Below, piece by piece: positions 1 to 64,000 of a stretch of DNA of 64,000 bases (the stretch's first letter is position 1; each line of letters starts with the position of its first letter). The DNA comes from Thuidium tamariscinum (Eukaryota; Streptophyta; Bryopsida; Hypnales; Thuidiaceae). The position numbers and the translations under genes were made by a program. The DNA lies in the NCBI GenBank assembly GCA_947034885.2, contig OX344750.2:11836053-11900052 (forward strand). Reading direction: 5' to 3'. The notes below the pieces were generated by a model. It saw nothing but the letters and a program-made list of their open reading frames with translations, did not search any database and had not been told where the DNA came from.

Positions 1-1493
1 ACCAAGTAAAGGTTTTTAATTCCCATGAAATAATGGTATTTTCAAGTAAAGTAGCTTTAATTTCAAATTTGCTTAAGGTAGTTTTTGTGTTGCAAACTCT
101 CTTCCCATCTAGTCCAAAGGAAATAAAGTTAATACTTCATTGACCTCAAAAGCCTCAAGGTTGTTTTCTTGTCCAAAAAATTTTAAAACTAGCATTATCA
201 ATGTTAAAATTATTGACATTTTTTTGGCATACCCAATTGTAGGATGTAGCGTTAGGCTAGTATAAAAATGACTGGAAGAAATTTTAGAAACTTTGATTGT
301 ATTTATCACAAGATATTAGTATTTAAGGTGAAGAAAAAGACTTCTTTTGCTTCTAGCTTGACTAATTAGTTATGTGACTTTGAACCTTATTAAAATTAAA
401 TTTTGTACAACAAATTGTGAAAATAATTTTTTTAATATTGAATAATTGAATTCTTTGAAAATTTCGAAAAAATAATTCACTCCCCACCTCCTTCCTATAA
501 TTTCATTCTTTAAAATTTGGTAAGTCAAAATAGGTACAAGATAGAAGGAAGAACTAAAATGTTGATAGCTCAAACTTAAGATTGAATTGAAACATATTAT
601 TTCCAACAATGAGATTGGTCTACTATGTAGAAAGCCTTCTAGTAAACCGTGTGCAATTTTTTTCTTAAATTATCAAAGTTGAGTTCGAAAATGGATCCAA
701 TACATTATTTTCTTGAGAATTTTGTAAGGTTGACATCAAAACAAGAAGCTTCACATTACTTGTCTTAATGGAATGAATCAAATCTTTTGAGACATAGAAA
801 AATATAATCCATAAAATATCATATTTCTATACTTTTTGGGTGGCTTGCTCATGCTTGTTTTAGACTTATTCTAGCATAATGTTTGCTCCTAGGCATTGAT
901 TGAAATAAAACTTACATTTACTGAATACTGATCAATTTTCCTATCATAGTAAAAAGTTTCAAAAAATCTTGCCAAAAATTGAGATCCCAACTACACGTCC
1001 AAACCTTGAAGAGATCTTGAAGGGGACTCTTGGAACTTTACAAAAGTAGAAAAATTGTGCTGAGGATAGCATTTCATACCACAATACAAATTACAAAATC
1101 CACTTGCTAGGACGATTGTAGAACTAATCTCAATAGACTCTTCATTCATGTTTCTCCTTAAAAAATCATTATGTCAACACATTGCTTTGATATCTCATGT
1201 GAAACATCAAATTTCCTGCTATAAGTCATTGACCCTACTAAACTTTTGAATCCACTACTCTATTATACTATATTAAATATGCAATGTCCTGACCTCTATC
1301 ACAACTCTTGTCACAAAATTTATCACGTTTTCATCCTAGAAAAATATCATCCACTTATTTCATCTAATGATGATCAAGAAGAAAAACTAGAGAACAATGA
1401 CTCAATGCTCTTCTTCCTTGACATGAATCTGCCAATTCATTGCAATTTGAAATAGCTTGTTTGTATACATCTACATTTTTTTTATTTTTTTAC
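1..1493. other. AT-rich intergenic DNA, no gene seen
   Basis: No open frame here resembles a known protein. The sequence is strongly A+T-rich with homopolymer runs. The 3' end of the TBL gene borders it. A possible poly(A) signal (AATAAA on the minus strand, about 1481-1486) lies just past the TBL stop codon. Confidence 0.6.
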
Positions 1494-4400
1494 CTACCTT
1501 GATGGTAGAGCCCATGTGCGCTTCCCCTTGGCAAATAAACTCCCGAGAATGAGCTCGTTCCATGCATCCGGCACCCCGGGCAAGCAAAAATGGCTGCAGT
1601 CTTGCCGATTGCGTGGCTTGAGGCCAAACTTCTTGGTGTCCCATGTGTACAAGGCCCCGTGACCGTCTGGTCGGTAATTTGTGGCCGTGGTGATGTCCAA
1701 GTAGGTCACGGAGTCCAGCTTCCGTTTCAAGTTGGGCAAGAACTCCGCCTTCACGATTTGGTTCATCCATGGGATTTGCCATTCGTTCCGGGCTTCTTCC
1801 TCCGTAAGTGGCCGCCTCTCTTGGTGACAATGGCCTCCGCGGTTCCACGTGCCGCCCCTGAAATAATCAGCATGCAATTTTCATGGTTCAAGAAATGATC
1901 ACGCATAGTGACATTGCACTTGCAAACCAATGCATCATTTTCCATTTGTATACTCAACTTGGGTAAATGTATGTGAAGCATTCAAAAGAAATTTTGCAAT
2001 AGTGAAGATTACTTAAAATTTAATCCTTCTATCATAACATTCAGTAGCCTTCATATCCATTGCCTTTTGCTTTCTGTACTTTGCTCATCATGGTGAGCCT
2101 CCACTTGTCTACTTAGCTACTAATGAAGTATTGTTGGGTGTGAAATGTTCCACACCATCTATTGTAGAACCAAGGTAATAACAATTCAATTCAATTGATC
2201 ATATTGTAATAAATATATTTCAAATGGGGCCATGTTTTTTCGTTGATTGTAATAACTAGTTTGACCTTTATAGTCTTGTAATTTGCATCTCTCCATTACG
2301 TACAAAGTTTTTAATTCAAAGCAACATCATACAAATGGTATAAAATTTGATTGTTAGATGTATAAAATTCTTTCAAAAGTAGGGACATGTTGCAAAAGTA
2401 ATCTAATGGAAATATAATTTGATGAATGTAATTATCAAAGTGAATGGCAAAAAGAACCACCAAAACTAATACTACATGTTGAGTTGCATTTCATATTGCT
2501 TGAGTGTGTTTTTTCAAAACTTCATATTAATTTGGGCAAGAGCATGAAAAAATCAAGAAACACAAAGTCTGATTGGAGATGGGTAGAATTCTTTCCAGCT
2601 TAGCTTGTTTCTTACAATCTAAATGTAATTGGCAAATGATCCAATGGCAAGGCTGAGGAGATTAGAATTAATTACCTGAAGTGTACAGTGGGGAAGCTAA
2701 GCCAGAAGACTTCTGTTTTCTTGGAGTCCAAGTGCTTTTCTAGGTATTTTGCCCATGTTTGCAAAGCTTTACCTAACCCAGTTAGGAGATCATAATCCTG
2801 TACTTTTCCATTTTCTTCAAACCTACAACCCCTGTAATCACATATCAAAGTCACATCTTTTGTATTAGAATTCCATAACAAACATTGATGAAAAATAAAC
2901 CAAAAACTGGCTATTACAATTAGCTCCACATCTTAATATACTGTACACTTTTTGGCATTATTCAAGCAGACTAATTTCTACTCAACTTGGAAACCTTCAT
3001 TTGTTTTAAAAAACTCGCTCCATACAAAACATTCTGTCAAGCTCCAATGTCTACAATGTGGTTATAAAATGTTACTTACTGGCGAAAGATTTTGTGCTCC
3101 GTCCACCAGTGACCTACGTTAAAAATAATAATATCAGCATTAATCCATTTTTCTGTACTCCAGCTCACATGGTCCACCTTGAGAACATAAGACACATTGG
3201 CAGGTGCATTCTTTGGAGGTCGCGTTTGAGGCACCAAAAATGGATCCCGGTAATACTCCACGGTGCAATTGTAGTCCTTAAACCTGCATCATACCAAAAT
3301 AAAATAAAATTAACACTTACAAGTCTAGACTTGACTTTTATTCATGTTGAAGTAAAGACATCTATATGACTTACAAATGACAATATATGAGCTCAATAAT
3401 GAAGTCATCATTAGAATTTCATTTTTCAAGAAAATTAAATCTTTCACTAATGCATTTTTGAGTTCCTTATATAAAATTCTTGGACAAACTAACAAGATCA
3501 ATCTCCATGTTAACCCAACTCAAGAATAAGCTTCTAATTAGTGAGTCACTATTCAATGTCAAACTTTCATTCAAAAAAATATAGATTGAATCTAATCCTT
3601 AGCCCCTAAAAGACCATAAGGCCACCAAATGGCTTGTGTAATACTATTTTTCACAACCCTAATTCTTTAAGGGTTGATAAATCATCCAAGGGATGAATAT
3701 TATTACTACAATGTTAGAAAGGGACCTTTTCTAACACCTTCAAGAATGCTCTTCAATTACTAGTCCTAAATTCTTGGTTGCAAGCAATGAAAAAATATCA
3801 TACATAGTTTTCTCTTCAACCCATAAGGACTGGGAAGATCAAAGTGAGACTCATTTTGTCAGTACTATCAAGTCAGTCACATGAGGTCCCTCTTTCCCCA
3901 GTTTAATTACTTTTTCACCAACACAAGCTATGTTCCTCATTCTGGTGATACAATAAAATCGAAACCCACATCAATTGAATTCGTCCTTTTTAAACTTGGC
4001 ATTTCTCAGAGTTGAAGCAAATGATGAAATCCACAAACCTGTAGATCAATTTCCCAGAGTGTTTGGTAATAGGCTCCCCATTAACTTCATAGATCCTTGT
4101 CTTGTCTGACACCCCTTCAGCTAACATGCACAGCATGGACTCCCAGTTGTTCCGGCCCAAGGAGTCCCCAACAAACACCATCCTCTGGCCACGGAGCCTC
4201 TCCAGAACATCAGTGGCATTGAACCTGTTTCCGCACCACGAAAAAAAAGAAGCAGAAAAGAATCAAAATCTATACAATACTATACTACTTGAAAAGCATA
4301 CACCCATAGGAGTAATCAATGCCAATTCCAATGAATCTAACAACATTCCTGCCATTCAAGCAGTAAGTTATCCGAAATGTGATTTGTGCAAATAGCTTAA

Positions 4401-6773
4401 GTTGCTCAAACACAGCTAAATGTGTTAAAAAGATTTCAGACTAACCCTGTAAGGATACACCCACAAAGCCCTTCATAGTCACCAAAATTCTCTGAGTATT
4501 GGACCAATAGATGTATTTTCTTTTTCTTTTTCTCTGGTTAACCCTAGAAGGACAAAGGGGGGTCTTTGAGGAAATCATCCTTACTAAAACCAAGAGAATC
4601 AATCATTGGTATAAAAAAATTCAAAAGAACTCATTTGAAGTCAACCTACTGTAAAAGATCTCCACTTTCCACCCCTAATCCCGAGGATGAATAGTTGTAA
4701 TTCAGTCCTACACAAGAGAATTCCTTGTCAAATATCCAACTCCCTCCAACTTGTAAACCGGGTTTCCTGCTGCATGTCTCACTCCAATCCAAAATGCCCT
4801 AAAATATTGCTCCTAGAAACCAAGTTTCGGACAATTTCATTTGAAAATCTTTCCAAGTCACAAACCCTATATTGGCTAGAGTGAAGCTAGTTGCCTTTCA
4901 ATTGACCCAAGCCACATCTACAGTGACATGAGAACCTTGGAGTACATTTTTATGCCCCAATTGTTGCTACTCATAAACCGAGTTGTACACATTGCTTCAA
5001 CAACGTGTACAGCTTTTTGTAACTTTAGGTAGTTGGGGAAGGAGACAGAGGCTCTTGAAGTCAGTGTGGGCTTCTTTAGGAGTTTGGTTCTAGAACTCAT
5101 TTGATATTACTGTAGTGCAGCATGGGCTCTAGACGTACATTGAACATGGGAAAACTAGACATCAATAATTGTACGTACCAGTGGCATTGTGTGCCCACTT
5201 GACAAGAATCAAACAAAATTGTCCATTTGCAATTGACTTGCTCAATGTGTTTCAGCCCTCACACCATGGATTTATCATTTCCCCAGAGTGGAACACTGAT
5301 TTGCCAAAGTTGCAGTGTACGTAACATAATTAAATTAGTGCAGGCTCAAGATACTACTGTATTGGACTTGTCAAAGGATTGTTTGGGAAGCTACAATCAT
5401 CCTTCATTCATCAAAATGGGACTATGGGAGAATGCACATTTGTCCAGTTGGGCTCCCCTGCTAATGAATAATCACACAAAAGTTTGACAGGGTTCTAGCA
5501 CATTGAGGTAGGAAGTCCAAAACGCAATTGTGCTCTAAAAGAGTCCTTTAACACAGAGATACATTTTTGCTTTCTTCAATGCACTAATTGCATTGTCAAT
5601 GTACCATAGATGAACATATTAAAGGGATGCTTTTCATGGCCTATATTGTTTCAACTTCAAAATTAGGTCCAAAAATCCACAACTAATTTCAAGAAAGTCC
5701 AAAAAATATGAAATGAACTTGGGGTTAGATGCCAATTTCATTTGCCTTAAAAAGAAAATTTACTGAAATTTATTTGAAGGTTTTCAGCTTCTCCGAAAAT
5801 GTGATCAGATCTTAAAGGCCCTATCTGGACCTCCTACCTTACCACAACCTCCAACAATTCCAAACCTAACTCACTCTACCAAGACTGAAACAAAACTCAC
5901 AAGCACTCTATAACACTCAATAACACTCTAAGTCTCAAAATAAATCGAAAAATGGAAAAATTGGAAAAAAAGAAAGAAAGAAAATTTTAAATGGGTTGAA
6001 GAGAGAGAGTTGTCTCCGAGTTCGCTATCTCACCTGGGCAGGTCACAACCATGCGGTTGCCAGTGATAGCTCATGAACTCCTTGTCCGGGCGCCCATTGT
6101 CCTCGCACCGAAACCCCGGATCTGCAAACGGGCAGTTCCTGGTGCGGTACAAAGGATAGGAAACATTGTCATACACCCACCGCCCTTGCGTAAGATCACA
6201 CCCTTTCAATCCCCTGGCCAACACAATTTCTGGGTTGTCATCCACCGTCTCCTCCTCGCCTTCAGGCTCCTCAGCGATAACCTCAACCGGAATTTCAGCA
6301 CCCTCACCAACACCAACACCAACACCATCTCTGTCTATGCCTGCGCCTGCGCCTGCGCCTGTGTCTGTGCTTCTATCTACGCCGGTGTCTGTGCCTGTGC
6401 TTGTGTCTGCATCTCTGTCGATGCCAGGGTCTGTGTTTCTATCTGTACCTGTCTCTGTGTCTGTGTTTGAGGCTGCGTCTGTGGCTATGGCTGTGTCCTC
6501 GTCTGCGATGACTGGTGTGATGCTGGAATTCGGGGTTGAGGAAGTGAGCCCTGACGAGAGATCAATCTGGTCATCAGCTGGTTGTGGGGCTGCCATGCTT
6601 GACTTGCGGTAGAGAACCTCCATGTTTAGGAAGACGAGGGAGCATAACAAGAGGAAGAGGAAGCAAGTGAATATGAGTGCTGATGGCGAGCCTAGTTGGG
6701 TGCCCAAGCATTTCCGGCTCCGGGAGTGATCTGCGTGCTTCCTTTGCGGGATTTTTGGTGATGGAGCTGCCAT
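1494..6773 (-). CDS. Trichome birefringence-like (TBL/PC-esterase) O-acetyltransferase, five exons
   Basis: Exons in transcript order are 6034-6773, 4039-4224, 3080-3283, 2676-2831 and 1494-1857. All introns are GT/AG and the phases join to 549 codons. Residues about 31-51 form one hydrophobic anchor, typical of a type II Golgi protein. A low-complexity Thr/Asp/Gly stretch follows. The TBL domain then starts with CDLTQGRWVYDN and CPFADPGFRC. The GDS motif (FVGDSLGRNNWES) opens exon 2. The closing DxxH block is DCSHFCLPGVPDAWNE in exon 5. These Ser and Asp/His residues form the catalytic triad of plant TBL enzymes, which acetylate xylan, mannan, xyloglucan or pectin. The substrate cannot be read from sequence. 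The start is the first ATG, just before the anchor. The last codons sit on AAG|GTAGGT, so a further 3' exon is possible. No disabling change is seen. Confidence 0.93.
2035..2190. repeat. Decayed MITE-like insertion in the last TBL intron
   Basis: The stretch starts CATTCAGTAGCC and later has a short inner inverted repeat around TTCCACACCATC. The same landmarks occur in the well-preserved hairpin at 32366-32460. It probably is an old copy of that family in the intron 1858-2675. The arms no longer pair well. Confidence 0.45.
6300..6490. repeat. Imperfect short repeats coding the TBL Thr/Asp/Gly linker
   Basis: Inside TBL exon 1, six- to twelve-base units such as TGTGCCTG and TGCGCC recur. On the coding strand they give alternating T, D, G and A residues between the membrane anchor and the catalytic domain. 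The stretch stays in frame and is open on both strands, so long antisense frames here are by-products. Confidence 0.7.
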
Positions 6774-8366
6774 CTCGAATCAAGGCGGAGTGGTGTCACA
6801 AAAGTGACTCCACAGCCCACCTTGATGGAATTGGAAAACTCAAACCGGAAAAGAATCGCTAATATCCTAGCTAGCATGAGCCGGTCGGGAGATCGGACAC
6901 GGCTTACAGGATTCTGCCAAAAAATCTAGAGGAACGGGAACGTCATGGCGAAGAACTCATCCTACACAAAACCTGTCCCTTCAATTCTTGTGACTGGAAC
7001 TAGAAAACCATGACTTCAAACTTGTCACTGGTACTGGAAAAAAAAGGCGGATGCTGCTTCATCCTCCACAATTCGGTTCAGAGAACCTGGCTACTCACTG
7101 TGAGCTACTGCACCATGAGTGCAACTACCACTTCCCAACTCAAAAACTCGTCCCTGGACGTTGAAGACAAAATCAAAAAGAAAAGGGTGCTAAATTATTT
7201 TGCATCCAGGCAAAACAGAGATGCCTTCAGCACACCAGAACTGGCTCTTTGGACAGTAGAAATGATTTCTCATACTTTACAGGTGAATCAAGTACAACGC
7301 GGTCCAGCCCGAAACCTGGAAATCGAAAGCACTGAAAATGAATCCGTCTCGATCTCTTACTGGCTTGCTTTCTGGAGACGGTGGTTGTAACGTCAAGGGG
7401 TGCGTGTGTTTGCTGAACTTTCCAACTCAAAATCACTCACCTTTCTACAAACAACATTAAAGAAAGATGAAACGACGGGAGCTAATCAAACAATTCAATT
7501 CAGGGAAGCTCTGGATCCAGAAGAGCGGCTCTAAATACGTCTCTGAGATATCGATATCTATCTACAAGTTAACAAGTTTCAAAACCTCCGGAGCACTCAC
7601 AGAATAATCTAATGAGAATAGCTAGCACCGTGACGTCGATCGAATGAATTGCTTCCAATCTTGGAGCTGATGCAACAGTGATGAGATCGTAAGCTCATGA
7701 ACAAAGCACTGCTTAAAACTTTATCAACAGTTCCACAGGTTTCCAAGTTAAAGGTTTCGAAACGACGAAGGATCTAAGTGCTTTCACGATGCTGTGTAAA
7801 TTTAGACACGGAAATAATTTGTGCATGATTACTGATTACTACTGTAGAAGCCCGGAGTGCCCTGGCTGGAATGACCCCGACCAGGTAATCTTGCGGAAAT
7901 GGTGTACCAATCACGAAGGAAGGGAGGTCTGGACAACTGGCCAGGGTACAGTAGTGAGCCCAAAAGAAACTACTGTACAAGTGTATTCTATCTTGCAGTA
8001 AAGGTCTCCTTTATTTGTGTCAAAAAAACAAATTAAAAGTGAATAATAAGTTCCTTTGTTTGTGTAAACAAATTTTTAAAAAAGTGAATAAGGGATATCT
8101 CGATGATTGCCGGAAAATAGTATACTGCCAGCCTTTGGGAGTTGGGACCAGTCTAATTAGAACGCTAATTGCATTATTATTAATTTTTTTTTTTGAACAA
8201 TAGGAATTGCATTATTATTAGAGTGGTGCATGCTCTCCGAAATTCAGCTCCTAGCACTCATGTTATTCGTGGAACAGGGGAAGCGCAACAAGCACCCAAG
8301 AATGGAATATCGCCCAGTCTTTTGTGCAAGCACCGGCTTTTCTCTTTTTGTCTAGTGTAAAAGGGA
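6774..8366. other. TBL upstream region, no gene seen
   Basis: The TBL promoter and 5' UTR should lie at the left of this stretch. Short open frames between 7010 and 8203 show no recognisable domain. No clear TATA box could be assigned. Confidence 0.5.
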
Positions 8367-10086
8367 GTTAACCCCTCACCGCCCTATGGGACTAAAAGTG
8401 TCCTCACACACTCTAGCAGTCAACTTCAAAGTGATGTAACTTTTGCATCTGATGTCCACATTCAATAAAAACTTCTTGGGAAAGTTGTGCATATTAGTCT
8501 AGTTCTTTGTAGTAAAATTTTCAAGTTTATCCAAGATGTAGAGAGTTTGTGAAATTCATTTGAAGTTTGCAAGTTCAATTTGAGTTCACTACATTGCATT
8601 TAGATGGCTGCAACTTTGGGGGCTTGTATCTTTTTCATCAAATGTTAGTTTTCAATAAAAATTTGTTGAGCTTCGTTCCTCATAAAGTCTACTTATTGTG
8701 GTAAAATTTTCATGTCAATCCATGCTGTTTTGAATGCTTGAGAGGTGAATGCAAGAAACACATGTACTATTTGTTGCGTTTTACTACAATACTCATGACT
8801 TTTTCTGGAGTAATTTAAAATCAAAAAATTAATTTGAAAAAAATTTGAAAAATATGAACAATGTATAGACCTCTAAGATGAAGGTTTTCACTGAAGGAAA
8901 TTGATATAAAAATTCTCTAAGTAGGAGAATTAAAAAAGCACCAAACCTCAAGAAAATACATATTTTCATGTTTTTATTCGGAAAAAATAGTAAAAATAAG
9001 TAAATACAAAAAATAAAAAGTGGCCATTTGCAAAAATTCAATGGAGATGGTCATTCACCAAAAAAAAACCAAAATAATATTTTATATGTTTCAAAATTCA
9101 AGCAGAAAGAAGCTCACTTTGTAGACTTCTACACCACATAAAAATAACTTTTTTCAAAATCCCTCACGTAGAGAGATGTAAATCTACTAGAAGACCATCT
9201 CATCCAAATTTTATCTTCAAACCATTAAGAAAAAGTACTCCTTAGTACTAAAAACCTCCAAATTCTCATTTGTGACATTTAATCACTAGTATTATTTTAG
9301 TATTAAAATACTTTTGAAAATTATGAAAAAATTATGTAAGGTGTATGATAGATATGAGTACCTTTTCTAGAAATCTTGAGTCATTTCAAGCAAAAAGGAA
9401 AAAGTTATGGCAAAAAAGCAGATCAACAGTTAGCTTGTGACGGAAAATAGTACAAGTGTTTCTTGCATTCACCTTGAGAGCAATTCGAAGTTCATAATTT
9501 AGACATTTTTGCATTACAGTGAATTTTTTGAGCTTATAACTTCTTCAGACAAGATTTGTTTTCAATAATTTTTGTTGAAAAAGTTGCACATATTAGTCTA
9601 GTTTTTGTGGTAAAAATTTCATATCAATCGAAGAAGTTATGTTTGACTAAGTATTTTAGTAGAGGTAGGTTCATCTATAGATGTGTTTTTTTGCTACTTT
9701 TTTCACTATTTTTTGACATTTCAAAACAATTTTGCAAACACAATGAGTCGATTGAATGATTTTTTTTCTACCAAAGTATTTTTTTTTGTTTGGTTTTTAA
9801 TCACTTTGTAGTTTAAAGTTTTTTTATTTGAGTAGGTTTAGAAATCAAATTTCACCTCCATATGTGTTTTTAGGAAAATTTCACCATCTTTTTTCAACAC
9901 TAAAACATTATAATCTTTCAATCTATACGATCAAATTATACCATATTTGATTTACTCCATCTACAGTATGTACACTACAATATTGTATGGTTCAAATTTT
10001 CATACCTTACTCACATTTAGACTTATAACACTTGAAAAGCAATGTTGTTTTCTGACACGATTAGGCCTTGGGTAGTAAAGGGTTAA
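8367..10086 (+). repeat. Dispersed repeat R1, about 1.7 kb, with an inverted relative at 57.4-58.4 kb
   Basis: It begins near GTTAACCCCTCACCGCCC and ends near GTAAAGGGTTAAA, which looks like a degenerate short terminal inverted repeat. Phrases such as GTTGCACATATTAGTCTAG recur, in reverse complement and diverged, at 57397-58420. No coding capacity was seen. Probably a non-autonomous DNA element. Confidence 0.5.
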
Positions 10087-10429
10087 AAAGGATCTAGCTA
10101 AAAAAACTACACAAAATATTGAAATTAGGTTGCATTAATAATAAGCCTTACCCCCCCCCCCCCCAAAAAAAGTTACTTTACAAGCCATCAATCACAACAA
10201 ATACTTCTACAAATATTAAGGTTTGTGAGCTCAAAACAAAACAGGTAAGTTTTGATGATAAATTGCCAAAGAAAAATTTCATTGACTACATTCAATACCT
10301 TTGTGGAGAAGAAATTGAAGGGTCATAGAATGTCATGTAACTATAGAATTTTTTAGATATGTTCATTTGAAAAAAATGAAAAAAATTGAGAAATTTCCAT
10401 TGTATGAATTGCAAGATTTTAGCATTTGA
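10087..10429. other. AT-rich DNA with a poly-C/poly-A run
   Basis: A run of 14 C followed by 7 A lies at about 10150-10170. Nothing else is recognisable. Confidence 0.5.
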
Positions 10430-11182
10430 ATTGACAAAAATTCTTTTGGGCACCTTGTAAAAAATAAGGCACCTACACTATATAAGGTCATATTTGCATG
10501 AAAAAAATGTTCTTCTTAATGGTATTCCTTTAGATTCATTCTTCAAGTCAAATTGGATGCATGCTTGAAAAATTTGAGATCTTTTAGAATTGTATAACAT
10601 ATAGGGAAAAAATAGTAAATAGAAAGAAGTAAAGAATGATTGAAAATATGAAATTGTCAAGAATGCAATTATGGAATTAAAAAATGCCAATTCCAATGAT
10701 GGTCAATTTTATTAAAATGGTAGATACTATCATTGAATGGTGCAATGTTCTATTAAAATGGCACATCCTTCTACTAAAATGGCACAAATACAATCTACTT
10801 AAAGAAGTAGGTCTATGGAAGATTGTAATCCTAGCATGTATGTTCTTGTATGGAGGGTGTAGAATGAAGTTATCACAAGAGCTATTACAGAATCAAAATT
10901 TAGCTTGAAATACAATAGACAACTATAGAGCATACTTTCCTCCTCTGTTTCTAGGCCCTCATGTCAAAATGGCACATGGAATACCACCATTTCAACAAAA
11001 TTGACTACAATGGTTGTAATGCTGTAATAAACAATCTTCATCCTATGATTTTTGAAAATTGAATAAAATAAAGGATTTCAAAGTTAATTTATTTGAAAGT
11101 AGAGATTGTATAAATATTTGCAAAACAAATCTCCTCATAACTTTCATCTCATCAATCAAATAGAATGATTTAAAGCTTTCTT

Positions 11183-11234
<52 letters not shown>

Positions 11235-11495
11235 CAATTCCAAATTTTTATTTTTGAAAAAAGTGATTTTTTAATTTATTTGGGCTACCAATCCTAGAAA
11301 AAAAATACATATCATACAACAACTCTTTGCCCATGTAGTCAAAAGTTATGAAAATTATTGGACCCTACTAAAATACATTGTCCCCATGTTATGTGAAAAT
11401 TTCAAAGAAAAAAAATAAAAACTCCACTTGTGGTGTTTTGCTTAAAATTTCTATATTGCCTGACAATGTAGCTTGGTCGTATAGGAGTTAAATTT
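10430..11495 (+). repeat. Partial copy of dispersed repeat R2
   Basis: It shares many phrases with the fuller copy at 11877-12808, for example the segments around TGTAATAAACAATCT, AAAATAAAGGA and CATCTCATCAATCAAA. It ends at a TAGGAGTTAA end motif near 11492. A TA microsatellite interrupts it. Confidence 0.5.
11185..11230. repeat. (TA)n microsatellite
   Basis: About 23 TA units without interruption, inside repeat R2. The open frame with Tyr-Ile repeats across it is a by-product. Confidence 0.9.
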
Positions 11496-11876
11496 CAAAA
11501 AATTCATATAAATACATCAAAATTAGTCTATATAAACTATAACAATCACCCTAAGCATGGATGTAGTTATATATTATTGGCTTGCTTTACAAGAAATGCA
11601 AACTAAAACTTCTTTGCATTCACTATATTCAATTTTTTGTCATTGCTAAGCTTTTTCCCCCTCAATTGGTCTAGAGCTAAATGTAGTTGGTGAATTTATC
11701 CTTCTTTGTCTTTGTCATCAAACTTTCCAACAATAAAATAACTTCACATCTATATTTGACCCTATAGTTCTATGGTACCATTGATATGCTAAAAGAAACA
11801 ATGACGGATTTTTGTACATCAATATTTATTTGTGAAGAAAAGCACAAGTGATTGCATAAACTTTGGAGACATGATT

Positions 11877-12808
11877 AACCCTTAAAGGACTGCAACTATG
11901 TTTCCACCAAAACTACTCCAACATTGTCATTTGTAGGAGAGCTACCAAATTTCAGAAAAAAAAACATTTTTTGACACATGTAACCGTAAGATCTCTTAGT
12001 GCACTAGTTTGAGAAGATGTAGAAAAAATTTCAGAAATTTCTGCCAAGTAGATTGCAAGATATTAGTGTTTGAAGTTACAAAAATCATTTTTTTTCCACT
12101 GCGAAAATCCGGGCAGCTGCACTTCAGAAGGTCACATTTGTATGCAAAAATGTCCAAAATGGTTTCAACTCTTTGGATTTATTCTCCAATTCAAGTTGGC
12201 TATATGCTTGAAAATTTTCATATCATTTGAAATTGTACAACATGTACAAAAAAAATAGTAAGAAGAAAGAAGTAGAGAATGATTCAAAATACAAAAATGG
12301 TAACAATTTATTTATTGAATTGAAAAATGCCAATCCCAATGGTTCAAATGTTGTAATAAACAATCTACACCCAATATTTTTATTTTTTTCAAAAATATTG
12401 AAAATTGAGTAAAATAAAGGACTTCAAAGTTTATTTTAGAGAAGAGAATCCATAACTACCCGCAAATTAAAATTCTTCATAACTTTTGACTCATTAATCC
12501 AAATGGAATGATTCAAAGCTTTACATGTATATATAAATCTATAAAACCAATTTAAGATTTTTATTTCCAAAAAAAGTGATTTTTTTTTATCTGCCCAAAC
12601 TGCCCGAGTTGAGAAACAAACAACGTTTTATGCGATAACTTTTCAACCATGTAGTCAAAAGTCACAAAAATTGTTGGGCTTTGAAGATACTCCTCGTCCA
12701 CACCTTCTATTAAATTTTGGTTCCAAAATATGAAAATATGTAGGCACACGTACCTGCCCAAAATTGCTATGTTGCCAAAAAAGGCATGTTGGTCCTTTAG
12801 GAGTTAAT
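11877..12808 (+). repeat. Dispersed repeat R2 (MITE-like), best preserved copy
   Basis: The left end reads TTAACCCTTAAAGGAC. The right end reads GTCCTTTAGGAGTTAA, nearly its reverse complement, so the copy has short terminal inverted repeats and is about 0.93 kb long. It is noncoding. Diverged copies are at 10430-11495, 51720-52625 and 61730-62095 in the same orientation, and at 15840-16520 and 58568-59640 inverted. A flanking duplication was not resolved. Confidence 0.6.
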
Positions 12809-14650
12809 AAGTTAACAAATTTTCAAAGTAAAGGTTGTAGGAGCCTATAAGTGCAAATTAAAAATCCATTGTAAGAATACTAAATCTTGACATAAGTAGT
12901 AATTAAATGTTGCTTAAACAAAAAAATTGGACAAAAAAACTACACCAAAAATTATGTTTCATAATGATCTATACAAAACTACAACAAAATTGTCCCCGTA
13001 CAAATCCTCCACCCCTTAGTACCATAATGGATCTATTTTAAATGGCCATCAACTCATCATGATAAGCGTTCTTTTTTTGCTTTCCATATTTTACTTTGCT
13101 TAAGGGTCATTTACATGTACTAACAAATGAAACATTGGAAGAAATGATCTTTTGTATCCAATGTAATTATTTATAGCTATCATGTAAGAAAGGGGAATTC
13201 GAAAGTGGAGAATTCATTTTAGCAAGTCACAAGCAAGGCTACAATAGTGAGCTTAGTAAAATGTCTACAAATTATCTTTTTGAGAAACATTTCATCAAAT
13301 GGAACATCTCCATGCCACAAGACCTTGGTAGGCCATGCAATGTAGAGTTATTTTTTTATAGAATTACTTAACTATTTATAAGTATGTATAGCATTGTATA
13401 ACCTAGCAATGGGCCTACCCATACTAGAAAGATATTATATAGTACTAGATACTTAGGAGGGACTTAGGGTGAGCTTCCATGTGAATTGGGCCCGTAGAAC
13501 TTGCCAGGGAGAGCTACAGTGAGAAGTGGGTGATGACATTTCTATGTGGACCTGGTGGGTGGAGAGATATTGAGTAAGAAAAGCACACGTAACGATTCCC
13601 TTGAAGTTTGATCAAGCTTCACCAATGGGCTTGTCCACCATTATCGGTGAAACTTCAAACCCTCCTTCTCCACTCACCAAGTCGGGCAACAATATTCGGT
13701 GGGAGCTTCTTGTCTACTAGCTCTTTTGCTACCAGCCCGCCTCACATAGAAGATGGGCCTTAGGAGTTGACTGTGGGGCGCTATAAGACAATTTTGTTCC
13801 CTACAAGAGTCTTCTTTTCAAGGATGTCCAAAAGATTCCTTCCTCCAGCCTATTTTGACTTGGCTGTTTATTGTTCAGGATCCGTCTCTTTTGCAATCAA
13901 ATCCCTCAATAAATAAATAAATCCCTGCCTTGGTGGTAAACAATGTTATGTGTGGAAATGAAAAGCAAGGAATGGTCATCAATTCAGTTGACTTGCGGTC
14001 ATGAAGAGTAAGTATGAAGTTCGTCTGCAATTGAGGCTTCCTTTCAGTCACCATGATCCAAAAGTAGAGTTCACTTTCCCCATGAGGCCATGACTGTCTA
14101 TCTACCTTTCAGTGTGATTGCTGCATTTCCCCTATCGTGAGTTTCCACCTACAGTACTAATGCAACAACAGTACATGAGCTCTCAATGGGTTGTTTTATT
14201 TTTATTTTTATACTTTTATCTCATTGTTGCCCCTCTTTGCTTTTCCCACCAGTGAGCCAAAGTTGAAACTTGGTTTACAAATTCAGGAGATTCTCCATGT
14301 GCTGGTACTGTACAGTGTACACATGGGCATGACAGACTTCCATTAAAAAAATACTGTAAGGTAGACTGCTCTGAAAGGGACCACTTAAGAGCTGATTGCC
14401 TTTTCAGGGAAGCTGAACTCCTTGAATCAATTTTGAGTAAATTTTCATAGAAAGGAAAATGGAAATGGCATCTAACCCAAGTTGTTTCATCTTTCTTGGA
14501 CCTGTGTAGAGATTAGTTATAAATTTTCAAAGTTCAAATGGAGTGTGCTCTAAAAGTGACCACCTGCTGAAATATACAGCTGTAGTACAATGCAGAAACC
14601 AAAATCTACTAGTGTAGCATGGTCGTTTTTAGAGTAGTCTACCTTACCTC
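12809..14650. other. Intergenic DNA, no gene seen
   Basis: No open frame above 60 codons resembles a protein, and no tRNA or rRNA signature was seen. Confidence 0.5.
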
Positions 14651-14654
14651 TGAT

Positions 14655-14905
14655 TCCATATATGAATTCAGGATTTGCAAAAAAAAATTTGCAAAAAATA
14701 AAAAATTCTAGGGTTTGCTCCTGCGGGGCAATAAGGAGGTCAATTCACTCTGCCCCTTTCAAATTTGGGGCAAATATGAATTCAAAATTTGAAAACAAAA
14801 TTTGTGTGAAAAATAAAAAAAATTACAGCATTTTACCCGAGTGGGCGAGCGAGGGGGTCAGTTCTCCCTGCCCCCTCCATGGGGGAAGGGGAGCGAATCT
14901 CTGCA
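14655..14905. repeat. MITE-like repeat R3, diverged copy
   Basis: It contains CCTCTGATT, TATGAATTCAG and TTTGCAAAAAATAAAAAATT, which recur in the hairpin at 32021-32245. The part with GAGGGGGTCAGTTCTCCCTG resembles the ends of the small element at 44970-45212. Probably one family. Confidence 0.45.
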
Positions 14906-15839
14906 TGCATAAGAGTGTCCGTCCATCATGCAGACACATACTGTAGTTGGGAGGTCAGGTGGGTCAATGGCTGGATTCTATGTTGTCTTCAATCAAGAGG
15001 CCGGGCTTGCTTTACAGGTAGCCCTTATTCTAGGGTTGTTTGTTGAACGTCTTGTCCAACTGGGAAGGGTCTCTATTGCCTCTGAGTTTTAATGTATAGT
15101 TTTATCAGTTTCGCTCTAGCACAAAATTTGTTGCTTGGACTTGTAAGAAGAAGACATTACAGTGGAAACACCCAAAACTGTCCAAATAAGGAATTCAGCA
15201 TAGTTGGAGGCAACATTTTCTAAAAATGATATTTTTCCAGTATTAGCGAGTGAAAATCATGAATATTCAAAAAAAAAATAGATTTTTTGGATACAGTATG
15301 TAATTTCTACAAATTTTCAAAGTGTTGGTTCCCTAGACTTGTGGAACCGTCCTGTAGGTGCCTCCAAAATTGAACCCTGCGAAAATCAACACTCATCCAA
15401 CCAAATTTTCCTATGTGTCCTTCAATTGTGTCAGCAAATTACAATCATACATGTGGTGAACACATTAAGGGAAGTCTACTGACGCATTTGGGTGAATCTA
15501 TAATCCACTACAACAAATAGGTGCGGGAATGGGTGTTTTGCCCTTAGATGTTTTTTGGGAGATTAGAAGATTGTTTCAGGCCTGTTCCCAATGCTATGAA
15601 CAATCAGAATAAAATATAATAAAATAATAAAATATAAATATTTTTTTAATAATATTTTTTTAATTTTTTAAATATTATTATCTAACATGGCAATCTCTCG
15701 ACCATGTCAGATCGCAAATGTGCTAGTTCCCAATAGCTTTCCTATAATTGGGAACTCGCAGTCTTCTAAACTGCAGAAAAAACATCTAATGGCAAAATTC
15801 CTTATTCTTAGAACAAAAAACATCATATTCCAAACAAAT
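14906..15839. other. Intergenic DNA, no gene seen
   Basis: AT-rich, with short runs such as AATATAAATATTTTTTTAAT near 15620-15660. No feature can be supported. Confidence 0.5.
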
Positions 15840-16520
15840 ATTAACCCCTAAAGCCTTGAACAACATTTTTTGAGATTATAAAATTTTTGGGCAGCTCACT
15901 ACAGATATAGTTTTTATTTTTTTTCTTTGAAATTTTGATACAATGTGTGCCCAAGGAGTAGCTTTAAGGCCCAACAATTTTCATAACTTTTGACTTCATG
16001 GTTAAAAAATTATGGCAAGATATGTTGTTTTCTTTACTCGGCGGGCATCCTAGGCAATTGAAAAAACTTCTGCAAAAAAACTTTTTCTTAAAAAGTAAAA
16101 TTTTGAATTGGTTCTTCAGATTTATACAAACATGGGAAGCTTTGAATCAATCCATTCCAATCAATGAGTCAAAAAATATGAAGATTTTGAGTTTGGGGTA
16201 GTTTGCGGCCAATTACAGAATCTCTACAGTACAAAAAAAGTTTGAAATTCTTCATTTAATTCAATTTTATATATTTTTGGAAAAAAATAAAAACAGAAGG
16301 TGTAGATTGTTTATTACAACATTTTAACCATTGGGATTGAAAATTTTCAATTCCATGAATAAAATGTTCACAATTTAGTATTTTGGCTCATTTTTTACTT
16401 CTTTCTACTTACTTATTTTTTCCTATGTGTTGTACAATTCCAAATGGTTTGAAATATTTTGAGAATGTAGCCAACTTGTATTGAAGTATGAATTCAAAGG
16501 ATAACCGCCATTTTGAATTT
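15840..16520 (-). repeat. Inverted partial copy of repeat R2
   Basis: It begins with TTAACCCCTAAAGCC and then carries, in reverse, the R2 phrases for GATTGTTTATTACAACATTT and TTGTACAATTCCAAATG. Noncoding. It lies directly left of giant element 1. Confidence 0.5.
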
Positions 16521-16551
16521 TTTTTCACACAAATGTGAAACCTATATTTAA

Positions 16552-16596
16552 CTAATTATGGACAATTGCATGAATTATGGACAAATTCATAGTCCA
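16552..16596 (+). repeat. Left terminal inverted repeat of element 1, with internal duplication
   Basis: CTAATTATGGACAA is followed by a second near-copy, AATTATGGACAAATTCATAG. The left end therefore holds two tandem versions of the terminal motif and the right end holds one. Confidence 0.75.
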
Positions 16597-17376
16597 TAGC
16601 CACTTGAGAACGTGGAAAAGACGCTTGAAATGATGGAAAAGTGTTGGCAGCCCACCCACACCTTGTTGAGAATAGGCAGTTGCATAAGAAAGAAGAGGAT
16701 TGTTGAATGTTGGACCGAGTATCAGAAGCAGTGCCTATAACCGTGCACCCATCCCGTGGCCAATGACATGTATAGGCTGGCAGCCGATAAGAGAGCAAAG
16801 TAAAGTGCGCAAGAAGAGTAGAACAGGACAACGAGCATGACAGGTAGAGAATTTCCTGCACCGTTTGTGCACTGAAGATGAAACAGTTGCAACATGGTCC
16901 CCATAGGAGATTCAGATAAATATGTCAAGAAAGTACATAAACTCGTAGCAAGTGAGAAATGCAAGGACCTAACAACCGAAGAGGACAAAGTATCGCCTAA
17001 GAGAGTAACGTCCTCCGGCTAGCCCTGTCGGCAGCCAGCCGACAAATACGGGAAATGTGATCTGCCTAGTCATAAGACTTCTAGTGCCATCCTATGAAAT
17101 ATAAAGGCCCACCGTAAAATAACATCAAGTCCCACCGAAGAAGATAAGAATGCACATCCTGAAATGAGTACAAATTGAGGACATGCACGTAATCATCTTG
17201 AACTGAACATTCTGTTGACGAACCGCGCGATTGTGATGCGGCCAAGCCCGTGGTATCGGCTAACAGCCGACACCTGCATGGAGAAGACGAATCAGTGTTG
17301 CAATGTGCTGATGACAGAACTGGAGGCCCCGAATGTTGTATCGGCTGGCAGCCGATAGGTCCGAGTCGATGTATCC
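16597..17376. other. Left subterminal region of element 1, no gene seen
   Basis: It holds palindrome copies at 16771, 17026, 17254 and 17339, downstream of the transposase-like stop codon. Open frames here show no known domain. Confidence 0.5.
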
Positions 17377-20300
17377 TTACTCGTCTCCGGCATCGTCTGC
17401 ATCTTTGTCGAGAGTTGCGCTCGCGGCCTCTAGATTCGCAATAGCAGCAACAACGGATGCCTCCGGGATGACATGAGATGTGGGAGGTCCTTTTTTCGCA
17501 TGCGAGGGCATTCTGTGTGAGTACAAGACAATGTTGACATGGACCATCTACGGAAGACAGAGTTCCTTGTGCCATCTTCGAGTCCAGCACTCCCTCGCAA
17601 TAAGCGCCTTGGACTCCCTTTTTGCTTTCATGGGAATCCACCACTCGATTTTAAAGTTTCCATAGGTTGGCCCCAGAGTCATGTTGACACATTCGAGTAC
17701 CCATCCCAGCCAGACAGGCAAGTGGTTGTTGTGACATGGTCGACAGAGCACAAAGTCTCCGAGCAGAACATCCCTGAATGGATTGAATCTCAATCTTGGC
17801 CTGTCCTTGGCAGGTCTGCAGTATAGAGTGGGGTCCCCTTCGTCCTCCGGAGTGGTGTCTATTGAATAATTTTTGTGTGCCCCCTTGTCTATTGAGGTGG
17901 ATGCGTGATCTCTTGTCCAGTCAGAGAGCGGCCATAATCCTTCTTGAAGCAGTGCAGGAGTTTGTGGCAGCGGTGAATTGATCTCTGCTTGAATTCTTTC
18001 CCAGTAAGCCACACAGCCTGTCATTTCCTGTGCGTATCGTCTGTCTCTGGCCATTCCGGATTTCCAGAATTCAATGAATTTAGCGATTATGTTTTTGATG
18101 AATGTCTATTTCTCATTGCACTCTGTGGCCCTCGCGACTTCCTTTTCCGCGTTTCTCTTTCTTGGATTAATGTCTACATTCCCCCAGAGTGCCTTGAAAG
18201 GCACAGGTCGAGGGTCCCCCAGAGGAATGTTTGGTTGACCATTTTCATCCGCTGTCCACATTTTGACGGGTGGTCCAGGAGGGAGCCATGAAGAATCCGT
18301 GGCCCTGACCTTGTACCTCATGACCGGCCATCCCCGATCGACCCCATCTTCTACGACGTAGAACTTGAATAGGTGTTTATCTCCAAGCCCTATGATTTTG
18401 TTAACCCCTTCATGCATGATGGAATCCTCTGAAGTATGATTTGAAGTCCACCACTTCTTGCACGAACTCCGGAATGAAGGCTACCGTTTTCTGTGAGTCC
18501 ATGAACGCCTTCATGAGATCCGCCAGAACGTAAGTGTTCTTCCTTTTGATGAGTTTTGAGAGGTAACTGAAGTGCGCGTCAATGTCCTCGTGCGTATGTC
18601 CGACAATGAGGAATCCTACGGAAACTTCCTTGAATATGCGCCTGGCAGTGAGCAATGAGCAAAAAGCCATGAGGAATCTATTCTTGTTGTCCTTCGTGGA
18701 ATTGTCGAGTTGCAAGAAGAGTTTTTTGGGCAGTGGGACTTGAGGTCGTCCTGGTGTTGGTGCGTCTGTGACCTTGTCCGAGGCCTGCGGGATTGACAAG
18801 CTGCATCTGGATTTTCCATGCAGCAGAGCCTCGAAGAAGCTGTTGAGCGGTGGAGTGGAGAAGAGTATCTTTGACTCCCTTACAGGAGGTAGTTCTAGGG
18901 CCCTGAGTACCCTGCAGATGGATGAAATAGTGAAATTTGAATCCCCCGGCCAGAGTGATGTTGAGTAATGCACGTATGCGCCATCTCCATGTGTGAGCAT
19001 TCTAGTACATGAGATTGGAATTTGTCCTAGTCCTGCGGTGGCCTTTGTGATGCGCTGCATCCTGGGAATGGCAGTCTTTATAGTGTCCATTTTGTCATGA
19101 ATAATGCAGAGGAACTCTGATGGATTCTGCACCGACTGCGCGGTCCATCCGCTGTATACATTTCTACAAGCGCGCTGGTAATTGAGATGTCTCTCTCTGT
19201 CGTCGACGAGTGCCTACCACTCATCACAACCTCTGGGATACTTTGCAATGAACTCTACGAGGAAGTCACACTCTGTGCATTTTGAGAAATTGCTCCCTAC
19301 TGCCTTGACCTCTACGTTTTTGAAATGAGCATTTCGAAGTCGGCTAATAGCAGACTGGGATACCGGCTGCATATTGCATATTCCATTGACTTGAAGAACA
19401 TGACTACATGGATGAGTATCCATGTAAGACGATAGAGTTGTATCGGCTGGCAGCCGACAGAACTGTGAATGCCGTCCTACAGAAAGGAAATATCTATGGC
19501 TCCTAGATTCTAAGTGTAGCCTTGATTGTATCGGCTGGCAGCCGACAGAGGGACATTTATACTGTAGACGAGGAAGTAGATGTTGGACTTACATAATTGA
19601 CTTGTTCGCGTATGTGATCCCAATTCATTGCAGAGGGTAGGACCTTGAGATTGTCGACGCGTTTATTCCCAACCATTCTGAACTCGTTTGGCATCTTGTC
19701 TGCATTCTCGTCGATGATCGTTTTGAGTGTTGCTTGAGCTTGTATTGTTTGTGGCCGTGGGCGTCGAGCCCCCGCATTTCCATGCGACCCGTTGACGGAT
19801 CCTCCGGCGGCCGCAGCCTTGTAAACATGATAGGCCGACCTGGATACCCCGTTAATGATATACCATGCGTTCTCGCAGACGTCTCTATTAGCAAGAGTGA
19901 TGAATTTTTTTCCTGGGATAATCCCTGCATGAAGTTGACTCTACACCGCATACGCTACCTCCCTCCTACTCTCGAATGTGCAAGCGAAGAACTTTCGTCG
20001 TATAGACCTGGTGTCCTCCCAGAGAAAGGTCTGGCAGCATCTGAGCTTACAGCACTTTTGTGAGCTGACCTTATGTACCTCCGCCTCTGAGGTCTTGATT
20101 TGAAGCCTAGACTGGCTCTCGAGATCCTTGGGAATGACCCTTCTGTGCACAGAGCGGTATGGATTCCTCGGTACCCCCTACATTCCGTCATCGTCTGACT
20201 CCCTCAACAGAGCAGCCTGTGAGCAAAGCGTGACAATTTCTGATAGTAGCCTTCCCCCCTCCAATCTTGTGTGTGTGAGCTTCCAACGCATGGTTGTCAT

Positions 20301-21524
20301 TTGCAGTTCGTGACTGTCCGATACGAACATGACCCCAACATCCGTGTCACCCAGGACGCCATCATCGCAAGCCTCATCTGGTAGGCAGACTTGGATCATG
20401 GCTCTTCCCAGTACCGAAAAGTCGTCATTGAGAAGTTGACAGTATTGATTTCTCCAGAGCGGTCTATCTGGGATTGGAAGTCCATCTTGCACTCCAACCG
20501 GATCGGCATTGTCACCCCTCTGAGTACCATCTCTGAACGCATCCGAATGATCCATGCTGTCAACAACACTTGCGTCGGACGCGCCAGTGCTAGAGGTGCT
20601 GTAACCATGAACATTGCACTAGTCGTGTGCAGACCCGCGGCTGTCATCGTCTGACGAATAGAGTCTATCATCTCGCTCGTCTTTGTTTGATGCAGTCGGA
20701 ATTACCCGCTGTGATCCTGGATCACTGAGTTCTACCTACACATTGTTCGAACTTCCACCACTCTCACAGTTCCCATCGACCTGAGGTTGCATGAAATTGG
20801 TCGCAGGTGCTCCTATCGGCTGGCAGCCGACAACGTTGGCCATGGGGACAGATGTCTGGATTGGTCTGACCTTGTAACCACTCTAGAGTATTTTGTATCC
20901 TACACAACGTTTAAGTGTGATGAAATCCGGAATCTCACAATAGGCAGTGTGATTCTTGAAATCATCGACGACGTACAAGAGCTTCACAACGAGGAAGAAG
21001 CTGTGTGGAATGCGGAAGCCTCCCCAGTACCCCTTCGGAGAGTACTCTACAATTGTCCCTACACCAGCATAGAACAGAGTGTCGCCCAGAGTCTGGAGAA
21101 GTGAGACATCCATATTGACAGTGAGTGACAAAAATTGTTGTATGGGTTTCTCATCAGTGAGCACTTGTATTGGTTGCTGGCCGACAGCAGCAGCAAAAGA
21201 CCCTTCCGCCTCTGCGTGGGGATAAACGTTGCCTGCCTCCCACACGATTGAGCTTCCCGGGCAGTGTCTGAGGAAAACTATGTCTCCCTCCGGAAACGGA
21301 AGAGGCATATCGAGGTTGTTTGGAACATCTAGGACATGAACGCGTACGAGGTATGGATCGCGGCTGACCACCCTTTCTACGACCGCCCTTCCAGCGTAGT
21401 ATAATCCTTCCAGTGTGAGAGCCACAACAACTCCCTTGTGTAGTTTTAGTCTTCCTGACCCGCCATTTCTTGTGAATGCCTCAATAGGACTGGCACCCGA
21501 GGTCCATTCATCAGAGCCACTCAT
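17377..21524 (-). CDS. DUF7869-type transposase-like protein, interrupted by eight TAG codons and one frameshift
   Basis: One frame runs from ATG 21524 to 19593 (donor GTAAGT). After an intron, a second exon runs from about 19.4 kb to TAA at 17377-17379, for about 1,300 codons in all. In-frame TAG codons lie at 20883, 20736, 20619, 20178, 19941, 19214, 18106 and 17548 (lowest base given). One extra base near 18412-18425 shifts the frame. The middle has a Cys-rich CCKLRCC region, then LANRDVCENAWYIINGVSRS. The second exon carries LQLDNSTKDNKNRF and VGHTHEDIDAHF, hallmarks of the RNase H-like domain I recall as DUF7869, a probable DDE-type core. The C-terminal part, with LGDFVLCRPC and VWLGWVLE, looks like a small SH3/BAH-like fold. 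By analogy it is the element's transposase. Under the standard code it is a pseudogene, but the residue pattern is otherwise intact. Confidence 0.72.
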
Positions 21525-23124
21525 GATTCGAAATCGGGGTGAGAACCCAGAATGTGGGAATTTCTGCTTCCGTCAAACCTGTGATGACCTTATCGGCTGG
21601 CAGCCGATACGTTTGTGTATCAAATGCTTCACGACCTAGCAGATACGGGAATCGGTATCGGCTGGTAGCTGATACCATTGTCCGTACGGTCAAGCACAGG
21701 GGCAGGACCGTACAACTAGAACTCCGGGGATCATGCAAGAAGCTAGATTTTTCAATTCCTATGATCTACGCACTGTCCACAGATGCTCGGACCAGGCTGA
21801 ATCAAGAAATGGAAGCACAAACGCAACCAAATAGGAAATCAAGAACCACTGACAGGCATCTAATTCTCGAAAATGCAATTGAAATCCTACTGCAATTGAA
21901 ATCCTACTGCATTTCCTACGTAAGCCTGAACGCCAAATAACATCTGTCCTAGAGCGCTTCCTGAACCCGAGGACTACTGAATACCTAAGCTGTGGACTGG
22001 GTTGAGGTCTACTAAATTCCCGCTCTAACATTGCATCCTTCCTAAACAACAAGCCACTGCAATTCCCTCACGGTTCTTGAATGCTCTGAGTGTGTGTGTG
22101 GGGGAAATGAAAATGGAGAATGAAGTCCTCCAAGATCAGATCCTAGGTGAGCATGCTTGTGACTGAACTTGGCGCCTGAAATTTGAATCTGAAAGAGGAT
22201 GAAGTTGTGGTGATTGCAAGAGAGACAAGTCCGTGGATCAGGAGATCGTGGGTGGAAACGTACGCATCATCACAATGAGTGTTCGTCACTTGCATGTACC
22301 TCGCTGGATGTGGAGTACACGGTAGCGGATGGAAACCGGGCGATGGATGAAATCTTTGGATGAAAAGTGGCAATGGATGAAATCATAGGATGAACGGACT
22401 CGGTTTGTTATGATTGCGCCCCTCGGCTAGTAGCCGAGGGTATACCCCCAGACCACTTTCATTTTCTCTCATTTTCCATTTGCGCTCCTGCTCTCACTCT
22501 CCCTCTCTCCCTCCCTCTCCCTCTTGCCTTCCAGCTTGCAGCTGACACCGCGACGCAGAGCGGAGGAGCAACCAATAGGTTTTTCTGGGCAGCCGACAAA
22601 GAAGGAGTGCGTGGCAGCCGTTTTCTTCAGCAGCCGACAAGTTTTTCTGAGCAGCCGACAAGAATCAGTCCTTCGGCGATGGCATCCTCCGGTTTGGCGA
22701 ATGACAAGTACTTTTCTAAACCTGTATCGGCTGCCAACCGATACATTATTATTTCTTGATTATTTTCAGTACAGCCATTGAGAGTGTGAGGCACTTGTGG
22801 GTTGCTGTATCGGTTGGCAGCCAACAGACATGGGAGCACTCAGGTAACTCCTGAGCTCATGCGATGTCGGTTGGCAGCCGATATAAATCTGGGACAGTGG
22901 TCATACGATGTTCTATAAATGACTTCTGAAGGTAGGGTTTAGGGACTGTGGCTGTATCGGCTGGCAGCCGATACACTAGATGCACAAAGTGGGGTTTCAT
23001 AGTGACAACTTACTAAGAATTGCAATGTATTGTTTTGTAGGAAACCGACTCTCCTAGCCCGAATTCTAGGTGAGCAAATCCCGAACTCTGGGATTTTGGG
23101 TGACGGGTTTCCACCACGAGCAAC
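21525..23124. promoter_or_regulatory. Divergent promoter region of element 1, rich in palindromes
   Basis: This stretch separates the minus-strand transposase-like gene from the plus-strand ParB-like gene and holds the densest group of palindromes (seven recognisable copies). The variant hairpin CCCTCGGCTAGTAGCCGAGGG lies at 22420-22440. Four half sites with CAGCCGACA or GGCAGCCG lie between about 22587 and 22660. A pyrimidine-rich tract at about 22455-22530 resembles the Y-patch of plant core promoters. An intron acceptor (TTTTGTAG) near 23040 suggests a 5' UTR intron for the plus-strand gene. Confidence 0.55.
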
Positions 23125-26100
23125 ATGGCGAGGGATCGAGGCCATCCAGGAATGGGGCCTGTGTTGGAGGCAGACCCCCGACAAAAAGTGGACATCGCAT
23201 GCTCCTTCAAGTTGAAGGGGAACATGACCCCTAGCAAGGGAAGTGTGTTGTCCGTCAGGGCTGTTGGCGAGTCCGTGCATGTAATGATATGCTTGATGCC
23301 ATTGGCAAGCACGGACGGAGTCCCCGACTATTTCGCCGTGGAGTTGCCGGTGAACAAGTGTACGGAGGAGGTCTGTGGACAGAAGTCCATGTCCATGGGC
23401 ATGACATTTTCAAACAACACACCATCAACTACAGAGGAGCTCATCCAGGGGTGGGAGTGCCTGAAGCATGAGCGCGATGAGCATAATGCGTTGGTCGCTC
23501 GTGAGCTGGAGAAGGGGAAGAAGAAGGTACCCGCGGAGAGGAAGCTGGTGGCGGCGACAGTGGTTGAGGTCGCTGAAGCCGATCTTAAGGAGCCAACGTC
23601 CCCGACCAAACCAAAGCGGAGAGGAAAGGGCAAGGATGACCCGACGAAGCCGCTCAAGCTCACACTGGACGAAGCACTCCGACGTGGAAATCACCTCACC
23701 ACGAAGACCAAGGAGAACGAGGTGAACGCTATTTACCAGGCGCTGGAGACGGGCCTCCTGCATACAAGAAGCAGCGTCTTCCGGGGGTCATTCACTCGGA
23801 CAAGCTCCACATTGCACCGGACGAGCTCAAGTACCGGAAGATTGCGAAGGACCAGCTCACCGACTTGGACAGGTAATTGGAAGATCACTTGCATCGTTTG
23901 TTAATCAAAGTCATTTGATTTTTTGTATCGGTTGGCAGCCGACATGTGTAACTAGTCATTAATGTTTTGGCCTTCTGTCATTTCATGTGAAGACCATGTA
24001 TAAGGGATATGGGTCCATCAGGAAGAAGCCGGAAATACATAGGGTTCCATTGAAGCGGGCTCCATTGCCCAAGGACAAAGGGTTGGACGCAGTGATGGAC
24101 AAGTGTCCCGGGCAGGAGGAACTCACTGTTGTCAACGGCATCTCAATGCTGTGGTGGAAGGCGCCAAATGTGCACTGGTACATCATTGGCGGGCAACACA
24201 CGGTGACAGCCTGCCGAGAACTGGCTGAGCAGTATCCCGACGGCTTTGAGGCCAAAACCAACCTCCTAGAGTTTGAGGTGATTCCGGTGTTTAGTAGAGA
24301 CCCGAACACACTCGTCAGAGTCTCCAATGCCCTCAATCTCAACATCGCTGAGAAGGTGGCGAAGGAGAACTTCAGATCCTGCGCAGAGATGGGGAGAGCG
24401 GCGTGGGTGAAGGCGGGATGCCCAGAGCCGCATCGTGGAGGAGGCAAGCCGACACTAGCATTCGAGGTATTACCCACGCTTATTTGCATTGTTATGCTAT
24501 TTGCTGAATACGTTATGTATCGGCTGCCAGCCGATACCTGTATGCTATATACTAAGTATTGTGGTTGAACTCTGGCAGGCTACGAAGCTGAAGGTGATGG
24601 CTCACTTCGTGGAGGAAAAGGTGTCCTCCAAGTTGCCACTCATCTTCATCAAGGAGAACACCTGGGTACTGTGGACGGAGGTGTTCGATGCGTGGGAGAA
24701 CGGGGAACTCATTGGCGACGACGGGACTGTGCCCAATCTCCTGGTCAACTGGAAACCCCTCACACACATCACCAAAATGGATCTCATGCCAACGCTGGGG
24801 CTTCGTGATTCAGATCTGTGCGAGTTGGGGCGGGAGATTGTTGCCCTCCGCGTCACCATCAAAAACACCGCCAAGGCAAAGTCCTCAGAGAAGATCACTC
24901 TCTTCGACTGGTGCAAGGACAAGAAGCTCGATCGGATCGTCATGAACGAGATCATGTGGACCAGGAAGAAGTACCTTCTTCCTTGCAAGGACGCAGGCTG
25001 GACCCCATATTCGGATGAGGATTGGAAGGAGCTGGCTGACAAGGAGGGGTACTTAGCGGCCGTAGTTCGGAATGTCTAGAAGGACATGATGAAGTTCACG
25101 GACGCAAGCAACTAGTTGAAGGGGCGAGTCAACCCCATGAATCCAACCACGGATGGAAAGGCGCCGGGGGTCTTCTTCACGACTTTGGCAAGCTACGTCA
25201 AAGTCAACTTGCCTACCACGGTAGGCAAGTCAAGCGATCTGCAATACGAATGCCATGTCGGGGAGAGTATTCCAGAGGTGGTGGCATTCATTCGTCAATC
25301 CAAGGGGACGATGGCACTGGAACCCGAGGACAAGAAATTCCTCGTCCTATTCGGGTATACAAATATGGGGGAACCTCTTGGGGTGACCAGGAATGACCTG
25401 CTCGACCTGTCGTTGGCAGCAGAAATTTCGGACGGGGCAGATGATGAAGATGGCGACCCTTACATCCCGTTGCCAATGCTCCTCATCGGGAACTCGCGGT
25501 TCCGGGATTCAGTCGCCTCGACAGCGCACTCATCCTCGACCGACTGGTACTACCATGCGGTGTACTACCAGCCATCTCCCCGGGGAGGCTTTCAGAAGGC
25601 CGAGATTGAGTCCAGGCCTCTGGTCACTCTCTCCTTGACCTTCTCGAAGCCCGAGGACAGGCTCAGTGTTTTTCCAGTGTTCAAGCGCTTTACTGGGATC
25701 AACAAGGCGCTCGACTTGTTTAATTTCGACGTCGAGGGGGAGGTCGACAGGAATGGCGGGATGTGCGGGGTTGGCCATGGACTGCTCGAGAAACTCATGC
25801 TACCCACCTTCAAAGCCAAGGATGCCATCGTCATCAACATCTAGGGAGGCGGTAACATCACGGAGATCGCTCTAGTACGTTTTCTTATCCCATCCTCACA
25901 CTTGCATTGTTCTCAGGAAGTCACTTTCTGTCAGCTGGCAGCCGATACAATAGATGGCTGACTTGGATTCCATGGCTTTGCAGAGGAATGGACGGGCTGT
26001 CATGGAGTTCGTTCGGGAGGAGGAGGGATTGGAGAAGGCCAAGGAACGTGTGAGGGGAATGAACCTCCTCTCCACGGATTCCCTGAGACCTACTCAGGTG

Positions 26101-26852
26101 ACTCTGGCGGTCACAGACCAGGAGGGGCAGACGGCACAGGCGCAATTTCCTCGGCAACCGCTGCCGTTGTCTACCCTCGTTCTGCCCCAGGCTCCGGGGG
26201 TGCCGCTCAAACTCAGCGGACGCAGGGTCAGTCTCAAGAGCAACCACCACTTGTGACGGTTGTGACTAACTCAAACACAGAGAGCTCCCCGGAACCAACA
26301 CTCATTCGAAGGGGACGGCAACCATGTCCTTCGTCTCCGAGGCCCTCTCTTAATCCTTCCCCGACTCAAGATCTCGACCGCCCCATGCTGCTCCCACACA
26401 GAAACTCCTCGCTCGCAATGGTCGTGGATCTGCGCGCTGAGCCACCGTCGGAGGAGATAAGCAGGCTCCCTCTGCCTCAAGTGGTCGTCGTGGCGACGGA
26501 GCCTCAGGTGGGAGTAACTACACTTGGGCGACCGGCGACTATGGCCGACATTCGTATCGGCGGCCAACCGATACCCATGGAGACTTCTCCGCCGGAACCA
26601 AGACGGGGAAGAAGCAAGGGGGCACCGCTGGAAAAGGAGTCGGAGTCGGCGGACTCGCACCGCTCAACTCGGATCTTCTTCAAGCGGAAACGATCAAATG
26701 AGAAGGACGGCGGCGCGACGGCACGGACGCAGGACTTCCCGAATGAAGAGATGTCTCCTGTCCGATCTCAAAAGAGGACTCAGACTAGAGGTTCATAGGC
26801 AATAGACATGCTCCACGATGTTTGTGGAGTATCATACATAGTTCGTTCATAA
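23125..26852 (+). CDS. ParB/Srx-like domain protein, several exons, with in-frame TAG codons and frameshifts
   Basis: Probable exons are 23125-23872, about 23993-24466, 24579-25874 and 25954-26852. The last two joins are in phase, but the first junction is uncertain. Exon 2 carries IIGGQHTVTACREL, resembling the G-x-H-R-x-x-A box of ParB and sulfiredoxin-like folds, but with Thr in place of Arg. The rest of the protein is not recognised. It has a Lys-rich linker in exon 1 and a Ser/Pro/Arg-rich tail with the basic stretch FFKRKRSNEK. In-frame TAG codons lie at 25077, 25113 and 25842, and one at 26796 is followed 17 codons later by TAA (26850-26852). One-base shifts are inferred near 23745 (YKKQRLPGV continues in another frame) and near 26135. 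Palindromes sit in all three introns. It may bind them, but that is inference. Confidence 0.6.
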
Positions 26853-26997
26853 GTAGAACTGCCTAGCTCAGACTCGTGCGTAGACATGTCAGTAGGAGCC
26901 GTTATTTGGGTAGACTAGACTTGCTCTCGACTATGTCGGCTGCCAACCGATATAGTGCTGAAATGTTTTATCGGCTGCTAGCCGATATAGTACACAA

Positions 26998-27927
26998 ATG
27001 TTTTGTCATCTATCTAAGTTCATAGCATCTCATGTTCTATGTATTTCGTGTGGCAATGCAGATGATGACTATCACAAGTCTGACAATTCCTCCGACACCG
27101 TATCTGAAGCTGGGAATCAGAATGTTCAGACAGAAACGGAAGACAGACCACGGACTCCCGACAATGCTGGCCCTACTCAAGTAGCGACTCCGAAGTTGTT
27201 TCTTTTCCTTGAAGTTCAGGGAACTCTACTTTTCTATGAGCCACTCATTGTCAAAGGAAAGAGTATGACTCAGAGGTCGACAGTCAGAGACCGACCAGGT
27301 CTCCGGGAGTTCATCCTGTTCTGTAAGGGTCAAGACATTGTAATTGTCTACTGGTCGATCTTACCCAAGAACACTCTCGAGCAGCGCCTTCATAACCTTA
27401 GATGGAAGGCGCCGGAGATCGGAGAGGATTACCTGGCCTTTGGACAGGAGTTCTGTGACGAGAATACTTATCGAGACCCTCAGAATGCATCGCGACCAAT
27501 TTTTCTGAAGCGTCTCGTGAGAATTCTCGGAGCATCCTCCTTGTACGATAATGGCGCCACGATCAACAACTCATTGATCGTGGACTCAGAGCCATATAGG
27601 AACGTCTTGAATCTGTCGTATAGTGCGATTCATCCGCCCCCCATCACCATGTACTCAGAGAAATCACTTAAGGCAGGGAAACTACCATTTCTCCAAGCGA
27701 CCATGATCCCGTTCATTGAACGGCTCTTGTCTTCGGGACTCACGGTCCCACAGTTCTGTGAGAGGAACTCGTCCACTGGGCTTGCACGATGTATGCCGGG
27801 AACCCCTATGCATAATCAGTACGTGAATGTGACACCGCAGTATCAGAAGGGATTCGAGGTGCCATATTCACAGGAGGAGCTAAAGGCCTTGGGAATTGCG
27901 TAGCCCACGCGACCGGACGGAGGAGGC
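26998..27927 (+). CDS. FCP1/HAD-like phosphatase domain, first copy
   Basis: The frame opens at 26998, although a GCAG acceptor near 27060 may mark the true exon start. It runs to TAG at 27901, with a donor (GGC|GTAGTG) at 27928 in phase. The domain follows the plant FCP1-like family: a nucleophile region FLFLEVQGTLLF, then RPGLREFILFC, a long middle, and LIVDSEPYRNVLN with AIHPPP. In that family the first motif is usually LDVNGLL or LDLDETL. Here the first Asp is Glu, so phosphatase activity is doubtful. If the TAG is passed, this exon joins the second FCP1-like exon at 28368 in the same phase, giving one gene with two domains. The residues EPYRNVLN and the C-terminal tail match the family well. 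Confidence 0.62.
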
Positions 27928-28367
27928 GTAGTGTATCGGCTGCCAGCCGACACACTCTTGTATACATTGTACATATTCTCTGTAGATACAGCACGGATAG
28001 ACTAAATCTTCTGTGGACATTAATTTCTTCTGTATGGATTAAACATTTTTTTGTAATCAAGACATTATAGTTACATTTTTTCTAAAGCGTGCGCATGGCT
28101 CACTCTCAAAGCATTCCAATGTTTCCTTTGAGAGTTTCATCATTAGATCTTGGACTTTGGAATCGACTGATTGCAATAATGTAGGGGCAGGCACTCACTC
28201 ATCTCTACAATCTATCTACCACATGTCTCTTTCTCAACAATTAATTCTTCCTGCTGTATTGGGTCAGGCAACAGTATTGGCTGCCAGCCGATCCCTACTG
28301 CATGCGCTTCTTTCATCGGATGCTTATGTTGTGGAATTATGTAACCACTAACTTATCTTCTGTTCAG

Positions 28368-29018
28368 GAGTCCAACGTTGAGCATACACAGTCCTTCAAG
28401 AAATGTGTGGTTCTAGGAGTCACGGGACTACTTTGTTATCTCGACCCGAATATCAAGGTGGACAAGTCAGACCCACACAGAAACGTCATTAAAAGGCCAG
28501 GGCTAGTTCATATGTTCATGACATTGTTTCAAAAGTTTCACGTAGGAATTTGGTCAAGGTTGCCAATACTTCAGCTTAGGCCTCTGCTTGCGCACTTGCT
28601 TCCAAAACATATCAGAGACAACCTAGCATTCGTTTATAGCAGAGAGTACTGTGAAGATAGCCTCAAGTTCCCGTGGTGCTACAAAATGCTCTCAATACTC
28701 CATACTAAGAGACCATCCAGGATGACATGCTTCACGGACCAAGTGCTCATCGTCGATGTGTGCCCGCTTGCGCTCAGGAGGACGCCAGATACGGCGTGCT
28801 ATATTCCGAGACCATTCAACGGAGATCTCAATTTCCCCAACACTAGTAGAGTTATTCCAAACATTTCAAATGATATTATTCCATTCATTTATCCCATGCA
28901 CCAATATCAGTCAGTCTCAGAATACATCAAAGGCGCACAGAGACCGGGACAATTGCACTATGAGGTGGCACAATCAATCAAGTATGGCAAGCCGAATTGG
29001 CAGGGGATATTCTGGTGA
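28368..29018 (+). CDS. FCP1/HAD-like domain, second copy (exon or separate gene)
   Basis: The exon starts after a good acceptor (TTCTGTTCAG|GAG) and ends at TGA 29016-29018. It shows VVLGVTGLLCYL where family members have LDVNGLL, so the catalytic Asp is Gly. KRPGLVHMFMTLFQ and VGIWSRLP follow (family: RPfLddFL and VGvWSSR), then LIVDVCPLALRRTP and AIL-type downstream positions. It looks like a catalytically dead HAD fold. It is in phase with the exon ending at 27927, and the intron between them holds palindromes at 27934 and 28275. Another palindrome starts 15 bp after the stop. Confidence 0.6.
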   Translation, partial: ESNVEHTQSFKKCVVLGVTGLLCYLDPNIKVDKSDPHRNVIKRPGLVHMFMTLFQKFHVGIWSRLPILQLRPLLAHLLPKHIRDNLAFVYSREYCEDSLKFPWCYKMLSILHTKRPSRMTCFTDQVLIVDVCPLALRRTPDTACYIPRPFNGDLNFPNTSRVIPNISNDIIPFIYPMHQYQSVSEYIKGAQRPGQLHYEVAQSIKYGKPNWQGIFW

Positions 29019-29604
29019 TTCACCCTACATCGTGTCGGCCGCCAGCCGATACAACGTCACTGGAATCGGGGAGGCTGCAAGACCTTCATCTCTCGTACCT
29101 TTTTTGAGAAATAGGAACAACTGATTTCAGAGCCAGTCCTATCGAGTCCATTGCCTCTTCACTGCAAGACCTACTCTCTGGAGTTTTCGGGGGGGGGGGG
29201 ATATCGGCTGCCTGCTGATACTCCCGATTTTATTACCTGGATCGGATGGACTAGAGTTTAGGGTTTAAGGTCGACAATTTGTCGCGCTTCATCTTACATG
29301 TGAATGCCGTAGCCACTTGTCACTTGACGCACTTAGGACACTTTCATAGGTCTAGGTGCTCTAGTGTATGATGTTAGGAATCGGCTACCAGTATCAAGCG
29401 CCAGTCGATACTTTGTCACAAATCAGGACACAACAGACGTGTTCATTTAATAAAAAAATTTCATAAACTATTACCTCTGAACTCTTTTATGGGCCAGGTG
29501 TTTTGATACTTTGGTTTCTTTAGTGGTTGCAGCCATTTTGGTTCATTGCTTGTGGCACACAAAACTATGCATTCGACTATATCGGCTGACGGCCGATTTA
29601 TTTC

Positions 29605-29630
29605 TGGACTATGGATTTGTCCATAATTAG
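29605..29630 (-). repeat. Right terminal inverted repeat of element 1
   Basis: Read on the minus strand it is CTAATTATGGACAA followed by ATCCATAGTCCA, matching the left end. The last palindrome copy (29580-29598) lies just inside it. Confidence 0.75.
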
Positions 29631-31506
29631 TTAAATATTAGTTGTGACCTTGTTAAGTGCAGTTGCCTGGATTTTCACAGGGATAAAAAAACAATTTTTG
29701 TCAATTCAAATGCTTATATCTTGTAATCTACAACAGTTTGGATTTTTTACTTGAGTAGATTTTAAAGCCACTTTCACCATTGAAGGATGCTAAGGACATT
29801 TTTGTGTAAATTTTTAAATGATCAACCACACTTTGTAGTTTGTGCTTACTAAAGAATGGATGATTTTGTACAATTTTTGTGTACAATTTTATCAATGCTA
29901 TTAATATCCGTATAATTATATTAAATTTCAGACATTTTAGTTGTCTTTTGATTTAATATTGATAAATTTATTAAAAATGAAAAATTGTTCACCATCCAAA
30001 ATATTTCAAAACTTTGAATTTCACTTCCTAAGACATTAATTTTGATATTCAAAATGATTTCTTTTAAAAATTAAAAAAAAACTCACAAAATGAAGTTTCT
30101 CAACTATAGTTTTTAAGTACTCTACTTTTGAAAATTTTCTTTAAATGGAGCATTTTAGTAAAGTTTGAAATTGGGAATCTTTAATAATGATTTAAAATTT
30201 CAAGTGACATGGAAATTTTCTTTAACCATGGTGTTCTACACTATAATCTACTCTTAATTTGAGTATTTCAGAATTTTTTAATATGATTTTTCTTCAAAAA
30301 TTCATAGTAATTTGAAATTTTAACCTGAGATTTTAGTGAACAAGTTTGAAAATCTTATAAACAAATAAAACCAAACTAATCCATTTATAAAAATGAGACT
30401 TACAAAACACAAAGTGAAGGATTTTCAAGTTTTGATTATATAGTCACCTCCTTTGTTCACCATGGGATAAAAACAAGTAGCTATACTACAAGAGGCATTG
30501 TAGAACTAATTTGATTCTTAAAGTAGCTTATATAGATGCATGAATTCCTCCACCCTTTTATATAATGGAAGGCATAGGAATCTTTCTACAATAGAAATAT
30601 AACAAAAATGTATTTTTGTTACAATGGCCCCCTTTATTGAACATTAGCAAGATTAACTTCCATTCAAGATGTTCTACATTGAGAAGAGCTTCATTCTTGA
30701 AAAGCAAAGGGGCCCGTGCTATAAAATTCAAGAATGTTATATACACATAATAGTGAAATTAGATTGCTTCACACTAATTTCTTGACATTTGACACTATAT
30801 AAATATTTTCACTTATTGTACAAGAATGCAAAGCTTTTCAATTAGATACTATTGTAATTGAGATTCATGAACCTCCATGTGTGCAAATGAAAATATTTAA
30901 AAGAAAATTTGTTTACTTTGACTGCTTTTAAAGTAACTCTTTTGATGTAATGGAACCTAATTGTTAAGGTTGGAGTGAACTGGCCCCTTACTTGGCCACT
31001 CCAAGTAATATTAGGGGTGCAAGTAAAGCAAAAAGCTCCCTGTTTTGTGCTTAGACCATCCCCACTGCAGCTCAGAATTTGGCTCAAACTAGGTATTTGG
31101 TCGGGTCAGCCAACTATCTGTACCCCACCCCACGCAAAATAAGACTCAAAATATGGCCAGGCGTGGCCAAATTTACTGGGCAGACGGAAAAATAATGAGT
31201 TTTACCCAGGGGCTGGAAGGGAATTTGACTGCACTTTTGACCCCAAAATCAAGGTATAGACCCTACTGACCTTCCAATTTCAATTTTTTTTTTCAAAAAT
31301 GAAATGCTTACAAGCAATTTCATGTACCAAAATGAGACAATTCTTATCTAAAAAAAAAGAATTCATAGTTTCTTTTATCCCACATGGATTGGGACCCCTC
31401 CTTCCACCCCAAAAGGATGTAGAAAGTTTCACTTTTAATGGAAATTCATGCCTCCTACAATCCCTATGAAGTGTATGTAGGAAGAAGTGAGTATGCAATG
31501 GAGCAC
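29631..31506. other. AT-rich DNA right of element 1, no gene seen
   Basis: No supported coding region. Long A/T runs and short degenerate frames only. A possible small repeat with TTGTTAAGGTTGGAGTGAACTG lies near 30961-31000, similar to a phrase at 32118. Confidence 0.5.
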
Positions 31507-31729
31507 GGCTCCTTATATCCCCATGGGGTGAAGGGAGGTGCTCCAACCCATGTGGGATATATGAATTCTACTTGTTGGAATTAGGAATTCAAATTTTGAA
31601 TTTTGAAAATTCAATTTTTTATTTATTTTTGAAATTCAAAATTTGAATTCCAAATTCAAACTAGTTGGAGTTCATATATCCCACATGGGTTGGAACACCT
31701 CCCTCCATCCCGTGGGGATATAAGGAGCC
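31507..31729. repeat. Foldback MITE, arms of about 59 bp
   Basis: The left arm 31507-31565 (starts GGCTCCTTATATCCCCATGG) pairs with the right arm 31671-31729 (ends ATAAGGAGCC) with few mismatches. The AT-rich centre contains further AATTC/GAATT self-complementary pieces. Noncoding. Confidence 0.8.
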
Positions 31730-32020
31730 TTGCCCCATTACAAATTCAAAATATTTTGAGATCTCTTCAAGGAAAAAGAATGAAACCATGAAGGAAAAAA
31801 AAGCCCAATGTTTTTGGGTTTTAATTCAAGGCAAAACGAACTGAAAAGTTGATTAAAAAAAATTGAAATATCTTTTAGAGGGTTGCTTGCACTGTGGCTC
31901 TTCAACTCTGGCCGGGATGGATCATTATCATCTGCCCTGCAAAGGACCTGATTTTGAGTCAAATTCTGACCCATGCGGTGGGGATGCTCTTATCTTATTA
32001 CCGTGGGCACTCATTCCCAG

Positions 32021-32245
32021 CTAATTTGGGGCCTCTGATTGCAAATATGAATTCAGAACTTGCAAAAAATAAAAAATTCCAGCGTTTTCCCAAGTGGCCA
32101 AGTTCACCCCGTCCATTGTTAAGGCCAGGGTGAACTGACCCGTGCTTGGCCACTTAGGAAAACACTGGAATTTTTTATTTTTTGCAAATAATCTTTTTTG
32201 CAAATTCTGAATTCATGATTGCAATCAGAGGCCCCTAATTAACTA
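32021..32245. repeat. Foldback MITE of family R3
   Basis: GGGGCCTCTGATTGCAA near 32029 pairs with TTGCAATCAGAGGCCCC at about 32219-32235. The pairing continues inward through TGAATTCAG, TTTTTTATTTTTTGCAA and AAGTGGCCAAG, giving arms near 95 bp. Relatives occur at 14655-14905 and partly at 44970-45212. Confidence 0.75.
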
Positions 32246-32365
32246 GGGGCTGGGTACTAGGTAAATCAGTTAAGCCCAAAATAGGCCGACCATTGTTAAG
32301 GCAGCCTAATTTCATGACTTTCTGTAGATAGAGCGAATAAAACAAAATCATTTTACATGTCATTA

Positions 32366-32460
32366 CATTCAGTAGCAGGCTGGCATTGCCTTGGCTCTAC
32401 ACTGATGGTGTGGAATATGCCACACCATCACTGTAGAGGCATGGCATGCTACTGAATGTT
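32366..32460. repeat. Small hairpin MITE, about 95 bp
   Basis: CATTCAGTAGCAGGCTGGCA pairs with TGGCATGCTACTGAATG, and the loop is AATATG between GGTGTGG and CCACACC. Arms are about 44 bp with a few mismatches. An older relative lies at 2035-2190. Confidence 0.8.
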
Positions 32461-33884
32461 ATGGTGTCCAAATATTATTATTTTGTGATTAATTAATCAA
32501 AATTAAAAAAAGGACCCCTTAAACTCAGCAAGAATCTTTCAGTCCTTCCTAGGTTGTTGGCATGTAACTTATTATATGGGCCCGCCTAAGCTTAACTTCT
32601 AAAGAGCGTTTCTCCCGGCCTTTTTCTTGATGCTCCTGAAGTCAATGACGTGTAGTGCTTTCATTGGTTACCAACCCAAGGACGTGGCGTTTGCTTTCCC
32701 TCCCTGTCATGCCACGTGTCGCGCGTAGACACACTATCATCGGAACTGGATCTTGACTTCTTCAGGTTCACTTCAGTATCAGAGTTCAGTTCACTGAACC
32801 TCGCCGGCAAGTGCTACTTAGCTCAGTTATTAGGAAAAAGATAAAAGGAAAAAGGAAACCAAAAAAATGTGTTGCCTCCACTTGGCTTCAGCACATATAA
32901 AGAAGAGGACCCATTTCTGATCAGCATACTATTTTGGCACGTTTGGTTTTATGGTGTTCAGACTTACAATGTGAAAGTTATGGATTTTTGAGTTATTTTT
33001 GGTTCTACTTATATTTTGGTCGTGATCTTGGTACCATTGAAAAGCCCTTGGTGAGGAAGGGTGTATGGACTTTGTTTTGTGGCATTTGAACATATGGTGT
33101 GAGAGTTATTCAATTTCAAAGTTTTCATGCATAAAAAAATTGGAAAATTACTTTTATTTTGGATTTGATTGTGGCAACGGCAAGGGGCATACTAAGGTGG
33201 GTACACCTAAAAGCGCCACAAATTGGTCTGTGGTTCTTGTGAAGGATGAATGGTGACTAGTCCATGTAGAAAATCAAAGAGATGTGTTCATGAGGAAGAG
33301 CTACACAATCAATTTAGTCATTGTGGCAAATATGAGAGCACAGTAGGCTTGTAAAGTTTTGCATGTAGGGTGACTTAAAGAGTTCATAGACTACATTAGA
33401 AAAGAGCATGGCCATGCCCAATATGGCCCTCACACAATGTTAGAAGGAACACAAATGCTCAGCCATTGTGCCATTAAAAAAAGAAAAAATAAAGGAGTTT
33501 GGGGAATAAAGAAGTAGCAAAGAGACTACCAAAGTGTAACACCATCCTCTCATCAATGACATTTACCTCATCATCCTCTAAAATGCTTTAGCTAACACTT
33601 AAAGACTCTTAACAATATCCATTATCTAACATGAACTCTCTCATAAAAAACCCGACAACTTCTAAAACTGCCCATATAAATGAATGACCATTCTTTGTAT
33701 ATACCAAAGCCATTGTAGTGCCTTTTCTAGTTGGCACTTTTAGACACAAGGCAATTTTAGGTATACCCACTTTAGTTTACAATACAAATCAAAGATTTAT
33801 GGTATACTTAGAGGAGAGGGCTTATAAACCGCTCAGGTTTTTGTACCTATCCACTAAGAGGCTTTGAAATGGATAGTTGATTGT
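32461..33884. other. Intergenic DNA, no gene seen
   Basis: No recognisable protein. A 63-codon frame at 33065-33256 has no known match that I can see. Confidence 0.5.
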
Positions 33885-34395
33885 GAGAAAATGAATTGTG
33901 GATTACATTGAAGCATGCTAAGAGTTGGTTTTTATTAATTGAATGAATAGTTTCAGAGTCCCAATGGATTCATTCTTAACTAAGTTGATAGGTGTCTACT
34001 AATTATATTCAAAATAATAATTGGTTGTTGAACTATCTTCTTTCAAGTGTTAAAAAATCTAAAATAATGATTTATTCAAGCTTTCATTTCAATTTTTGAA
34101 AGGGAATCATTTAGAAAGAAATTCTATTACTTTTTACACGTTGCAGTGCTAGTTTTTAACCAAGCCATATTTTTTTTCAAACTGCGCATATATGGATTTG
34201 TAAGGCCTATTGATCACAAATAGGGCCCTATGTCCAACTGTATTTGAAAATTCATAACTAATTCAATAATGCTTCAAAAAATATGAAATGACTTGTGTTA
34301 GATTCCTCATTTATTTTTCCTTGATTAAAAAATGAGTGAAAAATATCACCATCCAAAAAAATACATGAAAAAGGCAGACCAACCCTAAGATGAGC
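33885..34395 (+). repeat. Dispersed repeat R4, copy outside element 2
   Basis: The stretch starting near TGTGGATTACATTGAAGCAT matches 43928-44440 in the same orientation, with many substitutions over about 510 bp. The copies share ATTGATCACAAATAGGG-like and GAAATGACTTGTGTTAGATT-like phrases. Confidence 0.65.
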
Positions 34396-34953
34396 AGTTT
34401 ACGAACCTCTTATCTAACAACACCTCAATGTGCATGAATAACCAATTTGACAATTAGCAATAATCAATTCTATCAATATGGGTTGCCATTATTACATTGA
34501 AATTGGGGGGGGGGGATCTTCGATAACCAAATGGACAATTTTGGATTTTTCTAAAAACACACTTTTTTTAAATTACTTGAAAAAAACACGAATTTCCAAA
34601 GTCCTAAATCTAGGTGGGCATGTGTGCAATACAAGATGTTCTTAAGAGTAGTGGTTGTACATTTTAGGTAAGAATTTGTAGGGAGTGGTTTTATTAAGGG
34701 GTAGGCCACACTTAGATGTTCTTACCTTAATATATAAAGTACAATTGGTGAAGCAATTTTAATTTAAAAATAACAATACTTAAAAATAGAAGGATCTTCA
34801 AATCAACCAAATGCATCACTCCTTCAAATTGTAAAGAACTAAGTCCACTTTTTTTTTAGACTTGTGTAATGCTTGAATTTTATACTTAATTAGTCAACAT
34901 CTCATTGTAACAAGCAAATATTTTCTTAGGAACATCTCCATTCTAATAAGCCA

Positions 34954-34986
34954 CCTACATCCAGGGTTGTCTATCCTGACGTGACG
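34954..34986 (+). repeat. Left end of element 2: target duplication and terminal repeat
   Basis: CCTACATC (34954-34961) is followed by CAGGGTTGTCTATCCTGACG. The first eight bases match the other end inverted; after that only TGACG/GTCACG motifs are shared. Confidence 0.85.
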
Positions 34987-35850
34987 TGGGCTTTTCCCGT
35001 CGGGATGTCATGACGCGGCAGTCGTGACGCGGCAGGACGCGTCAGAGGCCGTCCCGAATGCTGACGGCGTCGTCGACAGCGCGGATGAAGTTCGTCGACA
35101 GCGCGCAGACGGCCTGTCGGCCGCCTCGACGACTGGCCGTCGCGTGGACGGACAGAGCGTCCGCGGCTTTAGGGTTTAGGCGCGACGGCCAGGCCGTCGC
35201 CTCGACAGTTTTCTGTTCAGCGGACAGTCACGGCGTCCAGAGTCTGTCCACGCAGCGGGGACGGCCAGAGCGTCCGCGGCTTGTGCACTTCGACGGGACG
35301 GCCAGGCCGTCGCCTCGACAGTTTTCCATTCAGCGGACGGTCACGGCGTCCAGAGTCCGTCCACGCAGCGGGGACGGCTAGAGCGTCCGCGGCTTGTGCA
35401 CTTCGACGGGACGGCCAGGCCATCGCCTCGACAGTTTTCCGTTCAGCGGACGGTCACGGCGTCCAGAGTCCGTCCACGCAGCGGGGATGGCCAGAGCGTC
35501 CGCGGCTTGTGCACTTCGACGGGACGGCCAGGCCGTCGCCTCGACAGTTTTCTGTTCAGCGGACGGTCACGGCGTCCAGAGTCCGTCCACGCAGCGGGGA
35601 CGGCCAGAGCGTCCGCGGCTTGTGCACTTCGACGGGACGGCCAGGCTGTCGCCTTGACAGTTTTCCGTTCAGCGGACGGTCACGGCGTCCAGAGTCCGTC
35701 CACGCTGCGGGGACGGCCAGGCCGTCGTCTGGACAGCGGGACGTCCGTTGGACGGCCAGAGCGTCTGCGGGAACGGCCACGACGTCCCGTCCGCGGCTGT
35801 CCACAGTGCGCCAACGGACAGGCCGTCGACTGGACGACTGCTGCCAGGCC
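34980..35850. repeat. GACGG block 1, with a 113-bp tandem repeat
   Basis: The block is dense in GACGG/CCGTC words. From about 35150 to 35740 a unit of 113 bp recurs about five times; the same point (TTGTGCACTTCGACGG) falls at 35281, 35394, 35507 and 35620. Because 113 is not a multiple of three, all frames stay open in turn and give false open frames. It lies between the left end and the transposase gene. Confidence 0.85.
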
Positions 35851-35857
35851 TTCACAG

Positions 35858-35864
35858 TATATAG
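35858..35864 (+). promoter_or_regulatory. TATA box of the hAT transposase gene
   Basis: TATATAG lies about 20 bp after the last GACGG word of block 1 and about 120 bp upstream of the first candidate start codon. Confidence 0.55.
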
Positions 35865-35984
35865 CACAAGCCGTGTATTTGAAGGTCATTTTTCCTTGCT
35901 GATCTCTGCTCTTATGACCTGGTTGGCACACAGCCATTGCACTAGAGTGAAGTCCAAGAAGAGTGTGTGGGAGGAATACTTGCT

Positions 35985-38966
35985 ATGAAAGCAGTAAGTG
36001 TTATTTCCACATCACATCCAAACTGAATACTAACCTGTTTTGTTTGTGCAGTTTCAAGTGAAGAACTAGTGGGAGCAATGGGAGGGGGGAGGACACAATG
36101 GGAACCCTAGTACAGGCTACAAGAGGATGGGAAAGTGGAATGCAAGTTCTGCAAAACGAAGATTAGTTACCGCAAGGATCGCTTGCTTTTCCACTTGGGT
36201 TATAGACGAAATGACACCCTCCCCGGAGTGAGAATGTGCAACAAGGCCAGTGCAGCAGTGAAGGCTATGTTTTTCAATTGTGGGGGGAATGTTCCTACGG
36301 TCTCCGAAGACGAAGAGGAACATGATGTGGAAGTGACATCACCGTCATCGAATCCAACGAGGGTGGTACGTGATCAAGAATTACCCAATGCTTCAATCTC
36401 AATTAGTGGAGGGGGAGGAAATACTTTGGGCCAAAATTCTCAAGTTCGATCATCAGAGGCGCCTGTCCCTTCTTCGACCCATAGTCGACCGCTGAGGCAA
36501 TTATCCGTACAAGAAGGGATGGACACATCCAAAAAGCAAGTACTAGACAAGAAGTGGGCAAAGTTTTTCTACGAAGCAAATATCCCATTCAATGTGGTGA
36601 GACACCCCGCTTTTGTGGATGCCGTGAAATCAACCTCCGAGTCCAGAGTTCTTTACAAACCTCCACCTTACAATGCCATACGTACGAAGCTCATGACATC
36701 AACAAAGGAGGAAGTGGCTGCACTGGTAGCGGAGAAGACAAGGGGGCCTATCCACAAGTACGGTGTCACTATATGTTCTGACGGATGGGACAATGTCAGC
36801 CATCGGCCATTGATCAATGTAATGTTGTCGTGCACGAGTGGAGAAGTATTTTTGGGATCGGTGGACACTACAGGCGAAAGCAAAGACGCTGTTTATGTGG
36901 CTAATCGCATGATCGATTACATTGACGCGGTGGGGGGACAGAATGTGGTGCAAGTTTGTACGGACAATGCGCCAAACATGCGTTTGGCTGGTACTCAAAT
37001 TACTCGCGAATTCCCTCACCTATATTTCCAAGGTTGTTCCGCGCATGCACTTGACCTTCTACTTGAAGATTGGGGCAAGCAACTTTGGGTGGTCAAAATG
37101 GTGAAGAAAGCAAAATCAATCGTGAAATTCATTCACACGCATCACATGCCACTCGCCATTTTCCGACGACATTCTCCTAACCTCATGTTGAAGAATCCCA
37201 TTGAGACACGTTTTGCGACCATGTTCTTCATGATCGAGCATTTGGCCGAGGTCAAGGAAGCCGTGGAATCTACAGTCCATGATCCGCAGTGGAACGAATA
37301 TGTGAGGTCCTCAAACGCTGCAATACACAATAAGGCAGAAAAGGTTCGACGTAGGGTTCGAAAGGACGAGTTCTGGAGGAGGTGTCTCAACTTTGTGCAT
37401 ATGGTAGAGCCTGTGTTGGTGGCTCTTCGAGAGTTTGATGGAAAACATCCGGTCATGGGCAAAGCATGGATCGTAATGAAGAAGCTAGAAAAGCATGTTT
37501 TGGCTTTGAGGAATCGACCATTTTCATTGGAGGCAAATTATGCGGACCGTGCTGAATACGCGTTTTACGAACGATGGGATTTGATGAAGACTGATTTGCA
37601 CTACGCAGCTGCCCTGCTCAATCCATTCCTCCTTGATGAAATTATACTAATAGACGATAACGAGGCAAAGGAGGCCATTCTTAGAGTACTACGCAAATTG
37701 GCAGTTGGAGGGTTGGGATATGCAGCCGCTTTGTTTGAGTACCAATCCTTTCGAGACCGCCGAGGCATGTTCGCTGGACTTCCCGATGTGAATACTTTGA
37801 ATTTGGAGCCGCATGAATGGTGGGATCTTCTCGGAGCCGCTGCTCATACGCTTGCACCTATTACAAGAAGGATCCTCGCACAAGTATGTTCCGCATCATC
37901 ATGCGAACGCAATTGGAGCATGTATTCATTTGTCCACAGCAAGTCTCGCAACAGATTGACATCTGAGCGCGCGGAGGAATTGGTTTACATTTATACCAAT
38001 TAGAGGACTCTCAGGGAAAGGGGTGCGGCGGATGCAGCACGATGGTACACTGAGAACATGTTGTCCGAAGATTCCATGACAACCGAATCAGATGGCTTGG
38101 ATCGTGGTTCGGTTATGTCAGACGCTAACAACGATGACTCAGACGACAGTTCCAATGGCGATGATGATCCACCATTTCGGCCTTTGGGTGAAAGGCAAGA
38201 AAGGGGTCCCCTAATTGACGAGTCCGTATTTGACTTTGATGGCGCGGATAATGATGGAAATGACCACGGGGGAGATGAGGATGGAAATGACAACGGGGGA
38301 AATGATGGCAGTCCGTCATGGATGCCACGTACATCGATTGCGGGGTCAAGTGGTGGAAATCAAAACGAAGGGGTTGAAGCCCCACCTTCGCCGGTTATAG
38401 GGCCGATTGAAGAAGAAATGCGTACCCGGAGACATGAACATGTCGTTGTGGTAGAAAGACAAGGCGAAGATGAGGTCGTTGCCACAGATCCCCGAGTGGC
38501 GCGGAACACTCGTAGCCACAGATCCCCCATTGGTGTCGAGATAGACTTTCGCACATTGCTTCGAGACACGATCGGCGTGCGACCACAAGCGCCTAGCTTG
38601 GATGATCCACCCGTCCAAATTTCAGCACGGCCTTCATCTTCTAGAGTCCGCCCCAACCAAGAAACTCCATCAGTCGGTACACGATTGGCCGGTCTCTTCC
38701 CAACTCTAAATATGACCGAGCGAAGGAATGCACCTCCATCCTCAGAACAACCTGTTGCACCGCCTACACGCACTACTAATCGACGCCCGCGGCCACGTGA
38801 AGAAAGCCCTACCAATGTGTTCTTCTACTCACTCGAATGGAACAAAAAGATTTACATATATTTATTTCAAAAAGGAGTTAGTACAAAATTCAGTGACGCA
38901 AAGTTCATGGACTATACTGTGGTAAAAGCAAGTACTAAGGTACGTCTACGATTACATTGCCACTAA
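35985..38966 (+). CDS. hAT transposase (BED-like finger, DUF659, C-terminal dimerisation), with two in-frame TAG codons
   Basis: The open frame is certain from 36111 to 38000. It starts with a zinc-finger-like region (VECKFC..HLGY..C). The DUF659 catalytic part follows (ICSDGWDN, VCTDNAPNM, CSAHALDLLLEDW), then the hAT dimerisation region (WWDLLGAAA, SCERNWSMYSFVHSKSRN). TAG at 38001-38003 interrupts it, yet the same frame runs on through RTLRERGAADAARW into an acidic Asp/Asn/Gly-rich tail to 38966. Upstream, TAG at 36108-36110 cuts the frame after WEP. One way to avoid it is splicing from ATG AAA GCA (35985-35993, donor GTAAGT) to an acceptor at CCCTAG (36110), which keeps phase. This is inference. 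The protein would mobilise element 2 by cutting at its CAGGGTTG ends. Confidence 0.85.
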
Positions 38967-38977
38967 AATACTATTCT

Positions 38978-40639
38978 CTAATCTTCATTCCTTGCTTGTT
39001 CTTGTAGAAGTGCTTGCTCCTTGCGGGCCTCACGGTAGCAATCAACGGGTGGAGTCCAAAATAAGGGGGCGCCACTAATTCGTCCCACGGCGTACGTTAC
39101 CGTGCGTCGTTGTAGTGGGTCCTCTTTGCACAATTCGCCCAATGTGGCTTGAAATGTACCAAACGCTGTATGGTCGGGAAGCATTTCCGTATTTTCGCGG
39201 TCTTTCTTCCATATCTTCTCCGCAAGCTTCCCAACAGCATATCCGTCTGTATGTATACTAACACACGGTGCCCCATCTGCACGAGTGGGGGATACCGAAG
39301 TGCCCGCCTCTCCAGGAACATACATCAATTCAGGGGCCACCCACCAACGTTTCTGACGTGTAGCCCGCATTTGGCTTGCACATTGAAACTGGTACAAAGA
39401 ATGGGTTTCTTCATTGATACGACTAGCCATTCCCCAATCACATAGCCCAATCCACACTGTTCGCCCATCATCATTCGGAAAATGCAACATGATGTTTTCT
39501 GGCGTGATGTCGTTGTGGAGCACCGAAGATTGTTGCACCGCATCCACGATGCAAATTAACGCCCATGCAAGCTCGGTGCGGTTTCTACGATAAGCCAAGA
39601 GTCTTTTGGCTTCTTGCATCGTCTGTGGAGTTGCATGGTAGGCAAGCTCCCCGATCTCAGCATAATCTCGGTTTTTCTGGTCCAATGCGAACATGGCTCC
39701 CAATGTTCCTCCATTCCACCATTGAGAATAACACTCCATGGTCATGTCATTTATAGCAAAAAATTTTATGACCCCTGGATGATTACATGGACAAACCAAA
39801 GCCTCGATGGACAACTTCTCCCGCGACTTCTTCAATTGATCCACATATAGGGCTGTCTTGCCCGCCAATTCCATCATGGGGGGAATGTGCCTTGAATTTT
39901 GGAGGCTCACTTTACGCACCCTCCCGTGCCCCCCTTGTTTGTTGTGGCCTGACAATGGAACCACCACCACTCCTCGTTCAAGAAATACCACTCCTCCCAC
40001 ACCCGCTTGGCCTAGGGACAAGCTTTGGCTCTGCTGAAACCATGGGGCAGAGCGGATATTGCTGGAAGACAGCGCTCGCATTGCGTCATGCCACCAATAC
40101 ACCTTTTTGTGCAACAAATGCAATGCTTGTTGCTTCGGCGCTACATCTCGTTTGAAGCCCTTTACCGATGCGGCGACTTGGGCGATGTTGAAAACACAAG
40201 TTTGCACTTGTTCGTCAAGCCAACGACGGAAGTGTTCCTTTGTGCGATCTTCAAGCCACTCATCCTCGCCCATTGTTGTCCAAAACATGTGGGTGAATTT
40301 TTTTTTAATTGTCTCCACCCCTTGCAATCCACGCGAGACGTAGGTCGTATTCAATTGAGCAATCGTATATTGCTCCAAAAAATCCAATGCCACTTCCTGC
40401 ACTTTCCTGGTCGCAGCCTTCCTTGGCCAGTCGTCTGTATTCATAGCCTTGTGCCTCCGCCTGCTCTTTTTTTTCTTGGCCCCCGAAGATTCTCCTCTAG
40501 CCGCACCACCGACCCCTTCTCCGGCCAATACTGCCTTTGATACGCAGTCAATGGATTCTGGAGACTGCTCACCAACAGGATCTCCGATGCCTGAAAACCA
40601 CTCATCAACCTTGCGCTTCGACGCACCTCGCCCGTCCAT
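38978..40639 (-). CDS. Protein-kinase-like protein carried by the hAT element
   Basis: This is a 553-codon single-exon frame, intact, starting at ATG 40639. The N-terminal third is basic (KKKKSRRRHK) and not recognised. From about residue 240 it has a kinase layout: a Gly-rich loop GGHGRVRKVS, a catalytic loop VLHNDITPENIML (HND for HRD, with the later Asn kept), a metal-binding DWG in GLCDWGMAS in place of DFG, VAPEL for APE, and HTDGYAVGKL in the F helix. The catalytic Asp, Asn and DxG Asp are present, so activity is possible. The target is unknown. It is transcribed toward the transposase gene, and the two 3' ends lie only about 10 bp apart. It has no TAG interruptions. Confidence 0.82.
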   Translation of the reverse strand: MDGRGASKRKVDEWFSGIGDPVGEQSPESIDCVSKAVLAGEGVGGAARGESSGAKKKKSRRRHKAMNTDDWPRKAATRKVQEVALDFLEQYTIAQLNTTYVSRGLQGVETIKKKFTHMFWTTMGEDEWLEDRTKEHFRRWLDEQVQTCVFNIAQVAASVKGFKRDVAPKQQALHLLHKKVYWWHDAMRALSSSNIRSAPWFQQSQSLSLGQAGVGGVVFLERGVVVVPLSGHNKQGGHGRVRKVSLQNSRHIPPMMELAGKTALYVDQLKKSREKLSIEALVCPCNHPGVIKFFAINDMTMECYSQWWNGGTLGAMFALDQKNRDYAEIGELAYHATPQTMQEAKRLLAYRRNRTELAWALICIVDAVQQSSVLHNDITPENIMLHFPNDDGRTVWIGLCDWGMASRINEETHSLYQFQCASQMRATRQKRWWVAPELMYVPGEAGTSVSPTRADGAPCVSIHTDGYAVGKLAEKIWKKDRENTEMLPDHTAFGTFQATLGELCKEDPLQRRTVTYAVGRISGAPLFWTPPVDCYREARKEQALLQEQARNED

Positions 40640-40832
40640 TCTGAAAAAAAATATGCGATGGTAAAACCAAGGAATTAGGGTTCAGTACTCACAAATGTGA
40701 AAACTATCCCCCCTTCCTCAGCCGAGCCTCCTCGCAAGCACCCGCGCTCCCAAGCAAGGACTGCAACCAATCCAGGGCAAGAGAGCACCGTCAGAGCAGG
40801 AGAGACTCGTGCAGAGTGGGGGACCTGGCCCA

Positions 40833-40842
40833 CCTTATATAG
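40833..40842 (-). promoter_or_regulatory. TATA box of the kinase-like gene
   Basis: On the minus strand it reads CTATATAAGG, just downstream of GACGG block 2 and about 195 bp upstream of the start codon. Confidence 0.6.
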
Positions 40843-40845
40843 TCG

Positions 40846-41345
40846 TTGGCGAGCCGTCGCATGGACGGCCGATCCGTCCAAGGAACTCGAAAGCCGTCGA
40901 GGGGTGTCGGGAACTCCGAGACCGTCGAGGGGTGTCGGGAACTCCGAGACCGTCGAGGGGTGTCGGGAACTCCGAGACCGTCGAGGGGACGCGCTGAAGC
41001 CGTCGAGGGGAATGTCGAGGACGATGAGGCCGTCGACGGGACGCACCCATCCGTCCCGGGAATTTCGAAGCCGTCGTGGGGACCGTCGAGGAACTGCGAG
41101 ACCGTTGAGGGGACGCGCTCGCCGTCCTCAGAATTGGAAAGCCGTCGAGGGGAATGTCGAGGACGATGAGGCCGTCGACGGGACGCACCCATCCGTCCCG
41201 GGAATTTCGAAGCCGTCCAGGAAACCGTCGAGGAACTGCAAGACCGTCGACAGGACGCACAAGTTGTCCTGGGAATTCGGGGGTCCATCGTGGAACGAGG
41301 CCGTCCACGCGACCCCACAGGGCGTCCCGGGAATTCTGAACCATT
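40846..41345. repeat. GACGG block 2, upstream of the kinase-like gene
   Basis: A 28-bp unit, starting GACCGTCGAGGGGTGTCGGG, occurs three to four times (about 40892-40985). A longer unit of about 141 bp (starting GCCGTCGAGGGGAATGTCGA near 40998 and 41140) occurs twice. Overlapping open frames on both strands here are by-products. Confidence 0.85.
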
Positions 41346-42785
41346 AAGGGGATCGTCGGGGAAGCACAGGGCGGTGAAGATGCCAGCGAAGACTTAATGG
41401 CAAGCCTCGTGCAACTGAAATTCCTCTACAAGGTAATAAGGTAACAGGCCAGAAACCGCCCATCTAAGGGCTGACACTGAATTTTGAGAAGGTCAAAAAC
41501 CCAGCCTAAAGCCCTTGCCCAACCGAAGGTTTTAGGATTTAGGGTTTAGGGTTTAGGGTTTAGGGTTTAAGTTCCTTTTTACTTTTGCGTAAATGAGGGT
41601 AAAATGTCTAGTTTAGTAATTTAATAACTTAAGAAGTGCATTATAATTTGTATTCGGTAATTGATCTTTCTTTTCCTAGCGTCAATCTAATTTTGCAAAT
41701 TTTGAAGTAATTAAAAGAAATAACATGAAATGATTAAACTTATTGGTTCTAGTCTAAACACATACCTCTTCGGTTGATGCGTATCCGTTCTCAGTTGTGT
41801 CGTCAAAAAGCTCTACTTCCTCCCTTTCCATCTAATTTCATTCTCCCCCGTAAATTTAGGAAATAGGAGCTAATTTTAATAATTTAATCCGGCTTAATTA
41901 GCATTTGCTATTTGATGGTCACACTATAACTCCTTGAGGAACTTAAATCATTTCCGTACAATGACTTTGCCTAAATCTAATTCAAGCGTACATACATCTA
42001 TTTTACAAAATGGGGTCACATAAAATGCCTAATTGAATTCTTCAACCCAATTATATTGTTGTAACTTACTAGGAATCTAGGATGTTTTTTGGTATGAAAG
42101 ATGTGCATATGGATGTTTCCTACATATCTCCTCTTTGCAAATTAATGCTAATTCATCACCAATGTTTTATAATCAATTATCATGCTAAACCATGAGTTTT
42201 GAATGAAACAATTCACCAAATACTGAATTTGACTTATGTGAAATCCACATTTGGTATGCTTGATTATATTATGCAAAATTTGTTTCAATGGCAGAATTGG
42301 ATGATCCTAAACTTGTTGGTGGGTAGTGTGTAATGTACACGGCTAAAATTTTACATTGCCTTCCAGTGCTTCATCTCATATCGAGAATGGCTGAAGTGAT
42401 GGACCCTAAATTTTAGAAGTTGCCCTACGGATATGTAGGGATTTAAACTTCTCAATTTTAAATTCGGGAGCCATCCGACTAGGCATGTATTTTTTAGGAA
42501 ATTAGATTAGTACTACATGTACATATTAGTATATTACTATATTGCATAATATTCTGGTCATGTAGTCATGTACTCTACTTATGAGTTATGAAACTATGAG
42601 TTATGAAAGTATAAGTGAATGGCGAGCACTAATTAGGAGTTTAGGACGGGGGCACTGGCAAGCAAGACTCCGTTAGTGGGCACCAACCAATTTTCAGAAT
42701 TCAGACTCTTCTGCGGAACCCTAAACCGCTCTAATCCTCTCTTTGCCGAAGTGTATGATAAACCCTAGAAGAAAGAGTTAGAATT
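41346..42785. other. Noncoding interior of element 2, with TTTAGGG repeats
   Basis: About five tandem TTTAGGG units lie at 41531-41570. They match the plant telomere repeat but are interstitial. Nothing else is recognisable to 42785. Confidence 0.6.
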
Positions 42786-42789
42786 CCGC

Positions 42790-43215
42790 AAGTGTGTTAA
42801 TGGTTTGAACCAAAAATACACGTCAAAGGGTTAAAAAAGTTACCCCAAAAAAATATAGAAAGGGTTTGGAAAGAAATTGTCGAGCCCTGTTCGAATAAAA
42901 AAAATGTGGAAATGGGTTGGAAAAAAATGTGTTAATGGTTCAATTAAAAAAAATAGGGAAAAGGTTTGAATCCCCAAAATGGAAGTGGTGTGAATAAAGC
43001 AAAACGTTAATGGTTTCGGGTGTTGGGCAAAAATATATAGAAGGGATTTGGACCAAAAAATGGGTTAATGGATCGACTAAAAAAATATGGAAATGATTCG
43101 GTTTGGAAAAAAATGTGGAAATGGTTTGAATAAAAAAAATGGGAATGGTTTGAATAAAAAAAATGGGAAAGGTTTGAATAAAAAAAATGGGAATGGTTTG
43201 AATAATAGACTTGGG
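42790..43215. repeat. Left A/T-rich repeat array of element 2
   Basis: Irregular units such as GGTTTGAATAAAAAAAATGG and TGGGTTAATGG recur. The array at 48600-49830 holds the reverse complement (CCATTTTTTTTATTCAAACC), so the two arrays are inverted relative to each other and enclose the RING gene. Confidence 0.75.
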
Positions 43216-43927
43216 GGTTCACCCCCTTTATCTTTTGGTAACCACGTGCGATAATGGGGTATTTAATGGGGGGGTATTTATGTCCTTCTCATGTTTTTTT
43301 CCCTCCCTATTAGTAGAATAAAGCTACCGGAGTGTATTTTAGAGTACCCTATTTTCTTTTGTAAATTCTTTGAAGGACTATTTTTGAACACCCTATTTTT
43401 TTTCTACATTTCATAATTACAAAATATTGAGAAGATCAAAAACATTGTATACAAGGAAACATGTGAGCTTCAAGGATTTTGATGAACTAAGAACATGGTG
43501 AAACGCACAGCATATGCTATCTATATGCCACTAAAGAGTTTGAAAATCAAAAATCAAAGCTACAACTATTTATATTTCACCATTTATAAGAAAACAAAGC
43601 ACACAATAGAGAAATTAAACTATAGTATACAATCCTAATTAATGCAATATTTAAAACCAATTTAAAGGCACAAGAGCATATTCACATTCATTTATATAAT
43701 AAGGAAAACTTAGGGAATTTAATAAGCCGATTGTGTTTAAAAACACAAGTATCAGTAAGTCTGCAAATCCATTCTAACATTTAAAATGAAGAAGTTCAAG
43801 GACCTCTTGCTCTCAAATCAACTATTATGGTAGGAAGCTCACACGGAGGTTAATAAACTATGCAGGCTTTTTTATCTGCTTAATAGGACTATAGGAGGGT
43901 CTGAAATCTGAATTGGAAAGCTCATTG
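43216..43927. other. AT-rich interior of element 2, no gene seen
   Basis: No supported coding or repeat feature. It contains GGGGTATTTAATGGGGGGGT near 43255, which faintly resembles an end motif of the MITE at 60351. Confidence 0.4.
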
Positions 43928-44440
43928 TGAGGAAACTAATTGTGGATTATATTGAAGCATGCTAAGATTTGATTTTTACTATATGAATGGATGGTTTTAG
44001 AGTTACAATGGATTCAATCGTAACTAAGTGTACTTATAGGTGTCTACTAATTTTATTCAAAATAAAAAATGGTTGTTAAACTACCTTCTTTCAAATGTGA
44101 AATTGTTTTGAAATAATGATTAATTGAAGAATTCATTTCAGATTTTGAAAGGGACACATTTAGAAACCATTTCAAACCATTTTTTACATGTTGCATTACT
44201 AGTTTATTCACCAAATCAGATTCTTTTAGAAACTGTGCATGTATAGATTTTCAAGGCTTACTGATCACAAATAGGGTCCTATGACAAATTGTGTTTGAAA
44301 ATTAATAATTAATTCAATTTTTCTTCCAAAAAATATGAAACAACTTGTATTAGATTCCTCATCTATTTCTCCTTGACTGAAAAATAAACTAAAAATATTT
44401 TCATCTAAAGACATACACGAAAAAGGCAAATCAACTCTTA
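43928..44440 (+). repeat. Dispersed repeat R4, copy inside element 2
   Basis: It is a direct, diverged copy of 33885-34395. Its presence shows that element 2 has itself collected insertions or carried this repeat. Confidence 0.65.
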
Positions 44441-44819
44441 ATTTAAATAAGTGCAATCTTTGCCTCCTACCATGCATACATGGCTAACACACTTGTCACA
44501 ATCATGAATCCCAAAAAAATTTAAAAAGAAATACAAGATCTGAATGAGTCACACACTTGTCACAACCATGAATGAATCCCAAATTTTTTTAAAAAGAAAT
44601 GCAAGCTGTGAATGTTAACTCACTGAGCTCCAATAAAAATTACAGTATACAGGTACTGCATTGGCAATCTTCACCAGTTCACCCACATTAAAATTCTGCT
44701 GTCTTACAGCTTATTGCATCTCAACTGCCTAAATGAATACCAATTGCGTAATTGGATCTTGGCTGTCTAATTGGATTCCACCTGCCTAATTGAAATTCAG
44801 TATATATTGGGCCCACCTA

Positions 44820-45605
44820 TTGGGCCCGTCTAGGACCTGGGCAGGCCGTCACGGGGACGGAGAGCGTCCAGAAAACCGTCCAGGAAGACGGGCCCGTCCA
44901 GGACCAGGGCAGGCCGTCACGGGGACGGAGGGCGTCCCTAAAACCGTCCAGGAAGACGGGCCTGTCGAGGACGGCCAGGGAAGACTGACCCCTCTATTGC
45001 CCCTTTTTTACCCTTGTAGAAAACCCTGGAATTTCTTTTATTTTTCACACAAATTCTTTTTTGCAAATTCTGAATTCTTATTTGGAATCAGAGACCTCGA
45101 TTTAGCTAGGGGACGTGTTGAAATCTAAAATTTAATCGGCACAAATTAGGGGGGAATTTTTTACATTTACCCTCCGGAGGGGCAATAGAGGGGTCAGTCC
45201 TCCCTGGCCGTCGAGGCCCTGGGCAGGCCGTCACGGGGACGGAGGGCGTCCAGAAAACCGTCCAGCAACACGGGCCCGTCCAGGACCTGGGCAGGCCGTC
45301 CGCAACGAATTTGGCTGCGGGCCGGAGCGTCGACCTGTCCAGGCAGGCTGTCCACAGCGGAACAGTGGCCGTCCAAGACCACAGGCAGGCCGTCACGAAG
45401 AGCCATTTTTGGCCATCGAATTTGCAATTCGGCGGAGTAATTATGGATTTTCGAACTCATGAGTGTTTTCGAACTCGTTGACGGCGCCGGACCTGTGGAC
45501 GGCCTCTGTGACGTCATCCCGAAGCTGTCGACGGCCTCCCGAACCTCCGTCGACGCTCCCTGGACGCCCCAGCCGTCGATGGCCGTCCGCATCAACGACT
45601 CCAGG
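44820..45605. repeat. GACGG/CCGTC block 3, upstream of the RING gene
   Basis: Units with CCTGGGCAGGCCGTCACGGG followed by GACGGAGGGCGTCC recur at about 44837, 44895 and 45213. An insertion (44970-45212) splits the block. Later units contain GACGGCC and CGTCGACG words. Confidence 0.8.
44970..45212. repeat. Small inverted-repeat element inside GACGG block 3
   Basis: GACGGCCAGGGAAGACTGAC at the left and its near reverse complement at the right form 34- to 36-bp arms, running through CCCTCTATTGCCCC. The middle carries R3-like phrases (TTTGCAAATTCTGAATTC). The arms contain GACGG words, so it may have been born from the block. Confidence 0.7.
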
Positions 45606-45667
45606 TGGTGCATGGCGATGTGATTAGACACAAATTAACACTCCTAACGAGGCTTGGTAATGGGGAG

Positions 45668-45674
45668 TATAAAT
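45668..45674 (+). promoter_or_regulatory. TATA box of the RING gene
   Basis: TATAAAT lies about 65 bp after block 3 and about 200 bp before the ATG. A pyrimidine-rich stretch (TTGCTTTCTCTCTTG) follows about 30 bp downstream, near the expected transcription start. Confidence 0.6.
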
Positions 45675-45874
45675 CCCAAATTCAGCCACAATTAACCTTG
45701 CTTTCTCTCTTGAGTTGCTCTGTCCTAGCTTGAAAAAAGCTTTGCATTGCAATTCGGGAGGAAGTCAAGCATTTGGCTATTGCTTTGCCACATTCCAGTT
45801 GCCCTCACGCAACAGGAGGCAGAGCATAGTCATCTGTACATACATACCGTGTTGTGGCATTGTGTGCAGGTACT

Positions 45875-48239
45875 ATGGCCTTAAACCCTGGAGAGATGGT
45901 ACTACATGTAGAGAACCCCCCCATGGCAGAGAACCAGGAGGTGGTAATTGCTGGAAATCACCCCCTAGTGGTAGAAAACCAGGAGATGGTAACCCATGAA
46001 GGTGAACCCCCACACAGGAGGCGTCGTGGGAACAAGAGCACTGTAGACTGGGCGACTTTCAACACTGGAGAAGTTTTGGCCGGGCACGGGTGGGAACAGG
46101 CGCTTGAGCCATGGACCCGCACCACATGTCAGAGATACGTGGACTGGGCCCACATCAACCGCCATTTTCCACGGGAGAGAAATGAGACGCAAGTGCGATC
46201 TGGCGTTGCATTGATCAAGTATTGCGTACACCCAACGTTCAAGAAGCGGTTGACCGAGGTGGCATTGGCACTTTGGGGGACCCTCTCGAAGAAGGATGGG
46301 ACCCTCGCATTGTGTCAAATGGCGTATGCGGAGGTTTTTTTGGGCAAGGACGTGGATTGGAACACGTATCCGGCTAAACAACGGGGCGGCCGTTTCCCTA
46401 CTAAAAGCCGTAGAATTCCACCAAATCCTGAAGTGCAATTGGAAGGCGAAGGAGTGGCTGGGGCACAAGGGGACGAAGCGGCGGCCGCGGACCCCATGGA
46501 GGTCGACAATGCACCTCAAGGCGCCAACGAACAAAATCCGGTGGCTCCCGAATTGGAGGCGCCCATTGCCGGTCCAAGCGAGCCTATGCCACTCGCCATT
46601 CACCCAATTCCCCCGTCCATGACAATTAATGAAGTATTTGGAGCAAATGGGGAATTAGAGGCATTACGTGCATTGGTGATTAAGCTGCGTGAGGATGGTG
46701 CAAAAGCTGAGCGAAGGCACGAGATGGAGGTACAAGCCCACAACGCACAAGTGAAGGCTTTGGAGGAAACGAATGCTAAGTTACTAGCAAGTAACATTGA
46801 CTTGCTTGAACGTGAACGTCACCAAAGCACGGATGGCACTCCACCATTGGATGAGGTCGTGGAGCGGGCCACATATGGTCTAATTGAGCCAGCTGACCCA
46901 TTGACGGTGCGCCGGGTGCGGCCTCATGGTATATTCCCAACACCACATTTTCGTGGTGAGAGTTCAAATGCGGCAACCCAATCAACAGATGCATTGGGCC
47001 AAGAGTTCATAAGCGTTGAGCGCGTGGCATACGATGCCCTTGTGGCACGAGCGGAGCGTGCAGAGGGCGAGTGCAATGAGGCCAAGGCCAACATGGAGAC
47101 TGTATCAGTGGCTTTGGAGGGACTACAGGACGAGTTGGCATTTGTAAATGCCATGAAGGATAGATTGTTGCAACAAACGTCAACTACGAGGGAGCAAAAG
47201 TTGCTTGCCATGAGCAACATGAGATTGGCATGCACTTTGGCTATGAACGAGGTCGCACAACTGCAGCGTGAAGTCAGGAGAATAGCTGCAGAATTTAGAG
47301 ATGGTAGCCAACGTTATTTTGGCTTGACATCGTGGGCCCGACTGGAGGATATGTTTCCAGTTACATTGCCCCAAAATCGCGATAATGCAAGCATTGATTG
47401 GGACGGGCATCCGCATCTAGACTTCCAATTCAACACCGCGAGATATCGATACGGGCCCGTGGATAGAGAAGGCAATGCCCCCTTACTGTGGCCCATAGTT
47501 CCCCGAGTTTGTGAAGGATGGAACGACGTGTACGATTTGCATGGAACCGTTTGGACCCGAGGGTGGATTTTGCCTTGGAACGTGTGGACATATGTACCAC
47601 CCCGGATGTCTCATTCCGCACATGGTCACAAGAAAGCGGTGCGCACAATGCAAGGCTCCTTTGCACCGGCGGTTGTACGTCCAATTTGGGTTGGAGGATT
47701 ACATGCCCCCACACTTCGAGTTGAACGAAGAGAACTTGCCTGGCGATGAGAATAGAGGGAGTTGGGGTAATGACATGATATGGATGTGGAAGTGGGGCCA
47801 TGACAGTAGACACCTCGCCGTGCGCAGCGTGCAAGACATTCCGTGGAACGATGATGCGGAGATTACGGAGGTGTGCAAGAAGCTGATTAGTGCGGGCGAT
47901 CCAAGGCGGCGAGTATTTTTTGGCCAACTTGTTGGTGGCCATTGGGACTTGGACCGACAAGAGTTCGTGCGCCAACCACATCCAGAGAATGTGGTTTTTG
48001 ACTCCAGTGGAAATCCTATCGGAATACTCCAAGACATGGATCATGAGGCACAAATGAGGTTCATCGAAGACACTACGTTCAATGAGGTGCAAATGTTGTC
48101 AACCATTTCTTCCTACTTGCACGATCGATATGATCGGACCGTAGTGGCTACGTTGAACAGTTTGCAATCTAGAGAAGGATTGCAAGATTTTTTGAGAAAT
48201 AGTATAGGCAGAGGCATTGTAGAACCAGAACAAGGTTGA
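45875..48239 (+). CDS. Coiled-coil protein with C-terminal RING finger, cargo of the hAT element; one frameshift
   Basis: The first ATG is at 45875, just after a GTGTGCAG acceptor, so a 5' UTR intron is likely. The first frame gives an N-terminal part with WATFNTGEVLAGHGWEQ, not recognised. Heptad-rich helical stretches (ELEALRALVIKLRED, LLERERHQ, later EAKANMETVSVALEGLQDEL) follow. Near 47499-47512 the frame changes. One surplus C in TTCCCCGAG would explain it. The second frame encodes a RING finger CTIC..CLGTCGHMYHPGC..CAQC, a classic zinc-binding E3 ligase pattern, and a further 180 residues to TGA 48237-48239. It may act as a ubiquitin ligase, but its partners are unknown. The frameshift could be a sequence error or true decay. 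No TAG interruptions are present. Confidence 0.75.
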
Positions 48240-48599
48240 ATACCTTCTGGTGATGAGTTAGGCCATTAGACGGATGTATAGTATATTAGTATTGTAAATA
48301 GTATTTGGCTATGACGACCATTTACGAGCGTTTGTTGCTCATGTTGCAAAAGTACATTTTTTAGGCAATGAAGCATTTTCATTTTTCTCGTACAACTGTA
48401 TTGTTTGTTAAACACTTAAACTGAAAACTTAACCATGAACAAATGAAAAGAATACTCAATACGTTTGCTTGAAATGTATGTGCAACAAGTTCATTTAAAT
48501 CCAATGCCATACTTTCACTTAAAGTAGATTTTGTAAGTTCACTTTTAAAAATTGCCAAAATTCTATTTTTTACATATGCCACAAGTATATATGCTTTTG
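48240..48599. other. 3' flank of the RING gene, no feature
   Basis: AT-rich, no supported gene. The transcript end should lie here, but no poly(A) signal stands out. Confidence 0.5.
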
Positions 48600-49830
48600 T
48601 TTTTGATTCCCACCATTTCGAATTTTTTTAATCAAACCATTAACCCAAGTTTTTCCCACCGCATTTTTCCACATTTTTTTTTCCACATGTCAAACCATAA
48701 CCATTTTTTTACCCTAACCCATTTCCATTTGTTAGATTCAAACCCTTTCCATATTTTAGATTGAACCCATTTCCATATTTTTATTAGTCGAACCATGAAC
48801 ACATTTTTTTAAACCATTTCTATATTTTTTTGTCGTCCACATTTCAAACCATCAACGTTCTTTTTTATTCAAAGCATTCCCATTTTATTGATTCAAACTA
48901 TTTCCAATTTGAGCCTTAACCATTAAGGCATTAACATTTTTTTTCCAAACCATTTCTAAATGTTTTTTATTCAACATTTCAAACCATTTCCATATTATTT
49001 TTAATCAAACCCTGAACACATTTTCTTTCCAACTTATTTCCATATTTTTTTTAGTCAAACCATTAACACATTTTTTTTCACGACCCTTTCTATAAGTTTT
49101 TTTCCAACCTTTCAAACCATTGCCTTTTTTTTTATTCAACCCATTTCCATTTTTTTTTTTATTCGAAGCATTTTCATATATTTTTTAGTCGAAACATGAA
49201 CACATTTTTTTTCCAAACCATTTCTATATTTTTTTGTATTCAACATTTCAAATTATTAACTTTTTTTTAATTCAAAGCATTTCCTTTTTCTTTTTCTTTG
49301 ATTCAAACCATTTCCATATTTTTTTTAGTTGAACTATTAACCCATCTTTTTTCCAAACCATTTCTATATTTTTCTTTCTAACACCCTATACCATTACCGT
49401 TTTTCTTTACTCAAAACTTGGCCATTTTTTTACCCTAAACCATTTCCATATTTATTCTAGTCAAACAATTAACACATTTTTTCTCCAAACCATTTCTAAA
49501 TTTGTTTTTCCAACATTTCAACCCATTTCCATATTTCTTTTAGTCAAACCCTAATCACATTTTTTTCCCAACCCATTTCCAAATTTTTTTGGTCGAGCCA
49601 TTAACACATTTTTTTCCAAACCCTTTCTATATTTTTTTTTCATTCAACATTTCAAACCATTAACGTTTTTTTTATTCAAACCATTTCCATAATTTTTTTA
49701 TTCGAACAATTAACACATTTTTTTTCAAAACCAGTTTTACATTTTTTTTTATTCACAATTCCAAACCATTAACGTTATTTTCATTCAAACCATTTCCTTT
49801 TTTTTGATTCAAACCACCAAAACCTTTTTT
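48600..49830. repeat. Right A/T-rich repeat array of element 2
   Basis: Many irregular units of AAACCATTTCCATATTTTTT, AGTCAAACCATTAACACATT and TTTTATTCAAACCATT. It is inverted relative to the array at 42790-43215 and about three times longer. Noncoding. Confidence 0.8.
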
Positions 49831-49992
49831 TTAAATACAAAATATATATTATATTTAGACTATGGAAGGCCTAAAATACAAAACCATGGGAAATTATTTT
49901 TTGAGAGATGGTTAAACCTCATAGACTAATGAGAAAATTTTGATTGCGAATATGAACTCAGACTTTTAAGTCTTACAAATAAAGAGTTCCAG

Positions 49993-50470
49993 TCCACGGA
50001 GCCTAGGCCGTCCATCCTGACCGTCGACGGCACGGCCAGGCCGTCCATCGAACCTAGGCCGTCCAACCTTCCTCTCAATCCAAGCCGTCCTTCCCAAGCG
50101 TAGACCGTACCCAGACCGTCGATCTGGAGGCGTCCGTCCAGGCCGTCCACTGGACGTCCTGTCCATCGGGGCCGTCCATACCCCGCGAGCGGGGCCGTCC
50201 CCTAAAACCGTCCACCGGATCCGGACCGTCCGCAGAACCCAGAGTGTCCATCCAAGCCGTCCAGTCAGCCAGGACCGTCCATCAGAACTGTCCACCGAGC
50301 ACGTCCTTCCAGGCCGTCCACGGAGGTCGTCCGTGAGGGCGTCCACGGCCGCTGTCACGATTTTCCATCCTCTGTCGCGGATTCTGTCGTGAATTTCATC
50401 CTGACGGACGCTCGGCTCCCCGTCACGTCAGCGGACGGACATCCTGACGGACGGACGTGACGCGACGGAA
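49993..50470. repeat. GACGG/CCGTC block 4, right subterminal
   Basis: CCGTCCA and GGCCGTCC words recur at short, irregular spacing, ending in CCTGACGGACGGACGTGACG just inside the right end. No gene lies next to it, unlike blocks 1-3. Confidence 0.8.
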
Positions 50471-50487
50471 GCAACCCTGCCTACATC
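50447..50487 (-). repeat. Right end of element 2: terminal repeat and target duplication
   Basis: The minus strand reads CAGGGTTGCTTCCGTCGCGT from 50479 inward. CCTACATC at 50480-50487 repeats the left flank exactly. Confidence 0.85.
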
Positions 50488-51719
50488 TCAATTTGTTTAT
50501 GGTGATGGAAATAATTTGATCTACAAATGATATATTTACATTGTCATTCATTTGTAATAATTTTAAGATTGTGCATCCACTTGGTTATTTTTTGCATAGA
50601 TAGACTGCAATCTCCATCTTACAACTCTATTAATATTATGTAAAGCAAGCCAATGTAGGTAGAGGGAATCTAAAAGAAGATAAGAAGAAAAAGAATTCAA
50701 AACAACATTTGATATTCAAACTATAAGAACACTGTCAAGGTTTTACTAGATGGTCAATCCATGCTAGGATATGACAAGCATCATTTTAGCCCCCACCGCA
50801 AACTGGGCCACTGTCCAAAAGTGACTAGCATCTCCAAAAATGACTTCCCAAATGCCATCCTCTCATCCTTGCCAACTTCTACAAATTTTCTGTAGCTTGT
50901 TTTTTGTCAAGTTGCCTTCAATGTTATGGTCTTGGTTATTAGGCCAAATTTCTTTTCATATCCTCTCTGTAAGTTGTAGTCCCAACTAGAGCTTGCAGGT
51001 CGGCGGTTGATAGGAACATGATTTTGTCATCAAGAAAAATTAAGTTAATTTTTTCTTCCACCATTCTCACATGTTGAGTGTTACGAAAGACTACAATATC
51101 TTGTCTCTTAGGAGGGCTACGGATCGGAGGAGAATTCTTGGGAGCCCGCGGCAAATTTGGAGAATGCACCAATGGTGGTGGCAAAGTTTCGTAAGAAGCA
51201 CCCTGAAGCATGAGCACTAGACTGTAGGTGAGCTCCACCTAAGAAGGGGGATAATGTTACAAACTAGTCCGTAACAACGGTTATGCCGATTGGAGGTTGG
51301 TTACTCTTCCTCCTTCCTTTATAAACCATGTGAGGAGGTTTGTTCCTCACTTGACATTTTGCTTAATAGAATGAAACGCTTTCAATGTCACTTCCGTGCC
51401 TTAGTCGTGATTGCTCCTACATTGGATTATGATAGCTAAATGGAAATGGAATGTCGACTCTTGGTTTCGTATCTTAACATTGAGAATGAGTAGGGGGGTG
51501 GGGGGTTGAACCAACCTATGGCTTAGAAGGACAATAGGAAAGTAGTGGAGACCTTGTAGTAAGCCTTCTTTCCAATGAAACATTAGAAATGCTCTAAGAT
51601 CAAATGTTTAATGTTGAACTAAACTATAATGATATAACTTTCAAGCAATACAGTCTTTCAATGAGACCAATCTTTCTATTCATCCCTTAAATTCCTACAC
51701 TATGTTCTTACCACAAATG
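50488..51719. other. Intergenic DNA right of element 2, no gene seen
   Basis: A 99-codon minus-strand frame (50939-51238) carries SLVLMLQGASYETLPPPLV and ends in GTTTYREDMKRN. It is Pro-rich and may be a fragment of a retroelement polyprotein, but I cannot support that. Confidence 0.4.
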
Positions 51720-52625
51720 CTCCAAAACTCTCTTTTCTAGTACTATACAAGTACCAAATTTTGGAAAAAAAAACATTTTTGGATACATGTTGCTATAGGA
51801 TCTTGTAGTATGTTGTCTGAAAAACATGTTGAAAAAATTTCAAAAATTCCCACCACATGGATTGCAAGATATGAGCTTTCAAATTCAAATAGATTCTATT
51901 TGTGGCCTTGTGAAAAAGTGGGCATGTAGCTACACTTCACAAACTCACATTTATATGAAAAAATGTTCATGTTGGCAAGCCTTCTTTGAATTCAATCTTC
52001 AAGTCAAGTTGGCTATATGCTTGAAACATTTGAGATCATTTTGAATTCTACAACATATAGGAAAAAAATAGTAAGTAGAAAGAAATAGAGAATGATTCAA
52101 AATGCAAAATTGTTAAAAACTTGGTTATAGAATTGAAAAATGCCAGCTCCAATGGTTGCTATGTTGTAATAAACAATTTCATTCTATCATTTGATTCTTT
52201 TCAAAAAAATATTGAAAATTGAGTAAAATAAAGGACTTCAAAGTTTGTTTTAGAATAGAGAATCCATAACTACTTGCAAACAAAAATTCCTTGTAACTTT
52301 TGATTCATTGATCAAAATGGAAGGATATGAAGCTTTTCAAGTACATATAAATCTAAAAAACTTATTTCAAATTTAAAAGAAAAAAAAGTGATTTCTTCTA
52401 AAGTACCCAAATTGCCCATTTATAGCAAAAGATAATATATTAGGCCATAGCTTTTGACTCATATTTTCAAATGTCTTGAATTTTGGTCCACATGAAAGAT
52501 ATCCCTTGTCTACACCTTCTATTATAGTTTAGGTACAAAATATGGAAATCTTTAGTCACATGTATATACCTAAAATTGCTAAATATTTGCCAAATTCAAT
52601 AAATTGGTCCCTTAGGGGTCAATTA
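51720..52625 (+). repeat. Dispersed repeat R2, copy
   Basis: Follows the R2 copy at 11877-12808 in order: GATTGCAAGATAT, GTTGGCTATATGCTTGAAA, TGTAATAAACAAT, AAAATAAAGGACTTCAAAG, and ends GGTCCCTTAGGGGTCAATTAA. Confidence 0.6.
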
Positions 52626-53089
52626 ATATACATTTGGCTTTGAGTGGAGATTATTTAAAAAAATTTAATATGCTCCAAATCAATGTGTGATTTAATAAAA
52701 AAAAATTTTAAAGTAGTCTACATGGGCTATGATTTTATGATTCCTTTATTTTTGTTAATGACAACTATATATGGTATTATAGTATAGTGACTAGGAAATG
52801 AGTCATAGGAAAACCTTTATGCATGCTAAGCACAAATTTTAGAAGATTCTGGAAAGCAATGAAGATGAACCATTGGTCACATGTGGGTGTATCAAAAGTT
52901 GTGCAATTTGGAAAATTTATAAACATCCATGAATCTAAATAGAATGATAATGGACACCTCCGATACAAACTTCTCAAGTAATTACAACCTTTTGAACAAT
53001 AGAAGAAAGTTTCTAATGAAAAATCATGAAATGAAAAGCAAACACCACTCATGCATCATGGAAAACTTTGCAAGGTAGCTATGGTTTTC

Positions 53090-53520
53090 AATCATAGACT
53101 CTATACCTACCCACAAACTAAAACTCTTCATAACTTTCATCTCATTAATCAAAATCAAATGATTCAAAGCTTCCCATAAATCGAGAGAATTAATTTCAAA
53201 TTTTCATTTCTTGAAAAAGTGATTTTTAAAGAAGGTATTGGAACTCCGTAGATTGCATCCATGCAATGGAAATCACATATCATGCAATAATTTTTTGACC
53301 ATATAGTCAATAGTTATGAATTTTTTGAGGCCTTAATAATTTTTTGACCATATAGTCAATAGTTATGAATTTTTTGAGGCCTTAAAGCTACTCTTTGAGC
53401 ACATGCTCTATGAAATTTTCAAAGAAAAAAGAACAAAAACTCCATTCGAAGTGAGCTCTCCAAAATTACTATACTACCAAAAAAAAAATGCAATTTTTGC
53501 AATTAGGGATTAATGATGTG
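53090..53520 (+). repeat. Partial R2 copy with a 49-bp tandem duplication
   Basis: R2-like phrases (ACAAACTAAAACTCTTCATA, CATTAATCAAAATCAAATGA) occur here. Between 53288 and 53385 a 49-bp unit beginning TAATTTTTTGACCATATAGT is present twice with almost no change, a recent duplication. Confidence 0.6.
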
Positions 53521-53681
53521 TATAGATGTATTGTTCAATATTTGCCTACTCATTCTTATGAAAGAAAATGATTCCACTCAATAGAAGAGCTCATTCATTT
53601 CTAATCACTTTCCATTTTCAATCTATAGGATGCTCTCTTTCCATGAAGTAGTGGCACAATTCTCGGAGCAAGGCTATCAAC

Positions 53682-53975
53682 TAGTCCTTGGTTGATTTTG
53701 CAATCAGCCTATGGTTACAAATAGAAAGGTCTATCAAATTCTGCATTCAAAAACTTGCACTCTAAATATGCATACTGCTTAATAGTCTTTGGTTGATTTT
53801 GCAATCAGCCTATGGTTACAAATAGAAAGGTCTATCAAATTTTGCATTCAAAAACTTGCACTCTAAATATGCATAGTGCTTAATAGTCCTTGGTTGATTT
53901 TGCATGGTTACAAATAGAAAGGTCTATCAAATTCTGCATTCAAAAACTTGCACTCTAAATATGCATACTGCTTAA
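53682..53975 (+). repeat. Tandem triplication, 101-bp unit
   Basis: Units begin TAGTCCTTGGTTGATTTTGC at 53682, 53783 and 53884. They differ by only a few bases, and the third lacks about 9 bp (AATCAGCCT). Noncoding, recent. Confidence 0.9.
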
Positions 53976-55603
53976 GTGCTTGAAAATGGTCCTACTGAAG
54001 TAAATGAATATATTTGCAATTGTATAAATAGAGGTTTTAAAGTTACATTTCCACAGGAGCAATCTGGTAAGATTAAAAAAAAATGACATTACATCGAATG
54101 GACCCGGTGGACTCCATACTAGAACTCTTGCGTGACGTAGTGCTCAGCTCTGTAGTCTGTACTTGACAGTCAAAGTGTGCTGCCTGGGATTGACTGGTAT
54201 GAGTGGTAAGCTTATCAATGGCGTAATCCAAATTCAAATGAAAAGATCCACACAGCGCAGACTCCTTGAGTAAATTTACTGGTCTTTCGAAGAGGAGGCA
54301 ATGGGCTTTCTTAAGTTAATTATTTCTAGAAGGTCAAGGTCCATCTATGGACGTAAACTAGATCTCAATACATTAGTTTTCAACAATTCGTTCACCAAAC
54401 TTCAACAATGGCTACTTCCGAGGAAGGAAGAAAATGTTTCAAGAATGGTTGGTAGATAGAGGTGAAGCATTCTACAGGGATTCGTGTAACTAAATTTAGA
54501 TAGAACTGCAGCACCAACATGTAGAAAACAAGGTATGAGGCACTTGTTTGTCTACTGGGCTAGCAACCATTAAATGTGCAATATCAAGATGGTCCAGTCA
54601 ATGCAAGCATGAGCTGTTTTCAAAAATTGTGGAAATCATAGGGATCCAACCACCAACTATCATCAATCAATAACTAAGTTAATACCAAATTTCACCAGGT
54701 CCATGACCAACTTTCACCAGTGGCTAGTGACAGGCAAGGGAGAGGGAAAATCGGTGCAACACCAGCTGAAGAAACAACGCTACGGCAATCATAATATGTG
54801 CCATAAACAAAAGTGTACTCAATATTGCGATCAGCGATTATTTCCAAGTACTAGAGAAAAGCAACCGCGACAATCTGTTAAATATCATGCAAGAAGCTCA
54901 CTGCACAACTGCACTGCGCAGATAAAACTTCAAAAAGAATGTGGAGATCAGAAGAAAGTTAAATTCTGAGGATACACAGGTCCAGAACGGCCCTACTACA
55001 ACAAGACCCATATGGGTAAGCGAATCCGTACTCTTCCACTATATCTAAAACAACCACTTCAGAGGGTGTTGCGCAAGCCTAATTCTATCCGACCAAACAT
55101 CCCCGCACCCTAATCTACAAACTACGCTGATCGAACAGATGAGCAAGACCCAGATTGCTATATTACAGTCACCACAATTTATACGTAAGAGGGTGTCAGA
55201 GTTGGCCCACAGAAGAAGATAATTTCGGAAGCGAGTTCCAAAACTATGCGAGGGAGGTAGTACTTTGAGGAAAAAAGAATCACGTCATGCCCAATTTGGT
55301 AGCAAACCTCCAAAATGCAGTGCAGGTTTGACACCCCTGTACAGTGACGAGCAGTGAGAAACAAATCAACAATGCACAACCAACCTTTGTGAATGACGGG
55401 AAGAATGTATACTTACACCAAAAAAAGACCATTGCTTTCTTGGTAAAAGCAATTGCAACCTTAAGCTCGAGTTCAGATCTCTTGCGCAATCTTCAAGTCG
55501 ATCTTCTACAATTCCAATATACCTCTAATAGGATTAGGATTCCAAGAATTCGTGCACCGACTCTCCCTTCATTAGCATCCACGAGCTTGAAGGGGTTTAG
55601 GGT
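53976..55603. other. Region downstream of the ENPP-like gene, no gene seen
   Basis: No recognisable protein on either strand. The 3' UTR of the ENPP-like gene should lie at the right end. An 88-codon frame at 54703-54969 is Lys/Gln-rich and unsupported. Confidence 0.5.
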
Positions 55604-57046
55604 TTAGGATTTAGGCAAAAGGACAGTCTCGGCAAACGAAGAGGTGCCGTTGTTGGGTGCACCCGAGATTCCCAAAATAGACGTCATGACATTGTACAGC
55701 TGTACATTCTCGAACGACGGCACCTTCTTCCCTCTCGCAAACTGCGGCCCACGTCCGAAGAAAATCGTCCTCATCGAGAGATACGCATTGTCATACCCAT
55801 GAGCACCCCCGCACATGGATCGGTTAGTCCTCTTCTCCGCCAATCGGTATCCCTCCGCCAACATGCCAATAATCGGCTGAATCCTGTCACTCCCGGAGAA
55901 ATGCAACCTCGCAGGCAAATCCTCTTTCAAATACATCTTCACAAACTCTGCATTCTTCACTTTCCCGGACCCCAGCCCCTTCGTGATGTTCTGAAACACT
56001 TCTCCGATATCCACCCCCGGCGGTGGTCGAATGGACAACACGGGATAGAAAGAATCAATCCACTCTGTCGGAACCTTAATCCAGGGCGCAAGGTCTTCAA
56101 GGTATATCACCTTATCAGGACAGTTCCCCACCATCCCGTGATCTCCAACCATGATAATCGTGACATCATCAAGAATCCCACGCTTCTCCAACCCGTCCAT
56201 CAACCTACCAATCATACGATCAATTCGCACAACTTGGTCCGTGATTTGGGGTGCATCAGGTCCGTAGACGTGTCCTTCCTCATCAGGCTCCTCGAAGTAG
56301 AGCGTGATCAGACTAGGTCGAAGACTTTCAGGCAAATCGGTGTACTCTAAGACGCGGTCAACACGATTCTCGAACGGGATAGAGCCGTTGTAATGCGGGC
56401 AAAACGGCTGCGGACATGTCCACGGCCCTTTCACAACTTCACTCCCCGGCCAGAAGAACGTCGCGGCAGGGAGGCCGTTCTTCAGCACCGTCTCCCAGAT
56501 CGGCTCCCCAAGCCACCACTTAGGGTTATGGTTCTGCATCGTGAACTTCTCCGTGCTATTCGGGTCAGGGTCGCTGAAGTAGTTCCCGATCACTCCGTGC
56601 CAGGCGGGGTACAGCCCTGTGACGATGGAGTAGTGATTCGGAAACGTCAAAGAAGGATAAACAGGGATCATGCCGGTCTCGGCTTCCGTCCCATTCAGTC
56701 GTAATCTATCGATATTCGGCGTCGGCACCTTAAAATGATAACCCCAGCGGAAGCCGTCGGAGGAAATCAAGATGACCATAGGGCGGTTCAGCTTCTGCAA
56801 AGGGCGCGCCGTTCCCCATTCGCGAGTGCAGGGGTCGCCGCTGGCGCCGTCGCTGAAGCTCGAAAGCACCAGCCACACCACTAAGCCGTTGAGAAGTGGA
56901 AATGCGGTTGCCCAGAAGACCCAATTCCTGCGCAGGGAGCTGTCGACGGGGGACTGTGGAGTAACGAAGTGGGGGAGGAGAGGCGCATCGAGAGGGGGCG
57001 CGAGGTGCGCATCCTTCAAACGGACCTTCTGCTTCGGGTCCACCAT
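55604..57046 (-). CDS. Type I phosphodiesterase / nucleotide pyrophosphatase (ENPP-like), membrane-anchored
   Basis: Single exon, 480 codons, ATG 57046 to TAA 55604. Residues about 42-63 form one hydrophobic segment, so the protein is probably a type II membrane protein with its catalytic part in the secretory lumen or apoplast. The alkaline-phosphatase-like fold is complete. SSDGFRWGY holds the first metal Asp, YPSLTFPNHYSIVTGLYP the catalytic Thr, EEPDEEGHVYGP the Asp and His, MVGDHGM the Asp-His pair and GGAHGYDN the last metal His. The family hydrolyses pyrophosphate or phosphodiester bonds of nucleotides and nucleotide sugars. Length fits plant members. The stop overlaps a TTTAGG-like sequence. 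No defect is seen. It is a host gene, unrelated to the transposons. Confidence 0.94.
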   Translation of the reverse strand: MVDPKQKVRLKDAHLAPPLDAPLLPHFVTPQSPVDSSLRRNWVFWATAFPLLNGLVVWLVLSSFSDGASGDPCTREWGTARPLQKLNRPMVILISSDGFRWGYHFKVPTPNIDRLRLNGTEAETGMIPVYPSLTFPNHYSIVTGLYPAWHGVIGNYFSDPDPNSTEKFTMQNHNPKWWLGEPIWETVLKNGLPAATFFWPGSEVVKGPWTCPQPFCPHYNGSIPFENRVDRVLEYTDLPESLRPSLITLYFEEPDEEGHVYGPDAPQITDQVVRIDRMIGRLMDGLEKRGILDDVTIIMVGDHGMVGNCPDKVIYLEDLAPWIKVPTEWIDSFYPVLSIRPPPGVDIGEVFQNITKGLGSGKVKNAEFVKMYLKEDLPARLHFSGSDRIQPIIGMLAEGYRLAEKRTNRSMCGGAHGYDNAYLSMRTIFFGRGPQFARGKKVPSFENVQLYNVMTSILGISGAPNNGTSSFAETVLLPKS

Positions 57047-57396
57047 AGCTAACTATTGCTCTGCAACGGAGAATGGGAAACAAGCAACACTGAACCAGAG
57101 CTTACTGAGATTGGGAGATGGCGTTCAAAAGACTCACGGACTCCTACATTGCCATAGCCACTTTCGCCAGTGTTCAAGCTCCATCAGAATAGCTCGGTTC
57201 CTTAACATGCAAATCTCTTGCTAGACACATAAAACCCGAGGAACCGAGGCAGCGAGGAAGACGATCAGAAACAGAAACCCTAATGAGTGGCCCGAGGTTC
57301 TGATTGTATCTGTTGCTCCGGGACCTCTGTAATGTCACAGCAGAGTTCCCAAATAGTTTTGCATCTGATCTTGTGAAGTTTTGTAACATGAGTGGT

Positions 57397-58420
57397 GTTA
57401 ACCTATTGACCCTCAACACGCAAGGCTTTTTTGGGTTTAAAAACGTCCTTGGTTTTCAAGCTTTATAAGTCTATATGTCAATAAGGTATGAAAATCTCAA
57501 CCATACAATCTTGTAGTTTGCATATTGTAGATGACGTGGATAAAAGTTGGAGTCATTTGGTTGCATAGATTGCAAGATTATAATGTTTTAGTGTTGAAAA
57601 GAGGTGCTGAAATTTCCTAAAAACACATTTGGAGGTGAAATTTGATTTCTAAACCTACTCAAATTAAAAAAACTTAGAACTAAACAATGCTTTGAAAATC
57701 AACATATAAAAACATTGGTAGAAAATATCATTCAATTGACTCATTGTATTAGCAAAATGACTTTAAAATACCAAAAGAATAGTAAGAAAGGGTGCACAAA
57801 ACACATCTTTGACTAAACCTCTATCTACTAAAATGCTTCTCAGTTACTTATAACTTCTTCTTAGATTGATATGAAATCTTAGCCACAAAAACTAAACTAG
57901 AATGCACAACTTCACTAAATTTTTTTTTATAGAAATGGACACCATATGAAGAAGACTAACAAGCCACCAAAGTTTAATTGTAATCCAAAAATGTTTGGTT
58001 TTGGAACTTCAAACTGATCTCAAAGATTCAAAACAACTTGGATTGCCATGAAAATTTGACTACAATAACTAGACTTCTATTGAAAGATAACTCGACAATT
58101 TTATTGAAAACAAACATTGGATGAAGGAGATACAAGCCTTCAAAGTTGCAACCATCAACTATAGTTTGGTTAATTCAAATTGAACCTATGAACTTCAATT
58201 AGATTCCAAAAGATCTGTACATCTTGTATTGACCTAAAGATTTTATTACAAAGAGTAGACTAGGATGCACAACTTTTCCAACAAGTTTGATTGAATTTAG
58301 ACATTGGATTCAAAAGTTATAGCACTTTGAATTAGACTGCCAAAGTATATGAGGCGACTTTTCATACCATTCATAAATTGAAAGATTATAATGCTTTTTC
58401 ATAATGGTGTTAAAATTGTA
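57397..58420 (-). repeat. Inverted, diverged relative of repeat R1
   Basis: It begins at TGTTAACCTATTGACCC upstream of the ENPP-like gene and carries in reverse the R1 phrases near 9540-10060 and then 8440-8740. Together with 8367-10086 it forms an inverted pair about 48 kb apart. Confidence 0.5.
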
Positions 58421-58567
58421 AAAGTGATTTGAAGTTTTTCAAGTTTCTTTTCACAAGGCAAATAAAAATCTGTCACCATAAAATATGAGGTTAATGGTCA
58501 TAACATGTTTAACCTCAATCAACCCTCAATCAATTGACAACTTCTCAAAATTTTCTATATAAAATTA

Positions 58568-59640
58568 TTTAACCCCTAAAAGACCAATTATTTGCTAAAT
58601 TTGGCAAAATATCAATTTGGGGCAGCTATGTGTAACTAGAAATTTCTATTTCTAAGTCCAAATTTTGATAGAAAGTTTGGAAAAGGGATATTTTTTATGT
58701 ACACTTAAATTCAAAATTTGGCAACGTAGCAATTTGGGGCAGCTAAGTGTCGCTAAAAATTTCCATTTCTAAGCCCAAATTTTGATAGAAAGTGTAGACA
58801 AGGGATATCTTTTATGTGCACTAAAATTTAGGACATTTGAAAATTTGAGTCAAAAGTTATAGCCTAATATGTTATTTAAAAAAAAATAATGGGCAATTCA
58901 AGATTTCAAGCAAATTGAAAAATATTACTTTTTTCAAAAACAAAAATTTGAAATTGGTTTTCTTCATTAATGTATGTAAGGAAAACTTTGAATCATTCCA
59001 TTTTGATCAATGAGTCTAAAGATGTGAAAAGTTTTAGTTTGTCAATAGTTATGGATTCTTTCCTCTAAAATAAACTTTGAAATCCTTCATTTTACTTAAT
59101 TTTCAATCATTTTTGGAAAAAAAATCCTCATAGGATGTAGATTGTTTATTACAACATTGCAACCATTGTGATTGGCATTTTTCAATTTCATGAATAAATT
59201 CATAACAATTTTATATTTTGAATCATTTGGTACTTCTTTCTTCTTTCTATTTTTTCTTATATGTTGTACAATTCCAAATGATTTGGAATTTTTAAGGCAA
59301 GTATCTTACTAGGCCTCGACAATGGATTCAAAGAAACACCATTGTTTTGGATCATTTTTCATATGATTGTCACCTTCTAAAGTGTAACTACCCTATTTTC
59401 TAAGAGATAAAATAAATTATTTTTGAGCATCCAAATGCTAATATCTTGCAATCTACATGGTGTAAAACTCTGAATTTTTTCTACATGTTTTCAAACTAGT
59501 TTACTAAAATATCCTATGGTTAATTACATGTCTTAAAAAATCTTTTTTAATAATAAATTTGGCACTAGTACTTGAAATTGTAGTTTGATCGTTTTTGGAA
59601 TAAACATAGTCAAAGAACTTAAGGGGTTAAAATGAATTTC
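58568..59640 (-). repeat. Inverted copy of repeat R2, with an internal duplication
   Basis: It starts TTAACCCCTAAAAGACC and ends near CTTAAGGGGTTAA. Between about 58600 and 58820 a segment with ATTTGGGGCAGCTA(T/A)GTG is present twice, about 125 bp apart. Confidence 0.6.
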
Positions 59641-59999
59641 TAATGTAATTTCTCCTCCAAGATTTAGTGTAATTGAGACTCATCTCTAAGAGCCTTCAAC
59701 ACTAAAAAATCAAGATTTGCAATGGACACCTTTGTACAAAATCTTGAATAGAAAAACCATTCATTTTTTAACTTGAAATTTTGATGCAAAAATTGGACTT
59801 CAAATAAAATATTTCAAAAAGGAAATCATACTAGAAATAGTAACTTGATAAATTTTTATTTTACTTCAAACTATTGTTGATACTAGAATTTGGTGCCTTG
59901 GGCATTTTGGAGTTAACCTCTAAATGTATTTGACTATATTTTCACCCAAAATGCTCTAAAATTCTTGTTTCTAGTACAAGATCCAAATTCCCCTCCAAA

Positions 60000-60260
60000 T
60001 TTGAAGAAAAAAATATTTTTGGACCACATGTAACAATATATTCTTTTAGTACACTAGTTTGAAAAAATGTGGAAAAAACTTCAAAAAGTTTCACCATGTA
60101 GATTGCAAGATATTACCACTTAAATTGACAAACATCCTTTCTTTGGCCTTGTGAAAACCTTGGCAATTGCACTTCACAAAGCACATTTGTAAAAAAAAAT
60201 GTCTATGATGGTGGTACCTCTCTAGATTCATTCTTCAAGGCAAGTTTGTGTAGACAATAC
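60000..60260 (+). repeat. Fragment of repeat R2 (5' part)
   Basis: TGTAGATTGCAAGATATTA and GCACTTCACAAAGCACATTT follow the order of R2. The copy stops near 60260. Confidence 0.5.
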
Positions 60261-60350
60261 AATTATATTGTAAGTGTCCAATTTGATCATTTTGTTAAAT
60301 GTTTGAATTACCAATTTAGATAGGACATAATAGTATGTATGGACTATAGA

Positions 60351-60634
60351 CCCGGGGAGGACACTTCTTGTGTATTTGGGGGACCCACGTGTGGCGGTGG
60401 GGTATTTTTAGGGGGGCTATCAATTACTTGGCAACATTAAAAGAGCCCCTATTTTACAATAAAGCGGAAAAATCAGCCATATTATCATCCCTATTTTATT
60501 TTTAAAACACTTTGCCTTTTTAATGTCCCTTATTTTATATATAAATTTCTTATAAATTTTATCCAAGATTATTTAAATGTACCCTATCTTCCGCCGCACG
60601 TAGGTTATTAAAAAACGGGAAGTGTCCTCCCCTA
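60351..60634 (+). mobile_element. MITE copy 1, 284 bp, 9-bp target duplication
   Basis: The ends carry GGGGAGGACACTTC and its reverse complement. GACTATAGA flanks both sides (60342-60350 and 60635-60643). An 8-9-bp duplication suggests Mutator-like mobilisation. Noncoding. Confidence 0.85.
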
Positions 60635-60687
60635 GACTATAGATATTAATTGGTAGATAATTGAGGTACCAATAGATGTGAAACAAG

Positions 60688-60985
60688 CTAAGGGAGGACA
60701 CTTCCCATTTTTTAATAACCTACGTGCGGCGGAATATAGGGTACATTTAAATAATCTTAAGTAAAATTTATAAGAAATTTACATATAAAATAGGGGACAT
60801 TAAAAAGGCAAAGTGTTTTAAAAATAAAATAGGGATGATAATATGGCTGATTTTTTCGCTTTATGGTAAAATAGGGACTCTTTTGATGTTGCCAAGTAAT
60901 GATTACAAGTAATTGATAGCCCCCCTAAAAATACCCCACCGTTGCACGTAGGTCCCCCAAATATACAAGAAGTGTCCTCCCCGGG
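60688..60985 (-). mobile_element. MITE copy 2, 298 bp, opposite orientation
   Basis: Nearly the reverse complement of copy 1 over its whole length. GAAACAAG flanks both sides (60680-60687 and 60986-60993), so it inserted on its own and is not a simple foldback arm. Confidence 0.85.
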
Positions 60986-61729
60986 GAAACAAGTAGTAAA
61001 ACTACTTCAATCAAATGAATTGGTTGGCTATAAGAATATGAAGGAAACCAATTTGGATTTAGTTTTCCCATGCAAGTATCTAATGCTGGAGCTCGTTCTT
61101 TGGAAGAAAGAAGTAAATTTTAGTATAGGATTGGAGTTCTCACATTCTAGAATGGATGTGGGTGTATAAGACAATTGGAGTCTATATGAAATGGAATCTT
61201 TATGATTTGGATTTGTGTGTGTATGCATGTGTGTGAGACACTTGATTGGAATGTAATTTGATCTCAATTGGATATGAAGTTAGCATGAATGATGGCATGA
61301 CCATGTTGATTGCTAATTTGGTGTAAGATTGGGATGCTTGGAGTGTTTAATTTGAATTGAGATAATCAACTATGAAAGATATAATTTGGAGATAAAAACT
61401 AAAGACATCAAACTTAAGTCTAGGTTTATTTATTTTTTAAATTAATATAAAAACAATAAAAACAATAGAAAAAAAGAATAAATAAATAAAATAAGAACTA
61501 AGAAAAGAGTATCATTGTAGTAGACAATTGGAATTGTGAAGTCAAAGTGACATGGACTTAATGATGTGTCTAATATTTAATTAAGGGCAAGAGAAATTCC
61601 ACATTAGAAAACAATCAAAATACATGATTGAAAGAAAATAACCAATAGATTATTATGAATTGATAGGTAACAATCTAATATAGCAAACCTAGCTAATTGC
61701 ATCTCTAGTGCTCAAACCCCAACTCTTTT

Positions 61730-62095
61730 GGTATTTTTACAATTTAGTAAGTTTTACAATCTATAGTTGGCTACATGCTTGAAAATATTCAAATCATTTG
61801 GATTTAAAGAATGTATTGGAAAAAAATAGTAAATAGAATGAAGTAGAGGATGATTCAAAACACATTAAATTTTTAAAAATCTAGATATGTAATTGAATGG
61901 TTGTACTATTGTAATAAACAATCTACACCCAATGATTTTTTTTTTCATTTTTCCAAAAATATTGAAAATTGAATTGAACGAAGGACTTCAAAGTTTATTT
62001 TAGAGTAGAAAATCCATAATTGCCTACAAACAAAAATTCCTCATAACTATGACTCATTGGTTAAAAAAGGAATTATTTAAAATTCTACAAGTATA
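61730..62095 (+). repeat. Dispersed repeat R2, 3' half copy
   Basis: GTTGGCTACATGCTTGAAAA, TGTAATAAACAATCTACACC and AAGGACTTCAAAGTTTATTT match R2 in order. The copy breaks off at 62095, where the possible LTR begins. Confidence 0.6.
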
Positions 62096-63491
62096 TTGTG
62101 AGTCCCCGATTTGTCACCAGGGACTCACGGGTTCTTTTTTCGAATTCCTACATAAACTAAGGCGTAATTAGGCTTATAAAACCCACAAAAGGGCATTAAA
62201 CCGGTATTGGCGTTATACATACCAATACGCCATTTGGTCATTAGGTGGGATTTATGATAGTTTACATCCAAAACGGGCCTTGTCTTAGCTAAATAGACGC
62301 CGAACTGATAGAGATGTGCAGGATTAGGGTAAGAAGCCTAAAAAGGCCCTGTCTAGGCTAGGAAGTCCTCATAGGAGGATTTAGGAGGAATCCCCCACTC
62401 CCCATAGCCTCGAAGAGAATACGGGCGAAATACTAACCTTGAACTGCAGGTACCGGGCGATTTCCTAATTCTAGGAGCATGCAGTGGGGATGCAGATTTG
62501 CATCCAAGTGGGGGGATCCCATGGGTGGTCCCCTCTAAAGTTTGGGAATTTTCCAACATTGTTTGGATATTTTCCCAGACGGTCAACCGCGGTAGACTTT
62601 GGGTGGAAATTCGAAAGAATATCCCAAAATGCGGTAAAATCCCACTAAAAATCCGACGAGGCGGTCTCACACCAACGGAGCGCTTCCCCAAGTTTCAAGA
62701 CAAATTGATAGTTGAAAGATCCCGAATCGGCGACATTCCTCCCCAACTGACAAATTAAATGACGGAAGCTGCAGTTGACCGGCGTACCAGGGCCATACGA
62801 CATCGGAACGAAGCTTATCTTGGGTCTATTACTACCTCCTTCCATCTACTTAGAATATTGGTGAAGGTTTGGGGTCCAAAATTGCCAAACTCCAAAAGTT
62901 GGGAATTTATCCCAACTTTGACCCCAGCTTACACTAAGATTCCTTGAGAATTTGGACATAGTTTAAGGGGTTAGAGGTTTTCCATAGGTTAATTATGGCC
63001 TTCCAGACCCAATGGCGCAATCCGTTTGCCATTCGGAGCTAAACTCCAAAAGTTAGCCTTTTGGGGACAGCACATGGAGGAGAAATGGGGGTTTAAGGCC
63101 CCCCAATGCTTTTTTTGGGAGTTTAGGCCCCAATGGCCGTGGGGAACGTGTAGGGAACGTGTGGGGAACTCTGGGCACATGTGGGAGCAAGTACCACCTC
63201 AAAAAGTTAGTGGAGGTGGCTCCAAGTGCTTGGTGTAAGTAATTTCAAATTAAGTAGGTGGGAACACATGGGAACTTCTCCCATGTGAGAACTTGTAGAT
63301 TTTAGGGAAGGTAAATTAGGTGGTTTTGCAAGTTCTTGTAAGGTTAGGTAAGATTTGAATTTCTCAATTCAAATTGTGTAGATTTTAGGTGGATAGTTAG
63401 ATTTGGGATTGGTAAACATGTATGGACCTCCTAAATTCCCTCATCTAGTTATTCTTAGTAGATTAAGGGGGGGGTGTTGCTCCCTTTTGGG

Positions 63492-63499
63492 TATAAAAG
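63492..63499 (+). promoter_or_regulatory. TATA box
   Basis: TATAAAAG followed 25-35 bp later by CATTCTCTCTCTCTCAC, the usual spacing from a TATA box to a pyrimidine-rich start site. Confidence 0.6.
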
Positions 63500-63827
63500 G
63501 GGCGGCATTCTCCCCTCATTCTCTCTCTCTCACTCCTACCCATTTAAGGGAGGAGTACTATTGGGCCCGGGTTATGCCGGATTTCCTTTGGCTTTTGATG
63601 CCAAAGGAGCCTTTGATAGTTTTGGGGTTGTTGCACCCTTGGCTCTTGTGATTTTTACTTGGGGACTTGAGACCCCCCCAAGTTGTGTAGGAACTTTTGT
63701 TAATTGATGTTGGGCTACCTTTTGCATTGTAAGGCAAGTGAATGTTGTTGTGAGAGAGGCTTGTGAGGAACCGAGGGGTGACTTGGGAGGTGACTTAGAG
63801 AGTATGTTGCAAATTTGTACCCACCTT

Positions 63828-63984
63828 TTCTCCCTCTTCTCTTGTGCACAAGGTTAAGCTAGTCCCATAGGGGACAGCGAAGCTTTGACCGTCATTCTTA
63901 AATAGGCAATTGTTACTCCTCACCTCCCTCTTCTCTTGTGCACAAGGGTAAGCTCGTCCCATAGGAGACGGCGAAGCTATGACC
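63828..63984 (+). repeat. Direct repeat of about 61 bp, two copies
   Basis: CTCCCTCTTCTCTTGTGCAC and the following 40 bp (GTCCCATAGG, GACAGCGAAGCT) occur at about 63830-63890 and 63923-63984 with few differences. Confidence 0.8.
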
Positions 63985-64000
63985 CCCCTCCACCTCTAGA

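Follow-up and report, generated by a model that had tools for sequence, protein, structure and literature searches.

In-frame TAG codons in a large DNA transposon of the moss Thuidium tamariscinum, probably produced by methylation-linked decay

Introduction

Plants methylate their transposons. Methylation-linked decay of plant transposons has already been described in wheat, where transitions are in excess at CG and CHG sites, in parallel with methylation that is higher at these sites than at CHH (PMC2996936). That report compares two orthologous regions with exons excluded and reads the excess as a footprint of cytosine methylation; the element studied here likewise has CG and CHG transitions above CHH, whereas our material is a set of genomic copies and their in-frame stops, and methylation is deduced from the mutation spectrum. 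In the moss Physcomitrella, CHG methylation depends on chromomethylase (CMT), and separate enzymes act on CG, CHG and CHH with CHG split into CWG and CCG, which fits the context classes used below; unlike the present comparison, that study is not known to include a mutation analysis (PMC6453930). A search of the open-access literature found no paper tying in-frame TAG or stop codon readthrough to CHG in plant transposons.

Here we describe a copy of a multi-copy DNA transposon of Thuidium tamariscinum in whose genes eleven in-frame stops are all TAG. We consider it a dead copy, the TAGs of which are mutational and arose by deamination of methylated cytosine without any recoding (probability about 0.96). 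In a plant transposon, decay at CG and CHG tends to produce just such a series of TAG-only stops, which calls for caution in screens that infer stop-codon reassignment from a bias in stop type within transposons.

Sequence comparison

The window is the whole 64-kb stretch of DNA that was analysed, and all positions refer to it. With the window counted, 35 near-full transposase matches were obtained, 15 of which, the window among them, lie outside the set of copies compared over the whole stretch. Per-site counts were made over 20 other copies. Three of these (L016, L017 and L027) have stretches of poor alignment (identity 0.81-0.84) and were therefore omitted from the counts of spectrum, stops, indels and neutrality, leaving 17 other copies. 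The spectrum and stop counts skip regions of local disturbance, defined by more than 4 differences close by, and an indel was called private where at least 15 of the 17 other copies differ. A second repeat family (window 62097-63000) was represented by 10 sequences of about 904 bases each, out of 41 alignment rows listed.

Element structure and genes

Features of the element are collected in Table 1. Its inverted arms lie at 16539-16571 and 29611-29643, and a pattern built from both ends occurs in the 64 kb only at 16539 and at 29617-29643. Of the 42 other alignment rows listed, 36 stop no more than a few bases from 29643. All seven copies read, the window included, have terminal inverted repeats flanked by target-site duplications; in the six others the ends are the same and the 4-bp duplications are different, one being recognised only with a one-base offset.

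Table 1. Coordinates of the transposon and its genes in the window
Feature	Position	Strand	Remarks
Whole DNA transposon	16539..29643	.	13,105 bp; terminal inverted repeats of about 27-33 bp
Left target-site duplication GTGA	16535..16538	.	Other 4-bp duplications in the six other copies read
Right target-site duplication GTGA	29644..29647	.	Matches the left duplication
Transposase-like gene, exon 1 frame	19593..21524	-	Five in-frame TAG; limits predicted by eye on open frames and splice-like boundaries
Transposase-like gene, exon 2	17377..19430	-	DUF7869; ends at TAA 17377
Plus-strand gene, exon 1 (predicted)	23125..23872	+	Frame-breaking indels 23182, 23762, 23851
Plus-strand gene, exon 2	23987..24466	+	'ParB-like' IIGGQHTV motif; open in window copy
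Plus-strand gene, exon 3 (predicted)	24580..25875	+	In-frame TAG 25077, 25113, 25842
Plus-strand gene, last exon frame	26253..26798	+	3' of indel at 26200; probable end TAG 26796

Exon 2 of the minus-strand gene matches DUF7869 (Pfam PF25273, E 2.2e-37), a family on which no paper was found in the open-access literature searched. Its terminal TAA is present in 20/20 other copies, and the matching stretch in copies L018 and L022 is one open frame of 737 and 735 codons, respectively. The window copy has a frame-breaking insertion at 18411 in this exon; the TGA at 18410, earlier ascribed to a one-base frameshift, adjoins a 4-base insertion private to this copy.

The plus-strand protein had no Pfam match and no PDB sequence match at E 1. 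A genomic relative matches phrog_723 'ParB-like' at an E of only 0.097, and a fold model is poor (pLDDT 38) and says nothing decisive on ParB; the ParB label is not established. As the earlier note had stated, the frame can be followed past TAG 26796 to a TAA at 26850, which we confirm; we nevertheless take TAG 26796 as the probable normal end of the gene. It is TAG in 15/20 other copies (2 gapped, 3 with other triplets) and hence cannot be put down to decay in the window copy alone. TAA 26850 is equally conserved (TAA in 15/20, 3 gapped, 1 partly gapped, 1 GAA), and conservation alone therefore cannot pick between the two ends.

Kyakuja, Dileera and Zisupton (KDZ) transposons are large and, like the present element, are eukaryotic DNA transposons; the present element would be set apart from them by a gene matching DUF7869 and target duplications of 4 bp. 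Scattered through the element are 24 near-copies of the 19-bp palindrome TATCGGCTGSCAGCCGATA. That the element is an undescribed kind of large plant transposon, distinguished by its 13.1 kb, the DUF7869 gene, the palindromes and a second gene whose product carries a GGQHTV motif reminiscent of ParB and perhaps binds TATCGGCTGSCAGCCGATA in a parS-like manner during transposition, is a speculative and rather unlikely proposal, in which the binding is conjecture.

Origin of the in-frame stop codons

The eleven TAGs listed in the earlier note are all present, and the frames named there contain no in-frame TAA or TGA. The remaining frames of the same stretches mostly have mixed stops, which identifies the named ones as degraded reading frames. 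Seven of the TAGs fall on Gln sites (20736, 20619, 20178 and 19941 in exon 1, and 19214, 18106 and 17548 in exon 2 of the transposase-like gene) and four on Trp sites (20883 in the same exon 1; 25077, 25113 and 25842 in the plus-strand gene, each with a preceding C). In most other copies each of these positions is a CAG (seven sites) or a TGG codon (four sites): such codons fill 190 of the 220 cells (eleven sites in 20 copies), against 16 with TAG; the stops are thus derived. At 4 of the 7 CAG sites, in 6 cells, the codon is CAA, which is what a CAG site gives when the opposite strand changes. Each of the eleven is a C-to-T change within a CAG/CTG (CHG) trinucleotide, on one or the other strand, and the genomic copies show a spectrum of this type, in support of the CHG-linked deamination suggested earlier; the suggested route from CAG to TAG holds at seven sites and fails at the four that derive from TGG. 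The observation as first made is thus partly confirmed, and its two-way interpretation, deamination or recoding, partly supported.

Some TAGs are shared with other copies (20736 in 4, 20619 in 4, 19941 in 3 and 25077 in 2), and the copies that share them are mostly scattered over the tree. L009, which has TAG 20619, is the sister of the window copy (support 0.87), and L023 and L026, both with TAG 20736 and 25077, group weakly (support 0.54); a few of the stops may accordingly have been carried through a duplication.

Private changes in the aligned copies are dominated by C>T/G>A (963/1255, 77%), and on either strand the excess follows the order of the plant methylation contexts: the private C-to-T rate per site is 0.358 at CG, 0.330 at CAG/CTG (CWG), 0.239 at CCG and 0.118 at CHH, with the lowest value at CCA (0.047). 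The statement in the earlier note that CpG has not decayed here is therefore wrong. In the second repeat family the spectrum is similar on smaller counts (CG 26/60, CWG 11/22, CCG 10/22, CHH 50/283). We infer from these spectra that methylation was the cause. After insertion, the transposon would most likely have acquired methylation at CG and CHG, with a lower level at CHH, and 5-methylcytosine would then have deaminated to T; the window copy is presumably silent.

Only CAG, CAA, CGA and TGG become stops by a single C-to-T change on either strand, and these four types account for 76 of the 83 stop cells over 18 sequences. CAG is always a CHG site, and where a C stands before TGG, the cytosine that pairs with the middle G of the codon is in CHG context as well; decay at CHG therefore yields TAG. 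CAA belongs to the slowly changing CHH class, CGA is less common in the element's genes than the other three codons, and TGG-to-TGA needs CCA, the slowest context, which explains why TAG dominates without recoding. From spectrum and codon content the predicted stop mix is about 70% TAG, 23% TGA and 7% TAA; the 17 other well-aligned copies have 54 TAG, 10 TGA and 8 TAA, and a genome search with exon 2 gave 12 TAG, 3 TGA and 2 TAA in rows of at least 79% identity.

With 11 TAG out of 11, the window copy goes somewhat beyond the prediction. The P value is 0.02 at the predicted 70%, a figure based on rates to which the window copy itself contributes, and 0.04 at the share seen in the other copies (75%); the TAG share of the window compared with the other copies gives a Fisher P of 0.11. 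Seventeen sequences, counting the window, have stops, and the probability of finding one or more all-TAG sequences among those with at least seven stops is about 0.5; copy L024 is also all-TAG (7/7). A hAT element at 36069-38817 was considered as a second TAG case and set aside, since its scored copies are 99-100% identical and thus too young to show decay.

In addition, the predicted exons of the window copy contain five private indels that are not multiples of three (23182, 23762, 23851, 26200 and the insertion beside TGA 18410). Private C>T changes accrue about as fast at nonsense as at synonymous sites (nonsense/missense/synonymous 0.310/0.316/0.327 at CWG and 0.353/0.353/0.368 at CG). The rates are unlike at CCG (synonymous 5/33 vs missense 45/163) and at CHH (97/685 vs 110/1111). 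The private changes are near-neutral.

Alternative explanations

A mutagenic genome defence aimed at the element (RIP-like or deaminase-driven), in place of ordinary methylation decay, would also account for the predominance of C>T/G>A and for a CHH rate that even so lies well above the other substitution classes. We regard it as very improbable, because neither strand is clearly favoured (468 C>T, 495 G>A), the contexts follow plant methylation classes, and the 10 sequences of the second repeat family behave similarly, which led us to reject mutagenesis specific to the element.

The other alternative in the earlier note, that translation of the element's transcripts reads UAG as glutamine or some other residue, would tie a UAG reassignment to a nuclear transposon of a plant. 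It draws on the uniformity of the eleven stops in frames free of TAA and TGA, and the longer plus-strand frame is compatible with the equal conservation of TAG 26796 and TAA 26850. The alignment of copies, proposed earlier as the check and carried out here over 20 copies, speaks for deamination and against recoding: the sites are mostly CAG or TGG elsewhere, and with such mixed ancestry one decoder would need to give both Gln and Trp. A reassignment recognised by conserved TAG alternating with CAG/CAA was rejected on the low share of TAG at the eleven sites and the Trp origin of 4/11. Moreover, TAG is the majority codon at 0 of 2306 codon positions scored (105 without a clear majority), TAA and TGA make up 18/72 stops in the other copies, and the five frame-breaking indels persist in the window copy. 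A single pattern for the tRNA-Gln anticodon arm gave 4 matches, all CTG and 0 CTA, and a tRNA search with bacterial settings found no tRNA in the 64-kb window. Given the copies, the Trp sites and the indels, recoding is extremely unlikely, and deamination of methylated cytosine remains the preferred reading.

CHG-only deamination with CpG sites protected, the strict form of the earlier deamination alternative, has in its favour that the window copy lacks TGA although CGA codons persist, and is just as implausible as recoding, being refuted by the per-context rates of private C-to-T change, in which CG sites mutate as fast as CHG, by the 26 private CG and 22 private CWG transitions of the window copy itself, and by CGA>TGA changes that occurred 10 times in the other copies.

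The transposon and its genes

The TAG-bearing element is a terminal-inverted-repeat (TIR) DNA transposon, a conclusion that follows from its inverted arms, an end pattern present within the window only at the element's two ends, the ends that its copies share, and its target duplications. At the right end 36 of 42 other rows stop at most a few bases away, and 4-bp duplications were found at the window copy and at all six other copies read, one of the six only with a one-base offset. When the 363-Mb genome (19 contigs) was searched with the transposase region, 40 matches were scored of 85 candidates, and at least 35 of these, the window copy counted, span essentially the whole query.

Features of the window (window positions)
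Feature	Positions	Size	Remarks
DNA transposon	16539-29643	13,105 bp	Inverted arms, end pattern, shared copy ends, 4-bp target duplications
Transposase-like gene, minus strand	Exon 1 19593-21524; exon 2 17377-19430 (inferred limits)
In-frame TAG, minus-strand gene	20883, 20736, 20619, 20178, 19941, 19214, 18106, 17548
In-frame TAG, plus-strand gene	25077, 25113, 25842
Near-copies of palindrome TATCGGCTGSCAGCCGATA	16771-29598		24 in window (at most 3 mismatches); chance expectation 0.01
Frame with NLI-interacting-factor-like phosphatase domain	28302-29018		Inside transposon; Pfam NIF, E 6.3e-7; possibly a third gene or captured host gene
Imperfect long inverted repeat	12132-16538		Arms 12132-12395 and 16275-16538, 80% complementary; adjoins transposon's left end; possibly another element
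hAT-type transposase	36069-38817		DUF659, Dimer_Tnp_hAT

The frames are parts of real genes, because in the minus-strand gene exon 2 has a DUF7869 match (Pfam, E 2.2e-37) and the same stretch is one open frame in each of two other copies, L018 and L022 (737 and 735 codons). This gene closes, as the earlier note had read it, with the TAA at 17377, which is TAA in 20/20 other copies. In the plus-strand gene TAG 26796 and TAA 26850 are each kept in 15/20; we take TAG 26796 to be the normal end, though conservation alone cannot choose between the two. Open frames elsewhere in the genome (L041, 9-1208; L042, 20-898) have an IIGGQHTV region in common with the plus-strand protein at about 30-37% identity, and possibly form a distinct intact family. 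All 24 palindrome near-copies lie within the transposon, several of them in inferred introns. A PMR5N-domain frame is also present and speaks for a plant genome, since this domain is typical of plants.

Origin of the TAG stops

The eleven TAG codons occur in the positions and frames first described, and neither TAA nor TGA occurs in frame among them. Across 20 other copies (220 cells) the ancestral-type codon stands in 190, being CAG at seven sites and TGG at four (20883, 25077, 25113, 25842); the rest are TAG (16), CAA (6), a product of opposite-strand deamination at a CAG site, and other or gapped triplets (8). Conserved TAG, the sign of recoding sought among aligned copies, is thus not what prevails, and the comparison shows that the stops are derived, not ancestral. 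TAG recurs at 20736 (4 copies), 20619 (4) and 19941 (3), mostly scattered over the copy tree, as would be expected of hypermutable sites. The TAG at 20619 shared with the sister copy L009 (support 0.87), and those at 20736 and 25077 common to L023 and L026 (grouped at 0.54), may be inherited.

In seven cases CAG has become TAG. The four TGG codons, in the order listed, are preceded by C in 18, 17, 17 and 14 of 18 sequences, so that the middle G lies opposite the cytosine of a CAG and all eleven are C-to-T changes at CAG/CTG. The proposal of CHG-linked deamination was therefore right in kind. That UAG is instead read as an amino acid, glutamine having been suggested, is very unlikely for the window copy: the sites mix Gln and Trp, most other copies have CAG or TGG, and the window copy carries frame-breaking indels. 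A single tRNA-Gln anticodon-arm pattern, less than a full tRNA scan, gave 4 matches (at most 2 mismatches), all CTG.

Mutation spectrum and selection

The spectrum was taken from 18 sequences (window copy plus 17; L016, L017 and L027 were excluded for poor alignment), in which C>T or G>A makes up 963/1255 private changes. CCA is the lowest context (16/337 = 0.047 per site). The CG rate and the window copy's own CG transitions overturn the claim that CpG decay is absent.

Private changes by cytosine context (per site; element rates summed over 18 sequences)
Context	Element	Window copy transitions	C>T synonymous	C>T missense	C>T nonsense	Second family
CG	347/970 = 0.358	26	106/288	138/391	6/17	26/60
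CWG	237/719 = 0.330	22	65/199	72/228	18/58	11/22
CCG	67/280 = 0.239	6	5/33	45/163	no sites	10/22
CHH	312/2646 = 0.118	26	97/685	110/1111	9/80	50/283

The control was a second repeat family (62097-63000 plus nine other copies), in which C>T/G>A accounts for 104/156 private changes; the second-family counts are small, but the process is not peculiar to the DUF7869 element. Decay of this kind in plant transposons is already known. A wheat study describes transposon CG, CHG and CHH transitions paralleling methylation, CG and CHG exceeding CHH (PMC2996936), and in moss a chromomethylase acts on CHG (PMC6453930).

Codons at risk number 41 CAG, 25 CAA, 18 CGA and 42 TGG (21 after C). Context rates, window copy included, multiplied by codons present predict 70% TAG, 23% TGA and 7% TAA; the 17 other copies show 54, 10 and 8, the window copy 11, 0 and 0 (Fisher P 0.11). 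An exon-2 protein search of the genome gave 12 TAG, 3 TGA and 2 TAA in rows of at least 79% identity. The chance of at least one all-TAG sequence among those with at least seven stops is about one in two.

Synonymous, missense and nonsense rates are alike in the fast classes, CWG and CG; the likeness is imperfect in CHH and CCG. Synonymous, missense and nonsense transitions number 305, 415 and 34 when private, 125, 141 and 12 in two or three sequences, and 92, 26 and 3 in at least four (private versus at least four: missense against synonymous P 4e-13, nonsense against synonymous P 0.04). We read these rates and counts as a sign that lineages which propagated were under purifying selection and that single copies decay near-neutrally. 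Within its inferred exons the window copy has five private indels of non-multiple-of-three length (18411, 23182, 23762, 23851, 26200), and it also has two in-frame losses (18987, 25146).

Elsewhere in the window lies the hAT element, whose family was probably active recently: 40 of 449 candidates were scored, and they include at least 39 further copies with 99-100% identity.
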